Assembly (NCBI GenBank): GCA_950295325.1 | Contig: OX485805.1 | Span: forward strand, 40,659,501-40,723,500 | DNA: 64,000 nucleotides | Reading direction: 5' to 3' | Origin: Polytrichum commune | Lineage: Eukaryota > Streptophyta > Polytrichopsida > Polytrichales > Polytrichaceae | Part shown: positions 1-64,000 of the stretch, one piece after another | Numbering within the stretch: the first letter of the stretch is position 1 | How the letters are laid out: each line of letters begins with the position of its first letter | The notes under the pieces: generated by a model | What the model saw: only the letters and a program-made list of their open reading frames with translations | Database searches by the model: none | What the model was told of the DNA's origin: nothing | Position numbers and translations under genes: made by a program

Positions 1-780
1 GTGGGTGGGTGGCGGGCTTTGGTTTTTGGGTGTGTGAGTTGTCTTGTGAGGTTGGCATTGTGGGTTTCGGTGTTTTTGGGTTGATGTGTTGTATTGTCAG
101 CTCTAATGAGTCGTGGTGAGGTGTGTTTTGTCTTAGTTTGGTGCATTGCATGCTTTGTGTGATGTGGGTTTTTGGGTGGGTGAGTAGGTTTTGGGGTGGT
201 GGGTGATGTGGGTGTGTGTGTGGTAGTCTTTTGTGTGTGTCTCATGTGGTTTTTAGTGTTTTTATGACAAGGGCCTTGCTGGGCCGTTTTTATATGGAGG
301 AGCTTGGAGCACCGAGGTGATTTTATTGGAGGTAAGTTTATAGATAGTTTGTTTCTTGTTTTTTGGTGATTTTTGGTGGATGTGAGGTTGTGATGAGTGC
401 AAGTGGTTTTGCTTACCCTTGTGTGTGTGTTTTTGTGTGGTGTGGGTGATGGCGGCGGCATTGGAGTACATGTTGGAGTTTCCGATCTTGGAGGTGACTC
501 TTGGTAGGAGTTTGAGGGTGGAGTTGTGAGGTTTGATGTTGAGCTTGTAGTGGAGTAGTGGAGTCGTGGGAGGTGGGGGGTTGGTGATGGTAATGAGTGT
601 AGGAAGTAGCTTTGTGGGTAGATGGTTGAGGTTGGTATTGGTGAGTGGGCCGTGTGAGGGCTTGAGAGGGGGTCTCTTGGTGGTTGTATTGTGGGAGGAG
701 CTCTTGGTGGGTGGTAGCTTGATGAGTAGATAGTGAAGGGAAATATTGATGGATGTGCATTTTGGTGTGTGTAAACACAC
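1..780. other. GT-rich, strand-skewed low-complexity region
   Basis: The plus strand is dominated by G and T for almost 800 bases, with runs such as gtgggtgggt and repeated gtgtgtgt, and very little C. The skew keeps a long reverse-strand frame (807 to 262) free of stops, but its translation is Thr/His/Pro/Lys/Ser-rich with no recognisable domain. I read it as a composition artefact, not a gene. Confidence 0.6.
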
Positions 781-969
781 AAGGCAATGGTGCTTATTAG
801 CACCCATATTGTAATGAAGGGCGGAACCCTTTTGTTGTTGGTGAATGTTGGTGAGGTTGCTCTCCCGTCTTCTTTCTTTTCTAGATCGAGATCTAGGTTT
901 ATGCTCCTTCTATTGTATCTGTGGCGGCTTGGTTCGGCTTCACTGAGGGGGGTCTTCGTGCTTCTTGGA

Positions 970-1060
970 GCTCGGCAGCTCTGTGCGGCTCCAGGGGTGT
1001 TGTTCTCTTCTTTTCTTCTCAGATCTCTGCAGCTCTGTGCGGCTCCGGGGGCAGTGCTCT
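970..1060 (+). repeat. Short direct repeat in a GC-richer stretch
   Basis: The phrase cagctctgtgcggctcc occurs twice, about 56 bases apart, in the locally GC-richer stretch 840-1150. I see no recognisable coding exon; it could be the edge of a gene or a decayed element. Confidence 0.4.
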
Positions 1061-1202
1061 TCACTTTGCTCGCGGGCGGCAGATCTGTCCGAGTCTGGAT
1101 GTGTGTGCTTGCTGTTTCGGTGCTCAGTTCGTCGTTGCTCCTTCGCTTGAATATATGTTTGATGCAAGAGCATGTGATTTGAGTTTTTTGGGTGTTGAGA
1201 TG

Positions 1203-2035
1203 TTTATTTGAGAAGTTTAACAATGTTTAAACTTAAAGCATTTGACTTTAGGGTTATGAATGTTCAAGGGTTTCTTTGAGAACTTTGAAGCTGTATAGAA
1301 CTTTGAAACTTTTAGACTCCAATAGCATACATGTGACTTGAGACTTGAGTGTTGAAAGATTTATTTGTGAGGTTTGGAGGTGTTTAGACTTTAAAGCATT
1401 TGATTTGAATGTTTTGGAGCGTTCAAAAGGTTTTTTTGAAAACTTTGAAGGTGGTTAGATTCCAATAACACATGACTCGAGAGACTTGAGTGAAGAGAAG
1501 CTTATTCGAGAGGTTTGGAGGTGTTTAGACTTTAAAACATTTGACTTGAATGTTTTGAGTGTTTCAAAAGTTTCTTTGAAAGCTTTAAAAGTGTTTAGAC
1601 TCCAATAGGTCATGATTTGAGAGCCTTGACTTATGAGAAGTTTTTCTGAGAGTATAAAATGAATTTGACTTGAAGAAATCTTATTTGTGTGATTTGAGTG
1701 TACTTAGAACTCTTTTGAGGTGAAGAAAATCTTATTTGAATAACTTGAGAGTCTAAGGCATTTGAGGCAAATAAGACATTATTTACATGGTTTGAGTGTC
1801 CTTAGAACTCTCTTGAGGTGTAGAAAATCTTATTTAAATGATTTGAGAGTGTAAGGTATTTAAGGTGAAAGAGATATTGTTTAAGCAATTTGTGTCTTTC
1901 GAACTTTCTTTAGATGTAGAAAATTTTATTTGAATGATTTGAATGTCTTGCGAACTTTCACGAGGTGTAGAAAATCTAAGTTGAGATATTTGATAGTGTA
2001 AGGCATTTAGGACCAAAAATATATTGTCTAAGTAT
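1203..2035. repeat. Degenerate tandem repeats, two successive types
   Basis: From 1203 to about 1640 a unit of roughly 150 bases occurs about three times; each contains ggtgtttagactttaaa, a catttga(c/t)tt block, ctttgaaaactttgaa and gactccaata. From about 1650 to 2035 a shorter unit takes over, repeating gaggtgtagaaaatctta and gatttgagagtgtaagg. Copies are diverged, so the array is old. It abuts the Copia gag remnant at 2058. Confidence 0.65.
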
Positions 2036-2057
2036 TTTTTACAGTACATCCGAGTAT

Positions 2058-2658
2058 ATGATGACATTCTTTGATAACAAGGCTGCTAGAATCATTAACA
2101 AATTCAATGAAGAGAAATTCAACCATTGGAAGTTCGAAATTGAAACGTTGTTGGCATCCATGGATCTTTGGAACATTATGGATGGATCCGATGAAGCTTT
2201 ACCTTGCAATGTGGATCCCAAAGTGTAGAAGGAAAACCAAAGACAGTTAAGAAGGTCATCTTCATAACGGCCTCAATTTAGTGGACAACCACTTTGCACA
2301 CATCAAAAGTTGCAAAAGACCCACGGAAACATGGAAAATTGTTTACGACATTCACGTGACGAAAAATTTGTAGAACATCATTTTCATTCACCATAAACTT
2401 TTCACTTGTAAGATGCAAGAAAACGACGACTTGTTGGACCACGTTAATAAGGTAAAAACACTCGCGGATCAACTTGCTTGTTTAGAGGTACTCGTAAGAG
2501 ATGAAAAATTTATCCTGAACTTGCTAAAGGGCTTGCCAGCATCGTATGAACACTCGATCACCGCCATGAAGATAATGCTGATGAAGGAACTTATTATCGC
2601 CCACCTCTTCATGAGAAGTGCCCAAAACACCATGGGCACAAAGGGGACCCCGAAGTGA
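2058..2658 (+). pseudogene. Copia-type retrotransposon gag remnant (UBN2-like)
   Basis: The frames read as a Copia/Ty1-type gag N-terminal region. It opens with MTFFDNKAARIINKFN, then NHWKFEIETLL and DLWNIMDG, the usual 'W..W...M...L...L...' layout of plant Copia gag. After frameshifts and internal stops near 2226 and 2370 the protein resumes with KMQENDDLLDHVNKVKTLADQL and ILNLLKGLPASYEH, which matches the UBN2/gag region (compare LLxSLPxSYxx in known elements). The frame stops at 2656. No zinc knuckle, protease, integrase or reverse transcriptase is readable next to it, so this is a truncated, inactive copy. LTRs were not identified. Confidence 0.75.
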
Positions 2659-2659
2659 C

Positions 2660-3720
2660 ACCTGGGACTTGTGGCGCGGTTGGTGAGAGGCTCAAGTGAT
2701 CCTAGTGTGGGTGAGGGCCCAGGTGTTGGGATCGCCTCTCACTCACGGAGACTAAGAGGCACAAGGGTAAGGACATCGACTATGAATAACTTATGGCGTG
2801 TGAATTCTAGAATGCTTGGAGATGTGAGCTAGGAGATATGGCAATTTGAGTGGAACATTGTCTCGGGATAGCGCCTTGGTACAATAGTGGTCTAGGAGTG
2901 GCTCCCGGAATTGCCAATGTTTGAACAGGCATAACCTCCTTAATACTTGCCTGAATGGAAAAAAATAAGGAGTCTATTAGCATCCATGTAAAATGTATAT
3001 GATGATACAGTGGTTGTTTGTTAGCATCAGACATCATACAAGAAAGTTATGGTGTTCTGAAGGTGCTTGAAAAATGTCTACTTGGGCCCAACTCTTGGTG
3101 GAGAGACCAAAGGTTTCTTAATGGTGAGGTAAGGGCCCTGCTAAACGTTCTAGAGGCTCATATGGGTGAGGTAGTGTGGCCGAACCCACCCAAGGCCAAA
3201 CGGCACGGCTTTCATGGGCATTGGTCCAATGTGAGGGTATAGTTGTCTAGTATGCTTTAGGTTGTTATAATGTTGCTCGGGCAACACTATGATCAACATA
3301 AAATTGGACTTTCATGGATGGAAGTTCACATCTAAGAATTGGTTACATATTAAGGGGTGATCCCGAAAGCAAAGTAGGAGGGTTGGTTCCCCTCCTATGA
3401 ATTATAAGGTCCGGGGTATGAGGAGCTAACCATTAGCATGGCAGAATGCGAAGGGTTAGCACTCGTAACTTTTTGCTAGAAATAAAAATGATTAAGATGG
3501 TTAAAGGAAACTAGCAAGGGATATGACACTTATGATAAACTATGTAATAACGCGTTTGATGCAAAAGATGTTGAAGCGCAATGATGTTGAAGCGCATTTA
3601 GTAATCTTTGTAACAAAAGAAATGTGTATCATATTGGAGCACTTCAAAGGCCATATAAAAATATGGTAGTAGATTTATAAGACACCAATTGATAGAGGTG
3701 GTGTAGAATTTCAAAATTGA
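2660..3720 (+). other. Probable eroded downstream Copia sequence
   Basis: No intact gene is visible. A short stretch near 3435-3520 reads MAECEGLALVTFC followed by stops and RWLKET, weakly resembling the RNase H end of Copia polyproteins (S.AEYVAL....WLR.L). The order relative to the gag remnant fits an internally deleted element, but support is thin. An open frame at 3018-3242 has no recognisable motif. Confidence 0.3.
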
Positions 3721-4638
3721 GGATTGGCCAAAAAGAGAAATGAACCCATAAAGATCCCTTTGAAGTGAGATAGAAAAAAGAAGAAGCTAGGGTTTTAAAA
3801 ACCATTCTATATAGTTTAGATTTTCAAGGACCGCCTTATACATGGACCAACAACCATCACAACGAAAATCTAGGGCCCTAGAAACCATCCAAAGACCGTA
3901 CTGTGAGGAAATATAATTCCAATGGTGCAATTAACGGGCCTCAATCTCAGTACAATGTGAATGTGGATCATTTTGGAGAACCACAACATATTTGTTGGAT
4001 ATAAATTCAAAAAATAGGCAGTCTAGAACCTCACCATGTCAATATAATATTTCTAGAAGTCAATGGCAATTTAATTGTTTGCCACGGCCCTAAGTTTTGC
4101 ATCAACCTCACTTCTTGTTGGGCTTAACGCAAAATCCAGTAAACCATGGAATATTATATATTAAAAACCATGTAAAATTTTCATCCATCCAACTTTCTTT
4201 GGTTCCTCATGCCCTCAAAGTTTAAGATAAAATGAACTTGGGTTGTCTCTAGCTTTTCAACCAATCGCATAATTTGTACGCCTATCATGGGTCAAGGGCC
4301 CTCAAGCTCTAGTGTAAAGTGACCCTCAATTCCCATCATAAATGGGCGGTGGTTTGCGCGGTTTCACATAGTAAAGAGAGTGGTTTGCAAAAGTAGGCTT
4401 AAGTGGAAAGTTTGGTGGACGCATTCCATTCAAGGATTGTACACATATACCAACACGATGTTGTCTTGTACAATACATTTACGATGAATAAGAATAGTTG
4501 AAAAAACATGCTGACAGTAGATTTTTTATTTATTTATTTTTGTGTGCAGTGATTCCTTAGAACCTTCAAAATAGAACCTTGCTTATCATCCTAGATTTAT
4601 GATTTGAATAATCAAACATGTTATATACATGAATTTAT
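3721..4638. other. Intergenic, nothing recognised
   Basis: AT-leaning sequence with stops in all frames. I see no gene, clear repeat or element end in this stretch. Confidence 0.5.
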
Positions 4639-5229
4639 CCCGGGTACGCAACTCCCATATTATACGCAGGGGGCATCGTACTTAAAACGGCTTAGAGGAC
4701 GGCTTTTGTAAAAATTATATCAAATTATATCAAATTAAAATGATCAAAAAGTTGGGTGAAGACCAAATTAAATAAAATGAGATGAAAAAAAAGTTGGGTA
4801 AAGACCAAATTAAATAAAATGAGATGAAAAAAAAGTTGGGTGAAGACCAAATTAAATAAATGAGATGAAAAAAAAGTTGGGTTGGATATTTATTAAGCCT
4901 CCCATAAAAATTATAAGCCACAAATAGTTGCCTCCCATTAAAATTATAATTCATTCAAAATGTTAAAATTTTATTAAAAAGTCCAAAAAGTTGGGTAGTT
5001 TGACCTATGGTACTTGTATTAAAAAAAAATCATATAATTAGGTTTTTAATGCAATTATATGCTTCAAAATATATTCATTTCATATATATAATTACATTTT
5101 TGGATTCCTTGTTAGAAGGGCTACAAGGGTTTCCTACATTAAAACAAATTGTATCACTCAATATTGGACCAAAACGCATTATAAGTGATTATAATCAGGA
5201 CCATATAATACGGGAGTTGCGTACCCGGG
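4639..5229. mobile_element. 591-bp TIR element with perfect 8-bp target duplication
   Basis: The left end begins CCCGGGTACGCAACTCCC followed by (A/G)TATTATA, and the reverse complement of the right end reads the same, giving inverted repeats of about 26 bases. The 8 bases before the element (4631-4638) and after it (5230-5237) are both gaatttat. An 8-bp duplication is characteristic of hAT-type transposition, so I call it a non-autonomous hAT-like element. The inside is AT-rich and has no transposase. It also holds a 42-bp tandem repeat. Confidence 0.85.
4761..4880 (+). repeat. 42-bp tandem repeat inside the TIR element
   Basis: Three nearly identical units start at about 4761, 4803 and 4845, each gaccaaattaaataaa(a)tg then agatgaaaaaaaagttggg. 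The last unit has lost one base. It lies wholly inside the 4639-5229 element. Confidence 0.85.
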
Positions 5230-5282
5230 GAATTTATAGTCCGATTCCATTTGCAGTTCTCATAGACCTTCAATGAATGTGG

Positions 5283-5420
5283 AGAACTGTCCGGTAGTTA
5301 CAGATGAACCAGTTGAGTTTGAGAAATAACCAATTGAAGTTCAAGACTTCAGAATAATTACCCATCATTTTAGAGAAAATCTACAAAATATATCTTAAAT
5401 TAACAAAGAAAATCGAAAGA
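5283..5420 (+). repeat. Dispersed repeat, copy 1 (pair at 21400-21535)
   Basis: The stretch beginning agttacagatgaacc and continuing with ttgagtttgag, aataacc and gttgaagttca is repeated with about 15-20 percent divergence at 21400-21535. Both copies end in an AT-rich ctcaaattaa/ctt aaattaa block. The nature of the element is unknown. Confidence 0.7.
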
Positions 5421-5553
5421 TCACAACATGTAACTTGTTGAATTAAAAAACACCAACATTTTGATTGATTATGTCCCAAATTTTCCTCAGACACTACGCA
5501 TCTTACATAAAATGTTATCATAGTTTCTAATGGTTTTATGACATGACATAGCG

Positions 5554-5660
5554 ATGTGGGCCCTCAAAATATAACACTGTGATGTTGGGGAGTTCCGTCT
5601 GAATCTGAGTCTCCTCACAACTTTTAGAGTATCTCATTATTATATTTGGAGGGCCCACAT
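5554..5660. mobile_element. Palindromic mini-element (about 107 bp), copy 1
   Basis: The ends are inverted repeats: atgtgggccctcaaaatata on the left, and its near reverse complement, tatatttggagggcccacat, on the right. The centre includes ttccgtctgaatctgag. The same ends occur at 6584-6692 and 20034-20142. Size and structure fit a small MITE; the superfamily is unclear because no clean target duplication is visible. Confidence 0.7.
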
Positions 5661-6583
5661 AACAAGAGACGTATGCTAAGCAATGTTATGTTCGACAAAG
5701 CCTTGCTGGAAAATTAAATAAATACGAGATTCCATTTTGACTTCTTAAGCACATTCCAACATTTTCAACATTTCCATAAATGATTTGATCTCCATCATCG
5801 AAGGATGATATATATGGTATACATAACAACATATAATGAGAGAAATTTGCAATAGGCTTGAATAAGGGTTGGTTGACAAATTTGACTTGGAATTCGTAGC
5901 AACCATGTTAGGAGGTCTAGTGGAAACATATTTCCTATAGGTTGATGGTTGATTTTATCTTATATTTAATCTAACTAGAGACCAATTTGGGATCAATGAT
6001 AGTAATTTTTGGTCTAAAACCTGCTACAAGAAGACCCTTTCCAAGCACTAAGGGGTTGTATTAGTTGCACCTTCAACATACACGGTTGTGGCACAAAAGC
6101 CTGAGCAAATTATAAGGGCTCTCAACATTTTCACCTTAAAATTGTAACATGGTGCCCACAAGTCCTTGGCTAACCAATTTTATGAAGGGTTGGGATTCAT
6201 AATGCCCATGTAAGGGGTTTTATACAAACCCTATTGCCTATGGGTTTAAGACTAATCCACGCCAACTTAATCTCAATAGACTAATATGGGATCTTTGATG
6301 CAAATTGTGGGTCGAATACGAGTTTAGCACAACCAAAATTGCCGAACTACAGAAACACTCCTAATGTTGTCACCTTGCAATGACATGGCTATCACAAAAT
6401 CCTTGGATAACCATGGAATTAAACCTTAAGATACATGGCAGCCATGTACTACAAGCTAGGGTAATCATGTAAAACATGTCTACTATGGATTTGTGGCCCT
6501 AAACCCAAAAAAATCCCCAAACACTACGTATCTTACATAAAATGTAATCATATTTCCTAGTGGTTTCATAACATGACTTAGCG

Positions 6584-6692
6584 ATATGGGCCCTCAAAAT
6601 ATAACACTGAGATGTTGAGGAGTTCCGTCTGAATCTGAGTCTCCTTGCACAACTCTTAGAGCATCTCACTATTATATTTTGAGGACCCACAT
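6584..6692. mobile_element. Palindromic mini-element, copy 2
   Basis: Same structure as the 5554-5660 copy, carried along in the 1.03-kb tandem duplication. The right end has one substitution (gaggacccacat). Confidence 0.7.
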
Positions 6693-7837
6693 AACAAGAG
6701 ACGTATGCTAAGCAATGTTATGTTCGACAAAGCCTTGCTGGAAAATTAAATAAATACGAGATTCCATTTTGACTTCTTAAGCATATTCCAACATTTTCAA
6801 CATTTCCATAAATGATTTGATCTCCATCATTGAAGGATGATATATATGGTATACATAACAATATATAATGAGAGAAATTTACAATAGGCTTGAATAAGGG
6901 TTGGTTGACAAATTTGACTTGGAATTCGTAGCAACCATGTTAGGAGGTCTAGTGGAAACATATTTCCTATAGGTTGATGGTTGATTTTATCTTATATTTA
7001 ATCTAACTAGAGACCAATTTGGGATCAATGATAGTAATTTTTGGTCTAAAACCTGCTACAAGAAGACCCTTTCCAAGCACTAAGGGGTTGTATTAGTTTC
7101 ACCTTCAACATACACGGTTGTGGCACAAAAGCCTGAGCAAATTATAAGGGCTCTCAACATTTTCACCTTAAAATTGTAACATGGTGCCCACAAGTCCTTG
7201 GCTAACTAATTTTATGAAGGTTTGGGATTCATGGGGCACATGTAACAAACCTATGGCCTATGGGTTTATGGCTAATCCATCCCAACTTAATCTCAATAGA
7301 CTAATATGGGAATCTTTGATGCAAATTATGGGTCAAATACGAGTTTAGCAAAACCAAAATTGTTGAACTATAGAAACATTCCCAACAAATTTCAACTTGT
7401 AGTGACATGCCTATCACAAAATCCTTGGCTAATCATGGAATTAAACCTTGGGATGCATGACAACCATGTACTACAAGCCAGGATAATCATGTAAAACATG
7501 CCCCCTATGAAATTTATGACCAATCCATCCCAACTTACTCCCCACTACGTTAGTCTAAATTAGTGTGGGATCTCTCAATGTTGTCAACTTCAATTCACAT
7601 GGCTACCACCGCAAATCCCCGACTGACCAATTCCATTCAAGACTTTAGACACAACTACCAACATGATCTTCTCTGCCAAATAAAAATCTACAAATGGTGT
7701 AAAAATTATATACCCAAAACCAACACAATCTAGCAAGGCCATACATAATATGAAGCCCCTAAATGCACAATTATGGGGGTGTGGGTATCCATGCCTTATT
7801 AAACAACAGTTGAAGAAACTTGCCGACAGTAACTTGG

Positions 7838-7866
7838 TCTCTCTCTCTCTCTCTCTCTCTCTCTCC
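7838..7866 (+). repeat. (CT)n microsatellite
   Basis: An uninterrupted CT dinucleotide run of about 29 bases, followed by ccttgtccctatatag. It lies upstream of the RBR ligase gene region. Confidence 0.9.
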
Positions 7867-7899
7867 TTGTCCCTATATAGTCCGTACTTCATCAGACAG

Positions 7900-8280
7900 A
7901 CAGAGAGTGCGAATTCATGAGATGCAAAAGAACACCCCGATCTACAGACTTGGGTCGCAACTGAAGTACTCTGTTGTCCGATGAATTTGGAGTGAAGATG
8001 GTTGGAAAGTTGCGAGATGGTTAGAGTTGGAGATATCTGGCTACATATCTGGCTACATGGCGGATGAAAGAAGCTGAAGGAGGGGCGATCGATCGCGGAG
8101 GAGGTTGATCATGATAGAGAAGATGCTTGAAAGCTCTCTCAGGTCATCTCACGAGCTGGAGTGCGAGAACCTCACGTCGAGTGCGCGTGGACTCTGACTC
8201 CGACGAAGAGTTCGTGGCGGCTTTTGTGTTGGCGTTGCTGTCCGTGGTAATGGGCCGGGTCGAATCATCTCGAGGTGATC
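7900..8280 (+). other. GC-richer region, possible 5' end of the RBR gene
   Basis: This stretch is richer in GC than its surroundings and contains purine-rich, gene-like sequence. A frame near 8190-8250 reads VDSDSDEEFVAAFVLALLSV just before a gtaatg donor-like site, which vaguely resembles acidic/helical N-termini of RBR ligases. No matching acceptor in the correct phase was established, so a 5' non-coding exon or promoter is equally possible. Confidence 0.25.
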
Positions 8281-8282
8281 CA

Positions 8283-8625
8283 TTCATTCTGTGAGCTTTT
8301 GTGTGAAAATTAAGGCTCTACTTCCGTTCTTGTTGTGAGATTTTTTGTTCGAATGAAGGCTTGATTTCCTGTTCTTGATGTTGTTGTGAGCTTTTGTGTT
8401 CAAATGAATGCTTCTGTGAGTTTTTGTGTTCGAATGAAGGCTTGATTTCCGTTGTTTTAGTTTTTCTGTTTAGTTTTTGTTTTGTTTTGTTGTTGTTGTT
8501 GATTCTGTGAGATTTTGTGTTTAACATGAAGCCTTGGTATCCATTGTTGTTGTCGTCATTCTTTCTGTAGGATCTTGTATCCAAATTAAGGCTTATTTCC
8601 CTTGTTGTTGTTGAGTGGTGATGGT
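8283..8625 (+). repeat. Degenerate tandem repeat, tgtgag/ttttgtgttc unit
   Basis: A unit of the form tgtgag(c/a)ttttgtgttc followed by aatgaaggcttgatttcc occurs about five times with variable spacing and expanding ttgttgttg spacers. Copies are visible at about 8290, 8333, 8388, 8421, 8505 and 8565. It sits between the (CT)n tract and the 240-bp repeat array upstream of the RBR gene. Confidence 0.65.
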
Positions 8626-8982
8626 GTTGGTGGCCATTTATAGCCTTTGTCAGCTGCTTTTGGTAGTGCTTGTAGGCTCCCTATTCCCTTCCTAATTTCC
8701 TTCTCCTTTTCTTTACATTGCATTGAGGTAACGAGACTGGCAACAAGCTATGTCACTCACCTTCACGCCCTCTGGATTTTCCCCTGGACAGCCAAGAAAG
8801 TAGAGGGGTATCTCACTTGATCGATAGGAATTGACAAGGGACATGTTCCTTTAGCCACCGCTTTGAACTCCGAGGACAGAAACTATCTGAATATCGAGAG
8901 GTGAGGTCTTCAGAAGGGCGGAACGTGATTTCCCAATGATCGAATTATTAATTCATCTTCAGCGCCCCAAAAGTTTACAGCA

Positions 8983-9950
8983 ACACAAAGTAGTGCTGTG
9001 TATCACACGCATCGAAAACAATCGAGGCGTTCTTGAAGCGTCAACGACGCTTGACATGCCCAATTCATCTGAAAGCAAAGTAGATGTCTGGTCATCGGAG
9101 CTTGCGAGCACTGTAAGTTGTACAGGGTGGTAGAAGGCGGTTTCTAATCTGGATATTCGGGTGTCTAAGCGTACATACAGAGTGTGAGTTCGGCGGAGAT
9201 GACGATCACCACACTGACCTAAAAGGTATGAGAGTACAGCCGTGTGTTACTCGAGGCGTTCTTGAAGCGTGAACGGCGCTTGTGTTCCGATTATCTGAAT
9301 GCAAAGTAGATGTCTGGTCGTCGGAGCTTGTGAGCATTGTAAGTTGTACAGAGCCGTAGAATCGAAGGTATTTTCTAATCTGTACTTGCGGGTGTATATG
9401 CGTGCATGCAGAGTGTTAATTTGGTAGTGATGACTACCACCACGATGACTTAAAAAGTATGAAGCAGAGCCTTGTGTCACTCGATCGACGGCAACCGAGA
9501 CGTTCTTGAAGCGTGAACGAAACACGCATTCCAATCATCTGACTGCAAATTAGATGTCTGGTCATCGGAGCATGTGAGAGTAGTGAGGTGTACTGAGCGG
9601 GAGGATCGAAGGATGTTTCTAAACTGTACCTGCGGGTGTAAATGCATGCTTGCATGCAGGGTGTCAATTCGGTGGTGATGACGACTATCACCCATGTATG
9701 ACCTAGAAAAATATGAAGTAATTGGCGTATGTCACACGCATCGACGGCAGTCGTGGCGTTTCTGAAGCCTCCAATGACGCTTGCGCTCAAGTCATTTGAA
9801 TGCAAAGGAGATGTCTGGGCTTCGGAGCTTGTGAGCGCCGCAAGTTGAACAGAGCGGTTGAAGGCGGTATTTAATCTATATTTTCGGGATGGATGCAGAG
9901 CGACGATCCCGTGATCATGACTATCACCACCGCGACCTAAAAAGTATGCT
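8983..9950 (+). repeat. About 240-bp tandem repeat, four units, overlapping a gene start
   Basis: Four units start at about 8983, 9232, 9470 and 9715. Each contains cg(t)ggcgttcttgaagc-like text, gca(a)agtagatgtctgg, tcggagcttg(t/c)gagc, a tctaatctg(t/g)a block and gatgac-atcaccac followed by aaa(a/g)gtatg. The final unit supplies the ATG of the RBR ligase at 9889 and its first codons, because the gatcatgactatcaccacc text of the repeat is read as coding sequence. The upstream units carry stops and are not coding. Confidence 0.8.
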
Positions 9951-12121
9951 GCAGGAACTCAAGGCTCTCACGCAGGAATGGAAGGATAACACACATTCGT
10001 CCATGGCGGAAGCGAGAATATTGATCAACTTAGACCACATACAGGAACAACATGAGGTGATTTCTCGTTCGTTGGCAGGTTCACCGCAAGCGGCCTGTGA
10101 TTACCAAGGAGAGTTCATTGTTAGCCCTTTTTCCCCGACACTGACAGTGACACTGACACTGTCAGAAGTCACTGTCACTGTCAGCTTCGAGCAACCCGTC
10201 CAGAAGCGGCTCCAGCAACTCGTGGATGATATTCGGGTAACCGCTGTTAGGAACGGCGCAAGATTTGACGATTCTGTATCGGCAGCTGAAGAAGTACTGC
10301 AAGACATTACTCTGCGTCGATCACAAAATAAAGGAAAGGGGAAGCTCGTGTTCGACGATGAAGATTCAGAGTTTGTAGATCCTTCACAAGGAACATTTGA
10401 CAGATTCCCGCATGGGAAAAGAGATGGTTTTTCCACTATGAACATCCCCACTTTGGCACAATTCCCTCCTTTTACAAAGCAACACTTACGTTTTTCCCAC
10501 ACAGAAGAAAGAATTGGGCCAAGAAGGAATGTTGTAGATCTCCCTTCCGTGGACAAGGACGGACCCCACGGCCAGGAAGTCTGCCAAATCTGCTTTGATT
10601 CTACACCGGCAACGAGCCCCTTCTTACGTGTCGAAGGTGCGCTGTATATATTTCTTGCACAATGCCGACTGTGTCTGTGAGTACTATGGTTCATATGCAT
10701 GGGTATACAAATTACGGATCTCAGGATTTGGTAATTTGAGTCCTCTGACGCTCAAGAGGTTGTGGCATCCTTCCTAGAGAAAATCCCTGTTTTTATGTAT
10801 TGGAGCTACTCAGAGATTACCTACTTTGGTGAGTTTGTTGGTGGTTGATCTGCTGTGTGATCGTCCAAAAGTAGAAGGGTTCTAGAACTCGTCACAATTT
10901 TGCATCCATGGACGTACAATATCATCCCAAACTCTCCTATGCCGTCCATGCGTTCATCGGCTTCGTCTGATAAGCATTTGACGCATAAGGTGGCTATCGT
11001 AAATTGGATGGGGTTTGGACAGGTTGTGGACACCGATTCTGCAGGTCGTGCATTTCAAACCATGCGGAGGCAAGGGTACGAGATGACGGGCAAAATCGCG
11101 TCACATGTCTTCACGCCGGTTGTCCTACAACCCTAACCTTCGCCCAGCTGCAACGTCTACTGAGCACGGAGTCATTTGAGCGTCTGACAAAAAGGCTCAC
11201 AGAATCTGCGATCCCCGAGCATGAGAAGGTGTACTGCCCCTACAAAAATTGCTCCACCCTTTTCGTGAAGCCTGCTATCTTCGACACAGCCTCCTCATCC
11301 ACTTCAGCTTACCCACCTCCTTCCTTGGCCGTTGGATTTGTTGAATGTGAGTTTTGCCACCGTGGATTCTGTCTGGAATGTGCGGTGCCCTGGCACGGAG
11401 ACCAAAGCTGTGCCGAGTACCAAGGCAGCCTCAAGAATGAAAGGCTTTCCGGAGACGAGAAATTCATCCACTTGGTCCAATTGAAGAAATGGAGGCGCTG
11501 TGAAAGTTGTCAGATGACTGTGGAACTTGCTAGTGGTTGTTACCACATGACTTGTCGGTGAGTACTGGTCATATCACAGTTCACCCTAAACCCAAAAACA
11601 AACAAATGTCGCATACAAGCCCTTGTGTATGCATTGAAATCCACTATGTAGGATACGCAGATGATTAGGTAATAAAAGTGGCCAGGCGAAAGTCATGTGG
11701 CGGTGGTGGGGGGGCCCTGCGTGTTACAATACAATGGCCTTATTTTGGAGAGGGTTGTGGGGGGAGGGTTAGATATCTATAAATGACCAAACTAGTTATA
11801 ACTTACACAACGCAAGCTATAACAAGAACTTTCTCCTGGAACGGGCTGTGGGGGCCGGGCCTAATTAACTCACTAGAACTCAGAAGGATCTCAACAAATG
11901 GTTGCTGATCACGAAATGTTTATGTTGTTGCCTGCTGCTGCAGATGTGGGCACAGCTTTTGCTACAGTTGTGGATCTCCATGGAGCAACGGACACGTGTG
12001 CCATTCTGTGGACACGCACACGGACACGGACACGGACACGCACACGCACACGCACACGGACTCTGTGCGATTCTTTCCACCTAGAGCATTCTCAATGAGA
12101 GGAAACTTGCATGAACGGTAG
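9889..12121 (+). CDS. RBR-type E3 ubiquitin-protein ligase (RSL1/RNF144-like)
   Basis: Three exons, 9889-10636, 11023-11557 and 11944-12121, join across GT-AG introns in phase to give 486 residues. RBR ligases take ubiquitin from an E2 bound at RING1 onto a RING2 cysteine and then pass it to a substrate. RING1 runs from CQIC (residues 232-235) through GCGHRFCRSC to CLHAGC (278-283). IBR runs from CPYKNC (321-326) through CEFCHRGFCLEC to HGDQSC. RING2 begins CESC (409-412); the expected catalytic cysteine is Cys422 in ASGCYHMTC, followed by CGHSFCYSCG. Linkers such as VPWH and KKWRRC are typical of the plant RSL1-like group. The first 230 residues lack a known domain; residues 20-60 look helical. 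The tail after RING2 is Asp-Thr/His-Thr repeats from a hexanucleotide tract. The ATG chosen is the first in the open frame and lies inside a 240-bp repeat, so a further 5' exon is possible. Confidence 0.85.
12012..12060 (+). repeat. ACACGG/ACACGC hexanucleotide tract in the last RBR exon
   Basis: About eight tandem units of acacg(g/c) lie in frame within the third RBR exon and encode alternating Thr with Asp or His just after RING2. Length variation in steps of six bases would change the protein tail without shifting the frame. Confidence 0.85.
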
Positions 12122-13560
12122 TGAGTTGGATGAATAGCAAGTGGTTGTCACATGAGCAAGTGGTTCAAATGAGCAAGTGGTTGCCACATGAGAGGAAGTA
12201 TGGGGAGTGGCAACAATGACTTTTTAGCTTTGGATTTTGCTTTGGATCTTGCTTCGGGATCTACTTGACAATAAAGTAGAGTGACATGGCACAATAAATG
12301 TAGTTCGCAAATACCGGGCACTAGTGCCCGGAAGTCCACAATATAAGGAGAAAAACGAGGAAAAGGAGACTTTTCTTGGACAAGGTGCCATGTTGGAGGA
12401 AGTTGTGAAACTTCCTCTGCCTCTCGTGTGGCAAGGGCCTGATTGTGTCATCTCACAACTGTGAGATTTTCAACAACCCCAACCTAAGTCATGTCAGAGT
12501 GCACATGGGCACTTCTCACTTCCTGAGCTTGGGGATCATACCGGTACAATCGTTTTCCTGACAAACATCTGAAGGAGCGTTTTGTGAAAAGAAGTGCTGG
12601 AAATTTAGACTGTAGACTGATGAATCCTAGCCTCATGCTTGATGGGGCAGCTGAATTCTACCTACAGTAGTTCTCTACATATTACAGGCTTTTTGTCCCA
12701 GTCCGATTGTTCAATATGTACACATCTCAGGGGTCAAAGAACGACACCGGAAAGGTGGTCTGCAAGTGGTTACTTAAATCAGGAGCTAAGGCAACCCAGT
12801 ACAAATGTAAAGTATGGCATTGACTCGGAGCCCTGCGTGTTCTATCTCTCTGCTTTAGAATTCACTTACTGTATTGTGTACACCACACTAGAGATCTAAT
12901 AAGAGGAGTAGTTTCTTTTTGGCTTTTGAGACTTAAGTGCATTGGAACCCCTAGACGTGCTGCCTCCATTTCCTACTCTACCTTGCATGCCAAATTTACA
13001 ACTTATTCATTGCGATTGTTGTGAAAGTAGTGGGAGAAGCCAATGTACTCAAGATTTTATTTACTCACACCAGGATGCTTTGTGAAAGTCATACTGTTGT
13101 CCTCAAGTGGTGATTATAAAACTTTGTTAGCTCTTGTTAACCCCTAAAGGACCACGTGTAGAGCTTCGAAGATTTCTCCCCAGATCTCTCCCCAGTTTCC
13201 CTAATTTCATAATTGGCGTGAAATTGGGTCTTAGTATGGGAATTATGACTTATCATCTTCACATATTGACTATGGCAATCATTATTTGTTAAGTCCGTGT
13301 ATAGAAGTTTTCTGATCATTTGAGAGTCATGTGACCAAAGTGATTGAGTTTTCACTCCCGACATGTTCTTGGTTGGGGGGGAGTTTCCTCAGTTGATTCA
13401 TCAATTTGAATCATCTTTTGGTAATTGGACAACTTTTTTGAGGAATCAATCAGAGTAAAGTGTAAAATGAGAGATAGAACTAACATTTCAGTTTATTTGG
13501 ACAAACTACTTGTCCAAAAATATTAAGGGATGTGCACTTGTGGGGACAAAAACATCAAAC
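12122..13560. other. 3' flank of the RBR gene, no further gene seen
   Basis: It holds a short repeat of gagcaagtggtt at 12150-12185 and a tcggatctt/ggatctacttg stretch, probably within or beyond the 3' UTR. A simple poly(A) signal could not be chosen with confidence. The remaining sequence is AT-leaning with stops in all frames. Confidence 0.4.
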
Positions 13561-13565
13561 GACAA

Positions 13566-13576
13566 TAAATAAATAA

Positions 13577-13653
<77 letters not shown>
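13566..13653. repeat. (TAAA)n-(AT)n microsatellite
   Basis: A short taaa run grades into an uninterrupted AT dinucleotide tract of about 74 bases. The apparent Tyr-Ile reading frames across it are artefacts of the repeat. Confidence 0.95.
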
Positions 13654-13654
<1 letters not shown>

Positions 13655-14949
13655 CAACACAACACTGACCACAACGTTGTATGTTTTTGTTCCATGTTCG
13701 CCAACCACCATGTTTATGAACTGTCGTGATCTTGTGTACGCTATATTGGCAGTTGGAACTGTCCAAAATTCATGCATAAATCCAAATGTATTCAAATCCT
13801 AGTTTAGGGTGACATTTTTCCTTCTCGACATTCACACATGAATGTATTTCATGTTGGAAAAATATATTATTTATTATTTATTTTTGCTTTGGATCATGAG
13901 GTTTGCTTTGTGTGCACGTCAAATACGATTTGCTTTGTGTGCATATCCAATATGATTTGCTTTGTATGCTCGTCAAATGTGGGTCGCTTTGAGCATTTTT
14001 TTTTCCCATAGAAACCACATTTCTCAAGTACTAAAATCAAAATTGTACATAAGAAAATACACATATTTAGAAACAAATGATATATTTTTCAAATTGTTGG
14101 GTCCATTTATGTAGACTTCGTCAAACACCTACCAAAACCCCATTGTCACTGCACTTTACATTGACCATCAAGACCAATTCTTGTTACCACTTGCATTATG
14201 TCAGACAACCTTGCTTGAAATCACCTTGTGCATGCAATGTACCATAACAAGTCCAATATCAAGTCAATGGATATCACATGAGGTAGACACATTGCACTCA
14301 TAATTCCCCACTCGCACTAAATCCAAAATTTGGATCATGGCAAAATAGTGTGGAAACCAACCACATTGACACCCAGGCACCCACCACAATGGACCTCTTC
14401 TCAATTGGTCAAGGCTAGATGTCTTGCTCTTTAATATAGGCCCCACCAATCTTACATGAAATAACATACAATCAACTAATTGTAACATACAAATAACTTT
14501 CTCTAGTTGATTCGCATTCAAATTCAATATTGGAAACCCCGAATTGGTCTTCAATGTCACTTACTATTTGAAATTACATAATGGTATAACTCCTCATTAT
14601 GTATTTCATAGTCTTCTTTACAAAGCTCTACAAACTGGTAGTTTGGATATTATAGCATGTATGTAGACTTTACTTGGTAAGAACTTACAATCACTATAAA
14701 AAGCTATAGCATTTTGTGCTTTCAAATCATAAGTGATTCTAAATACTATAAACTATGTAGTGGAACCCCATTGGAATGATTGAATCACAACCCTATAGGA
14801 GGTGAGTTTTCACTCCTGTAGAGGACAAATGTAGTGTCCACTTGGTATTTAAAGTGCATCTCGACTAAGAATGGATCGTGACAAAAATTGCGGGGATAAA
14901 AATTGTTTACGATCGGAATAGAGATGAAGGTAGACCCATTTAAGGTTGA
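13654..14949. other. Intergenic, nothing recognised
   Basis: It contains a small local repeat of tttgctttgtgtgca at about 13900-13965 and no supported gene. A reverse-strand open frame at 14560-14264 has no recognisable motif. Confidence 0.45.
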
Positions 14950-15290
14950 AGGGCCTAAAATGGACATTTTTAGCGTTGCACCCACTTTTCTTAGGATACA
15001 GAACATGCAAGTACATTAGTCCAAGATGATCAAATAAAAATTTCAAAAAGTTGTGACCGTAAGTAATTTCCTTATAAATTTTAGGCTCATATGAATATCT
15101 TATTCATGATCAAATGAAGATTCTCTTTCTCATTGAATGATCATATTGATCCCCTTTAATTATGTTGGAGGTTGAATATGAATGGTTAACATATTTTTAG
15201 CACGTAGTCCAATCTCTTTTGAGCACATGTCTTTTTACTATCCATTTTTAGATTACCACACAATACTCAATTATAAGCGTCCAATTAAGT
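14950..15290 (+). repeat. Dispersed repeat family 'cacccacttctc', copy 1
   Basis: It shares an ordered set of blocks with 22360-22700, 29985-30285, 35640-35940 (reverse) and in part 41285-41400: gcacccacttttc, ggata..gaacatgcaa, atcttattcatgatcaaatgaag, tggttaacata, agcac(g)tagtccaat and cacatgtctttt. The family is probably a non-autonomous transposon, since parts occur inside the TIR element at 40984-41580. Confidence 0.6.
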
Positions 15291-15338
15291 TAAGATGAAA
15301 TAGGCCCGCTTATCTTTGATATTAAGATTGATACTAGT

Positions 15339-15895
15339 GTCGGAGAGATTTGGGACACAATCAGTTTATGAGAATCCAAATGTTTACAAGTCCAACCAGT
15401 CATAAGACTATATAGATTCATAACAATGTTCTACGGGACTTACAATAATCTACAAAATATTCCCCCATTCAGACTGATTGTGAGGAATATTTTGTAGGAT
15501 ATTGTTAGTCCCGCAGATCAGTGTTATGGATCTAAATAATGTTATGGTTACGTGTTGATATCTTTCGGGTTTTTATATTCCTCTAAACATATATTTTATA
15601 GATTCCTCTAAAATGATTATGGACTTGCATAAAGTCTTGAACTTGAACTAGTCATTTCTCTAACTCAACCCGCCCATTTGTAACTAGAGGTCAGATCTCT
15701 CAGGTCCTAGATCATTATATAAGGGCCACGTCACACACGAGCCAAGAGCCATGACCATGAAATTGTGAGAGCCCAAAAGAAAGTGCCCAAAGGCCGTCCC
15801 AAGACACCTCCAAACTCATGTAGTGTGGTCATGGACTCTCTAGTGTAGTGTGACCGAGCCCTCAACCAAATGCTATTTCAATAAATTTCTATTCA
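15339..15895 (+). mobile_element. Possible solo LTR (Copia-like)
   Basis: The stretch begins tgtcggagagatttgggac, holds a strong hairpin, a TATA-like tatataagg at 15716, and an aataaa at 15880 about 165 bases downstream, then ends near cctcaca. TG...CA ends with an internal TATA box and poly(A) signal are the layout of a plant LTR. No second copy or target duplication was found in the window, so this stays tentative. Confidence 0.35.
15413..15534. repeat. 51-bp inverted repeat (hairpin)
   Basis: Arms 15413-15463 and 15484-15534 are reverse complements at about 45 of 51 positions, separated by 20 bases. The left arm begins tagattcataacaatg and the right arm ends gtgttatggatcta. The transcript would form a long stem. 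Confidence 0.85.
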
Positions 15896-15904
15896 TGCGG
15901 ATCC

Positions 15905-16075
15905 TCACACATGATAAAATAGAATAAATCAACGGTTGTGAACGTTCGGAATGCCATGGTCTCCCGGTTTTGTGTTTGGCCTACCTCCAAGAGGTGGTTT
16001 TTGAAAATAGTCCAAATGACCATGAAACATGATCCATTCCATGCCATGTAGGAATTCATGTAGACTTTATATCCA
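15905..16075 (-). pseudogene. Fragment resembling a transposon-encoded protein tail
   Basis: In one reverse frame the sequence reads HGMEWIMFHGHLDYFQKPP then GGRPNTKPGDHGIPNVHNR before a stop. I recall similar GGRPNTKPGDHG stretches in repetitive hypothetical proteins of non-flowering plants, but cannot name the family or verify this. It is a remnant without a start or neighbours. Confidence 0.35.
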
Positions 16076-16239
16076 TCTTGCATTCACATCCTCTGTTGGT
16101 CCCTCAAGCGTAGCGTGAAGTAGCGAACTTGGACTGGCTCCGCCTTTTCCACCAATGAGAATGCTTGAAGTGTACTGGTCACGGGCTCTCAGTCTCGTGT
16201 GTGAAGTGGCCCTAATAAGAATGGTGGAGGCCCACGGTC

Positions 16240-17000
16240 ATAGGGTGGCCTCTATGTAGGGCGAAGGTTTGGGCCGTTTTGGGGGTTTTCCGGCCGTGAT
16301 ACCTGGCTCGAGCCGGGTGTCAACCGGCTACTACCGGGCCCTATCACCGTCTGCCGACTCTGTCTCTCTCGTTCTCCATTCGATCGCCTCTCAAATCTCA
16401 ATTCACGAAAGAAACAGAGCATCTTCACATCCTCATGATTTAGCACTCAGCCGGTGCGCATGTATGGAATCGTCTGAGTTCATGTGAGAACTGAAGGGGG
16501 GCGTGGGGGGCATGATCTGAGGATTGGATCGAATTACTACTGGAGACGGATCACCAAGACTAATTAGTGGCAGCAGTCGTCCGGGACATGGAAAGAGGTG
16601 CACTCCGAGGTCTTCCCGAACCTTGCAAGACATGGATCTGGCGTTCGAACTTCAGACCTCGGATTCAACGCATGGATATATAACCTTCGTCGACTTGGCT
16701 TCAGGCCTCAACTCGGCGTCGGCGAAGGTGGAGAGCACAATTATAAGCCAGGTGAGGCCTCCTGTGTGTCTAAATTAAGGCTTAACTGATTGCAAGGATT
16801 AACGGTCGATTGGAGGCCGGTTTGTACAGCGAATTTATGCTGAGTCATGGACGGCGGTCAGTTGTGTGCACGTGTATACGAGAGCAACCTTCTTGAATCA
16901 GAAGAGGAGGACGATTTTCACCTTTGCACTAGTGCAAGCATCACCAGTTTGAGCTTGTGACCGATCACTCGGGGGAAAAACCCTACTTGTGTCATGACGT
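16240..17000 (+). other. GC-richer, gene-like region with a candidate first exon
   Basis: From 16632 an ATG opens a 40-codon frame reading MDLAFELQTSDSTHGYITF, then VDLASGLNSASAKVESTIISQ, ending at a good donor (cag|gtgagg) at 16751. The surrounding sequence is unusually rich in CG and purine-pyrimidine-balanced, as around promoters of the other genes here. LAFELQ recalls the acidic N-termini of plant RBR proteins, but no following exon was found, so this may be a gene fragment. A block at 16850-16935 (ggcggtcagttgtgtgcac through gcactagtgcaa) is repeated at 17206-17282. Confidence 0.3.
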
Positions 17001-17285
17001 AGGGTTTCTTTTGCTGATTTCTTCTGCGCCTAAACTGTTTTGACATGGAAGAGGGGTGTACTACTGAGCCAATGAGTCAAGTTTCAACAGGGGACATTGT
17101 TGGAAACAATAAGTCATCAGAACGCAGAGTTGCTTCAGGTGCATGCTTGAGAATGCAAGCCGGACGCCAAGTGAGTTAAAGTCACTGCAACGTCTAGATG
17201 CCGGAGGAATGGAAGGCGGTTAGTGTGCACACAGGTATAAGCAACCTTCTTCAAGAGGACTTCTCTGGCACTAGTGCAATTGCTA

Positions 17286-17619
17286 CACTAAATATGATAT
17301 TTAGTGTTTGATACACTAAATACGAATGCATACACTAAATATCACTAACCCTATGAAAGTAAGTAACATTAAATGTAAACTCAAACACTAAATATCAACT
17401 ATGGTAATGTGTGGAAGTTACATGCACGAATTTAGTGTAAGTAGGGATATGAAAAAAGAAAAAATCAACAATGATAAAAGGAGAAGGGAGGTGGCGGTAG
17501 GGAAGGTGGCGGCGCATTTATGTCTAACACTAATGATCAAAGAATTGAAAATTAGTGTTGAGCAGGATAGGGTGGTAACAACACTAAATATAATCAAACA
17601 CTGGATATCCTATTTAGTG
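17286..17619. mobile_element. 334-bp TIR element with CACTA...TAGTG ends and TA flanks
   Basis: The left end CACTAAATATGATATTTAG and the right end (reverse complement CACTAAATAGGATATCCAG) are inverted repeats of about 25 bases that are themselves nearly palindromic. TA lies immediately outside both ends (17284-17285 and 17620-17621). This could be a TA-inserting MITE or a short CACTA-like derivative; the TA flank favours the former. Confidence 0.65.
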
Positions 17620-17753
17620 TAGTTTGTACTTGACCATGTGATCATGTGACCAGGGAGCACTGTTATTCTTGTCATGACATGGATCCTTTGTTGTGTGGGT
17701 TTATTTTTTTCAAACGTTATCCTAAATCTTGTTGGGTTGGAAGAGGGGAACTA

Positions 17754-18700
17754 CACTAAATATGATATTTAGGGGTTGTTTACATCATGGACCATGAGTC
17801 GTCCCAAGGCCCTGCAAAATTTGTGATTGGTTGTTGAACTTGTCCCAAGACCACTTCGGTTTACACTAAGGAAAAAAATATTAGAGTGACCATGGAGTTT
17901 GAGGTTCTCAAAACACCTATTTTAAGGCCTACATTATCCACTGACATGGTCCAATGGGTTTTGCGGTGGGAGAGGCAAAAGAGGTGCTCTCGTAGAAAAA
18001 GGCAAGGGCCCATGACATAAATATATTGTTATAATATTTTTCATGAATTTTTTTGGGGAGGTGAAGATGAATACAAGAGAATGATCAAAAATTGAATATT
18101 TTATTCTTTTTAAAAAACTGCCTTTTGTGGACATATATCAAAAAAATCAGCACATTCCTTTTTTGGTGCATGGTAATTCCTCTTGGTCCACATTTGGTTT
18201 ACACCTAGTGAGGGGCCCAAAGGCTTTGTAATTTTAAATTTTAAAAAATCAGACCATGGAAGTTGGACCATGAAGTCGGACCATGGAAAAAGGCCAACTT
18301 CCATGGTTTGACTTCATTGTCTATATATGGTGTAAAATATCTCTTAGTGTCACAACTTCTAATTGTCTTGCTCAATACTAATTGTAAACCGCAGTGTAGT
18401 GCCACCATCACTATATGTTAACCCAACATTATTTGTCATTCGTTGTAAATTTTGGGGGGGGATTATAGATTTATAGTGTTGCAATTACTGTCACTTACCA
18501 AGTGATTTTTCATCCAATTTCCATCATCCTTGACAATATTTCATCACAAGATGCTGAGAAGAGAATGTAGGGTTTTGGCTAATGGATGAACTCATTCATT
18601 ATCCAAGACAGTATTTGTTCACTTATTCATGAGAAGCGTCATCCAATAAGTTACCATAGTGACATAAAATACCATATGACACTAAATACCATATTTAGTG
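17754..18700. mobile_element. CACTA...TAGTG-ended element interrupted by a nested MITE
   Basis: The ends match the 17286-17619 element (left CACTAAATATGATATTTA, right ATATTTAGTG) with TA on both sides. A separate 572-bp MITE sits inside the left terminal repeat at 17772-18343. A related copy without that insertion lies at 28295-28677, sharing tgtcttgctcaata, aattgtaaa, catttgtcatt and gttgcaattact in the same order. Confidence 0.65.
17772..18343. mobile_element. 572-bp Harbinger/Tourist-like MITE with TTA duplication
   Basis: The left end is GGGGTTGTTTACATCATGG and the right end carries its diverged complement (ccatatatggtgtaaaatatctc). Both flanks are TTA (17769-17771 and 18344-18346), the 3-bp target typical of PIF/Harbinger elements. 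No transposase is encoded. A second copy is at 27674-28223. Confidence 0.75.
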
Positions 18701-20033
18701 TACTACTTACGAATCAAGTTTTGGGTTAGGGGACCCAATAAGCAGAAGCCAAGCTAATTCCAGTCGCGCTCAACGGCTCCCTATACACCTTCAACTATGT
18801 AGTATCAACCTTCTTAATGTCAATCCTACTCTTATATCCCGAAACCCGGATGTTCTTGGTTTAGACCTCACTCCTTGTTGTCACGTTCCCCTCCCATATA
18901 TCACGGGTTTTGACATTAAAGTAAACCATCAAAGAATTCACACCACATGTTTGCATGCATCACGTTGCCATCGTTATAAGTATTATTATTACTTCAATGT
19001 TGACTTTGTGTTTTCTCATAATGTCACATGTTACATTAATTCTATGTTATCACGCATCCATGTTAACACTGTAAAACTCCTTAATATTTGTGTGCACTTT
19101 AATTGCCACAAGCATGATATTACGGAGTTTAGAGTGTCTCTCAATTGAATAACAATGGGGTTTAGGGCGATTTGTGAGCCAACAACTCCAACAACAACAT
19201 TTGCGTGCAGATTACCAGAATGACGTCTACTAAGGACCATGTGAGAATTGTGATGCATGACTTATAAATGAGGGTATCCCTACTTGAAACGGTGACCAAT
19301 GGGTAACTAGTGATTTGTGTCTCTTGTTTTTGGGTAGGGGGGGGTGACCCTCTCAAGTTGATCACCTCCAAATTTGAAGGAGCTCATGACCAACTTGAAA
19401 TGGTCACCTTCGGCCTAAACCCTAACAAGAAGAGTACCTAGCCACCTTCCTATGTGATGCATGAGTTCCGATCCACATATGAGGGCTTGTCAACTCGAAA
19501 TGGTGATCAACAAGTAGTTCTTGCTAATCTCTTCTTGTTTTTGGCCGATGGTGGCCATCTCAAGTTGGATTGTGTGAGGTGCACATATAGGTAAATGGTG
19601 GTTTCTAATGCCAAGTTCTCGGTGTATGTGGCATATTCCGTGAACGTAGAGCCTTTTAACATCCGTTGCTTGGTCTTCAACTGTGGTGAATGCAAGAGTG
19701 AGTGTGCAAGAAGTTTGCCACATTTACTTTTGATGAGAACCGGCTCCTTCGTTGATGTTGAAGGTATGCTCATCGACCGTGAGAAATAAAATTTGCAGTG
19801 CAATGTGTTAAAAGTTTGTTCCTCAATTATATCATAGTCAGTTGGTTTGGTTTCCTAACACCTACCGATGGGGTAACAGTAAAAAAAATGACTCCATGTA
19901 GATTGATTGTTGATTCATCTCAGTTTAAGCTCACTGGGTTGATTAGGGGTCTTTGACCCTAATTTAGGGGTTAAATTAGTTTAAAATAACAACATTTGCC
20001 TCTATAACATTATTCAGCGTACAACTCTCATTC
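18701..20033. other. Intergenic, no supported gene
   Basis: Around 19270-19590 the motif caa(c/g)t(c/t)gaaatggt(g/c)a recurs with ctcaagttg, giving a weak local repeat. Reverse-strand open frames at 19490-19803 have no recognisable domain. Confidence 0.4.
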
Positions 20034-20142
20034 CATGGGCCCTCATAATATAATGGTGAGGTGCTCAAAATGTTGCGCATGAAGGCTCGGATTCATACTG
20101 AACTCCCAACATCTCACTGTTATATTTTGAGGGCCCACATGG
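20034..20142. mobile_element. Palindromic mini-element, copy 3
   Basis: Ends catgggccctcataatataa and ttatattttgagggcccacat form the same inverted repeat as the copies at 5554 and 6584. It confirms that the 107-bp palindrome moves independently of the 1.03-kb duplication. Confidence 0.7.
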
Positions 20143-20439
20143 ACAAGTAGTGTTATATTTACAATAGTAATCAGTATTTTCACCCTCCCCTACTCCAATC
20201 GTCCTCCCCATCAGTAGGAGTTTGATGGGTTTTGAGCATTCACCCGTGCCCAACATGGTAAAAACATTACGTAAGGTAAGTTGCACATATTTTGGTTTAT
20301 GACCCTAATTTGGACACCCACAATTACGGATATAATGGACACAAAGCACATGATCCAGCACCATCTTCAAGCCACCCACCGGCTCCACTTTTGTGGCCAA
20401 CAATAGTTATCGGATTCATGAGGCCTTCTAGTAACCTAA

Positions 20440-20942
20440 GGGCCGCTTCACACTATGGCCAAAGGTTGAGAGGCCGTTCATTTCCACCAATCGATTGCAA
20501 GAAACCAAGAATTCCGCCTCTCGACCCTTCACACTAGAGGCCAAAGTCCAAAGGCCGTCGTTCTCCAACATGCATGCATGGTAATACTATTTTGACCAAG
20601 GCGACGGACTCTCGAAGGAAGTTTGGGTTAGACATGAATGGAAACCCAAACTATGGTCGAGAGGCCGTCGATTTTTTCCCATAAAAAACTAACAAGATCT
20701 TGGTCGTTAGATTGGAAGGGTTGCTTTGGGTAGGTAAAGTGGGATGCTCCTTCCTCCTTAGGTATGGGTTTGGACTTTGGGCTTGGCCTTTGGAGGCTTC
20801 ACACTATGCCGGGCCGAAGGCTCCAATTCCTATATATTTTATTGCCTGGCTATTTTCAACCCATATCTTTGGATTGTCAACAAAGTTTGGCCGTTCAATC
20901 CCACGGCCTCTCGACTTGGACAGCCATAGTGTGAAGCAGCCC
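20440..20942. mobile_element. 503-bp TIR element (GGGC-CGCTTCACACTATGG ends)
   Basis: The left end gggccgcttcacactatgg, followed by gagaggccgt, is matched in reverse at the right end by acggcctctcgac and ccatagtgtgaagcagccc, about 38 bases of inverted repeat. The flanks are TAA and TTA, close to a Harbinger-type target but not identical. Direct copies of catcttcaagccacccac lie outside both ends (about 20365 and 20970). Confidence 0.7.
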
Positions 20943-21034
20943 TTATTACCTGACTGGGTCATAGATGCCCCGGCATCATCTTCAAGCCACCCACTCGCTC
21001 CACTTTCATGGCCACCAATAGCTATTGGTTTTTT

Positions 21035-21195
21035 TTGGGTGGAGAGATACCCAAATCTCAAGGAAGAGGTTGGTGGTTCGAATCCCGGCTATGAAATCTC
21101 CTCTCTACTTAACGGAAAACTTGCCAGGTGGTCAACTGCCTCCTATGCTTTGGCACTCGCCTGTCGACCTTCTCTCTCAAAAAACAAATCAAAAT
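21035..21195 (+). mobile_element. SINE-like repeat, copy 1
   Basis: The copy contains ggtggttcgaatcccggc, a good Pol III B box (GGTTCGAATCC), followed by a body reading cttgccaggtggtcaactgcc and ending in ctctctcaaaaaaca. The body recurs on the opposite strand at 31235-31355. A tRNA-derived SINE is the best explanation; the A box is not clear. Confidence 0.6.
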
Positions 21196-21399
21196 CAAAA
21201 TCGGTATTGGGTTTTACCAATTGTGCCACTGTGGGTTTTGCCTGGGATGAGCCGTGCCCTGGCACACCAGCTTCACGTGTGGTGAGCACCAGGGCAAGTG
21301 CAAAGAGCAGCTAGTGGGCTCTATCTAAGGAGACGAGAAGTAGATTTACTTAATGCAGTTGGCGGAACAGGAGCAGTGGACCAATGATCAAGGAGAACC

Positions 21400-21540
21400 G
21401 GCAGTTAGTTACAGATGAACCGGTTGAGTTTGAGGAATAACCGGTTGAAGTTCATCAAGACTTCAGGAGAATTACACATCACTTTAGAGAGGAATTTATG
21501 GAATACACCTCAAATTAATATAGAAAAGCCGAAGAATGTA
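21400..21540 (+). repeat. Dispersed repeat, copy 2 (pair at 5283-5420)
   Basis: Begins agttacagatgaaccggttg and continues colinear with the 5283 copy to ctcaaattaatatagaaaag. It is followed by a T9 run and gagacagaaggca at 21547, which resembles the reverse tail of the SINE-like family. Confidence 0.7.
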
Positions 21541-22359
21541 AACATTTTTTTTTTTGAGACAGAAGGCAAACCCAGCCAACGCCAAATGAATTGAAGACAA
21601 AAGCAAATCGCACCCATCACCGAGGGGAGGCGGGACCCCTCGGGTGCGGGACACCGCCACGTAAGAAGAACCAAGCATCAAGACCCCACCGCGGACAACC
21701 CTCTTACCCCATCCTTCCGAAGAACCACCCCCACCCCACTTGCCAAGGACAACCCCCAAGCCACCTACCCACCAAAGAGGCGGGGATAACACTACCTACA
21801 ATGCCTTTTCCAATTCCACATGTAACCGGTTGGATTTGCAAACACTAGGATCTCAACCGATTAGTATGCCCCAAAATCTCCCCGATCACTGAAGTGGATG
21901 CGCTATCAGAAATGCCAGTTGTTGGTGGACCTCACCCCACATGACTGCCAGTGTAGTTGCGAGCAGTGTGTGTGTGTATGTTTGACAAATTTCATTTGAC
22001 ATTCAACTTCAAATCTAAAGTGTCACGTGACGTTTTCAAAAACACAAAATGAATGTCAACTGACATCGACTTTCTCTTCTAAAATGTCACCTCGATGTCA
22101 CATGTCTAGGAGTACGTGTTGTTTCAATTTGTAAATGTCAACTAACGTGTGGTGTTTTTCTTCGCGAGTCACACTACATGTCAAACTCTAAATCGTGTGT
22201 GTCAATCAACGTGCGTTTTTGTTTTTGTGCAAGTTTTTGCGTGTCAAATGTCAAAAGCTTGCAAAAACTGATTCAAACATACACACTGATTGCCAGGTTA
22301 CCGTGACCAAAACTCCAGTCTATCTACGGTAGACATGTGTTATTCCCGCACATTTTTTT

Positions 22360-22700
22360 CTCTTTGCACCCACTTCTCATAGGATATGAAAAGCGCAATT
22401 AGTGTGAGACAATGAACACCTCCAGATCATGCCCATAACCATTTGCTTCATAGCTTTTGGAGCTCATTGTGTAAACATCTTACTCATTATCAAAGTGAAG
22501 ATTCTAGTGCTCGTGAAAATGGTCATATCAATCCCCTCAATCAAGTTGACGATTGACCCTAGAATTGTGAGCATATTTTGAGCATATTTTTGAGCATGTT
22601 GTCCAATTTCTTTTTAAACACACGTCTTTTTGGTGTTTGCACTTTGATACGCACTTCATTGCATACCACTCAAGTATAGGTGCCATGATTACAATTATGT
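22360..22700 (+). repeat. Dispersed repeat family 'cacccacttctc', copy 2
   Basis: It has the blocks of the 14950 copy in the same order: gcacccacttctcatagga, gagctcattgtgtaaac, atcaaagtgaagattc, gttgtccaatttc and ccactcaagtataggtgcc. This is one of the better preserved copies. Confidence 0.65.
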
Positions 22701-23453
22701 TGGATGTAGGCATGTCAACCTTACTCTAAGTGGGTTTACACTAGGGTTTCAGAAGATTGACCTAGAAAACTCCAAAATTTAGCATTCTTATTAATTAAGA
22801 GCAACACTAGGGTAGATAGGGAAAAAATAAAGTGGCACTAATCTGGCATCACTTGCCACCGAATCTCCGTGGTCTACACTCATGAAAATGCAATTCCTTC
22901 TAGTTTGAGATATTGATATTGAGTCCAAAAGTAAGGTCCATTAAGGGGTGTTTTGGACCCCGAGTTTCTTGGACCCTAGCCCTTATATAAGCCAAGCCTT
23001 ATTATTATCCATCTATCACCTCTAGTGCTGTCAATAATGGGCCCGAACCCTTTAACATTATCCCTAGAATATTTAGAGAAAGAAAAATCCTCCAAAAGTG
23101 CCATATCATTGGAAAAAGTGACTTTAAATCATCTAACATAACAAGTCATATCTCCCTCCCTCCCCCTTCTCTCTCTCCTTTCCTTCTTACCTTATGCACT
23201 TTCTTGGTCTTCCCTTGTCCTCGTATACAAGCTCTACTAAGTTCCAAGATTATGACTATGATTATGGTTTTTTTTGTATACCGACATAAGTCAATCTCCA
23301 TGTTTGGTGAATGACCGATCAAGTCAATTAGATCCATTCACTCCACCCAACGAAATTCTTTATGTATTATATAAACCCTCCCAACAAACCAAACCTTAAT
23401 TGAGGTTTTTTTTGTGTGTGGTCTACCACGTTTTTTTTTTGAGAATTCTAGTT

Positions 23454-23890
23454 TTAGGTGTGTTCAAAAAAACATAATTCACAATCACAACCAAGATTTA
23501 ACATAGTATCATGATTTGCGGCAGTAAGGAGTTTAGGGCTCATATATTGTATGCTAGCATTAATCCAAGTCAATCGATCTTTAGATAAAGTTGGATTACC
23601 ATCCAATTGACTAGCAAGTGTACATTTGAAAATTCTAGATTCCCCTACCTCTTTAGAAGCCACAATGGACTTTACATCAGATTGAAAGGGTATTTCAACA
23701 TTTTCATGTTCATCAATTAGAACATCCAAGGCATGTCAAAGCTCACTTTGCAACTCCACCTTGTGGACTAGAATCATTAATCAACGTGTGATCATAATCA
23801 CACTCCTCATCCTCCTTCATACCTCCAAATAAATGAGCCTCGATAAGTGGGGAGGGGAGGCTCAAGAGCACTTAACCCATCCCCTTTGCT
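23454..23890 (-). pseudogene. Unrecognised, probably transposon-derived reading frame
   Basis: A 91-codon reverse frame (23729-23454) reads like real protein: MDVLIDEHENVEIPFQSDV, then KCTLASQLDGNPTLSKDRLT and a cysteine-bearing LGCDCELCFFEHT end. The upstream frame is colinear after a shift (AHLFGGMKEDEECDYDHTL, 23890-23780). LNGNPTLSKDRLTRI-like strings are familiar to me from repetitive hypothetical proteins of non-flowering plants, but I cannot assign a family. Frameshifts mark it as a remnant. It lies 450 bases from the transposase-like fragment at 24340 but on the opposite strand. Confidence 0.45.
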
Positions 23891-24431
23891 CAACCACACA
23901 TTCAACCTCAACTATTCAAATGGAAAAACAACCCTTTGAGGAGCTTTCATACATGGAAAAAAGAAAAAGAAAATGAGTGGAAAGGTGGGTTTGGCACTAC
24001 AACTACATTTCCAACCATTTTTTATTTATTTTTCTTCTAGTATGCGGGATGATTTTCAAAGGTCAACACTTGAAGGCTGGTAGACCAAACTTGGTTTCAA
24101 GCCTTCATAGAGGTACCAAATATTTTAATGGGAGGGATGCGCGAGAGCACTCGACCCATTGCCTTCATTCAACCATACATTCAACCTTGACTATTCACAT
24201 GGAAAAAAACAACCTTTTGAAGAGCTTGCATACCACAAAAAGCTAAAACAACAACATAATGAATGGAAATGTGGTTCCCTCACCGAATTATATTCTTGAA
24301 TGTTGTTTTTTTCCTATCATATAAGAAATATACACAATCTTCTACGATTCTCGTGGTGCTCATTGGATATGACAATAGATGAACATGCGGAGATGCCAAT
24401 GTGCAACCTTGCAAAGACAGTGCACAACAAA

Positions 24432-25221
24432 CAGGGTTGTCTATCGCGACGTCATGACGGGGTCGTGCCGTCATGACGCGTCGTGTCGGGTCGGACCCCT
24501 CCGTCACGACACAATAGGCTCCTCGTAGGGTCAAACTAGGGTCAACCTAGTAGGGTGGGTAAAATACTTACCTTCTTGCCAAGGTGGCATCCTATGTGGC
24601 AAAAAATGCCGACGTGGATGTGCATATTTCCCTTGGCATGTAAACCATTTTGCCATTGTGTTTACCATTTTGTTAAAATCAAAGTCATAAAATATTACTA
24701 AGGAGGGTGTAGGTCGGACGGGGGGAACAGGGGGGGGGGGGCGGACGGGGGGGAACGCGGGGAGCGTGTGGGAACGTGGGGAGCGGGGGATGGGAGCGGG
24801 TTTAGGAGGTTTGGATAGGACGGGATGGATGGGAATGGGGGAGGGGAACGGGAGGGAGGACGGGGGGTCGGACGGGGGGGAGGGTCGGACGGGAGGGAAC
24901 GTAGGGAACGGGTTAGGGAACATGTTAATGGGCTAAGGGAGCGGGGTTAGGGTACGGGGAACGGGGGCGGACGGGAGGGCGGACGGGTGCTAGTAATTTT
25001 ATTCCCCACTTTACCTCTACTTTGCTGACATGTCATCACACATGGACATCGTAACTCCTACGTGTCCACAATGGGGTAATGTAAATACACAAAAAATTTG
25101 GTAAAATTCAAGTCCGGCAGGATAAAGACATCATCCGTCATAATGTCGTGACGGATACGTGTCGTGACGGCACGACATTATGTCGGGATTACCCTCCGTC
25201 ACGACACAATAGACAATCCTG
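24432..25221. mobile_element. 790-bp hAT-like MITE with perfect 8-bp TSD
   Basis: Ends are CAGGGTTGTCTAT on the left and, in reverse, CAGGATTGTCTATTGTGTCG on the right. The target duplication acaacaaa is perfect (24424-24431 and 25222-25229). The terminal CAGGG, the 8-bp duplication and the many subterminal copies of gtcgtgacgg/ccgtcacgac are hAT hallmarks. The middle carries a G-rich tandem stretch and no transposase. Confidence 0.9.
24712..24995 (+). repeat. G-rich degenerate tandem stretch inside the hAT-like MITE
   Basis: Short units around ggacggggggg, ggaacg(t/g)gggg and ggtcggacggg repeat for nearly 280 bases, with many G3+ runs. The reverse complement reads as a Pro-rich frame, which is an artefact. 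Confidence 0.85.
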
Positions 25222-25499
25222 ACAACAAATGGCTTCAACAGTCCGGCAACAAGATGACTTGCATGTACAAAGCAATAGTGGATAATTTGATGTGTGTGTT
25301 CATGCACATTGTGAATCCACTGGTAAAGGCCATGATTTGGCGTCCTTGAAATTGAAGGTTACTTCTAATTGTGGAGATCCCAAGTTGGTCACAAATGCCA
25401 CAAAGGTTTATCATGGGTAGAAGATCTTAACACTAGGGATTGTGGCTTGGAAGGGGTCAGAGTTGTTTGGGTCTACTTGATGCAAATATTAGTTTTTAA

Positions 25500-27660
25500 C
25501 TAATAATTTTTGTTGTTCTGGAACATATGTAGTCGCATCCAACAACCTAATAGATTATATACAAAGTATATACACTACAATCTAGTAGCTAAGGCTCCTA
25601 TTGAAAATTTGGATTACAAAGTATACATATGGGAGGGGTATTGTACAAATCAATAAAATACTATGATTTTCTTGGGGGAGGTAAGTATGCTCTTTGGATA
25701 CCACACTTTAAGTAATAAGAGTGTATAAAAGGGGATTTTTAGAGGCATTGATGTACATAATATATATATATAAGGAGGGGGGTTATTGTTTTATTATCAT
25801 TTTTGTTTTTTACAAATAAAATGGTTGTTGCATGTTTTAAAACAGAGGTAGAAGTACAATCACAATCCTAAAATTTAGAAGAAAAAAAATTGACATTAGT
25901 TGGTAAATCTAGATGCTATTGTCTCCCTGGCTTCAATGACCCATATTTCGTGGTCAAATTTTCATGAACCACATCATATGGATGAAAATAAATCTTTAAT
26001 ACCTTTCTCAAATTTGAAAGCAAAAGTGGATTGGCAACGAGGTATTTAATTTGGAAGCGGACCTTAGGGTGAGATACTCAATTAAGAAGATATTGGTTTC
26101 CAACTCCATAAACATGGGGGTATTATCAAGAACTTAATTATTGGATTTTATCTTAAATATAATTATATTATATTCTCATACCTAAGTTCCATCCAATTCA
26201 AACACCCATTGCGCTACCTGGTTCTTGAAGACAATATGGAACAATCCAAATGCACATATTGCAAAGCATAGAAACAAATGGGAGAGTAAAACACATACAA
26301 TGTATGTCATAATGGGGAAGAAATGCCAGTGGGTTATACTACAAACAAATGTGTTTCAAGTGTTCATGTATGTATGCAAGGTTGACTACATGATGGCGAA
26401 CACCTTCATGTATGCGGCCATAAATTTAAACTACAACAAGGTTGTGCAAATCATACCCACGCCATATAAGGTTGCAACTATTGTCGAGCACTAATAGTCA
26501 ATAATATATAATCATCAATAGTCATCGATAGACTATAGTCATTAATATTCACAAATTATCGTTAATAATCACTAATAGTCAATCATATATAATTTGTTGA
26601 TGTATAATTTTTATGAACTTTCAATATATCTAGGTAATTGTAGTCATTTTCAAGGCCCATTTACTAACAATCAAGCTACAATAATATATCAAGGCTTACT
26701 TCTAGATTTGTAAATGTCAGGTCGATTACATGGAATAAACCCCTTGACAAGATTAAGAGCATAGATTGCACGGTAATAGGGTTCTTTTTTTTCAAATGTA
26801 AAATGTCCCCTTGCGTTCCATTTACAATCATAATGATCAAATTTCATGGAATGTACTCTCTAAATGAGAACTTATATCTAATGTTCATCTCTTCAATTTG
26901 AAGGTGAGTTTTGATTCATATCGTGGAGGACATTTTGCTTTATGAGAGTATCAATTTGTATTTTGAGAGTATTAGGTTTGCATTTCATGTTGAATCCATT
27001 TGGGTAGACATCGACACTATTGTAACAATTGCTTGCTTAAGTTTTAATTATTGATTGATGTACGTAGTCTTCTTTTTTTGGCACAAATTGAGAAAATTAA
27101 TTACAAGGAAACCAAAATGCGTATGAATGCATGTGAAAGTTGACAACATTACCTAAAATATTATAAAACATACATACTAAATCAACATACTACTTTAAGT
27201 GTCATTTTAGAATGACAAAGACAAATTCAAATTGTAAGTCACAAAAATTATAACCTCAGTGGTAGTGAGGGTTTTGTAATATTTTTGACTTCCAAGTCAA
27301 TTACATGCGTTATTGACGGTTTCACTTTGATAATGAAATCCCAATCAACTGCTTATTCACTCAATGGAAGTGAACATATATATTGGATTTTGGGCCTTGA
27401 AGGTGAAGTGCACTCAATATGGGATTTGTAGTCAAGCGGCCTTCAAGAATGCAAGGGCAATGCTTTTTTTCGAAGTTGGGCGGGGCGGGCAACAATTTTT
27501 GGTCGGGTTCAAAAATTCCCCAGGATGCCCTTGCTCGGATCTGACACCCCCCAAAGTTCATAGGGGGGTGTTTAATGTTTTCCATCACTTTGTATATATG
27601 TTTTTCCTTCTTGCTGAAACATGTGCATCTTCTCATTAAATGTGAAAGTTGGCACCGAGT
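25500..27660. other. AT-rich intergenic stretch, no supported gene
   Basis: An open frame at 26225-26494 on the plus strand (89 codons) has an ATG-like start and no stops but no recognisable domain. Around 26490-26590 the motif catcaatagtca recurs. I see nothing else. Confidence 0.4.
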
Positions 27661-27673
27661 GAGCACCAGCTAA

Positions 27674-28223
27674 GGGGTTGTTTACATCATGGACCATGAA
27701 ATCGCCCCAAGGCCTTGTAAAATATGTGATTGGTTGTTGAACTCGTCTTGGGGCCACTTCAGTTTAGGGTTTAGGGAAAAAGTGTCAAAGTGATCATGGA
27801 GTTTGAGGTCCCCAAAAGACACATTTTAAGGCCTACGTTATCCACTAACACGGTCCAACAAGTTTTGCAGTGGGAAATGCAAAAGAGGTGCTCTAGTAGA
27901 ATAGGGCAAGGGCCCATGACATAAAAATGTTGTTATAATAAAATTTTAAAATATTTTTTTGGGGAAGAGAAGATGAAAACAAGAGAAGACAATAGAATGG
28001 TCAAACTTGATTTTTAGTTTTTTCAAAGCCACCTTTGTTTGTCATAAATTTAAAAAATTAGCCCATTCATTTTTGGGTACATGGTCATTCCTTTTCATCC
28101 ACATTTGGTTTTCACCTAGTGAGGGGTCCAAAGACTTTGTAAATTGATTTTTCAAAGAAATTTGACCATGGAAAAAGCCCATCTTCCATGGTCTCACTTC
28201 ATGGTCCATGGTGTAAACCGGCC
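27674..28223. mobile_element. Harbinger/Tourist-like MITE, copy 2
   Basis: Ends GGGGTTGTTTACATCATGG and, in reverse, GGCCGGTTTACACCATGG are well preserved, and the interior is colinear with 17772-18343 (ttgtgattggttgttgaact, gcaagggcccatgacataaa, tttttgg-gtgcatgg). The flanks are TAA and TTG, so the 3-bp duplication is blurred. Confidence 0.75.
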
Positions 28224-28294
28224 TTGAGTCTTTTCAAGAATCAAACCTTTCCACGACCATCTACTATGGTTCTTCTGTGGGTACAGTGAAGTCA

Positions 28295-28677
28295 CACTAA
28301 AAATATTGGTATTTAGTGTCACCGATTTTGTTTGTCTTGCTCAATACGAATTGTAAATTGCCCGTGTAGTGTCACTTATACTAATGTAAACCTAGCATCA
28401 TTTGTCATTCCTTGTAATCTTTTGTTGAAAATCATAGGTTTACAATGTTGCAATTACTATCACTTACCAAGTGTTTCTTTTTTCATTCAAGTTTCAGTTA
28501 TCCATGACAATATTTCATTACGGAAATGTTAGGATGCTGAATATACCAAACTCAAAGAGGAGGAGCTACAAGTAAGTTGGCATGGCAATACTTGTAAACG
28601 TATTCATAACAAGTGTCATTAGAAAAGTAACCACAATGACATAAAGTTCCATACGACACTAAACACAATACATAGTT
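28295..28677. mobile_element. CACTA...-ended element without the nested MITE
   Basis: It is colinear with the outer parts of 17754-18700. It begins CACTAAAAATATTGGTATTTAG and reads straight through tttagtgtcacc, the site where the 17.8-kb copy carries the 572-bp MITE. It is therefore a natural empty-site copy. The right end is eroded. Confidence 0.65.
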
Positions 28678-28679
28678 TG

Positions 28680-29980
28680 GCCTCACACCTGATGCAATAT
28701 TAGAATTTCCAGAGTTCTTTGTAGCATACAAGCGTTCATCTTGGTACACATCTGAACTCCATGCAAAGACCTGCAAGACACGAGGAAGGTGTTTAGCAAA
28801 GTGATTTGCCTAATAATTGAAGCCTTGCCTTATGATATTACAAAGTAATGATATTGTTGAGTCATGCGACTGAATGTTCAACCTGTCAAAAGACCAAGGG
28901 CCAAGGCCTTTAATCCGCCACTTGACATATCACTCCCAAAAGGCATGTCACTTGACATATGAAATTTCATAAGTACTTGTCAATATCTTATCGTCATGAG
29001 TTGTCAAGGCAATATGCTTAGAGCCCTGTGCATCCACCTTTGCAACCATTTTTGAGGTTACAACTTACCGAGCTCATATTGCACGTGTCCTTGCACGTTC
29101 TTTAATGGCAAGTGGGTTACGTTTCGAACCACCGTTGATTTGTCAACATTGCTATGTATTCAAATCATATATAGAGTAGAGGCGCCCTTGACCGATCACT
29201 TAAGAGATTTTGCGTCAAATTTGGAGAAGTATAAAGTAGTGCAAATTTCTCATGTGTAGGAAGATGGAAATCTGAGGACTGCAATTTTTCGGTAAATGTA
29301 TTCCTTGAATTGAAATTGATGTGAATTTTGTAAGCCAAGAGTTGGTCCGAGCATATTACCAATGTTTGGAGTCTGCCATGACCGCTCATTTTAACCGCTC
29401 ATTCCTCCTCACCTTAGCAACTAAAACTAGGACATGTGTCATAGCACTATTGGTTCCGGTTTAATTGAAATTGAGTCCCTGCCTGATCGAAATTCCGGGA
29501 CCCTATAAATTGCCAATGGGGTCTTGATAGGGAATAGACGTCTTTACCATAAAACCGTCAATTTCAAAATAAGATGTCAAAAGACATGCTGAATTGACCA
29601 ACCCGTCAAAAATCGGTGATGTAAAAATTGGCAATCACATGAAAGGCAGGACCCTTTGTCAAATAATCATACACTGGCCACTCTGTTGCAAATTGGGAGA
29701 TTGTCGTTTGTGCTCAGAATGTGCCAGTTGCCGGACATAATACCTGGATGTTTTCTAATATCGAGTCAAATCGGAATCATATCACTTTCTTTTAGTCTAT
29801 TCTATAGTAGATATTCTTTGGCTTGTTATTAAACCATTTCACTAAATTAGTGGACAAACGAAACAAAACCGGTCACTCACCACCCAAGTGGAGAGAGAGG
29901 GGTGGAGACTCGAGCTTTGAAAAGTGAAAACACTTAGAACCATCATTATATAATGTAGGCGTGCCCCAGATGGATACTTT
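28680..29980. other. Intergenic, nothing recognised
   Basis: No gene, element end or notable repeat seen. Stops occur frequently in all frames. Confidence 0.45.
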
Positions 29981-29984
29981 TCTT

Positions 29985-30285
29985 TTTGCACCCAGTTCTC
30001 GTAGAACATGAAACACGCAATTAGTGCAAGATGATTAGCAAATCTAGATCGTGCCTGTAGCTATTTGTTCATGTTTTTTGGAGCTCATGGTCATGTAGAT
30101 TCCCCCCCCCCCCCTTCCATCATGTTGATTGTTGAGTCTATGATGGTTAACATAATTAGAGCACTTAGTCCAACCCCTTTTAAACATGTGTATTTTTATG
30201 TCAGTTTTGAGATCCACACACCTAACCACGTACCATTGAAATATCGGTGTCCAAATTATCGTCGTGTTCAATTTAGGCATGTCCA
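29985..30285 (+). repeat. Dispersed repeat family 'cacccacttctc', copy 3
   Basis: Blocks tgcacccagttctcgtaga, acgcaattagtgcaagatg, ggagctcatggt, gatggttaacata and gtccaacccctttt match the other copies. A C12 run at about 30104-30114 interrupts it. A cgaacatacctctcatcc motif at 30400 marks the related TIR family described at 40984. Confidence 0.65.
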
Positions 30286-30639
30286 CCTTATGACATGCTC
30301 GAAAACGCTTCACCCCTCGTGCCTTCAAGAATTAACCCGCAACCACCTCTTAATGTTTATGAATACTATGATGTTCAATTCGGAACCCTGAACAAGGTTC
30401 ATATACGAACATACCTCTCATCCATCCAACATAAAAACTCAACCCCCCCCCACACACACACACACACATCAGAGGGTTGTTGCCGATTCATCTCAGGTGA
30501 CCTCCAATAGACCAATTCAGAATCTTTAAAACTAACTCCAATGTCAAATCAACTGAAAATAAAAGAAGCGACCTACGAGTTGCATAGTATTCCAAGGCGA
30601 TTACGTTGCACGAATGAGAGGTGAGCTCATTTATATACG

Positions 30640-31225
30640 ATAACTCCCTCTCTCTCCCCCATCAAAAGGCATTGGATTTTTATTTTTATTTTTTTGGTAA
30701 CGCGATCAAGTGGCAAGCCCATCAAGGAATATCGCATCCTACGTGGTTGGAAATCACATGCGAACGTACCACTCGAGAGGGCATCAAAATGGTGCCTCTA
30801 TGGGTCGAGGCCGCTAGTGTGTTGGGGGTTGCTTTCCGTAAAAGGGGAAGGACTATCAATAATCTCGGCCTTGTGGGGGAGCTTCTTTCTTTGCACGGCC
30901 GTGTGGTGGGACTAACTACTTACTTAGTTGTTGGTCGTACCATTCCACGAGCCGTGAGATCATTTGGTTGTTCTTCTCGGTCATAGTCGGATAAGGGGAG
31001 GCGGGGCCCACCCGGCACCTAAGGTGGGTGCGTGAGCGTAGAACGGATATTTATCTTAGAATAACTATATCAATGGACGGGTTCCCTAGATGTGTGTTCC
31101 TCGAATGATGGGACGTGCTATATGTTGGAAGATTCTCGCCGCTTTATGATCGGTGTCCGTTCTAGGCCCACGTACGTCACTCACCTAGAGAATATATATA
31201 TATGACGCCTTCGATATTACGATAC
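30640..31225. other. GC-richer intergenic stretch, no supported gene
   Basis: Overlapping open frames at 30621-30986 and 30694-30915 share sequence in different frames and have no recognisable domain. The stretch could be part of a repeat, but no second copy was found in the window. Confidence 0.35.
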
Positions 31226-31227
31226 TT

Positions 31228-31355
31228 TTTTGTTTTGTTTTTGAGATAGAAGGCCGACATGCCAATGTCAAAGCACAGGAGGCAGTTCACCACCTGGCAA
31301 GTTTTCCGTCAAGTAGAGAGGAGATTTCACAGCCGGGATTCGTATTATGACACAT
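31228..31355 (-). mobile_element. SINE-like repeat, copy 2
   Basis: Reverse-strand copy of the 21035-21195 repeat: the plus strand reads tttttgagatagaaggc at the tail, then ggcagttcaccacctggc and agccgggattcg. The B box is broken after gggattcg, so it is truncated at its head. Confidence 0.6.
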
Positions 31356-32625
31356 TTTTGAGAGACCCAACTTTCTAGTTCCAAGCCTCCCTCTTTTATA
31401 CGACCACGGCATTCGGTAACGCGACGTTGAGAATCTCCGTTTTGTCATATTAAAGAGGTAGTTAAATCCTAAAATTCCTTTCATCTATGCTATGTTGATC
31501 TAAAATACATTTTCACTACTTGGGAACTTCACTTATCATTGGGAACTTCATGATAATTAGGGTTACTAGTGTAGAATGGACAACGTTAGGGTTAGAGTGG
31601 CCTCCTGCCTAGTATGTTGCTAAACGTCATGCCTCATTGTTGTCTAGTTTCTTATTAGAGAACTCTTTATATTCTAGTGGTAATGAAGTTATTAGTTTTC
31701 AAAAGTTAGTAGGGAATTTGGATAAGATGCCAGTTGTTAACTTGGGTAGGCAACACCAAAGATCTTTGGACTCCTATTTCAAGAGTTCTTGAGAATATTG
31801 GTATTTGTTTGAAGTTATAAGTTATTGTTTCATACCATCTATGTTGCTTAAACTCGTTGTATATATTTTTAAGCTCATATTACTTATGTTTTTGTATTTA
31901 TCAATAATACGACAACTTTAACCAGTTTTCATATTAATGAGAAGACGACACCTTGATTATACAACTTTTTGTGTGTTTCCCAAACGTGTCATACTAAAGA
32001 GGGAGAACAGTATCTTGCACATAATATTGGCTCCATGTGGTCTTATCTCAATGTATGTTGTTCATTACCACCTCCGAGCGTAGGGTCCACTATTTGTCAA
32101 TTCAATCAAAAAGCTCACAAGGACTCTCTTTGTTGTCCAAATGACAAATTTTTGGAGGGTGTGTGGGAAGCAAATGAAGTTATTTTTGTTTTGCGTGTGT
32201 GTGTGAGGGAGGAAAAGGGGGGGGGGGGGAGAGGAGAATATCTAGATACTTCATTATACGTGAGAAAAATTTAGATCAAAATAATCAAAGGAGATCTCTT
32301 CTCTTTATATCATAAACATGTCAAACATCTATTTGTAACTAAGAATCCCACAATTCACCGGTTGTGTATATCACAAACACAAAACCTTTTTGAAAAAGAA
32401 TTACATGCCCATAGATCATTCCTATAAGAAAATAGTGTGGATAAGCGGTTATAGAAGATATTCATGTAATAAATAAATAAGAATGTCTTGTGGATCTAAT
32501 GGTGTCCCAAAATTAAACTCGATGCATTACACCTTCATAATTCATGGGACACTTGTTGTTGCACTACGAACATGGAAGGCCGATGTAGTCGATATAGCAC
32601 GTTAATTTTTTAATGGCACGATGTA

Positions 32626-32898
32626 CTCCTTGTGTCCCAAAACAATTGTCCTGCCTCCTAGGTTATTTTGTCCCAAAACGATTGTTTGATTTCTCTGCCC
32701 GGCTAGAAATTTGAGGCTCAAAATCAAATATTTTCGAACCAAACTTTCATCATCAAGAAGTCTTTTGACACCACAATTTCGGGAGTTGTTGTTGTTTTTT
32801 ATTCTAAGAGTCATACTTACAACTACTTGGTCAATGGTCATCATGCCTTGATCTCGTCAAAGTTAGGAACATGGACAATTATTTTGGAACGGAGGGAG
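32626..32898. mobile_element. Stowaway MITE (273 bp)
   Basis: The right end reads ttttggaacggagggag followed by TA, the classic reverse Stowaway terminus (CTCCCTCCGTTCC), and the left end begins TA then CTCCTTGTGTCCCAAAAC. TA flanks both sides (32624-32625, 32899-32900). It is mobilised by Tc1/mariner-type transposases in plants and encodes nothing. Confidence 0.9.
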
Positions 32899-32999
32899 TA
32901 TGAAATACATGATGTAACAAATATTCAAGTGGTACCACATGACTTTCTTGGCACATCATTTTATGTAAGATGATGCGAGTTGTTGGAATTTCTTTTGCT

Positions 33000-34390
33000 A
33001 TGGGGTGGTACTAGAGTCCTAATTGGTGAGTATTGAGTATCTTGGAGATTGTGATTCCGATAATGTAAGGGCGAGTTTTCATGTAGGCCGCTTGCCCACC
33101 AGAGTCTAGTGTAAATAAGGACAAACCCGTCCAAATGTAGAGGGAGTCTAGTGGGGTAGGGTTTGTATGTGTCAGCTAGTTACTCCCAACTTCCTCAAAT
33201 CCAGGCCCACCACCTCAATCCTCCTCCAGGTTGAAACTTCTTCCTCCTTCTGAAAACCACGTTTTCAACCCTTCGGTGACCGGAACCGGTAGGTCAAGGA
33301 TTATGTAGTGGAAGTCTAGCAGCTCGTGTCCACGGCCCTCCATATTATAGCAGACCGCCGTAATGTGGTTGGACGATGACTTCTGCTTATTTACATGCGA
33401 ACACCTCCACCCCACTCTTTTATAGAATCTAGTGGGCGAGCGACCTGCGTGGAACCTCTCACCCTAAGTCTATTCCACTCCACCATATTCGCATGGTTTT
33501 TCGAGCACCAACACACGAGTTCACCCATGCCTTTGCAACTTTCGGTATTTCCAAGGTGATGGGAAACGCAGTCTTCAAGTTTGGCTAAGTCCCGGGCTTG
33601 TATGTGATGCCCGGCGTTCTTCCCAATAGGTGGTGGGGAGCTCAAACCCTAAATGCCGGAGTGTTTTTGCATCGATTCAAGTGAAGATTTCATGGCAAAA
33701 ATAACCAAAAAAAAATGTCTTCGGAAATATCTCCACATTGCAGAATAGATCAACATTCACTGTTTATGCTCGGTGGGTTGCATGCAACCTGCTATTGTGT
33801 CAACATTTGTCCAGCTGAATGTGAATTTTACAGACTCTTTATGCATCATTTTAAGAGTAAGCATCTCTGGGTTGGATTTTTTTCTTTTCTTTTCTTTTGC
33901 TTCATACATGATACATCCTTCAGCAGCTCATTGTGGAAAACTGATCATATTCGAGCGATGAGGTAGTCTGCAGTGAAGGTTTGGAATTAAGTTCAAGTAA
34001 GCTCACATATTTCTGTTCATGTTTCTGAGTCAAAGTATGAACAATACTCACAACTATGGTACAGAAATACAATAACTGGTTATTTGATATGCATATCCTA
34101 CAACGTTGAATGCCTTGGAAGTGCACTGCAATGTTTGGAAAATCAGTGAGTGCTATTCGTATCGGAATATTCATGGATGATAACATGCAGCATTGAACTG
34201 AAAATGCACAGATTTTCCGGTTTCAAACTTGTGGAACAACTGAGTCTAGCCTCTTGAGAAATTTCAAGTGACTAAATCAAACATAATGCACCTTGAGGTT
34301 TATACATGTGTGCAAACACAATTTACCATATTTTTTAAATTAATTTTTTTTGGGTATTTATTGATGTATTATGGACCATAATGCATGGAG
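33000..34390. other. Intergenic with unassigned open frames
   Basis: Two overlapping reverse frames (33645-33391 and 33415-33215) have protein-like composition, including a CWCSKNHAN stretch, but no family I recognise and no splice-supported structure. A degraded exon is possible. Confidence 0.3.
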
Positions 34391-34393
34391 AGA

Positions 34394-34601
34394 GGAAATT
34401 TATCGTAAACAAGCATACCTCTCATTCATCTAACATGAAAGTCCTGAAATAGTATGCATCGTGAAGTTTATTATTTGTAGTTGATTTTCTCCATAATTAG
34501 TTCAGTCCAAGTCATTTGAGATGAATTGGCCATCAACCTATAGGGGGCCCATTTTTTTTTTGGATGGATGGATGAGAGGTATGGTCGTATGCAGTAATTC
34601 C
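34394..34601. mobile_element. Short TIR element, 'acctctcatccatc' family
   Basis: Ends ggaaatttatcg..caagcatacctctcattcatc and, in reverse, ggaattactgcatacgacc..acctctcatcc are inverted. The same termini occur at 40984-41580 and more weakly near 30380-30640. No clear target duplication. Confidence 0.6.
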
Positions 34602-36050
34602 CTCTCTTGATAATGCACCACCCGTAAGTTAGTGTATTTCGCATGTAAGGTACTAGGGCCTTAAAGCATCAATTTAAGAAACTCTTGCTATTTTGGGTAG
34701 GTTAAGTAGCTTGGAAAATTTTCCACAAAAAATCCATAGATTAGCGAATTTATACGAAGTCTACAAAAAAAATTAAAAATTAAAAATATATGCAACCTAG
34801 AAAAATTCTCAAAGTCGTTTTAAGGAAAGAACCTTTTATTGTCAACTAGGGGGTGGGGGTCTATTGATGTTGGATTGCTAAGTGAGGATCATCACAAAAC
34901 CAACCTTATTGCACATGAGGATCTGTTATAAATGAAGGTGTCGTCCCCCTTATGTGGATCACTTATTACACCACCTCGTTGAGCAAATAGATCCCCAACC
35001 AATCATTGTGATTGGCCAAAGTTGGTGCTCTTCTAAAAGTGTTCTTGCATGCTTCTTACGCCGATGTTATGAATGGCCAAAGTGGTGTTATTTAATACTT
35101 AATGCCGCATGAGATTACTCTATTTCAACAATTACTTACTTGATGGCCTCATTGCACTCACTTGCTTATGGCTTAAGGATTAAAAACAAGTGTCACCAAA
35201 AGGAAGGTGACACTTTAAGGCCTCAATACCTTAAGTAAGAGCCCACTCACATTCCCGTCCATAAAAAGAGCTAAGGTACGTGGGTCTTATTTGATTACGC
35301 TTCTTAATTGGACACCTATATTTTGAGTGGTACCTACATGTATGGCAACGTTTCTAGTTTTAACATTGGACATCAAAAGACACAAATATGTATTATATTA
35401 AGATTGGACTATCAATGTAATGCCTAAACTCTTAAATTGTATGAATCTCAATTACGATCCTAGAACTTGAAATGGCTATCTTTGTGATTTGCAATTGTTA
35501 TCCACACGGGACAACTCCTTGGCAATTCCCAAGCCAATCCAACAACAAAAATTGCACGCACAATAAGACCACAAGATAACTTACTTAAGGCGTATGTGCC
35601 TAAATTGAACACAACAATAATTTAAATACCTATATTTTAGTGGTATGTGGTTAGGTGTGGATCTAAGCAATGGCACCAAAAAGACATGTGCTTAGAAAAG
35701 ATTCGACTACGTGCTCAAAACACATTAACCATTCTAGCTCAATAGTCAACATGATTTTTTTCGGGGGGAGGGGGGGGTATGTGACCACTTAATGAACACG
35801 AGAATCTTCACTTTGATAATCAATAAGATATTCATACGAGCTCCACACATTATGAGCTACAAACACGGTTTGGATTCGCTAATCATCTTGGACTTCATAT
35901 CCTATGAGAAGTGGGAAGAATTTTTATGCTAATATCACATCAAAATGTAACTTATGAGATGTTTGGCGCCAAATAATTAAACCCAATAAGTGATGAGTTA
36001 CCAAGAAATGAACCAACCTGACAAGCAACGATACCCCACACGTGCCCACA
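34602..36050. other. Intergenic; includes a reverse copy of a dispersed repeat
   Basis: Most of the stretch shows nothing recognisable. At 35640-35940 a reverse-strand copy of the 'cacccacttctc' family is present (cttggacttcatatcctatgag, ggagctcgtatgaa in reverse). Confidence 0.5.
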
Positions 36051-36054
36051 CACT

Positions 36055-36430
36055 TATTCACCTGCCCAGCCCGCTACCCCTTTACCCAAATATCCACCTA
36101 CCCTGCCCGCTGCCCCAGAATCGCACCACAGTAGAAAACGCTCTGCCCGGAAATAAATTCAAACTGCCCAGCCCGGGATAGAGTTTTCTCCATCTGCCCG
36201 GTACCCCAAGAATCGCGAAGGTGCGCAGAACCCGGGAGCGTATTCTGCCCTCCTTTACTGCCCAGAGCCTGAGACATCCCGGGCCTGCCTTGCTGGCAAC
36301 CTCCAGGACGAGGCCGGGCCCAGGCAGCAAGTGACCACCCGGCCCGTCCTGGAGGCATCGGAGCCTCCTCGCTCTTCCGGATCTCTTGCGTTGCTTGCTC
36401 CCGGGCAATCATCTCCTTTTTGTCCCTCGT
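36055..36430 (+). repeat. GC-rich region with recurrent ctgcccgg motifs
   Basis: Variants of ctgccc(a/g)g(c)ccg and cccggg occur many times within 370 bases. Long open frames on the reverse strand follow from the low stop density. It lies about 750 bases upstream of the GC1 start and could belong to its distal promoter or an unrelated element. Confidence 0.45.
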
Positions 36431-37174
36431 CCTCGCAACTGCGGATGATCCGATCCGCCTTGACTCCCTCCCTATCTCCCTGTCACCCATTTGCACCGAG
36501 TTTGTGGTGGTGCGGTTTTTAGTTAGGGCAATAGGGATTCGAGGTTTTCTCAACTCATAGCTCGGTGTGGAGCCTTGGTGGAGCGCAGGAGCAGGAACAA
36601 GGGATTGGTTGATGGAGGGAGAGAAGCAAAGGATGTAGAGGTTATGATGGTGTTAGCTTTAGGTTAGGCTCCTTGGGAGGCTTACTTTACTTGCTTACTT
36701 AACCTCTGGTGTTGCGGTTCTCATCTCCAGCTAATGCGGTGGTGCTAAGATGGAGCGGGGTCGTTGCGCAGGGTTTTAGTTTAGGGAACAGAGGGAGACA
36801 CATGGAAACACATGGAAAATACATGGATACATAGAGTATTGGAGAGCTCTGGGCGCAATTTGTGATTAAAGACAGCTTACGTCTGGGTTGGCGAGGTTGT
36901 TGTGTTGTTGTTGTGGGGCGAGGTGTGAAGGGTTTTCCACTATGCAACCTGGCGATCATACATTATTGGGTCTGCTCTCATTACCCAGAAGTGGCCGGTG
37001 CGGTGGTGGGTGGAATATAATTATTATTTCTGTCAACCGGTGTGGAAAGGCTGAGAGGGGGCGTTACCAACGTCAACAATATCAACATCAACATCTATTT
37101 CAAGAAGAAGAAAAGGCAGAGGTGCAATTATAGATTTGGAGTGGATTGATCTCTTTATCCCGGAATCGCAAAAA

Positions 37175-40100
37175 ATGGAAACCTCGGTGGCGGGGCGGAA
37201 TTCCCGTGTAAGGCCGCCCCGCCCTGCGTTTGAATCCAATGGGTTTGCTTGCAGCCAGAGTGTGACCCAAACTCAACAACATCAACAAAGTTCAAGCAAT
37301 GGGTGGGTAGCCACGTCTCTTATCGAGTCGAGTGTTTGGAGCTCGCCGCCCTCGCCTTTGATGGACCTTAGCACGCCTGTGCCTCGCTCCCGTTCCATTC
37401 AGGTACCTCATGTCCGAGCACATCATATCTGAGAAGGGTTTGGGTGGTTTTTGTTGAATTGGGTTGTTTGGCTCAAGATAGGTATTGAAGACTTTTGCCA
37501 GGTTTATATATATATGTATATAAAATACTTGCATATGGCAGTTTTCATGAGCATGTTACCTTTCTTCTACTGCAACTTAGAAGACACTTACCTAATGACA
37601 TGGCTTGACTTGAATCAGTTGACTTTTGTTTATCAGAGGTTGTGTAGAATTTAGTTGTATTCTGTTTGAAGAATTTCGTCAGAATGTTGTGAGTGGGACC
37701 TTAGCACATCTGTTCCTCTCTCCCGTTCCATTCAGGTCCTGGTTTTCCCAGTCTTGCTCATGTTCGAGCAGATGTCGTCTGAGAAGGTTTTGGGTGGTTT
37801 TGTTGGGTTAAGATAGGTATTGAAGACTTTTGTCAACTCTTGATATATATCCTTATCCTCGCACATGGCAGCTTTCATGAGCATGATACCTTTCTTCTAT
37901 GTAACCTGTTGGAAGAATTTCGTCAGAATGTTGTGAGTGATCAGAATGGAGTTCCCTGATGCTACTTTGTGGTGGCTTGATGGATTGGCATTTGGACAGT
38001 AGAATGTTCACTATTTGACATAGTTTCTCGGAGTTGGAGTAATCAGCAACCCATCAGAGGCTAAGTTATAATACTTCATGATACCTTCATACCTTCACAG
38101 CTCAGAACGTGACAAGGTGGATGGGTTGAATGCAGGTGCCACATATTCGGCAGCTGTGCAACTGGGATTGCGGTTTGGCATGTGTGTTGATGGTATTGAA
38201 GGTTTTGGGTATCGAGGGCTGTGATCTCAAGTACCTTAGCCAGCTTTGCCAAACGACGAGGTACATTGTGATATTAGCTTTTGATATTTATCGTCACATA
38301 TGCCAGCTTTGATGAGCATGTTACCTATCTTCTGCTGCAACTTAGGAGACACTTAGTGACATGGCTTGACTTGACACTCGGTTGAATTTTTTTTTTCAGA
38401 GGTTGTGTAGATTGTAGTGTGTAATGTAATGGGAGAATTCTTCCAGAATGTTGTGAGTGATCAAAATGAGGTTCCCTGATGCTAGTTTGTGGTGCCTCTA
38501 TGGAATAGCATTTGGACAGTGGATCTTGCAAGTTAGAAGGCACTCAGTGACATGGCTTGCTCAGCTGCTCAGGCTTGTGCCCAGAGATTGTAGTCTGTAA
38601 TCTGTTGGAGGATTTTGTCAGAATGTTGTGAGTGATGAAAATGAGGTTCCTGATACTAGTTTGTGGTGGCTTGATGAATAGCATATGGACAGTGGACCTT
38701 GCGCACTTACTGCGCCACTTTGCAGTGGATGTGGCATTTCTGACTGTAACGATCGGCGCCAATCCAAATTTTGCAGTTGAAACCTTCTACAAAGTAAGCT
38801 TACTGCAAGACCCTTCTAAGTCATGTTAGTGTTTCTTTCAAGTATGATCCTTTCGCTCAAATTCAAGGGGTGATATTTAATAATCACCATTTTGGGCTTA
38901 CTTTTTAGCCTCGTTCCTGCTGGTGTGCCATCCAATGCAATTTCTGTAGATAACAACTTCAAAACCCTGTGAAGATATGGTGGTGTCTGAAATTCATCTA
39001 TTTGGTATTGGCAATTGTCCTTGTCACAAGCCAGAAATTGCAGTGCAATTACTCTGCCATGTTGAGAGGTTGAAAATTTACCCTTTCAACACTCTGGATT
39101 GATGAAACTTGAAACTGATCACTGAAAGTGTGTCCTGGATGTGGACCCTAGGAGAACATGGAAGAAGATGGGGAACGTGTGAATAAGTTGTTTGAAAAGG
39201 CCCCCCAAGTTGGGATACAAGTGCAGGTGAACTTCATTTGTCCTGACTTTATCAGTTGTTATTGTTTTCCAAGTATGGCCATTTGGTGCATCTTCTCACT
39301 TTTATAACTTCTGTTGTGGAACAGTGGAGATCGATCACTGGCGAAGAGCTCTCAATCCTGATACTGTCTGGTCGGTATTTAGCAATTGCATTGGTTGACA
39401 AGCGTAAGCTTAGGTATGTTTAATGCTTTCGATTCTAATGGTTTCATGTGAATGAAGTTTGGAGTTATGTGATTGGGTTTTAAGAAGTGGATCATGTAAG
39501 ATATCCAGGAAACTTATTTTGTCAAATAATAGCTTCTTTCTTTGTTGGATACAAAAAGCAGTCACCCGTGGTTGGACGAGCTTTGCCTTGCCGATTGCTG
39601 TGGCCTCAATACTGGATATACAGGTACCAACTGACACCAGTCTCAGCATTTCCTCTAGTCTTAGCTTGTTCTGTCTTTGAATCTGGAAAGTTATTATCAG
39701 TGCATAATTTTTTTGTTACTGATGCTCATTATACATGGGTGCCGCAGGTCATTATGTTGTCATTTGTGGATATAACATGGACACTGATGAGTTTGAGATT
39801 AGAGACCCAGCCAGCAGCAGGTGAGTCATTTACTCGTGAGTGTGGGTGGTCGTTTATTCTATAATTAAATTGATGCTCATTGTTGTCAGCTGATATCCTC
39901 CTTTTATTCCTTTGCAGTATGAGTGGGAGGATTTCCTTAGATGCTCTGGATGAAGCTCGCAAATCCTTTGGCACTGATGAAGACATTCTTCTTGTAAGGT
40001 TTCTCCTCTATGTCCATTATGCAGTTGACAGAAATCACTAGGTATCACCTGAGAATCATGTGACTTGACAATGATGGAATGAGCAAACTCTTAGATAAAC

Positions 40101-40325
40101 TTATTTTCTGAAAGTGGGGAGCCTACTTCAAAATTACAGTGCTCCCACATGATGTAGTGGAACACACCCACTTGTTGTTTCTTAGTTCTTGCGACTACAC
40201 AAGAGGGCACTGTAGGATTATCATTGAGGAAATTGTGTTGAATGCAGGTATCACTGAACGAATTTGACAGAGACTCTTCTTCATTGGGGGTGCTCTCGAT
40301 AAACTGTTCTGAGAAAGTAGTCTAG
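37175..40325 (+). CDS. GC1: Guanylyl cyclase 1-like protein (peptidase C39-like fold)
   Basis: Nine exons give a 305-residue protein with every intron GT-AG and in phase: 37175-37402, 38136-38260, 38682-38793, 39152-39226, 39325-39413, 39562-39623, 39748-39820, 39918-39993 and 40248-40325. Plant GC1 proteins (Pfam Guanylate_cyc_2) are soluble proteins reported to make cGMP. Diagnostic segments are VPHIRQLCNWDCGLAC (residues 77-92), SIWTVDLAHLLRHF (118 onward), TIGANPNF, LSGRYLAIALVDK, TGYTGHYVVICGYN and FEIRDPAS (246-253), then ARKSFGTDEDILL. This matches the order of Arabidopsis GC1 almost end to end. Residues 1-76 (Gln/Ser-rich) are not conserved in that family. ATG 37175 is the first ATG after the upstream in-frame stop at 37052. 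An untranslated 5' exon and an alternative last exon are possible. Confidence 0.92.
37369..38710 (+). repeat. Repeated exon-edge blocks within GC1 introns 1 and 2
   Basis: The 3' end of exon 1 plus the following intron (37369-37500) recurs at about 37699-37830, still reading DLSTSVPLSRSIQ before a gt. The sequence leading into exon 3 (cagaatgttgtgagtgat... to catatggacagtgg) has two further copies at 37910-38010 and 38435-38535. The second still carries an acceptor followed by SIWTVDLAS and a stop. Blocks with gagcatgttacct and gacatggcttgacttg also recur at about 37548, 37875 and 38315. Confidence 0.8.
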
Positions 40326-40620
40326 TGCTCTTAAAGCTCTAGAACTGCCAGGAAGGCTAGATTCACTCGCATACCAAGAGCCAGCACACACAAAGCATCC
40401 ACTTACCTCTCTTGGGTTGTGTAAATGGTTCTGGAGCACATCAGTTGCAGGAATCATTTTTCTGTACACCACAGTTCTGTATAGTGTTGGGGTGGTTTTT
40501 TTGAGCGAGATCACCCTTGCTTCAAAACTAGTGATTCTACTGCAAGGTTTGTTCACTGTCAGGTTAGGAGCAATAAGTTGGTCTAGTTACCTACACCTTT
40601 GTACATTGCAATCGCTGTGA
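40321..40620 (+). other. Open frame after GC1 stop, possible alternative last exon
   Basis: From the acceptor-like tag at 40318-40320 the frame is open for 99 codons to a TGA at 40618-40620. It reads SSALKALELPGRLDSLAYQE and then a hydrophobic stretch (STSVAGIIFLYTTVLYSVGV, and LASKLVILLQ). Joining exon 8 (phase 0, ending at 39993) to this acceptor would keep the frame and add a hydrophobic tail. The family-typical ending is the exon at 40248, so this may just be 3' UTR. Confidence 0.3.
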
Positions 40621-40983
40621 CTTGTTGGTAGCAAATGCACTCCAAGTTTGTACCTGGCGATAATATAGATTATTTGAAGGCATGTTCTGCCTACGATGCA
40701 GTTTCTTAATCTCAATTTGAGAAGTTTACATATGGCAGCATTGTTGAGCTCATTGTTTGACATGAATTTTTTTGGCTTGCACAAGGAAGTTGGTTTACAT
40801 TGTTTTAGATTGAATATATTGAATTTGCTGTGTGATAAAGGTTTTTGCAGTCTCCACTTGTGCAATTCCAGAAGCCTGAGATTATTGAGATTATTTGCAA
40901 CAGTAGTTGAAGACGTTAATAGATGTTTAATTTCTATTTTTGGAGTCAAGGTATTGTTTGAGGTGCTGCTTAGTGGAGAGATG

Positions 40984-41580
40984 GAATTATTGCACACAAG
41001 CGTACCTCTCATCCATCTGGCATCAAAACTTCACTCTTAAAGGTATGTGGGTGTTATTCGGTTTGTTTTTTCATGTTCTCCATCTTCTACGGATTAGATT
41101 CACACAGCAAGACTTGAGTTGCATTAGCAGATCTATGATGAAGCATCAGCAAAAGCTGGATTGAAAATCGGACCTCTCCTGATTTAGTTATGGTTGTTGG
41201 AAGTGCATGTTGTTATTTATTTGACTAAATACATAGGTCCTCCCAATTGTGTTGAATTGTGCGGAGTAGTTAATAAAATCTGAAGGTGTAGTAGTCCAAT
41301 CTCTGCCAAACATGTGTATCTTTGGAGTTTGGTCTTTGATCCTCAGCTAACCATGCACCAATCAAGTATAGGTGTCTCATCAAACAAGGTACTGAATAAC
41401 AACTATATACTTTATATGTTTGTGGCTGATCCATCTCTAATGGCTCGGACTAGATTAATTTGGGGTCTTTGAAGTTTATCTTGGTGTCAAATTAACCATG
41501 AAAAGGAACACCTGAGCTCCATACAATTTCGTGTCTTTCATGTTGGATGAATGAGAGGCATGCTTGTATGCAATAATTCC
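40984..41580. mobile_element. 597-bp TIR element, 'acctctcatccatc' family
   Basis: Left ggaattattgcacacaagcg and right (in reverse) ggaattattgcatacaagc are followed on both sides by acctctcat(c/t)catc, giving about 40 bases of inverted repeat. The interior includes the block gtagtccaatctctgcc/aatcaagtataggtg shared with the 'cacccacttctc' dispersed repeat, tying those repeats to this family. No coding capacity seen. Confidence 0.7.
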
Positions 41581-41884
41581 TTCTTGTCACACTCAATTCT
41601 TAATGGCCCGAGCCTTTTTAACATAGTAACACATGATGTTATGTTATACAGAATGAAGGTTCCAAGGCTAAAAAAAGCTCTGTGAAGCACACTTGTTGAT
41701 ATAGATTCAAAGTTCACATCCATACAATTGATGTCTTGATATGACTCTGAAACTCCATGCAAGCAATTTTTAGTTTCAAAGTAGGTAAACTCCTCATACA
41801 TTGAGATTACATAGCTTTGGGTTGAAAACTCTCTAGGTCTTATGAGCATGTGTTGTTTTATGGCGCATCGAAACATGAAAGCTC

Positions 41885-43540
41885 ATAATGACTATTTATG
41901 GATGATATACGAACACATGCTAATTTAAGAAATAGTGAAACTTAATTGAGACATTCAAGAGTGAATGTCTGATCAAGGGTATATAAAATGATGATTAATG
42001 TCAATGTGTCAAGTTTTGTTCAATTATGATTTGATGTACTATTCTTATGAATATTGAACGTTTAGATCAATTCTAGTAATTTATGGGACATTGGACGGTC
42101 CAAAGTCATGTAAAATTTTCTTGAATGTCTTTTATAAATGTTTACAACTTTTTCTTTTGGAAAAGTGAAACTTGGACATGAAATTTGAATCTTCCAATTA
42201 TGTAACTTTCATACTCAAATATGCTGATTTGTTCTTACTGTATCAATATTCTGTTGACAAATTCCAATAATGTATAGGCTATAGTATTGTGAGAGGGTTG
42301 TTGTAGTGTTCTTTTCATGTAAAGGAAATAAATTATTAAGAAGTATTTCAAGCTAAAAAGTTATTTCCAAATGGTTGCAATGATTAAAAATAAAAGATTG
42401 AATAATCCTTTATTCAAGTTAGTAATCATTTTGACTCCAATTGATATATAAAAATACTTAAAACATAATAACTTGTATAATATAAATTTTGATTAAATTA
42501 AAAATAGATGTTATACATTATAATTAATTGAATATATAACAATAATTATTGTATTGAATAATGTTTTATTTAAACCAATAATTATGCCATTCTCAATATG
42601 GTCTAGACATGGATGGTACAAAAATCTTGCGAATATAAGAAATCATGTAAAACACATTAATGATTAAGAGATCACCTAATCAAATAATATTGAGTATCCA
42701 TAATTTTATAATTAAGAATACAAGAAACCTACAAAGATATAATAAAAAATACTAAATTCAGTTCATTTGCACCAACTATTATGCCAAAGTCTACATGATA
42801 AAAACATTGATGATTTAAAAAGAAGTGAGGTAGAAGGAATAATGTAAATAAATGATGAAGAAAATACTAAATCATTTGAAACAAAATTTTGATGATAATT
42901 CATTATATTCAAAAAGATTGAGCATCAACAATTGACCAAAATACATTGATCACGTTCAATGTAGGTAATTGCAACCCCTGGGGCTAGACACTTCATACCA
43001 CATAGGAATTGACATGAGTGTAGAAAGGGTTCATATTGGAGGTATAAGTGTACAAATACATAAGGGAGAGGCATTGTTTTTCTCTAGTATGTACACTTAA
43101 ACAAGGCTATTAAGAATTTAAAAATAAGGTAAACATACAAAAGGGTAGGAGAAAAGATTGACAATAGATGTGTATATGTAATAAAGACCTCATTGTTTCA
43201 TGATTTATATTTTGTACATGTAGTGGAGGCATTTATCACATTAGATTGAAATGCTTAGTATATATACACAAATCCATTTTTAAGCCTAACATTAGTATGT
43301 ATACTTTTCTTTTTCTTCTTTGCATTTCTCATATTTAAAGAGATTTTATTTTATAATAACCCACACACGTCATTCAAGTCTACCCCTAGGGATTGCAACC
43401 TAGCTTACTTAAAATTATACATGTTGTTGAATCAAATCATACTTGATCATGTCATGGATGCAATGATATACCATGTTGGAGACCGCATTATTCTAACCTT
43501 GGGTGGCTTAACCTCAAATTTTGTATCAGATCCAAATTAT
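41885..43540. other. Very AT-rich intergenic stretch
   Basis: Dense stops in all frames and no recognisable repeats or genes. Confidence 0.5.
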
Positions 43541-43984
43541 GGCCTTGGATTTACGCCACCCTAACATAAAAATTTATGTTCATTGCATCACGGCGTAGCG
43601 AAGCCCTAGATGTGTGGTTCCATGAAACAAACACCATGAAAACTTCATTGGAACCATAACACATTCGAGGAGTGACATCATGTACAATGTGGTCTTTTAA
43701 ATAACTAACTAAATAAATAAATAACTTTTTGAGGTTGTCATGAACATGAAAGAATCTTTTGATGAATTGTCTCATCTCCCACATTCAATCAAATCTTCTT
43801 GCAATGACAATGATTATAAATCTCCAACTTACAAAGTTTTCACACTTGATTCAATGGATGAAGATGCCTCTTGACCGAATGGACCTAAGTTGCAATCCTA
43901 AACGCATGCATTAAACCATGACCTCTTTATTGATCAAGCCTACTCATTTGGGTTTCCAATTCTATCATAGTATTGTATTTTTTG

Positions 43985-44863
43985 TCATCCTAGTCTTCAC
44001 ACTCATAGTTGAATGAAGATGGCCCCCTAATGGATTTATATAGGGGACATTTCAACACAAAATGAGTATCATTTTCCACTGCATTATAGGAGCGAAAGTG
44101 GCATAGTCTAGAATCTCTAAAGATAGGGGTAGTTGACCATCGTCTAGTTTCAATGTCTAGTCTATGGTCCGAGGTGCAGTAGGCAACAATTATCTTGTGT
44201 TGGGTGGTGTCAATGATTGCTTCAAGTACAATTCACATTCGTAGTTGAGAAAAATCTTGAGGTGGAGGAAATCTAGTTTCTTCCATGAGAGATCGAAAGA
44301 GTTCCACTCTGTAGCAAAAAAATGCCTCCTTAATATCATCATATGATATTTTAGATATGATTGGGTTGTCATGGGTGTCCCATTAAGATAGACACCATTA
44401 TGTCTTCCAAATGATTGTTGATTTGTGCCAGGTGTTGAAATCCTTGTTTCGTCGGGTGTTTGGAAAGTGGGGTTGCTTTATTGATTGACTAAGAGGGGGA
44501 TAGGTGGGCGAGCCATTGTTGAAAGCCTATAGTGAGCTTGAGAATGTGTAATCCCATGGGAAGTTCTCCAAATTGGCCAAGAAATTATATACGGTATGTA
44601 GTCGAAGAACGCACTTTGTTGTGAGACATCACATGCATCTTCATGCCCTTCTTGAAAACCTTATAATGAGATTTTTTCAAGTCGCCTCCCCAATTTTCAG
44701 TGTCATATGTGAAGGTTGGGAGTACCAAAGCTTTGAATATATGGGATTTGAATTCCCAACATGCGACTTTGACTATTGCTTCTTTTCTTAAGGTGCCTGT
44801 TAAGGCTTTCATATGGTGTTGGTTGAAAAATGAAAAGCTACATGTTAATGACAAGTGTGCCAA
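43985..44863 (-). pseudogene. LINE (non-LTR retrotransposon) C-terminal ORF2 remnant
   Basis: Reverse frames read the region after the reverse transcriptase core: EFKSHIFKALVLPTFTYDTE then NWGGDLKKSHYKVFKKGMKM, then FGELPMGLHILKLTIGFQQW. After stops and shifts comes RRWSTTPIFRDSRLCHFRSY followed by AVENDTHFVLKCPLYKSIR. The last part is the C-terminal zinc-ribbon-like C..C....H....C module, with the second Cys replaced by Arg. Only the 3' part of a LINE survives, as is common after 5' truncation. The Tc1-like remnant lies directly upstream of it (higher coordinates) on the same strand. Confidence 0.8.
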
Positions 44864-44914
44864 AATTCAAGCTCAAAAAACTTACCAAAAGAAAAAAGAA
44901 AAAATACTCACAAT

Positions 44915-45917
44915 CTACCAACGTGTATGTCCTCCACTTGCCTCTATCACTGCTTATGACCTAGTAGGTATGGAATGACATAGCAGAAGGAACTTTTGAC
45001 CACTAATAATCTTCCACTCTCTTTCAATAACTACACTTAAGTCACTTGTATTTTTAGGGCATATTGAACCATGTTGAACTGCATCTTTCAAAATCTTCCA
45101 AAGATTCTCAATTGGATTGAGATCATGAGAGTTTGCGGGCTAATTAAGCTTCTCTAGACGGTATGTTTGCCTCCGTTCTTCACATAGTTTGCTTCTATGA
45201 ACAAGTGCACCATCTTCCATGAGTAATCATTGTGGTATTTTTTTCATAAAATGAAGCAACTCCCCATTGTAAATCACTTTAACAAAATCCTTTGCAGAGT
45301 GCCGATCTTTAGGCATAAAAACAAGTTGTGACTTCTGCCCTCAAGAAAATGCACCCCAAATCATCAAAGAAGTCCTCCCACTCTTGAAAGTTAGAATTAT
45401 ACAACTTGAAGCATAACGCTCATACACAGTTCTCCAAACACAAATTTGTCTAGAGTTTTTTCTAACTTCAAAAGTGGACTCATCTGTCCAAACAACTTGC
45501 TCCCAATCTTCTGCACTCCATCGACAATACTTTTGAGCAAAAGCCAATCGTTGAAACATGTGGCGAGGTGTCAAATTTTTTTTATTGCAATTCGACTGTG
45601 AATGCCACTATCATGTAAAACCTTTCGAATAGTATTTCTACATACTTTAGTAGGACACATATTAGTAATGTCAGAGAGCATGTTGCGACGATCAGCTTGT
45701 AAAACACGTTTTATACCACGAACATCTCTATCACTAAGTTTTCTTCCATATTTTTTGGTACACGTTTTGTTTTGGAGGTTCCATTTTCTCGAAATTTCTT
45801 CACCAACCTCTGAACTGTTCTAACAGGGACTCCAACAATAGCTGCAATTTCAACTCATTTCTTCCCTCCCTCACTCAAACCCATAGTACGTGCACGAATC
45901 TCATTTGGAAAGGCCAT
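44915..45917 (-). pseudogene. Tc1-type transposase, disrupted
   Basis: Reading from ATG 45917 to the stop at 44915 gives about 334 codons, the normal length of Tc1 transposases (about 340). In order: an N-terminal HTH region (FPNEIRARTMGLSEGGKK, VGVPVRTVQRLVKKF); the first catalytic Asp in VVWTDESTFEV; MIWGAFS; the second Asp in MEDGALVHRS (normally QDNAPxH); DLNPIENLWKILKD with the third acidic residue; and the C-terminal AVIEASGGHTRW. At least five stops and one frameshift inactivate it. Only one candidate terminal region was seen (about 44840-44880) and its partner was not found, so TIRs are unresolved. Classical Tc1-like proteins are unusual in plants, where mariner-like DD39D types dominate. 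Confidence 0.85.
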
Positions 45918-46689
45918 CAATCACAACTTTTAATATGATAATTTGATCTAAAATTTTAACTACCTAACCACATGTTCATACATGCTTCCCTCCCAAATCA
46001 ACCTTGATGTACATAATGTACTCCAAAATCAACTTGTGCATACACCGATTCTTATACACAACATTGACTTAACTAAGATTGCCAAAGAAACCTTTGATTC
46101 TAAGTACCCCATTCAATTCAAGCAATGTTCGAGGATTCTTCTCCTAGCCTACCACTTCCTCCTTATCGTATCTAGTTTAAGGACCTTCCAAAAGTCACTT
46201 CAGAAGTGATTTTGAACCGAAAGAATCTGGTTGTAAAGTCACTATCAAAAATTTGGTTAACAATCTTGAGCTATGATATGATTTCTCTTCAAATTGCATT
46301 AGCGGTCAAAAATATAATTTATTGAACAACTTCCATTGTGAAATGTTCATTGATCATAAAAGATAAATCCCAATAATTTTCTTTCATTTGTAATATACAC
46401 CTTGACATCAAACAACAACGTTGTAAAACAAATTTTCATTCAAATGATCTATATAGTGGTTCTATGCTACACGAGCCTAGGTGGATCCGCATTTTAAATT
46501 AACTTGTTTTACCGGTTACTTGTTTTACCGGTTTACACGGTCAACATGGGTGAGGAAAAAGTTCATGGCCATGCATTTAAAATGGGCTCCCGTGACACCG
46601 TATTCCCAGCAATACGGGAAGAGAGGTCGCACATATGTTACTATTTCTTCAATATTATGCTTTTTCTTTTTATTTCCTTTCTTTAAGTT

Positions 46690-47135
46690 ATCAAATTCGG
46701 TGTTGTTTGATTCTTAGTTGCAAAGAGTGCCTAAAATCACAATAATGCAAGTGACATTCACCGGAATCCAACAAAGTAGCATCAAATAACTTCAATAGTG
46801 TCTTCACAGGGCATCGATCTCACTCATGGTCTAAAAATAATACAAACATGAATTTTGCATGAATTGGTGAAGGGAAGTGTTTAGGTTAATCATAGCCGCC
46901 GTAGATGAAATTAGGAATACCATCCATGAATTCTAGAAATGACTTGGATGAATGTCTAACTTATTTCAAATTACTTTTTGAATATGCCCAATTTTAGAAT
47001 ACGATTTTATGGGCTGCCTAACTTACTTTCGTCCTTTAATTAATTATTAGGCAGAAAGGTGCCCAAGCTGCTAGAGAACTATGGTATACATTGACATTTT
47101 TGAAAATTTTCTTGGATTATATTGGACCCAATGAA
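46690..47135. repeat. Repeat blocks flanking RPL29, left side
   Basis: Block X (46705-46840, reverse) and block Y (47045-47135, cccaagctgctagagaacta) recur on the other side of RPL29 at 49630-49725 and 49803-49875. X is inverted and Y is direct relative to the right-hand copies. X includes gaccatgagtgagat and gtgaagacact in the right-hand orientation. Confidence 0.65.
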
Positions 47136-47399
47136 GTTCAACATGAGGTTGGATAATGAGCAAGGTCATGGAGGTGGATCTATAACTAATAGATACCTGG
47201 AAGGGGTTCTCTTGCAGGCTATTTACTCAAATGTGCCTCTGGCGAACATATAGGTCTCCATATCCGTAACCGGCGGAAGTTTTTGATACCCGCCGAGCAC
47301 TACTAAAGCAAGAACGGCACACCTACCATGCCATGTCATATGATGATACCCGTGGACAGGGCATGACCATTAGGCCATAGACATCTATGGCCATGGCTG

Positions 47400-48014
47400 G
47401 GCAGGACTTAGGGTTCGGCGCTCCTCCGAGGTCTTCCTTTTTGCGCATCTCGAGCTCTCATTGTGAAGGGCCGCCCTCCTACGCCCTCCATCAGGTTAGG
47501 CACTTTTTTCTTGCTTCCGACTTCGTCTTCTTTGCACTCCTCTTGGTGAGCTTGTAATTCCTATACTTGGAGTTCAGATATGGTGCATTTCCGTGAAAGT
47601 TAGCCGTGTACTCGCGTAGGTCGTGGATCAGGGGTTCAGGATTCTCCTTGCACTTCCTCTTCTGTTCCTCTTGCGTGTACTCCTGTTGGTGATCTTGTGG
47701 TCTTAGAACTTAGGAACATAGCATACATTTCGGTGGAAGTCAGCCGCAAAGTTGCGTGTTAGGGTTTCCACGAGATTTTTTAGTGTTCAGTGTTAGGGAC
47801 ATTGGCTTTTTGTTCTACATATCGGCGGGAGTCTCTTATGACTAGAAGCATTCGTTTTAATTGATTTGATGAGGGAGGGTTTTTGTTCTGTATGTATGGG
47901 GTATGTAGAGTATAAGGTTGAGGTGGCAGGGAAGAATTCAAAGTATGGGCAGGGTTAGGGCATTTGTCGGCTTCATTATGTTTTGCTGACAGCCATTGAT
48001 TTAAAGCAGGCAAG
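47400..48014 (+). promoter_or_regulatory. RPL29 5' UTR with probable leader intron
   Basis: A pyrimidine-rich exon-like stretch (47430-47494, ending ccctccatcag) meets a gttagg donor at 47495. A matching acceptor, ttaaagcag, ends at 48009, five bases before the ATG. Plant ribosomal protein genes often carry such a leader intron right at the start codon. No transcript evidence is available here. Confidence 0.5.
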
Positions 48015-48497
48015 ATGGCGAAGTCCAAGAATCACACAGCGCACAACCAGTCGTACAAGAACCATAAGAATGGTATCAAGAAGGTCAAGAAGCACAAATA
48101 TACCTCCAGGAAGGGGGTAAGTGTCGACCTAAATTTTAAGCTTTAAATGAATGCAATATTTGGCTATAGTTGTCTAGGTTGTCTTTTTATGTTGAAAGTT
48201 TTGTCATTGGCCATAGCGATTTTGAGAGAGCTGATGGTGTCACCAAGCATTTTTTTTGGTGTTCCTAAACTTCGTACACAATCAATGTTTTACAAGTGGT
48301 TTGCACGGCAACGTATGAATTATTGCATCATAATTGTTGTATCCCACTTCGAGAAAATTCATTCATTGGAACACTTGACTTTGATGTATGGTGGTTGGCT
48401 ACTGCAGATGGACCCCAAGTTCTTGAGGAACCAGAGATACGCCAAGAAGCACAACAGGGCTGGCGCTGCAGTGGAGGTCGACGAGACAGAAGAGTAG
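48015..48497 (+). CDS. RPL29: 60S ribosomal protein L29 (eL29)
   Basis: Two coding exons, 48015-48116 and 48408-48497, join across a phase-0 GT-AG intron to make a 63-residue, very basic protein. It begins [20 protein letters not shown], the eL29 signature, and continues with [20 protein letters not shown] and [10 protein letters not shown]; the tail VEVDETEE is acidic, as in plant orthologues of 60-63 residues. eL29 is a small component of the cytosolic large ribosomal subunit. The intron falls right before the conserved MDPKFLRNQ, a common position in plants. The coding exons are intact and GC-richer than the flanks, so this looks functional. Confidence 0.97.
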
Positions 48498-49629
48498 AAA
48501 TTTGGTTTCAGATGTTCTAACTTCTGGTCATAATTGTACCTCTTTTTACTAGCAACTTTGGGCACTTCTAAGAGTATCGTTGTTTTCACGAGATGGGACA
48601 TATGACGATTCTGGAGTACACATGTTCTTAGAGTCTGCTCCAACTTTATTCAAAAATGTAAGATCTTGAGCTGGTTGTATAAGGCAACGAAACTGTTTAC
48701 GCTCTTTGTTCATGCTTGCTGTGTCAGCTTGATTGTAGTACAATAGGGTTTGATTATGAGCGCTGAATTTCTGCAAGTGTGGACTCATTTGTTGCTCGCT
48801 TAATCTGCTTGTATTGTGGTGACCCAAACAACATTGGTCACCTAGTGATTTTGATGAGTAGTTACCTTAGCAAACTGCTACATGTATTGAACATGTTCAC
48901 TAAACATGCCCATAGACTTGCCCAAAAATTCTCTTGCGGAATCTCACCTGATGTCTTGTGGAAAGCAATTGCAGGAAAGAGGCTCTTGCACCAAAAACTG
49001 TCTAGTTTTCACATTATAAATCTCCTAGAGTTTAGGCGGGTACTATGGGCCCTTTGCCATCCACCTTCATTCAGAGACTCTCTGCCGCATCATTATGATG
49101 ATATCAATGATTATTTGGGTTAGGTAATCAAGATTATTCTATTGTTTGTGTTTGAACACGTTGTCAAGCTGGTGTAAAAAGAAGTCCAAGGAGCTTCCTG
49201 CTCTTGAAGGTCATATGAACACAGAAAGCAATTTCACAATGTTGACGAGCTGAGGCTTTACGGATGTTTATCATTTGGAGAGACCATATCTCGCTACAAT
49301 CCCAGTGCCCGACAATAACATTCCTCAGTCCCGTATATGCTATCTACGTAATAAATCTTAGAATGGTTTCAAAAATTGTGCGCGCATATCCTTTTAGTTT
49401 GGGTTCTGCACATACTCTGTAGCAGCTTGGGCACCTTTCTTCGTAATAATGAATTAAAGTGCGAAAGTTAGTTCGGCATCCAGAAAATAATATTTTAGAA
49501 TTGGGCGGATTCATAAAGTTGTTTAAACTAAGGTAGACATTCGTTCCCGCTTGCTTGTCTCATTCCCCGTTTTTGTGGTAGTGTGTCAGCATGACTTGTG
49601 AAGTAAATCCGTACCTGTATTGTTTTCAG

Positions 49630-49875
49630 ACCATGAGTGAGATTAATGCTGCGTGAAGACACTGCTGAAGTTATTTGAGTTTGTTGAATTCCAGTGTATT
49701 ATTATGATATTAGGCACTCTTTGATTTTTGATATTTATCTTTTTGGAACAGTCAATGAAGTTAACGTCCCAGAAATTTAAACACCCTGAAGGTTAATTAT
49801 TTTATGCCCAAGCTGCTAGAGAGCTACGGTAGATGGTGCTTCTATTCGAGTGGTGAAAATTTTGGACCCATGCCT
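49630..49875. repeat. Repeat blocks flanking RPL29, right side
   Basis: X (49630-49725, cagaccatgagtgagattaa onward) pairs in inverted orientation with 46705-46840. Y (49803-49875, cccaagctgctagagagcta) pairs directly with 47045-47135. The two sides therefore bracket about 2.7 kb that includes RPL29. Confidence 0.65.
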
Positions 49876-49879
49876 AGTT

Positions 49880-51360
49880 ATAAATATGGGCACAATTTAA
49901 AAATCTGGTCCCTATTTCCATTTCTCATACTGGGGCTTCAAATAGAGGGGGAAAAGAGTCTTTGCATGGATAGGATATTACAACTCCCACTTGGGGCAAT
50001 TCGGTGAAGGATATAGAAAAAAATGAAAGAAAATTGGGACAAGATTTTAAAGCTGGGAGAAGCCCTGCGGGTTGGAATTTACATAAATCTCACATGAATA
50101 TTGCTTTTTCTTCTTGGCATAAGACTGTGTAAAAATTGAAATTAATATTTAATATAAGAAATATGATTTCTAAACTTGGTGATTTTTTTTATAAATATAT
50201 TAAGCACCTTGGTTTTTAAATAGTTAATTTTAACATCACTCATCCATAAGCAATGATATAGCCTAACCAAACTGCGAATTTCAATCTTGCACTAAAGGAG
50301 TAGAAAATAATGTTTGGTGTTTTCTTCTGCTCATACGTGTGAAGTGTGGTCAACTTTGGAAAACAATTTGCTCGTCCATGGGCCAGTGCCACATTAACAC
50401 ACCCATGGCATCCAAGCAATTTGGAACATGACATATGGATATGTTGCAACATTAGCAAGTGTGGTGGCAAGATCGGGAACCTTCAACAGTAGAGTGTGCC
50501 TACTTGCCGGACTTGTGTTTGTGATGTATGTGTGTACATGACGTTGCAAATCATATTGTTGGGTTTAGGGTACTGTAACATCATAGCAGGTTCACCACCT
50601 GCCGCACGAATATTTATTTTTTATGAAAAAATAAGGTTTGTGTTCCAAAAATAGATTTTTTTGAAATTCGTCTTCTCATTTATTGGATTAAAAATCATTT
50701 GTGTTTAGGGTGGAAAAGATGTGCAGAAATGCCATTTTATTACACAAAATGAGCAACAGAAATCAATCCCAAAGAACCTCATGAGAATTGCAATTGATCG
50801 ACTTCACAGCTGCCAGAATTGATTGTCAATGCCATTGAGCCACTACTATCAACATGTGAAGAGTATGGCAGGGGATCAAATTGTGCCTATGGCTAGCTCA
50901 ATTCAAAGATCCCGCCTCTTTTGAAACTATCTAGTTTACAAGACACCTCAAATATCTATGAAGCTTTGCCGATGTAGACCAGAAAGATGGATATTGATCC
51001 CTAGAAATTTTAGAATGACAACTTGATTGCAGGCCTCTCACCAGAGGGAAACTATCTTATGAGCGATGAATAGTGAGCGATGAGCAGTGAGCAGTAACAC
51101 ATGAGCAATGAGCAGTAACATATGAGCAATGAATCCAAATTTAGTAAAGGCACACGGGTTTAGGTTACACAACCATAATTTTGACAAATTAATTGCATAT
51201 TTTCAATTGTAAATTGCCAGTATTTTAAATGAAGCACAAGTGAAAGGACCCTATTGCCATGGATTCTTTAAAATACTTTTAATCCATTGATGATTTTTAT
51301 TATAATAATCCAAACCAATACATGTAATTTATTGACATCTTTATACATGTAGTTACAACC
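49880..51360. other. Intergenic with a small minisatellite
   Basis: At 51058-51132 the motif gagca(g/a)t(g)agcagtaaca repeats several times. Nothing else is recognised. Confidence 0.5.
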
Positions 51361-51369
51361 AACACTTGC

Positions 51370-52790
51370 ACAACTATTCACATTTTACAACACCGGCAAG
51401 TTCAAGTAGGTGCATAACCTCATTGTATGTATATGTAGGTGCCAACACATATTTCTTCCTAGTGCCATTTACACAACGCTTGCTGTCATCAGGGCAAAAC
51501 CAAAATTCATATTCCACATTGTTGGTAGAACGAAATTTCTTCTTGAGCCCTTTGTATGTTGGTGCAGGTGTGTCATGTTTGCTACTCCCGACTTTGACAT
51601 TGCATATAGTCCATGTAATGGCTTGCAATGCCCAACATGTGCTGAGTTGGGTGGTAATCTTCCAATGTACCAATTGGAAATGAGACATTCAGTCTCTAAC
51701 ATAGATGTAGTATGAACCACATCATGCTCTGCAAAAGTCAACGATTCCTCTATGCATTGGCGAGTTGCCCGGGTGTTAGGACGAAGAATGGAATAATTCA
51801 CTTTGTCAAGTCGATGCAGGTTGAGTTTTCGTCTGGTGGATCCAAATAGCTCGGACTTTTCCAATGCACAATCTTTGGTTTTGGCGCCTTGTGCCCCTAG
51901 GTAAGACTTCATAACAACCATACCCGATAATTTGCAATTTGCATGAAGGCATGAATCATGTCATCCACTGTTGTTTCATATAAACAAGTCATCTTGTTGC
52001 CGGACTCTTGGAGCCATTTGTTGTGTAAAGTTTCTGCAAGGTTGCATGTTGGTATTTCTGCATGTTCTTCGATTATCATGTCCTATGAACCACACACAAG
52101 TATAGGGTTAGGAAAAATGAATTATAGATATGTTAGAATTAAAATAAATCAACAAAAAATAAATGACATTGAATAATATAGATTACTATGCACTTACAAA
52201 TAACCACCCCATTGTCGATAACGGCAATGCCAAAATTCCAACCACTTTGAAAGGCCAAGGATGCCTTCCTCTGTGGTAGCTCCGGATGACAACCATCAAG
52301 AACAAATGACATAGTACTTAGTCTCAACATCGTCCATTATTTTTGTATCTTTGTAATCCTTGCAAAGTTGTTTGTGTTGAAATTGCAAGGATGGTTTGAT
52401 ATACTTTTGTGTCACCTTATCTAAACTTGCAGATCAATGAAAAAAAAATATACGCTCACGTGTGACCATGAGCAAAGTTAGATCATCATCATTGTAAATC
52501 ATCTTCACCGCATTTCAATTAGCTTAAGCACTGTCTGCCATGAACCCTTTGAAAATTACCTTTGAAACACTATTTTCTGCCATTACAATATTCAATTTTT
52601 TCCAAAAGAGAGCTTGTGTTGGACCATCCTCAGATTGCATGTCACAACACGTAATGGTCAACACTTTACAATATCGACTATCGTACACATAACAAGCCAT
52701 TGCTGTCCAATCTTTCACATGTTTAACATGGTCAACCATAATTGTGAGCCATTCAAACCGCTCACGGATTGAGTTAAGGCCTACAATCTA
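51370..52790 (-). pseudogene. MULE-like transposase family member, decayed
   Basis: Exon A runs 52790-52198. It reads SIRERFEWLTIMVDHVKHV, then YDSRYCKVLTITCCDMQSED and FKGFMADSA, a stop, ANWNAVKMIYNDDD and, after a shift, FWHCRYRQWGGY. The CDMQSED and FMADSA.ANW.AV blocks followed by a RER-and-aromatic segment resemble the D...D core of MULE/FAR1-type transposases; this is inference. A GT-AG intron (52197-52083) leads to exon B: MIIEEHAEIPTCNLAETLHN, WLQESGNKMTC, TVDDMIHAFMQIANY, then ELFGSTRRK, NWYIGRLPP and PAPTY, with FWFCPDDSKRCV near the end. Exon B is homologous to the long frame at 61180-62412. Stops and shifts make this copy non-functional. Confidence 0.7.
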
Positions 52791-52854
52791 CAAAAACAAG
52801 AAAATTAGATATTAGAAATAATAAATATGTAGGTAGCTACAAGGCTTTGAAACA

Positions 52855-52990
52855 TCCGCCTGTGGATGCGAGTTATGTAAGAGACTGGTATTAGGTCTGG
52901 ATCAACCTGGGTTCGAATCCGGTTGGTTACATTGACTGGGGCTATCCCAAATTGAGCTAGTGATAAAGCAAGAATAATCTATAGGCGGAT
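52855..52990. mobile_element. 136-bp repeat with short TIRs and a Pol III B-box motif
   Basis: The ends atccgcctgtgga and (in reverse) atccgcctatagat are inverted repeats. The interior has gggttcgaatccggttgg, a tRNA-type B-box match. The T-stem does not pair properly, so this is not a tRNA gene. It may be a SINE-related or composite mini-element. Confidence 0.5.
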
Positions 52991-54049
52991 ACAAAGAAGA
53001 GGTTATTACACGGGTGTGCGTAGAATCTTCTCGATTATTTTTTATCTTTAGAAACTTGTTATTATTTATCCGTGTGAATCAATCAAACCGCTCACGGTTG
53101 GATCGTAGTCTAAATAGAATGAAGTTAGTGAATAGAAATTAGATTTAGCCCTCAACCAAAATCAAGTTAGGGATCAAACCAGACCGGGTCATCCTCATCA
53201 ACCAAATTCCCAAGACGCTCAGTATGTCGACGTGAATTCCATGGACCGAATGGGCAATAATGATCCAATCCTCCAGAACACACTCATTGTACTACACGAG
53301 CATAAGCCAATGTTCTCCTCTACTCTTCTTATTGGGTGGGAACAGAAACGGTAGATGCCACAATTATGACTAGAGCCCAACGGTTAGTCAACCCCCTACA
53401 GAACACATGGCGGAGACCTCTACTCCCTCGGATGGATCACCAAATTTTGTTCAATTGAACAAGGTCATTAACTCCGCGGGAAACTTAGTAGTGTGAGCGT
53501 AGAGCGGAGAGTGGATAGCGGAAATTGGAGAGCGGAAAATTTTGACTTTGTTGGGTAAAAATAGGACAAGCATTGCCTATTTCCGTGGAATTTATAGATA
53601 GTTTGAATTCAATTTGTTGGAAAGGCACCCCAATCCCGTGGAGATATTAACCCAACCTAGGTCGAGGAACAAATGGAACCTAAAGGCGTGGAAGAATGTA
53701 TTTGTTATCAAAGATCTTATAGTCTAGATTTTGAAATGGTTTCATATTAAAATAGGGCTGACGTCAGCAATTGTGTGAAGTAGCCCTTAAATGTTCTTAA
53801 GTGTACTTAAATGATTTCCAGAAAGTGATACATTGCCCCAAGTGGCTACGGTACTCTTTCCAAGAATTCTTAGATGTCCAAAATTCCCATACACAAAATA
53901 TTTGATTGGCCGAGATAATGTAGGTGAAGTTAGGTGCCAAAGTCAAGACTTACAAAAATGTGTATCCAGTTCAATTTGCTATAAACAGTTTGCTCCAGAA
54001 AAGAAAAAAAAGGTGTGCGCAAAAAAATCCATTTGGCTCCTCCACGTGT

Positions 54050-54550
54050 CTACACCCTATTGGCCGGGCATGTCCAATACAGTGCACCTGGATGAAAGCT
54101 CATGCCATAGAACTCCACCGCACAGAGTGACATCTCCAATTCATCCCTTAGCTTAGCCAATTTCAGCAATTTTAAATCCCCCAAGTCCAACATAAGAATC
54201 CTCCGCGAAATCTGTGAGCTGACGTGGCGGCTATGTGAGAACCACATCAAGTTTAGTTGAAATTGAGTGATGAGGTTATGTTCGCGTGGCAAACAAACCC
54301 TTGTGACAACATTGGGACCCATTGTGTATTCATATTGAGCCAAACGAAGAGCATTGTACTCCGCACTTTTATCCACAATCATTTCCCATGCTTTGCAAGA
54401 TAGCCTCAAACTATGGATTAGCAAGAAACGGAGTTGGGTGTCCAATGCCGTCTCTGAACCCATATCCACATTTGCGGCACCCACCAACAAGTTTGGGACC
54501 AAGACCGTCAATTGTACATCTTTGTCCAAATACAATGCAAGAGGCTCCAT
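54050..54550 (-). CDS. Unrecognised ORF, possible partner protein of the transposase-like element
   Basis: ATG 54550 opens a 166-codon frame ending at 54050, with protein-like composition: MEPLALYLDKDVQLTVLVPN, ANVDMGSETALDTQLRFLL, SLRLSCKAWEMIVDKSAEYN and a Leu/Lys-rich helix (LGDLKLLKLAKLRDELEMSL). No stop interrupts it. I cannot name a domain; two or three amphipathic helices are likely. It lies 1.26 kb upstream, on the same strand, of the transposase-like pseudogene at 52790-51370, as an accessory ORF of the same element might. An upstream in-frame stop sits 17 codons before the ATG. A chance ORF or a separate exon remains possible. Confidence 0.45.
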   Translation of the reverse strand: MEPLALYLDKDVQLTVLVPNLLVGAANVDMGSETALDTQLRFLLIHSLRLSCKAWEMIVDKSAEYNALRLAQYEYTMGPNVVTRVCLPREHNLITQFQLNLMWFSHSRHVSSQISRRILMLDLGDLKLLKLAKLRDELEMSLCAVEFYGMSFHPGALYWTCPANRV

Positions 54551-54640
54551 CACGTGGGATTGGCGCGATCTTCCCCAACCTGATGCGCAAACCTCAATGA
54601 GTTACAAAATGAGAAACATTCATCATATGAATCCAACCTT

Positions 54641-55778
54641 TATGAAATGTGGCCGAGAGCTAAACATTTACTCAAACATTAAAGATTTCTGAAATATGGC
54701 CGAGAGCTAAAACTTAACTCAAACATTTTAGATTTTGATATTCGGCCGAGAGGCAAACCTAAAGTCAAACATGCATGATTTATGAAATGTGGCCGAGAGC
54801 TAAACAATCACTCAAACATTGAAGATTTTTGAAATATGGCCGAGAGCTAAAACTTAACTCAAACATTCAAGATTTTTGATATTTGGCCGAGAAGCAAACC
54901 TTAACTCAAACATGCATGATTTCTGAAATGTGGGTGAGAGCTAAACAATCACTCAAACATTCAAGATTTTTGAAATATGGCCGAGAGCTAAAACCTAACT
55001 CAAACATTCAAGATTTTTGATATTCGGCCGAGAGGCAAACCTTAACTCAAACATGCACGATTTCTGAAATGTGGCCGAGATCTAAACAATCACTCAAACA
55101 TTGAAGATTTTTGAAATATGGCCGAGAGCTAAAACTTAACTCAAACATTCAAGATTTTTGATATTCGGCCGAGAGGCAAACCTTAAGTCAAACATTCAAG
55201 CATTCTAAATTGTGGCCGAGAGCTAAACATTCACTCAAACATTCAAGATTTCTGAAAAGTGGCCGAAAGCTAAAACTTAACTCAAACATTCAAGATTTTT
55301 GATATTAGGCCGAGAGCTAAACCTTAAGTCAAACATTCAAGCATTCTAAATTGTGGCCGAGAGCTAAACATTCATTCAAACATTCAAGATTTGTGAAAAG
55401 TGGCCGAGAGCTAAAACTTAACTCAAACATTCAAGATTATTGATATTAGGCCGAGAGCTAAACCTTAAGTCAAACATTCAAGCATTCTGAAATGTGGCCG
55501 AGAGCTAAACATTCACTCAAACATTCAAGATTTGTGAAAAGTGGCCGAGAGCTAAACCTTAAGTCAAACATTCAAGATTTGTGAAAAGTAGCCGAGAGCT
55601 AAACCTTAAGTCAAACATTCAAGCATTCTGAAATGTGGCCGAGAGCTAAACATTGACTCAAACATTCAAGATTTCTGAAAAGTGGCCAAGAGCTAAAACT
55701 TAACTCAAACATTTAAGATTTTTGATATTCGGCCGAGAGCTAAACCTCAAGTCAAACATTCAAGCATTTTGAATTGTG
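54641..55778 (+). repeat. 47-bp satellite-like array with a 141-bp higher-order unit
   Basis: Monomers of about 47 bases start ggccgagagctaaa and end aagatttctgaaat or similar. Three subtypes (ending in gaaatgt, gaaatat and gatattc) alternate, so the 5' half repeats every 140-141 bases (ggccg at 54651, 54791, 54932 and 55073). The 3' half is less regular, with duplications of one subtype. About 24 monomers in total. Confidence 0.9.
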
Positions 55779-56760
55779 GCGGAATCCTCTAGCCTATCAG
55801 AATCGAGACCCTTAGATTACACACATGATCAACCAAAAAAAACACCAAAATTTTGTGAGAGGGGCCGAAGCCTCTAGCCTCTTGGAACCAAAAGGCTTAG
55901 CCTACACACATTCTGAACCACAAAACAACTTCAATATCTGGTGTGATGGGCCGAATCCTCTAGCCTATCACAACCGAGACCCTTAGATTACACACATGAT
56001 CAAACAAAAAAAACACAAAAATCTGGTGAGAGGGGCCGTAGCCTCTAGCCTCTTGGAACTAAAAGGCTTAGCCTACACACATTCTCAACCACAAAACCAC
56101 TTGAAAATTTGGTGTAAGGGGCCAAATCCTCTAGCCTATCGGAACCGAGACCATTAGATTACACACATGATCAACCAAAAAAAACACCAAAATTTTGTGA
56201 GAGGGGCCGAATCATGTACCCTCCAAAAAAAACTTCAAAATCTGGTATAAGGGGCCGAATCCTCCAGCCTCTCGGAACCAAGACCCTTAGCCTCCAAACA
56301 TGATCAACCAAAAAAAAGCTTCAAAATCTGGTATAAGGAGCCGAATCCTCTAGCCTTTTGGAACCGAGACCCTTAGCCTACCCACATGATCAACCAAAAA
56401 AAAAATTCAAAATCTGGTGTTAGGGGCCGAATCATGTATCCTCCAAGAAAAACTTCAAAATCTGATATAAGGGGCCGAATCCTCCAGCCTCTCAGAACCA
56501 AGACCCTTAGCCTCCCCACATTATCAACCAATAGAAACTTCAAAATCTGGTATAAGGAGTCGAATCCTCTAGCCTCTCGGAACCGAGACCCTTAGCCTAC
56601 CCACATGATCAATCGAAAAAAACTTCAAATCTAGTATAAGAAGCCGAATCATGTAGCCTCTCGAAACCGAGACCCTTAGCCTACCCACATTATCAACCGA
56701 AAAAAATTCAAAATCTGGTGTAAGGGGGCAAACCTCTAACATCCAACCTTCTTGAGTTAT
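55779..56760 (+). repeat. 85-100-bp tandem array (gccgaatcctctagcct unit)
   Basis: Units read ggggccgaatcctctagcct, then cggaaccgagacccttagcc, cacacatgatcaacc and a run of A's followed by caaaatctggtgtaa. In the first part two subtypes (gacccttagatta and aaaggcttagcc) alternate, giving a dimer near 171 bases. Units of the same kind reappear at 58640-58810. It directly follows the 47-bp array without a gap. Confidence 0.88.
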
Positions 56761-56769
56761 GGCCGAGAG

Positions 56770-57010
56770 CTACCCAACCAACACTGGCATTTGTAATGTA
56801 GCATATGGACTTGGAAGTATTCCAATGTGAAAAGGGTGCACGGGGATGTGACCATCATTGGGATAATATTCGTTTGGAGTGCTCTAGATTAATGGGGTGA
56901 ATCTTACCTTGATTGGGGGATCATAGCTAATACTAATGGGGATGCAATCTTTATCATTATGACTATAATGCCACATGCAAAAATCTGGTGCATACCTGTG
57001 AGCCCAAAAT
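56770..57010 (-). pseudogene. C-terminal fragment of the transposase-like family, copy 1
   Basis: The reverse frame reads NQCGHQFWAHRYAPDFCMWH then YSHNDKDCIPISISYDPPIK and VRFTPLI before a stop. This aligns with YAWYCSEVNYDPSTG and VQVRTVTPHL near the end of the 61180-62412 frame. Frame and stops show it is a remnant. It is duplicated at 58850-59075. Confidence 0.5.
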
Positions 57011-57638
57011 TGATGCCCACATTGGTTGTTAACACTTTTAAAACATTACAAGTGGTGTTTTGGTGATTTATGATTATTCACAAAAATATAAAAAGAGTGA
57101 AGCTTGAAGAAAGCTTTGTTTGAAACATTAGGCTTTTGTGGAGTGGATTTAAGTAGGAGAAGGACAAACTTTGGTAAAGTGTGGTAGGTAGAAAGCCAAG
57201 GTTAGTTAAATGTTTGAATTAGGATCCTTGTTGATCATTTGAGGGAGGAAGGCTTAGGAGATAGGATTAGAGCCTACAAAGTAGGAGGAAATCTCGAGGG
57301 CTTATCGTGAGCCTTGAGGGTGCTCACCCTCTCAAATTCACTATATAATCCCTCATTCTTCCCTCATTCATCCTCTCTTTCCTTCGTGCTCCTTGGCACT
57401 CCACGTGTTATAAGTGTGGGTGCGTGGGAAGCAAGATAGGAGCACGTGTGTGTGCATGGATGTAAGCTTAGGAGCCAAGGCTAGTTGGCCTTGAAGAGGG
57501 TTTGACCTCTTGTTAGTAATAGTTGGGCGTGAATGATTTAAAGTTCAATTTATGGCTTTGTTTGAATACTTGGATTTACATTGATTAGCCTTATACTTAT
57601 GCGGATGTGCAAAGTCTTTTATTGGAGCATTTAGTTTT

Positions 57639-58092
57639 GTTGGACTTCATATGAATTTTTGAAAGCCAAAACACCGAGACTATGTCCAAACTTCCAAAAA
57701 CTAGTGAAAAAGTGTAGGTTCAAAGGGAACAGCGTAGAATTGCGACAATATACTTTGTGGCAGTAGAAATATTATTGCATATTCATGTAGAGGACTTCAT
57801 TACCTATCCATGGATACCAAGAACTCATTTTTTGGACTTCATATGAATTTTTGAAAGCTAAAAAACCGAGACTATGTCCAAACTTCCAAAAACTAGTGAA
57901 AAAAATGCAGATTCAAAGGGAACAGCGTAGAATTGCGACCATATACTTTGTGGCAGTAGAAATATTATTTCATATTCATGTAGAGGACTTCATTACCTAT
58001 CCATGGATACCAAGAACTCATTTTTTGGACTTCATATGAATTTTTGAGAGCCAAAAAACCGAGACTATGTCCAAACTTCCAAAAACTAGTGA
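57639..58092 (+). repeat. 193-bp tandem repeat, about 2.35 copies
   Basis: Units start at about 57639, 57833 and 58027 with ggacttcatatgaattttt, and contain ccgagactatgtccaaac and ccatggataccaagaactca. The third unit is cut short near 58092. Copies differ at only a few positions, so the duplication is young. Confidence 0.92.
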
Positions 58093-58264
58093 CACACTGT
58101 TATAGTTTTTGACTTATGATGTTTAGACTTAAAGCGTTGGATTCATTAGGTAGGAAGGGGTGTGTGTAACTTTTGAATGTATTGGTGATTGACCATTGAG
58201 GTTGAATTTAGTAATGGAATGTGAAGGCCTGTAAAGGAGAGGCCACTATAAGTTACACAAGTAT

Positions 58265-58459
58265 TTGTTAATACTTAAACTTATGTGCTTCATAGAATCA
58301 ACAAGCGAAGGTTCGTGCAGTAGTGTGGAATCAACGGCGAGGACTCGATTCACACGAGGGATATCTTTGAAGGCATGCGTGGCCAAAGCGGCCGGGTGGA
58401 CTTTAGATAAATACAAGGATGTGACATTACCCGAGATTAAGGAGTGTAAGAGGACATAG
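58265..58459 (+). other. Short open frame, unrecognised
   Basis: A 64-codon frame reads SSVESTARTRFTRGISLKAC and then AAGWTLDKYKDVTLPEIKEC before a TAG. The composition is protein-like and it could be a stray exon, but I know no family with this pattern. Confidence 0.25.
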
Positions 58460-58639
58460 TATAGACTTGGCTAAGTTGCGTATATTCCAACGATAGATTG
58501 GAATCATACATTGTGTTACAAAGAGAGAAATCTCTACATATCATTATAAATTTCTCCATTCGGGCTAGGACGAAATTGAAGGGTGGAGGCTTTTTGGTGA
58601 CAATACCCCCAACCCCAACCCCCCAACTTCTCAATCCCC

Positions 58640-59080
58640 CAACCCCCAACCTCTCGGAACCGAGACCCTTAGCCTACCCACATGATGAACAAAAAAAAAC
58701 TTCAAAATTTGGTATAAGGAGCCGAATCCTCTAGCCTCTCGGAACCGAGATCCTTAGCCTACCCACATGATCAACCAAAAAAAAAATTCAAAATCTGGTG
58801 TAAGGGGGCGAATCTCCAACATCCTACCTTCTTGAATTGTGGCCAAGAGCTACCCAATCAACACTTGAATATGTTATGTAGCACATGGGATTGGAAGTAT
58901 TCCTATGTGAAAAGGATGCACGGGAATGTGACCATCATTGGGATGATATTCGTTTGGATTGTACTAGATTAATGGGGTGAATATTAACTTGATTGGGGGA
59001 TCATAGCTAATACTAACGGGGATGCAATCTTTATCATTATGACTATAATGCCACATGCAAAAATCTGGTGCATACCCCCA
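58640..59080. repeat. Second copy of the array end plus adjoining fragment
   Basis: 58640-58810 carries two units of the gccgaatcctctagcct array. From 58795 to 59080 the sequence is about 90 percent identical to 56713-56998, including the transposase-like C-terminal fragment (reverse frame DKDCIPVSISYDPPIK). The block has therefore been duplicated over about 2.08 kb. Confidence 0.85.
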
Positions 59081-59447
59081 ACCCCCAACCCCCGACCCCT
59101 TAACTTGAGAAATATCAAGCCAACCAACAAAGATTCAACCCGTCCACCCGAACTTCCTTAGACAAAAAAAAATGTGGTGCATACCCCCAACCCCTAGACA
59201 CTCTCGGAACCGAGAAGGTCTTTACATTGTCCAACCCATTAACTTGAGACATATCAACCCAACCACCAAAGATTCAATCCGTCAACCCAAACCTCTCTAG
59301 AGAAGTGAAATCAAACACCACCATAAGATGAATAAGGAGTTGAATGGGGTTTGCAAAAGGTACATGGAAATTCAACAAATGAACTTATGAAAAACTTAAA
59401 CATAAACAATACATAGGAGATGGAGGTTCCAAACGCACGAGGCGTAG

Positions 59448-59773
59448 TCAAAAATTTGGACTATCATGTCTATCACTATCCTCGCCCTGCTTGGCCTCTA
59501 TGTCTAGGAAATCCAATACTAGTTTGTTGAAAGGGTGGGTGCAACTAGGAGGTGGGGACGGTGCTTCCGCCAAAAGATGGGCAAGCTCAGCAGCATAGAA
59601 AGGGAGCTCAAACGTCGTCGAAGGCGTTGCAAACATGTCCGCATTAAGGACGCGGATGGGGCTCTCATTTTGAACTCTGCACACATAGGAAGATAAAAAA
59701 GAAAACATAAGCACATGTCCAAAATTCCAATACGAGAAGATAAAAATGCAAACAAGTTAGAATCGGACGACAC
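59448..59773 (-). other. Unassigned reverse frame
   Basis: A frame from 59714 to 59448 reads ADMFATPSTTFELPFYAAEL, AHLLAEAPSPPPS and FNKLVLDFLDIEAKQGED before a stop. It is protein-like and could be an exon of the element containing the 61180-62412 frame on the same strand. The sequence just upstream (59775-59940: gtgagcgtagagcggagag, tatttccgtggaatatata) recurs near 53495-53600, beside the other transposase-like copy. Confidence 0.35.
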
Positions 59774-60303
59774 GTCTATGTGAGCGTAGAGCGGAGAGCG
59801 GAGAGGAATGAAATATAGTAAACTTCCTAGACCAAATTTAGAATTATTTAAAAAAAACTCGAATATGCTCCAAATATTCCAGATTCTCCTAAAATAGTAA
59901 AAAAATGTGACCTATTTCCGTGGAATATATAGGTCCAAAAATAAATCAAAAGGCCTTGTATTTGAAATGGTCTCATTACATTTGGAAATCGGGAAGTGCT
60001 AAAATGATAAAAATTTAAGATAAAACAGATAAATATACGATTAAAACCAATGATGATCCCAAGAAAGAACGAATGAAAATGATTTTATCGAGGTTGGTAT
60101 AATTCAAGAATGAGTCAACCAAAATAGAAAGGACGACCAACTTGCTTCGTTTTTATTCCATCACTTTTGTCTTTGTCCTATGTTTGAGTCAATTCTAGAG
60201 CTTGGACACCAACAATTATTATTTGTGGTCGAAGAAATTATCTTCAGCTAAATATAAATGAGGACATAAGTTAGACTCGTATCCAATACATGCGTAGGGA
60301 CGC

Positions 60304-60834
60304 ATGCATACAATAGGAGAGGAGAGAGATATGTTTGCTGGCCTAGGATGGGAGAAGGAGATTAGAAGTCTAGGAGATCCTCATGTTCCCTTTAATCCAT
60401 CGCCGGAACATGACATAGGTGCTGGAAATCAACATAGTGATGACTACGAGCTCACTCCATTTTCGCAGTCCACACAAGCATGGAGGTGGAGGATGCAGAA
60501 GGAGCAGAAACGATATGCAAATAATGATAAAATGCGAGCGGATGTGCAGAAGATGGACGTCACAAGGTGCATGAATAGTGGGGCAAATGATGCGGCTGAT
60601 TTGAATGTAGATACGGAGCAAGGGATCAAGGTGGTAGGAAAATCTTCGAGGTCTCTGTCGTTTCGCAAGATGATGAAACACTTTTCACCGCCTCGTAGTC
60701 CATTGAAGGAACGGATGAGGGATAAAACGGTGTCGTACGTTGATTTGCTTCGACCGGATCCACCCCCATCAAGAAGGGACGAGGAAAAGAAATCCGAAGC
60801 ATGTAGGAGGTTGGAAACACGGAAGTATAGTTGA
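60304..60834 (+). CDS. Hypothetical 176-residue protein
   Basis: An uninterrupted frame from ATG 60304 to TGA 60834. The protein is polar and charged: MHTIGEERDMFAGLGWEKEI at the start, an AWRWRMQKEQKRYANNDKM helix with basic residues, and a basic Ser/Pro-rich end (SFRKMMKHFSPPRSPLKERM, PDPPPSRRDEEKK). No transmembrane segment, signal peptide or recognised domain is visible. It sits on the strand opposite to the transposase-like frames around it. It may be a first exon, an element-encoded accessory protein or a retained chance ORF; the codon pattern and lack of stops favour real coding sequence. Confidence 0.45.
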   Translation: MHTIGEERDMFAGLGWEKEIRSLGDPHVPFNPSPEHDIGAGNQHSDDYELTPFSQSTQAWRWRMQKEQKRYANNDKMRADVQKMDVTRCMNSGANDAADLNVDTEQGIKVVGKSSRSLSFRKMMKHFSPPRSPLKERMRDKTVSYVDLLRPDPPPSRRDEEKKSEACRRLETRKYS

Positions 60835-61179
60835 TAGACATAGTAGGCATGCTAAATTGAACATGTAGTGTTCAATAGTGGGAGAGTCATTTGACACAAT
60901 TGCGTATTATAATAAAACATCTTGAAGGAAATAAAAATAATCCATGGAATTTTATTTATTATAGAAAACAATTATGAGTTCACATGATGTCCACAATTGG
61001 CACATCTAGTAGGACACAATGTATTGGTAGGCTGAGCTGAATTCTAGGAAGTAGAATGTGTCAAAAGGCCCCTTTCGAGGATGAGTTTGACTTCATTGAA
61101 GCTAAAGGTCAGGGCGTGAATGAACAAATTCACTTCCGCATCCAAATTAGAAAACTTGATGATGATGTAATATAGATGC

Positions 61180-62412
61180 TTACAATTTAGATAAAAATTT
61201 CGTTTGCGGCCGAACTTGGAAATCATATCCAAGAAGCATGCGCAATTGCACTTTGGAAGAGAGCTCACTGTCACTTGGTAGATGGGGGGTTACGGTTCTG
61301 ACTTGGACTGCAGAGTGATAGTGCAACCAAATTCCGGTTGAAGGATCATAGTTAACTTCAGAACAGTACCATGCATAGCTTATAGAGGCAACCATCTGCC
61401 TCTGCTTTGCTGAAGGTGCAATGCTAGATCGCCGAACAACCTTGGACAATCTTGTCGGAGGGATGAAGTCTGGGTGTTCTGGAATACGGATTCCAGACAT
61501 ATCCAGTGGGGGAGTGGAGTTGGTGAAGAGTCGAGTTGGTGTGATGCGCTCCTTTGGTGGGAGTTGAAAACCTGCGTTCTCAAGCGCGAAGATCTCCGAA
61601 CGGGTGAGGTTGGTACCAATCTTGACGGGCCAGATTGGGGGAATAGGAGGTTTCTGATCATCAGCAGAGAATGGCATGACCCATTTCCGACGAGGGCCCT
61701 TTACACAACGCTCGATGTCGTCTGGGCAAAAGACGAAGTCCATGTGCTTCTCCGCTTGGAGTTTGTAATGATGCCACATATCGGTGTAGGTCGGCGCAGG
61801 GACGATCTTATTATTGGTGACGATTCTTGCTGAGCACTTCTTCTTTGTGCCCGTTTGATTAGCCCAACAAGACTTCCCAGAGGTATGGGGTATGCGGGCA
61901 ATATGCCAAAGATAGAAATCTACTTTGGTTTCTTGCACGGCGGTGACACGATGGAAATCAAGTCCTGCAGGTGAAGCCACTTGAATCTCTTGTACAGACG
62001 GGGAAGACTCCTCAATGATAGTAGGTAGTGGTATTGGTTGAGATCGAGTGACTCGCTTACCGGGGCAAGGGCGAGAGAAGTTGACGGTATCGGGGCGGTG
62101 AGTCTCGCCATCATCACCAATTGGAGTGTCCGGTCTTCGCTTCTGCGATCCAAACACCTCGGGGCCCTCAAGGTGTGGATCGCGAGTGCAAAACTCTTCC
62201 CCACCGGGCATGTCAAGCAAGACCTTTAGCAACACTGTGGAGTCGCCAGTACGCTGAGCTCGACGTTGAGCTCCCCTGAGCTTCAGTTCTTCTTTGCTTG
62301 GACCATCACCGCCAATTCCACCTTTAAGGAATTGGTAGTATGCAACAACTTGTAAGAAGGCGCGAATGTAGTCGTCCACCGTAGCCACTTGTGAGCCCAA
62401 AACAATGTCCAC
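61180..62412 (-). CDS. Transposase-like family, long undisrupted C-terminal exon
   Basis: A 410-codon frame with no stop. Early residues (ATVDDYIRAFLQVVAYYQF) match TVDDMIHAFMQIANYR of the 52-kb copy, so this is exon B of the same family. Following in order are KEELKLRGAQRRAQR, GPEVFGSQKRR, FYLWHIARIPHTSGKSCW, VPAPTYTDMW, FVFCPDDIERCVKGPRRKWV, then a Pro/Arg-rich middle (IPEHPDFIPPTRLSK) and YAWYCSEVNYDPSTG near the end. The C..C spacing in CW..C and FCPDD...RC suggests a metal-binding or DNA-binding module; this is inference. The frame has no ATG at its 5' edge (an upstream stop lies at 62424-62422), so it is probably a terminal exon; a catalytic exon like 52790-52198 was not found in front of it. 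Confidence 0.6.
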   Translation of the reverse strand: MDIVLGSQVATVDDYIRAFLQVVAYYQFLKGGIGGDGPSKEELKLRGAQRRAQRTGDSTVLLKVLLDMPGGEEFCTRDPHLEGPEVFGSQKRRPDTPIGDDGETHRPDTVNFSRPCPGKRVTRSQPIPLPTIIEESSPSVQEIQVASPAGLDFHRVTAVQETKVDFYLWHIARIPHTSGKSCWANQTGTKKKCSARIVTNNKIVPAPTYTDMWHHYKLQAEKHMDFVFCPDDIERCVKGPRRKWVMPFSADDQKPPIPPIWPVKIGTNLTRSEIFALENAGFQLPPKERITPTRLFTNSTPPLDMSGIRIPEHPDFIPPTRLSKVVRRSSIAPSAKQRQMVASISYAWYCSEVNYDPSTGIWLHYHSAVQVRTVTPHLPSDSELSSKVQLRMLLGYDFQVRPQTKFLSKL

Positions 62413-64000
62413 ATGGGTTGATTAGCCTTTAAAGTTGTTAGAATTTAGACTTTGATTTTTCATGAATTGTTATAAAACATAAACAGAGTGTAAACTTTGA
62501 AGCTTGTGCTAGAATTAAGTTTGAAGCTCAAAAGATAGTGCTAGATGGTTTGGGGAATCAGTTGGGATTAATTGAAATTAGTCAGGTGTGAGTCCAAAAT
62601 TGCGCTCACCGGTGTTCTTTATCCTCAAATCATTAAAAGGTTGGGCTTGGGTATTGTCTTAAAAGCTCAGGAAAAGATAAAAAAGAGTGAAGCATAGTGT
62701 AGGACTTGCAATTGAAGTTAGAAATTAGATTAGGAATTATGTTAGAGCATTAGGTTAGAAGGGTGATGTTAATGATTCAACAGTGGGAAAATGAGACTTA
62801 GAGCTAGGGGGGGGGGGGTGAATTCTGGCTTAATGCTCCGCGAGTAAGGGCCAGGCTGGGATTATTGTTTGATTAAGGCTCAATTCGGGTTAGTTTAGGA
62901 AAGGGGACTGGGTTGACTTTGGATAAGGAAACTGGTCGATTCAGGGGGAACCTCTGTTCGGTCCAGAGAGCTTCATGCTCTCGGGAGGAGACTCTCGGCG
63001 CTCGGGACACCCAGACCAGGGGGAATATTAATGCGGCGACTGGAGAAGCAGGGGAGAGGCACGCAGAGAAGCAGCCAGGGGATCTGAGCAAGGAGTAGAG
63101 GGAGGAAAACTCTGCTTTTGTAGGATGGGAGGTAGGACGTAAGGATGGCGGCTGGAGTGGAGGGCTCTGGCTTATCCGTCAGCCAACAAGCGGGACTGAG
63201 CCAGCTGCCAGGGATGCGGCCGCTACCTGGTTTTGGGCGACTGAGGTAAGAGTAGAGCAGGTCGCATTCGGAGGGCGAAAAGGGTAGCTGGGAGATTTGG
63301 GTCTTCGGAGCTGAAGCACGTAGCGAGTGGTGGCTGCATTGCTGCATTGTTGCATTGTGAGGAGAGAGCGCATGGACCTGGGCAACCATCGACGCTATCA
63401 ACTGGGATGATCCTGGATGCTCGGTGAGGAGTTGTGCTGTGGGGGAACCGAGAGTCTGCCGAAGGGGGATTCCGGTAGCTGCGGGGCCAGATCACATCTC
63501 AGTCCCGAGCTGTCAACCAGAAGATCGCGGCGCGGCATCACCTGATTCCTGAAGCTCGGGGGTGGCTGGTAAAAATCTAATTCGGTGCGTTCACAGAAGA
63601 GGTTGTGCGGTTAGCCAGGGGTAAGATGTTTACACTCCGAGCAGAATCTTGGGAAAAGGAGTCAATTGCATTCCCCTGGGATCTGATCTTTTGTGGCAGC
63701 GAGGGGGATAGGAGACTGGCTGGGGTAGCCAGAGTTTTCACTGGCTCGGCGATGAGGAGGTGGCAGCGGGACTGACCCTGATGCGACTCAACGGGGATTG
63801 CACGACAGTAAGGACTGAGGTGGTTGCTAATGCGGTCAAGGCTAAAGGGCATACCCAACCTAGACTCAATGATCTTGGGCAACCAGGCTGTGAGGGCGAT
63901 AGAGGCAGCGTTGGCTTCAGCTGCAAGGAGGCACGGAGTTTAGCAGTCAACAAAGCTGGTCACGTGGCAGAAGCACAACGGCTTCATAGCCACTGATGGG
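62413..64000. other. Flank of the transposase-like frame and GC-richer tail
   Basis: The motif tgtgagyccaaaat recurs at 62391 and 62588 (and at 57000). A G11 run is at 62807-62818. From about 62900 the sequence becomes GC- and purine-rich on the plus strand, with long reverse open frames (63401-62973) that have no recognisable domain. Possibly part of another element extending beyond the window. Confidence 0.35.

Follow-up and report, generated by a model that had tools for sequence, protein, structure and literature searches.

Dead pieces of giant, plausibly Mutator-like DNA transposons in Polytrichum commune, and a family with palindrome arrays and a methyltransferase-like accessory gene

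Among the closest described systems, MuDR and canonical MULEs combine a D-D-E transposase containing CxxH, a SWIM-like finger, inverted repeats and a usual 9-bp target duplication; in MuDR, the 3′ end also carries a second gene in convergent orientation. Across the Mutator superfamily, target-site duplications range from 8 to 11 bp, and the SWIM zinc finger is common, not universal. VANDAL elements are plant transposons of the Mutator kind, and the bacterial ParB-parS system has clustered palindromic sites near the ParB gene.

A giant DNA transposon of 21.5 kb belonging to the Sola-1 superfamily, Sola1-1_Ec32, has been described in Ectocarpus; a gene on its opposite strand encodes a protein of 1104 aa that combines ParB-like and N4C/N6A methyltransferase domains (PMC12477816). 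The accessible part of that paper reports methyltransferase cargo with a ParB-like part in algal giant transposons of other superfamilies, and it raises as an open suggestion that the protein binds and modifies its own element (PMC12477816). For VANC, the target motifs lie in non-coding tandem repeats that vary between related VANDAL elements, the VANC21 motif YAGTATTAY is no palindrome, and loss of host methylation was measured, according to the accessible part of the source (PMC5735166). In literature searches for the combination described below, the Ectocarpus paper (PMC12477816) was the only relevant one among the matches listed.

The window analyzed here is a stretch of 64,000 nucleotides from Polytrichum commune (contig OX485805.1, positions 40,659,501 to 40,723,500). 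Three LEAFY loci in the genome are the basis for placing it among land plants, and a D at a position otherwise taken by H, in one of the two loci that were read, hints at a moss. The copies in the window derive from giant DNA transposons and are dead pieces, while full copies elsewhere in the genome are young, recently active giant transposons. The original prediction had proposed five colinear transposase loci in the window. Three of them (24.3–25.5, 52.8–51.4 and 62.4–61.2 kb) hold transposase sequence beyond chance (weakest protein E 2e-4), whereas those at 56.8–57.0 and 58.85–59.1 kb gave no transposase match and are instead a repeat of the giant element.

Element 2 (59765–62388, minus strand) is a 5′-truncated copy of the giant family, retaining the 3′ part only. 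It showed 88% DNA identity to L014:4568-7156, and this match stops at the 3′ terminus of the element, where the terminal sequence CGTGTCGTCC lies at 59765. The frame at 62388–61180 (minus strand) carries the C-terminal exon. Up to the frame break (61384–62388, minus strand) the exon includes the PAPTY..FCPDD..RC block and is 90% identical at the amino acid level to positions 108–442 of the 555-codon frame of L010. A SWIM-like finger, CNC...NCKH, belongs to the same exon in another frame (61047–61379, minus strand; 87% amino acid identity to positions 445–555 of the L010 frame); this part is frameshifted in the window copy and contains one in-frame stop. At the 3′ end, a small convergent ORF was found at 60301–60774 on the plus strand (62% amino acid identity, E 1e-63, to a 162-aa ORF of L010). 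Between other copies, the dN/dS of this ORF was 0.29 and 0.37; neither D1 nor D2 yielded it. A dN of 0.74 with saturated dS was recorded for a small reverse ORF.

Element 1 (53478–59764, plus strand) is the left part of another giant element, which element 2 cuts off at 59765. Its 5′ terminal repeat GGGAAACTTAGTAGTGTGAGCGTAGAGCGG lies at 53478, and positions 53495–53770 showed 84% DNA identity to the left end of copy A. Tandem arrays occupy 54639–56725 (plus strand) and consist of 47-bp units without a dyad and of units of about 85 bp with TCTCGG-AA-CCGAGA, for example at 56576, in which the outer arms of the dyad are asymmetric. The supposed transposase copy at 57.0 kb corresponds to a giant-element repeat at 56720–57018 (plus strand), 91% identical to 58800–59076 and 77% to L062:2433-2608, and the one at 59.1 kb to the same repeat at 58800–59088 (plus strand). 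These repeats match the L062 repeat at 75–77%, and the L062 stretch holds a related giant element. Element 1 also retains a remnant of its accessory-gene region, from the 3′ part of that region, at 59322–59762 on the minus strand (81% DNA identity to L062:4762-5199, E 1.5e-115). The start of element 1 (53478), the 3′ end of element 2 (59765) and the SWIM-like finger just 3′ of the frame (61379–61047) had been overlooked in the original prediction.

Two further pieces are relics of subfamily D. The first (51041–53107, minus strand) is rearranged, with its 3′ terminus near 51041, 79–93% DNA identity to D1 pieces and 149 other scored relatives. It contains the diverged transposase copy with in-frame stops, represented by a core at 52742–52155, which carries stops and is 48% identical to the L010 core, and a C-terminal part at 51957–51374. 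The second (24353–25476, plus strand) is a short transposase relic in two pieces about 0.8 kb apart, 24353–24431 and 25222–25476. In addition, the paralogous empty site of the D1 insertion, holding no element and carrying no strand assignment, was identified at 34758–34899 (left flank 74% over 97 and right flank 91% over 45 aligned bases).

The lineage-specific multi-copy transposon suggested beforehand was borne out: the copies have sharp ends, inverted repeats and target duplications of 10 bp, and near-identical ones occur on several contigs. Sizes are about 15–26 kb for the A type and about 11.6 kb for subfamily D. The terminal inverted repeats, about 58 bp long by eye, are imperfect, with the outermost dozen bases partly differing, and carry the motif GAGCGG. 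Target duplications were tested on 22 copies with both ends listed, among 31 showing the 5′ terminus (40 scored); the 10-bp duplication was exact in 20 of the 22, matched at 9 of 10 positions in one and was lacking in one. For D1 and D2 it measures 9 or 10 bp, depending on the placement of the 3′ end. Genome copy counts are lower bounds, as scoring took the best candidates only: the 413-aa frame of 62388–61180 gave 101 scored matches including itself, the others at 84–90% amino acid identity (2043 first-look candidates), and the 601-bp stretch left of the transposase gene was 98–100% identical in all 40 scored copies (82 first-look candidates). Measured from the transposase frame, the true 5′ end is about 11 kb or more to the left. 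A short 5.5-kb element starting at the ACGACACTTGTA motif was considered and rejected, since the 40 scored copies run through this motif. A host gene derived from a transposon, also put forward initially, is opposed by the sharp ends, inverted repeats and near-identical copies and was rejected, the copies being numerous, young and flanked by 10-bp duplications.

Full copies contain two divergent spliced genes, one for the transposase and an accessory gene on the opposite strand, with palindrome arrays between them; the window lacks the accessory gene and arrays of this kind. Subfamily D, whose transposase is 44% identical, keeps this layout with another palindrome. All gene models are homology-guided predictions, and the exon 5/6 junction is provisional. 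Both genes are under purifying selection where measurable, dN/dS being absent for four of 12 comparisons with saturated dS, which include the ParB exon. For one and the same pair of copies, synonymous distance differed from one transposase exon to another (1.36 vs 0.34), which hints at mosaic elements.

The spliced transposase comprises a C/H-rich N-terminal part, conserved D, D, CxxH and E motifs, the FCPDD block and the SWIM-like finger, with dN/dS of 0.12–0.30. At the level of motifs, with positions chosen by eye, D, D, H and E were invariant in 5/5 rows, and C was lost in the window relic. The spacing in the giant family is D-66-D2-29-CxxH and D2-131-E, which is similar to that of one MULE of this genome, L071 (67, 37 and 131); the other comparators have 59, 21 and 114 (L064), and 66 and 23 (L068). 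The MULE-type core originally proposed is plausible by these motifs and spacings, but no profile test confirmed it. No Pfam MULE match was obtained by hmmscan of the transposase, and none of the 142 PF10551 matches genome-wide, checked by eye, fell on giant family loci. With hhalign, similarity to MULEs was weak (P 0.08–0.46 vs 0.17–0.8 for reversed controls), and the final comparison was no better than controls, so that the attempt to establish MULE homology by profiles failed.

Because the profile tests failed, the label "Mutator-like" is based on the motifs and the duplication length; it is plausible for this transposase, which was not filed as a MULE member. The MULE profile tests, all negative, weak or at control level, would also fit a transposase of another DDE superfamily that likewise makes 10-bp duplications, yet the D-D-CxxH-E order, the SWIM-like finger and the duplication length point to Mutator and make this alternative distinctly unlikely. 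Compared with MuDR and canonical MULEs, the moss elements share D-D-E with CxxH, the finger, inverted repeats, a long duplication and a convergent 3′ gene. They differ in their size of about 15–26 kb, the 10-bp duplication, the lack of a PF10551 match, the accessory gene and the palindrome arrays.

The C-terminal module had been thought to stand in place of a SWIM finger. This was rejected, as a CxC..CxH SWIM-like finger follows the FCPDD block in all four full-length rows, the window copy included. In Pfam, SWIM reached 13.1 bits in subfamily D, short of its 19.6 cut-off, and ranked behind an unrelated DUF that was itself sub-threshold; L010 and the window piece gave no SWIM row. The FCPDD..RC motif itself was present in four of five aligned rows and is a real conserved block upstream of the finger, whereas subfamily E reads FYADD. 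A four-cysteine metal site in this block was weakened by Y for C in subfamily E and is doubtful, because the cysteines are not all conserved. In PDB searches, the profile of the transposase core gave a single match, a snake-venom chain (E 0.015) taken as chance, and that of the C-terminal part gave no match; apart from SWIM and N6_N4_Mtase, the Pfam rows below threshold (among them FERM_M, XRN_M, DUF6208, NTR2 and MRC1) were likewise taken as chance.

The accessory gene is spliced, lies inside the transposon on the strand opposite to the transposase, and encodes a domain resembling DNA N6A/N4C methyltransferases together with a ParB-like motif. A profile of the accessory protein from three subfamilies matched DpnA in the PDB (E 2e-4). 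Of 66 records from phage tblastn, the 15 rows listed were all methyltransferases (best E 9e-4); for plasmids, with 20 records, methyltransferases made up 14 of the 15 rows listed (E 0.2–6). Pfam N6_N4_Mtase reached 14.1 bits, below its cut-off. No Pfam match lay above cut-off for this gene, and a VANC domain was thus not found. In subfamily D the gene occupies the same place and strand, with the methyltransferase part matched in D2 only. The L062 stretch yielded no ParB-part exons, the L063 copy carries stops, and of 21 pattern matches in viral contigs none was confirmed.

The ParB-like motif W[ED]GNHR was kept in 3/3 rows, and no ParB was returned by phage, plasmid or PDB searches with the accessory protein (one search: 15 listed of 26 records); the ParB reading, suggested by this sequence feature, rests on one motif. 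The methyltransferase matches span the motif I half only, and the DPPY position reads DIPEN, DVPEN, YIPEN and QFPDG in the four copies compared, so methylation activity may have been lost. With the DPPY position degenerate in every copy compared and the motif I region preserved, the protein could be catalytically dead and a sequence-specific binder only, with an anti-silencing role by analogy to VANC of Arabidopsis VANDAL elements, whose targets are often tandem repeats varying between related elements (PMC5735166). The motif I region is retained together with the acidic residue that follows, which a pure binder could do without; this counts against the possibility, which falls somewhat short of even odds.

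Arrays of a long palindrome lie centrally between the divergent genes, kilobases from both ends; for three copies, the pieces fetched contained 31, 37 and 44 perfect sites, counting those of 16 bp or longer. Exact palindrome 22-mers numbered 1,903 genome-wide vs 0 for the reversed pattern. The core CTCGG-NN-CCGAG recurs in two further subfamilies (L013/L014 type) with other arms and unrelated units. In subfamily D the same place is taken by a long palindrome of unrelated sequence, with only five (D1) and seven (D2) perfect sites of 14 bp or longer. Tandem arrays with a dyad-symmetric site were thus observed in four subfamilies with two unrelated site types; only these two are independent, because the palindromes of L013 and L014 amount to nearly the same motif in opposite orientation. 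GATC as a conserved methylation target was rejected, being confined to the A type among the palindromes compared.

Ordinary slippage minisatellites, with palindromes persisting by chance or through hairpin-driven instability, would explain why array copy numbers differ between near-identical elements and why some arrays (47/48-bp units, in the window and L062) have no dyad; palindromes are also known to promote instability, which was counted in favor. This explanation is nevertheless very improbable, given that A-type and L013/L014-type units are unrelated and yet have the core in common, with arms that change on both sides together, and that D carries its unrelated palindrome in the same place.

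The arrays might instead be the transposase's own binding sites, acting as internal enhancers, with the ParB/methyltransferase-like gene as passive cargo. Subterminal repeats are binding sites for CACTA transposases. In the giant family the transposase, like the palindromes, changes from one subfamily to another (44% identity between A and D), and in D the region separating the two transposase frames includes a 32-bp repeat with a dyad. Against this unlikely reading stand the central position of the arrays and the different motif, GAGCGG, of the terminal repeats, as well as dN/dS of 0.13 and 0.30 for two accessory exons and the maintenance of the gene across deep divergence, neither of which would be expected of passive cargo.

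The reading preferred here, with a probability of roughly 0.6, is a giant transposon with a Mutator-like cut-and-paste transposase and a palindrome-binding ParB-like/methyltransferase-like protein acting against silencing. The transposase would bind the termini and insert the element with a 10-bp stagger by cut and paste, like Mutator-like elements. The accessory protein would bind the palindromes as a dimer, coat or modify the regulatory center of the element and keep both divergent promoters out of host silencing, with site and protein changing together between subfamilies. The way in which the palindromes change suggests a binding site, by analogy with VANC or parS. A stricter version, tentative and rather unlikely, would be a ParB-parS-like module in a land-plant transposon, its protein loading on dozens of element-specific palindromes between the two divergent genes and marking the element or shielding it from silencing by the host; protein and palindrome would co-evolve, and no protein would address a subfamily other than its own. 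The moss palindromes, like parS sites, cluster near a gene with a ParB-like motif; the differences are the eukaryotic chromosome, no ParA seen and no ParB homology from searches.

With VANDAL elements, as far as the accessible text describes them, the moss elements share a plant transposon family with a non-transposase gene and variable tandem-repeat motifs. They differ in matching no VANC-type family and in having palindromic sites, unlike the VANC21 motif, and the moss system is known from sequence alone. With Sola1-1_Ec32 they share the giant DNA transposon and the opposite-strand ParB-like/methyltransferase gene; the latter element belongs to a brown alga and to Sola-1, and palindrome arrays, reported here for the moss elements, are not mentioned for it in the accessible part of its description.

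What is new is the land-plant host, together with a Mutator-like carrier and palindromes that change between subfamilies. Several subfamilies in one genome form a natural experiment in which accessory protein and candidate site diverge under a constant layout, which makes the suggestion that such proteins bind or modify their own element directly testable. If true, the reading would widen the range of methyltransferase/ParB-like cargo, with land plants as hosts and a Mutator-like element as carrier, and the cargo together with the rows of palindromes suggests that these elements manage their own DNA in the cell.

When the 407.8 Mb genome was searched with the 413-codon frame at 62418-61180 (minus strand) of the window (C3:40659501-40723500), at least 101 matches were obtained, the frame itself included. 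Among the 101 scored, nearly all others spanned positions ~11-347 at 84-90% identity, and the matched frame was free of stops in 66 by our own count of the listing. The 52.8-51.4 kb locus proved to be a diverged copy with stops from a large, distinct subfamily, D, and gave at least 150 matches (the best of 1704 candidates), the 149 others being 67-79% identical. The copy count thus bore out the multi-copy family proposed in the original prediction. Its five transposase-like loci were reduced to three, at 62.4-61.2, 52.8-51.4 and 24.3-25.5 kb, the last a short relic of subfamily D. No transposase match was found at 57.0 and 59.1 kb; these two form a pair, 91% identical to each other, and match a repeat of L062, a stretch elsewhere in the genome with a related giant element.

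No intact copy was found within the window. Element 2 (59765-62388, minus) is truncated at its 5' side, and its 3' end has broken into element 1, whose start at 53478 (plus) is marked by a terminal repeat that can still be recognised and which also keeps arrays and part of the accessory-gene region. A subfamily E transposase with 58% identity to that of L010, a copy of the giant A type, lies directly beyond the window edge. In the D relic at 52155-52787 (minus), five in-frame stops were read through, four of them at positions where relatives have W (three TGA) or Q (one TAA), a pattern expected from C-to-T decay of methylated DNA. Elsewhere in the genome, three LEAFY loci were noted, and the two that were read (L077, L078) differ at one position, KMRHY vs KMRDY.

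The transposon lineage is real, large and recently active. A sharp 3' end, ...GTGTCGTCC, is common to loci around young copies; of 44 rows, 22 had a match ending exactly at this point (query position 387) and 14 more ended at most 8 bases from it (own count). The 5' end is located far upstream: three copies begin with GGGAAACTCAAGTATGTGAGCGTAGAGCGG, which repeats the 3' end, GGACGACACTTGTATGTGAGCGTAGAGCGG, imperfectly and in inverted orientation. Copies A (C3:8688372-8705035, 16.7 kb) and B (C6:42449703-42468017, 18.3 kb) are 99.6% identical across 6.8 kb. The transposon suspected earlier was confirmed by its inverted repeats and by its target duplication: of 22 copies read at both ends, ~15 to 26 kb long by their end coordinates, 20 carry an identical 10-bp duplication, one matches at 9 of 10 positions and no duplication is present in one, C1:28014370-28032045. 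In two other copies (L018, C7:7601500-7606499, and C4:4752613-4753475), an inverted version of the 3' flank of copy A was found a few hundred bases beyond the 3' end. The host flank of copy B (L010:7020-9822) contains dispersed repeats, since it is matched by window pieces 18426-18579, 18871-19137, 28396-28521, 5334-5480 and 21439-21886.

Along the L010 transposase, made up of a 766-codon and a 555-codon frame, a C/H-rich stretch is followed by MMSDH (D1), FMADSA (D2), TCFFHW (CxxH), CNLAES (E), the PAPTY..FCPDD..RC block and CNC...NCKH. Five aligned sequences (A, the C4 copy L014, E, D and the window relic) all keep D1, D2, H and E, and the relic has lost the C of CxxH. The original prediction could not match the spacing of the C-terminal exon to the SWIM finger; a SWIM-like CxC...CxH is present in 4 of 4 full-length rows aligned, and in the window copy this stretch (61379-61047, minus) is frame shifted. 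Pfam SWIM scored 13.1 bits in subfamily D, below the cut-off of 19.6 and behind an unrelated DUF, and gave no row for L010 or the window piece.

The proposed MULE-type core gained plausibility from its motif order (D, D, CxxH, E) and part of its spacing, but was not confirmed by profiles. Pfam scans gave no MULE match to the transposase, and none of 142 MULE hits in the genome, checked by eye, fell on this family. In hhalign, comparisons with MULEs were weak (P 0.081 and 0.21), and further ones scored no better than reversed controls. Spacing was close to that of the genome's MULE L071 (D-D2 66 vs 67; D2-E 131 vs 131; CxxH 29 vs 37) and less like that of MULE L064 (59, 114, 21). Since the profile tests failed and the spacing approaches that of one genome MULE, the transposase is labelled Mutator-like, with Mutator membership unproven.

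Transposase exons gave dN/dS ratios of 0.12-0.30 in four comparisons, two accessory-gene exons 0.13 and 0.30, and a small convergent ORF 0.29 and 0.37, with dS saturated in 4 of the 12 comparisons. This conserved ORF (MGDERDMFAGLGWEKEIRSLGDPH...) was observed at the 3' end in L013, L014 and L010 and at window 60301-60774; it had no family match above cut-off, and its position is reminiscent of the second gene of MuDR. Between L010 and L014, synonymous distance was 1.36 for transposase exon 1 vs 0.34 for exon 2, which suggests mosaic subfamilies.

The accessory gene lies upstream of the transposase on the opposite strand and is spliced into at least nine exons. The model from copy A encodes 964 aa; match breaks in L063 and L062 coincide with its exon joints, and its exon 5/6 junction is without a clear GT donor. 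In L063 the gene is interrupted by internal stops, and the N-terminal exons had no match in the L062 stretch. Near the C-terminus, a 235-aa stretch contains DVIMDWQCGVGGSITACRSLERHIVALESDP, with a layout resembling motif I of N6A/N4C methyltransferases. For the A-type protein, Pfam and NCBIfam returned nothing relevant. Annotated methyltransferases made up all of the best 15 of 66 phage tblastn records (best E 9e-4) and 14 of the best 15 of 20 plasmid records (E 0.2-6; the other unannotated). A three-subfamily profile against PDB matched DpnA first (E 2e-4), followed by two protein disulfide isomerase chains and two cytosine-N4 methyltransferases (E 0.3-0.9), and Pfam N6_N4_Mtase scored 14.1 bits in the subfamily D protein (cut-off 26.7). 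These independent searches point to one and the same class. The DPPY position is degenerate: DIPEN (A), DVPEN (L062), YIPEN (L063) and QFPDG (D). The N-terminal part is read as ParB-like from W[ED]GNHR, kept in 3 of 3 rows, a reading that no database search supported.

The two divergent genes are separated by kilobases of tandem repeats. The pieces analysed from copies A, B and L017 hold 31, 37 and 44 perfect palindromes, respectively, each 16 bp or longer and built on the core GCCTCGGATCCGAGGC. Repeat units of L013/L063 and L014/L062 are unrelated to A-type units and contain CACCCTCTCGGAACCGAGAGGGTG and GACCCTCTCGGTTCCGAGAGGGTC, respectively, nearly one motif in opposite orientation with a different outermost pair. 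Because both contain CTCGG-NN-CCGAG, this centre is common to all three types, and the arms change on both sides together. The consensus of the 47/48-bp arrays in the window (54639-55780) and L062 lacks a palindromic site, and in the 85-bp units of the window the outer arms are asymmetric. Genome-wide, 1,903 exact copies of the 22-bp A-type palindrome were counted vs 0 for a reversed control, and 49 of 50 distinct sites listed sit in or beside family copies; one exact palindrome, at C1:13839475, is outside the copies placed. Small lysine/arginine-rich reverse ORFs were seen between arrays and transposase in D (L073:548-868) and A (L010:1473-1925, minus).

Two D copies (L072/L073 and L074/L075) have ~11.6 kb in common. 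Their transposase is 44% identical to that of A, and the accessory gene, 34% and 27% identical, occupies the same position and strand; a match to its methyltransferase part (25%) was obtained in D2 only. The central region carries a different palindrome, e.g., AAACCCTGTGCGTTAACGCACAGGGTTT; perfect sites of 14 bp or more number 5 in D1 and 7 in D2. The layout thus survives large divergence while the palindrome changes. The target duplication is 10 bp with the end ...TTCCCTC and 9 bp with the end ...TTCCCTCA. A paralogous empty site of D1 is present in the window (34758-34899), where likenesses of both flanks join around AGGGGGTGGGGGTC.

A 21.5 kb Ectocarpus Sola-1 element is described with a ParB-like/methyltransferase gene opposite its transposase (PMC12477816). 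Among the records listed from the literature searched, none described such cargo in a land plant, which does not prove its absence in print. As for size, a review of giant transposons cites Pack-MULEs of up to 7 kb in one study and EnSpm elements of 16-20 kb in a red alga (PMC6431247). The 6mA passages in PMC12695648 have no bearing on the accessory gene. VANC proteins of VANDAL elements are reported to bind tandem-repeat motifs that vary among related elements and to induce methylation loss (PMC5735166). The strongest novel point here is that the accessory gene is paired with palindromes specific to each subfamily, and the two may work together through binding, anti-silencing or methylation.
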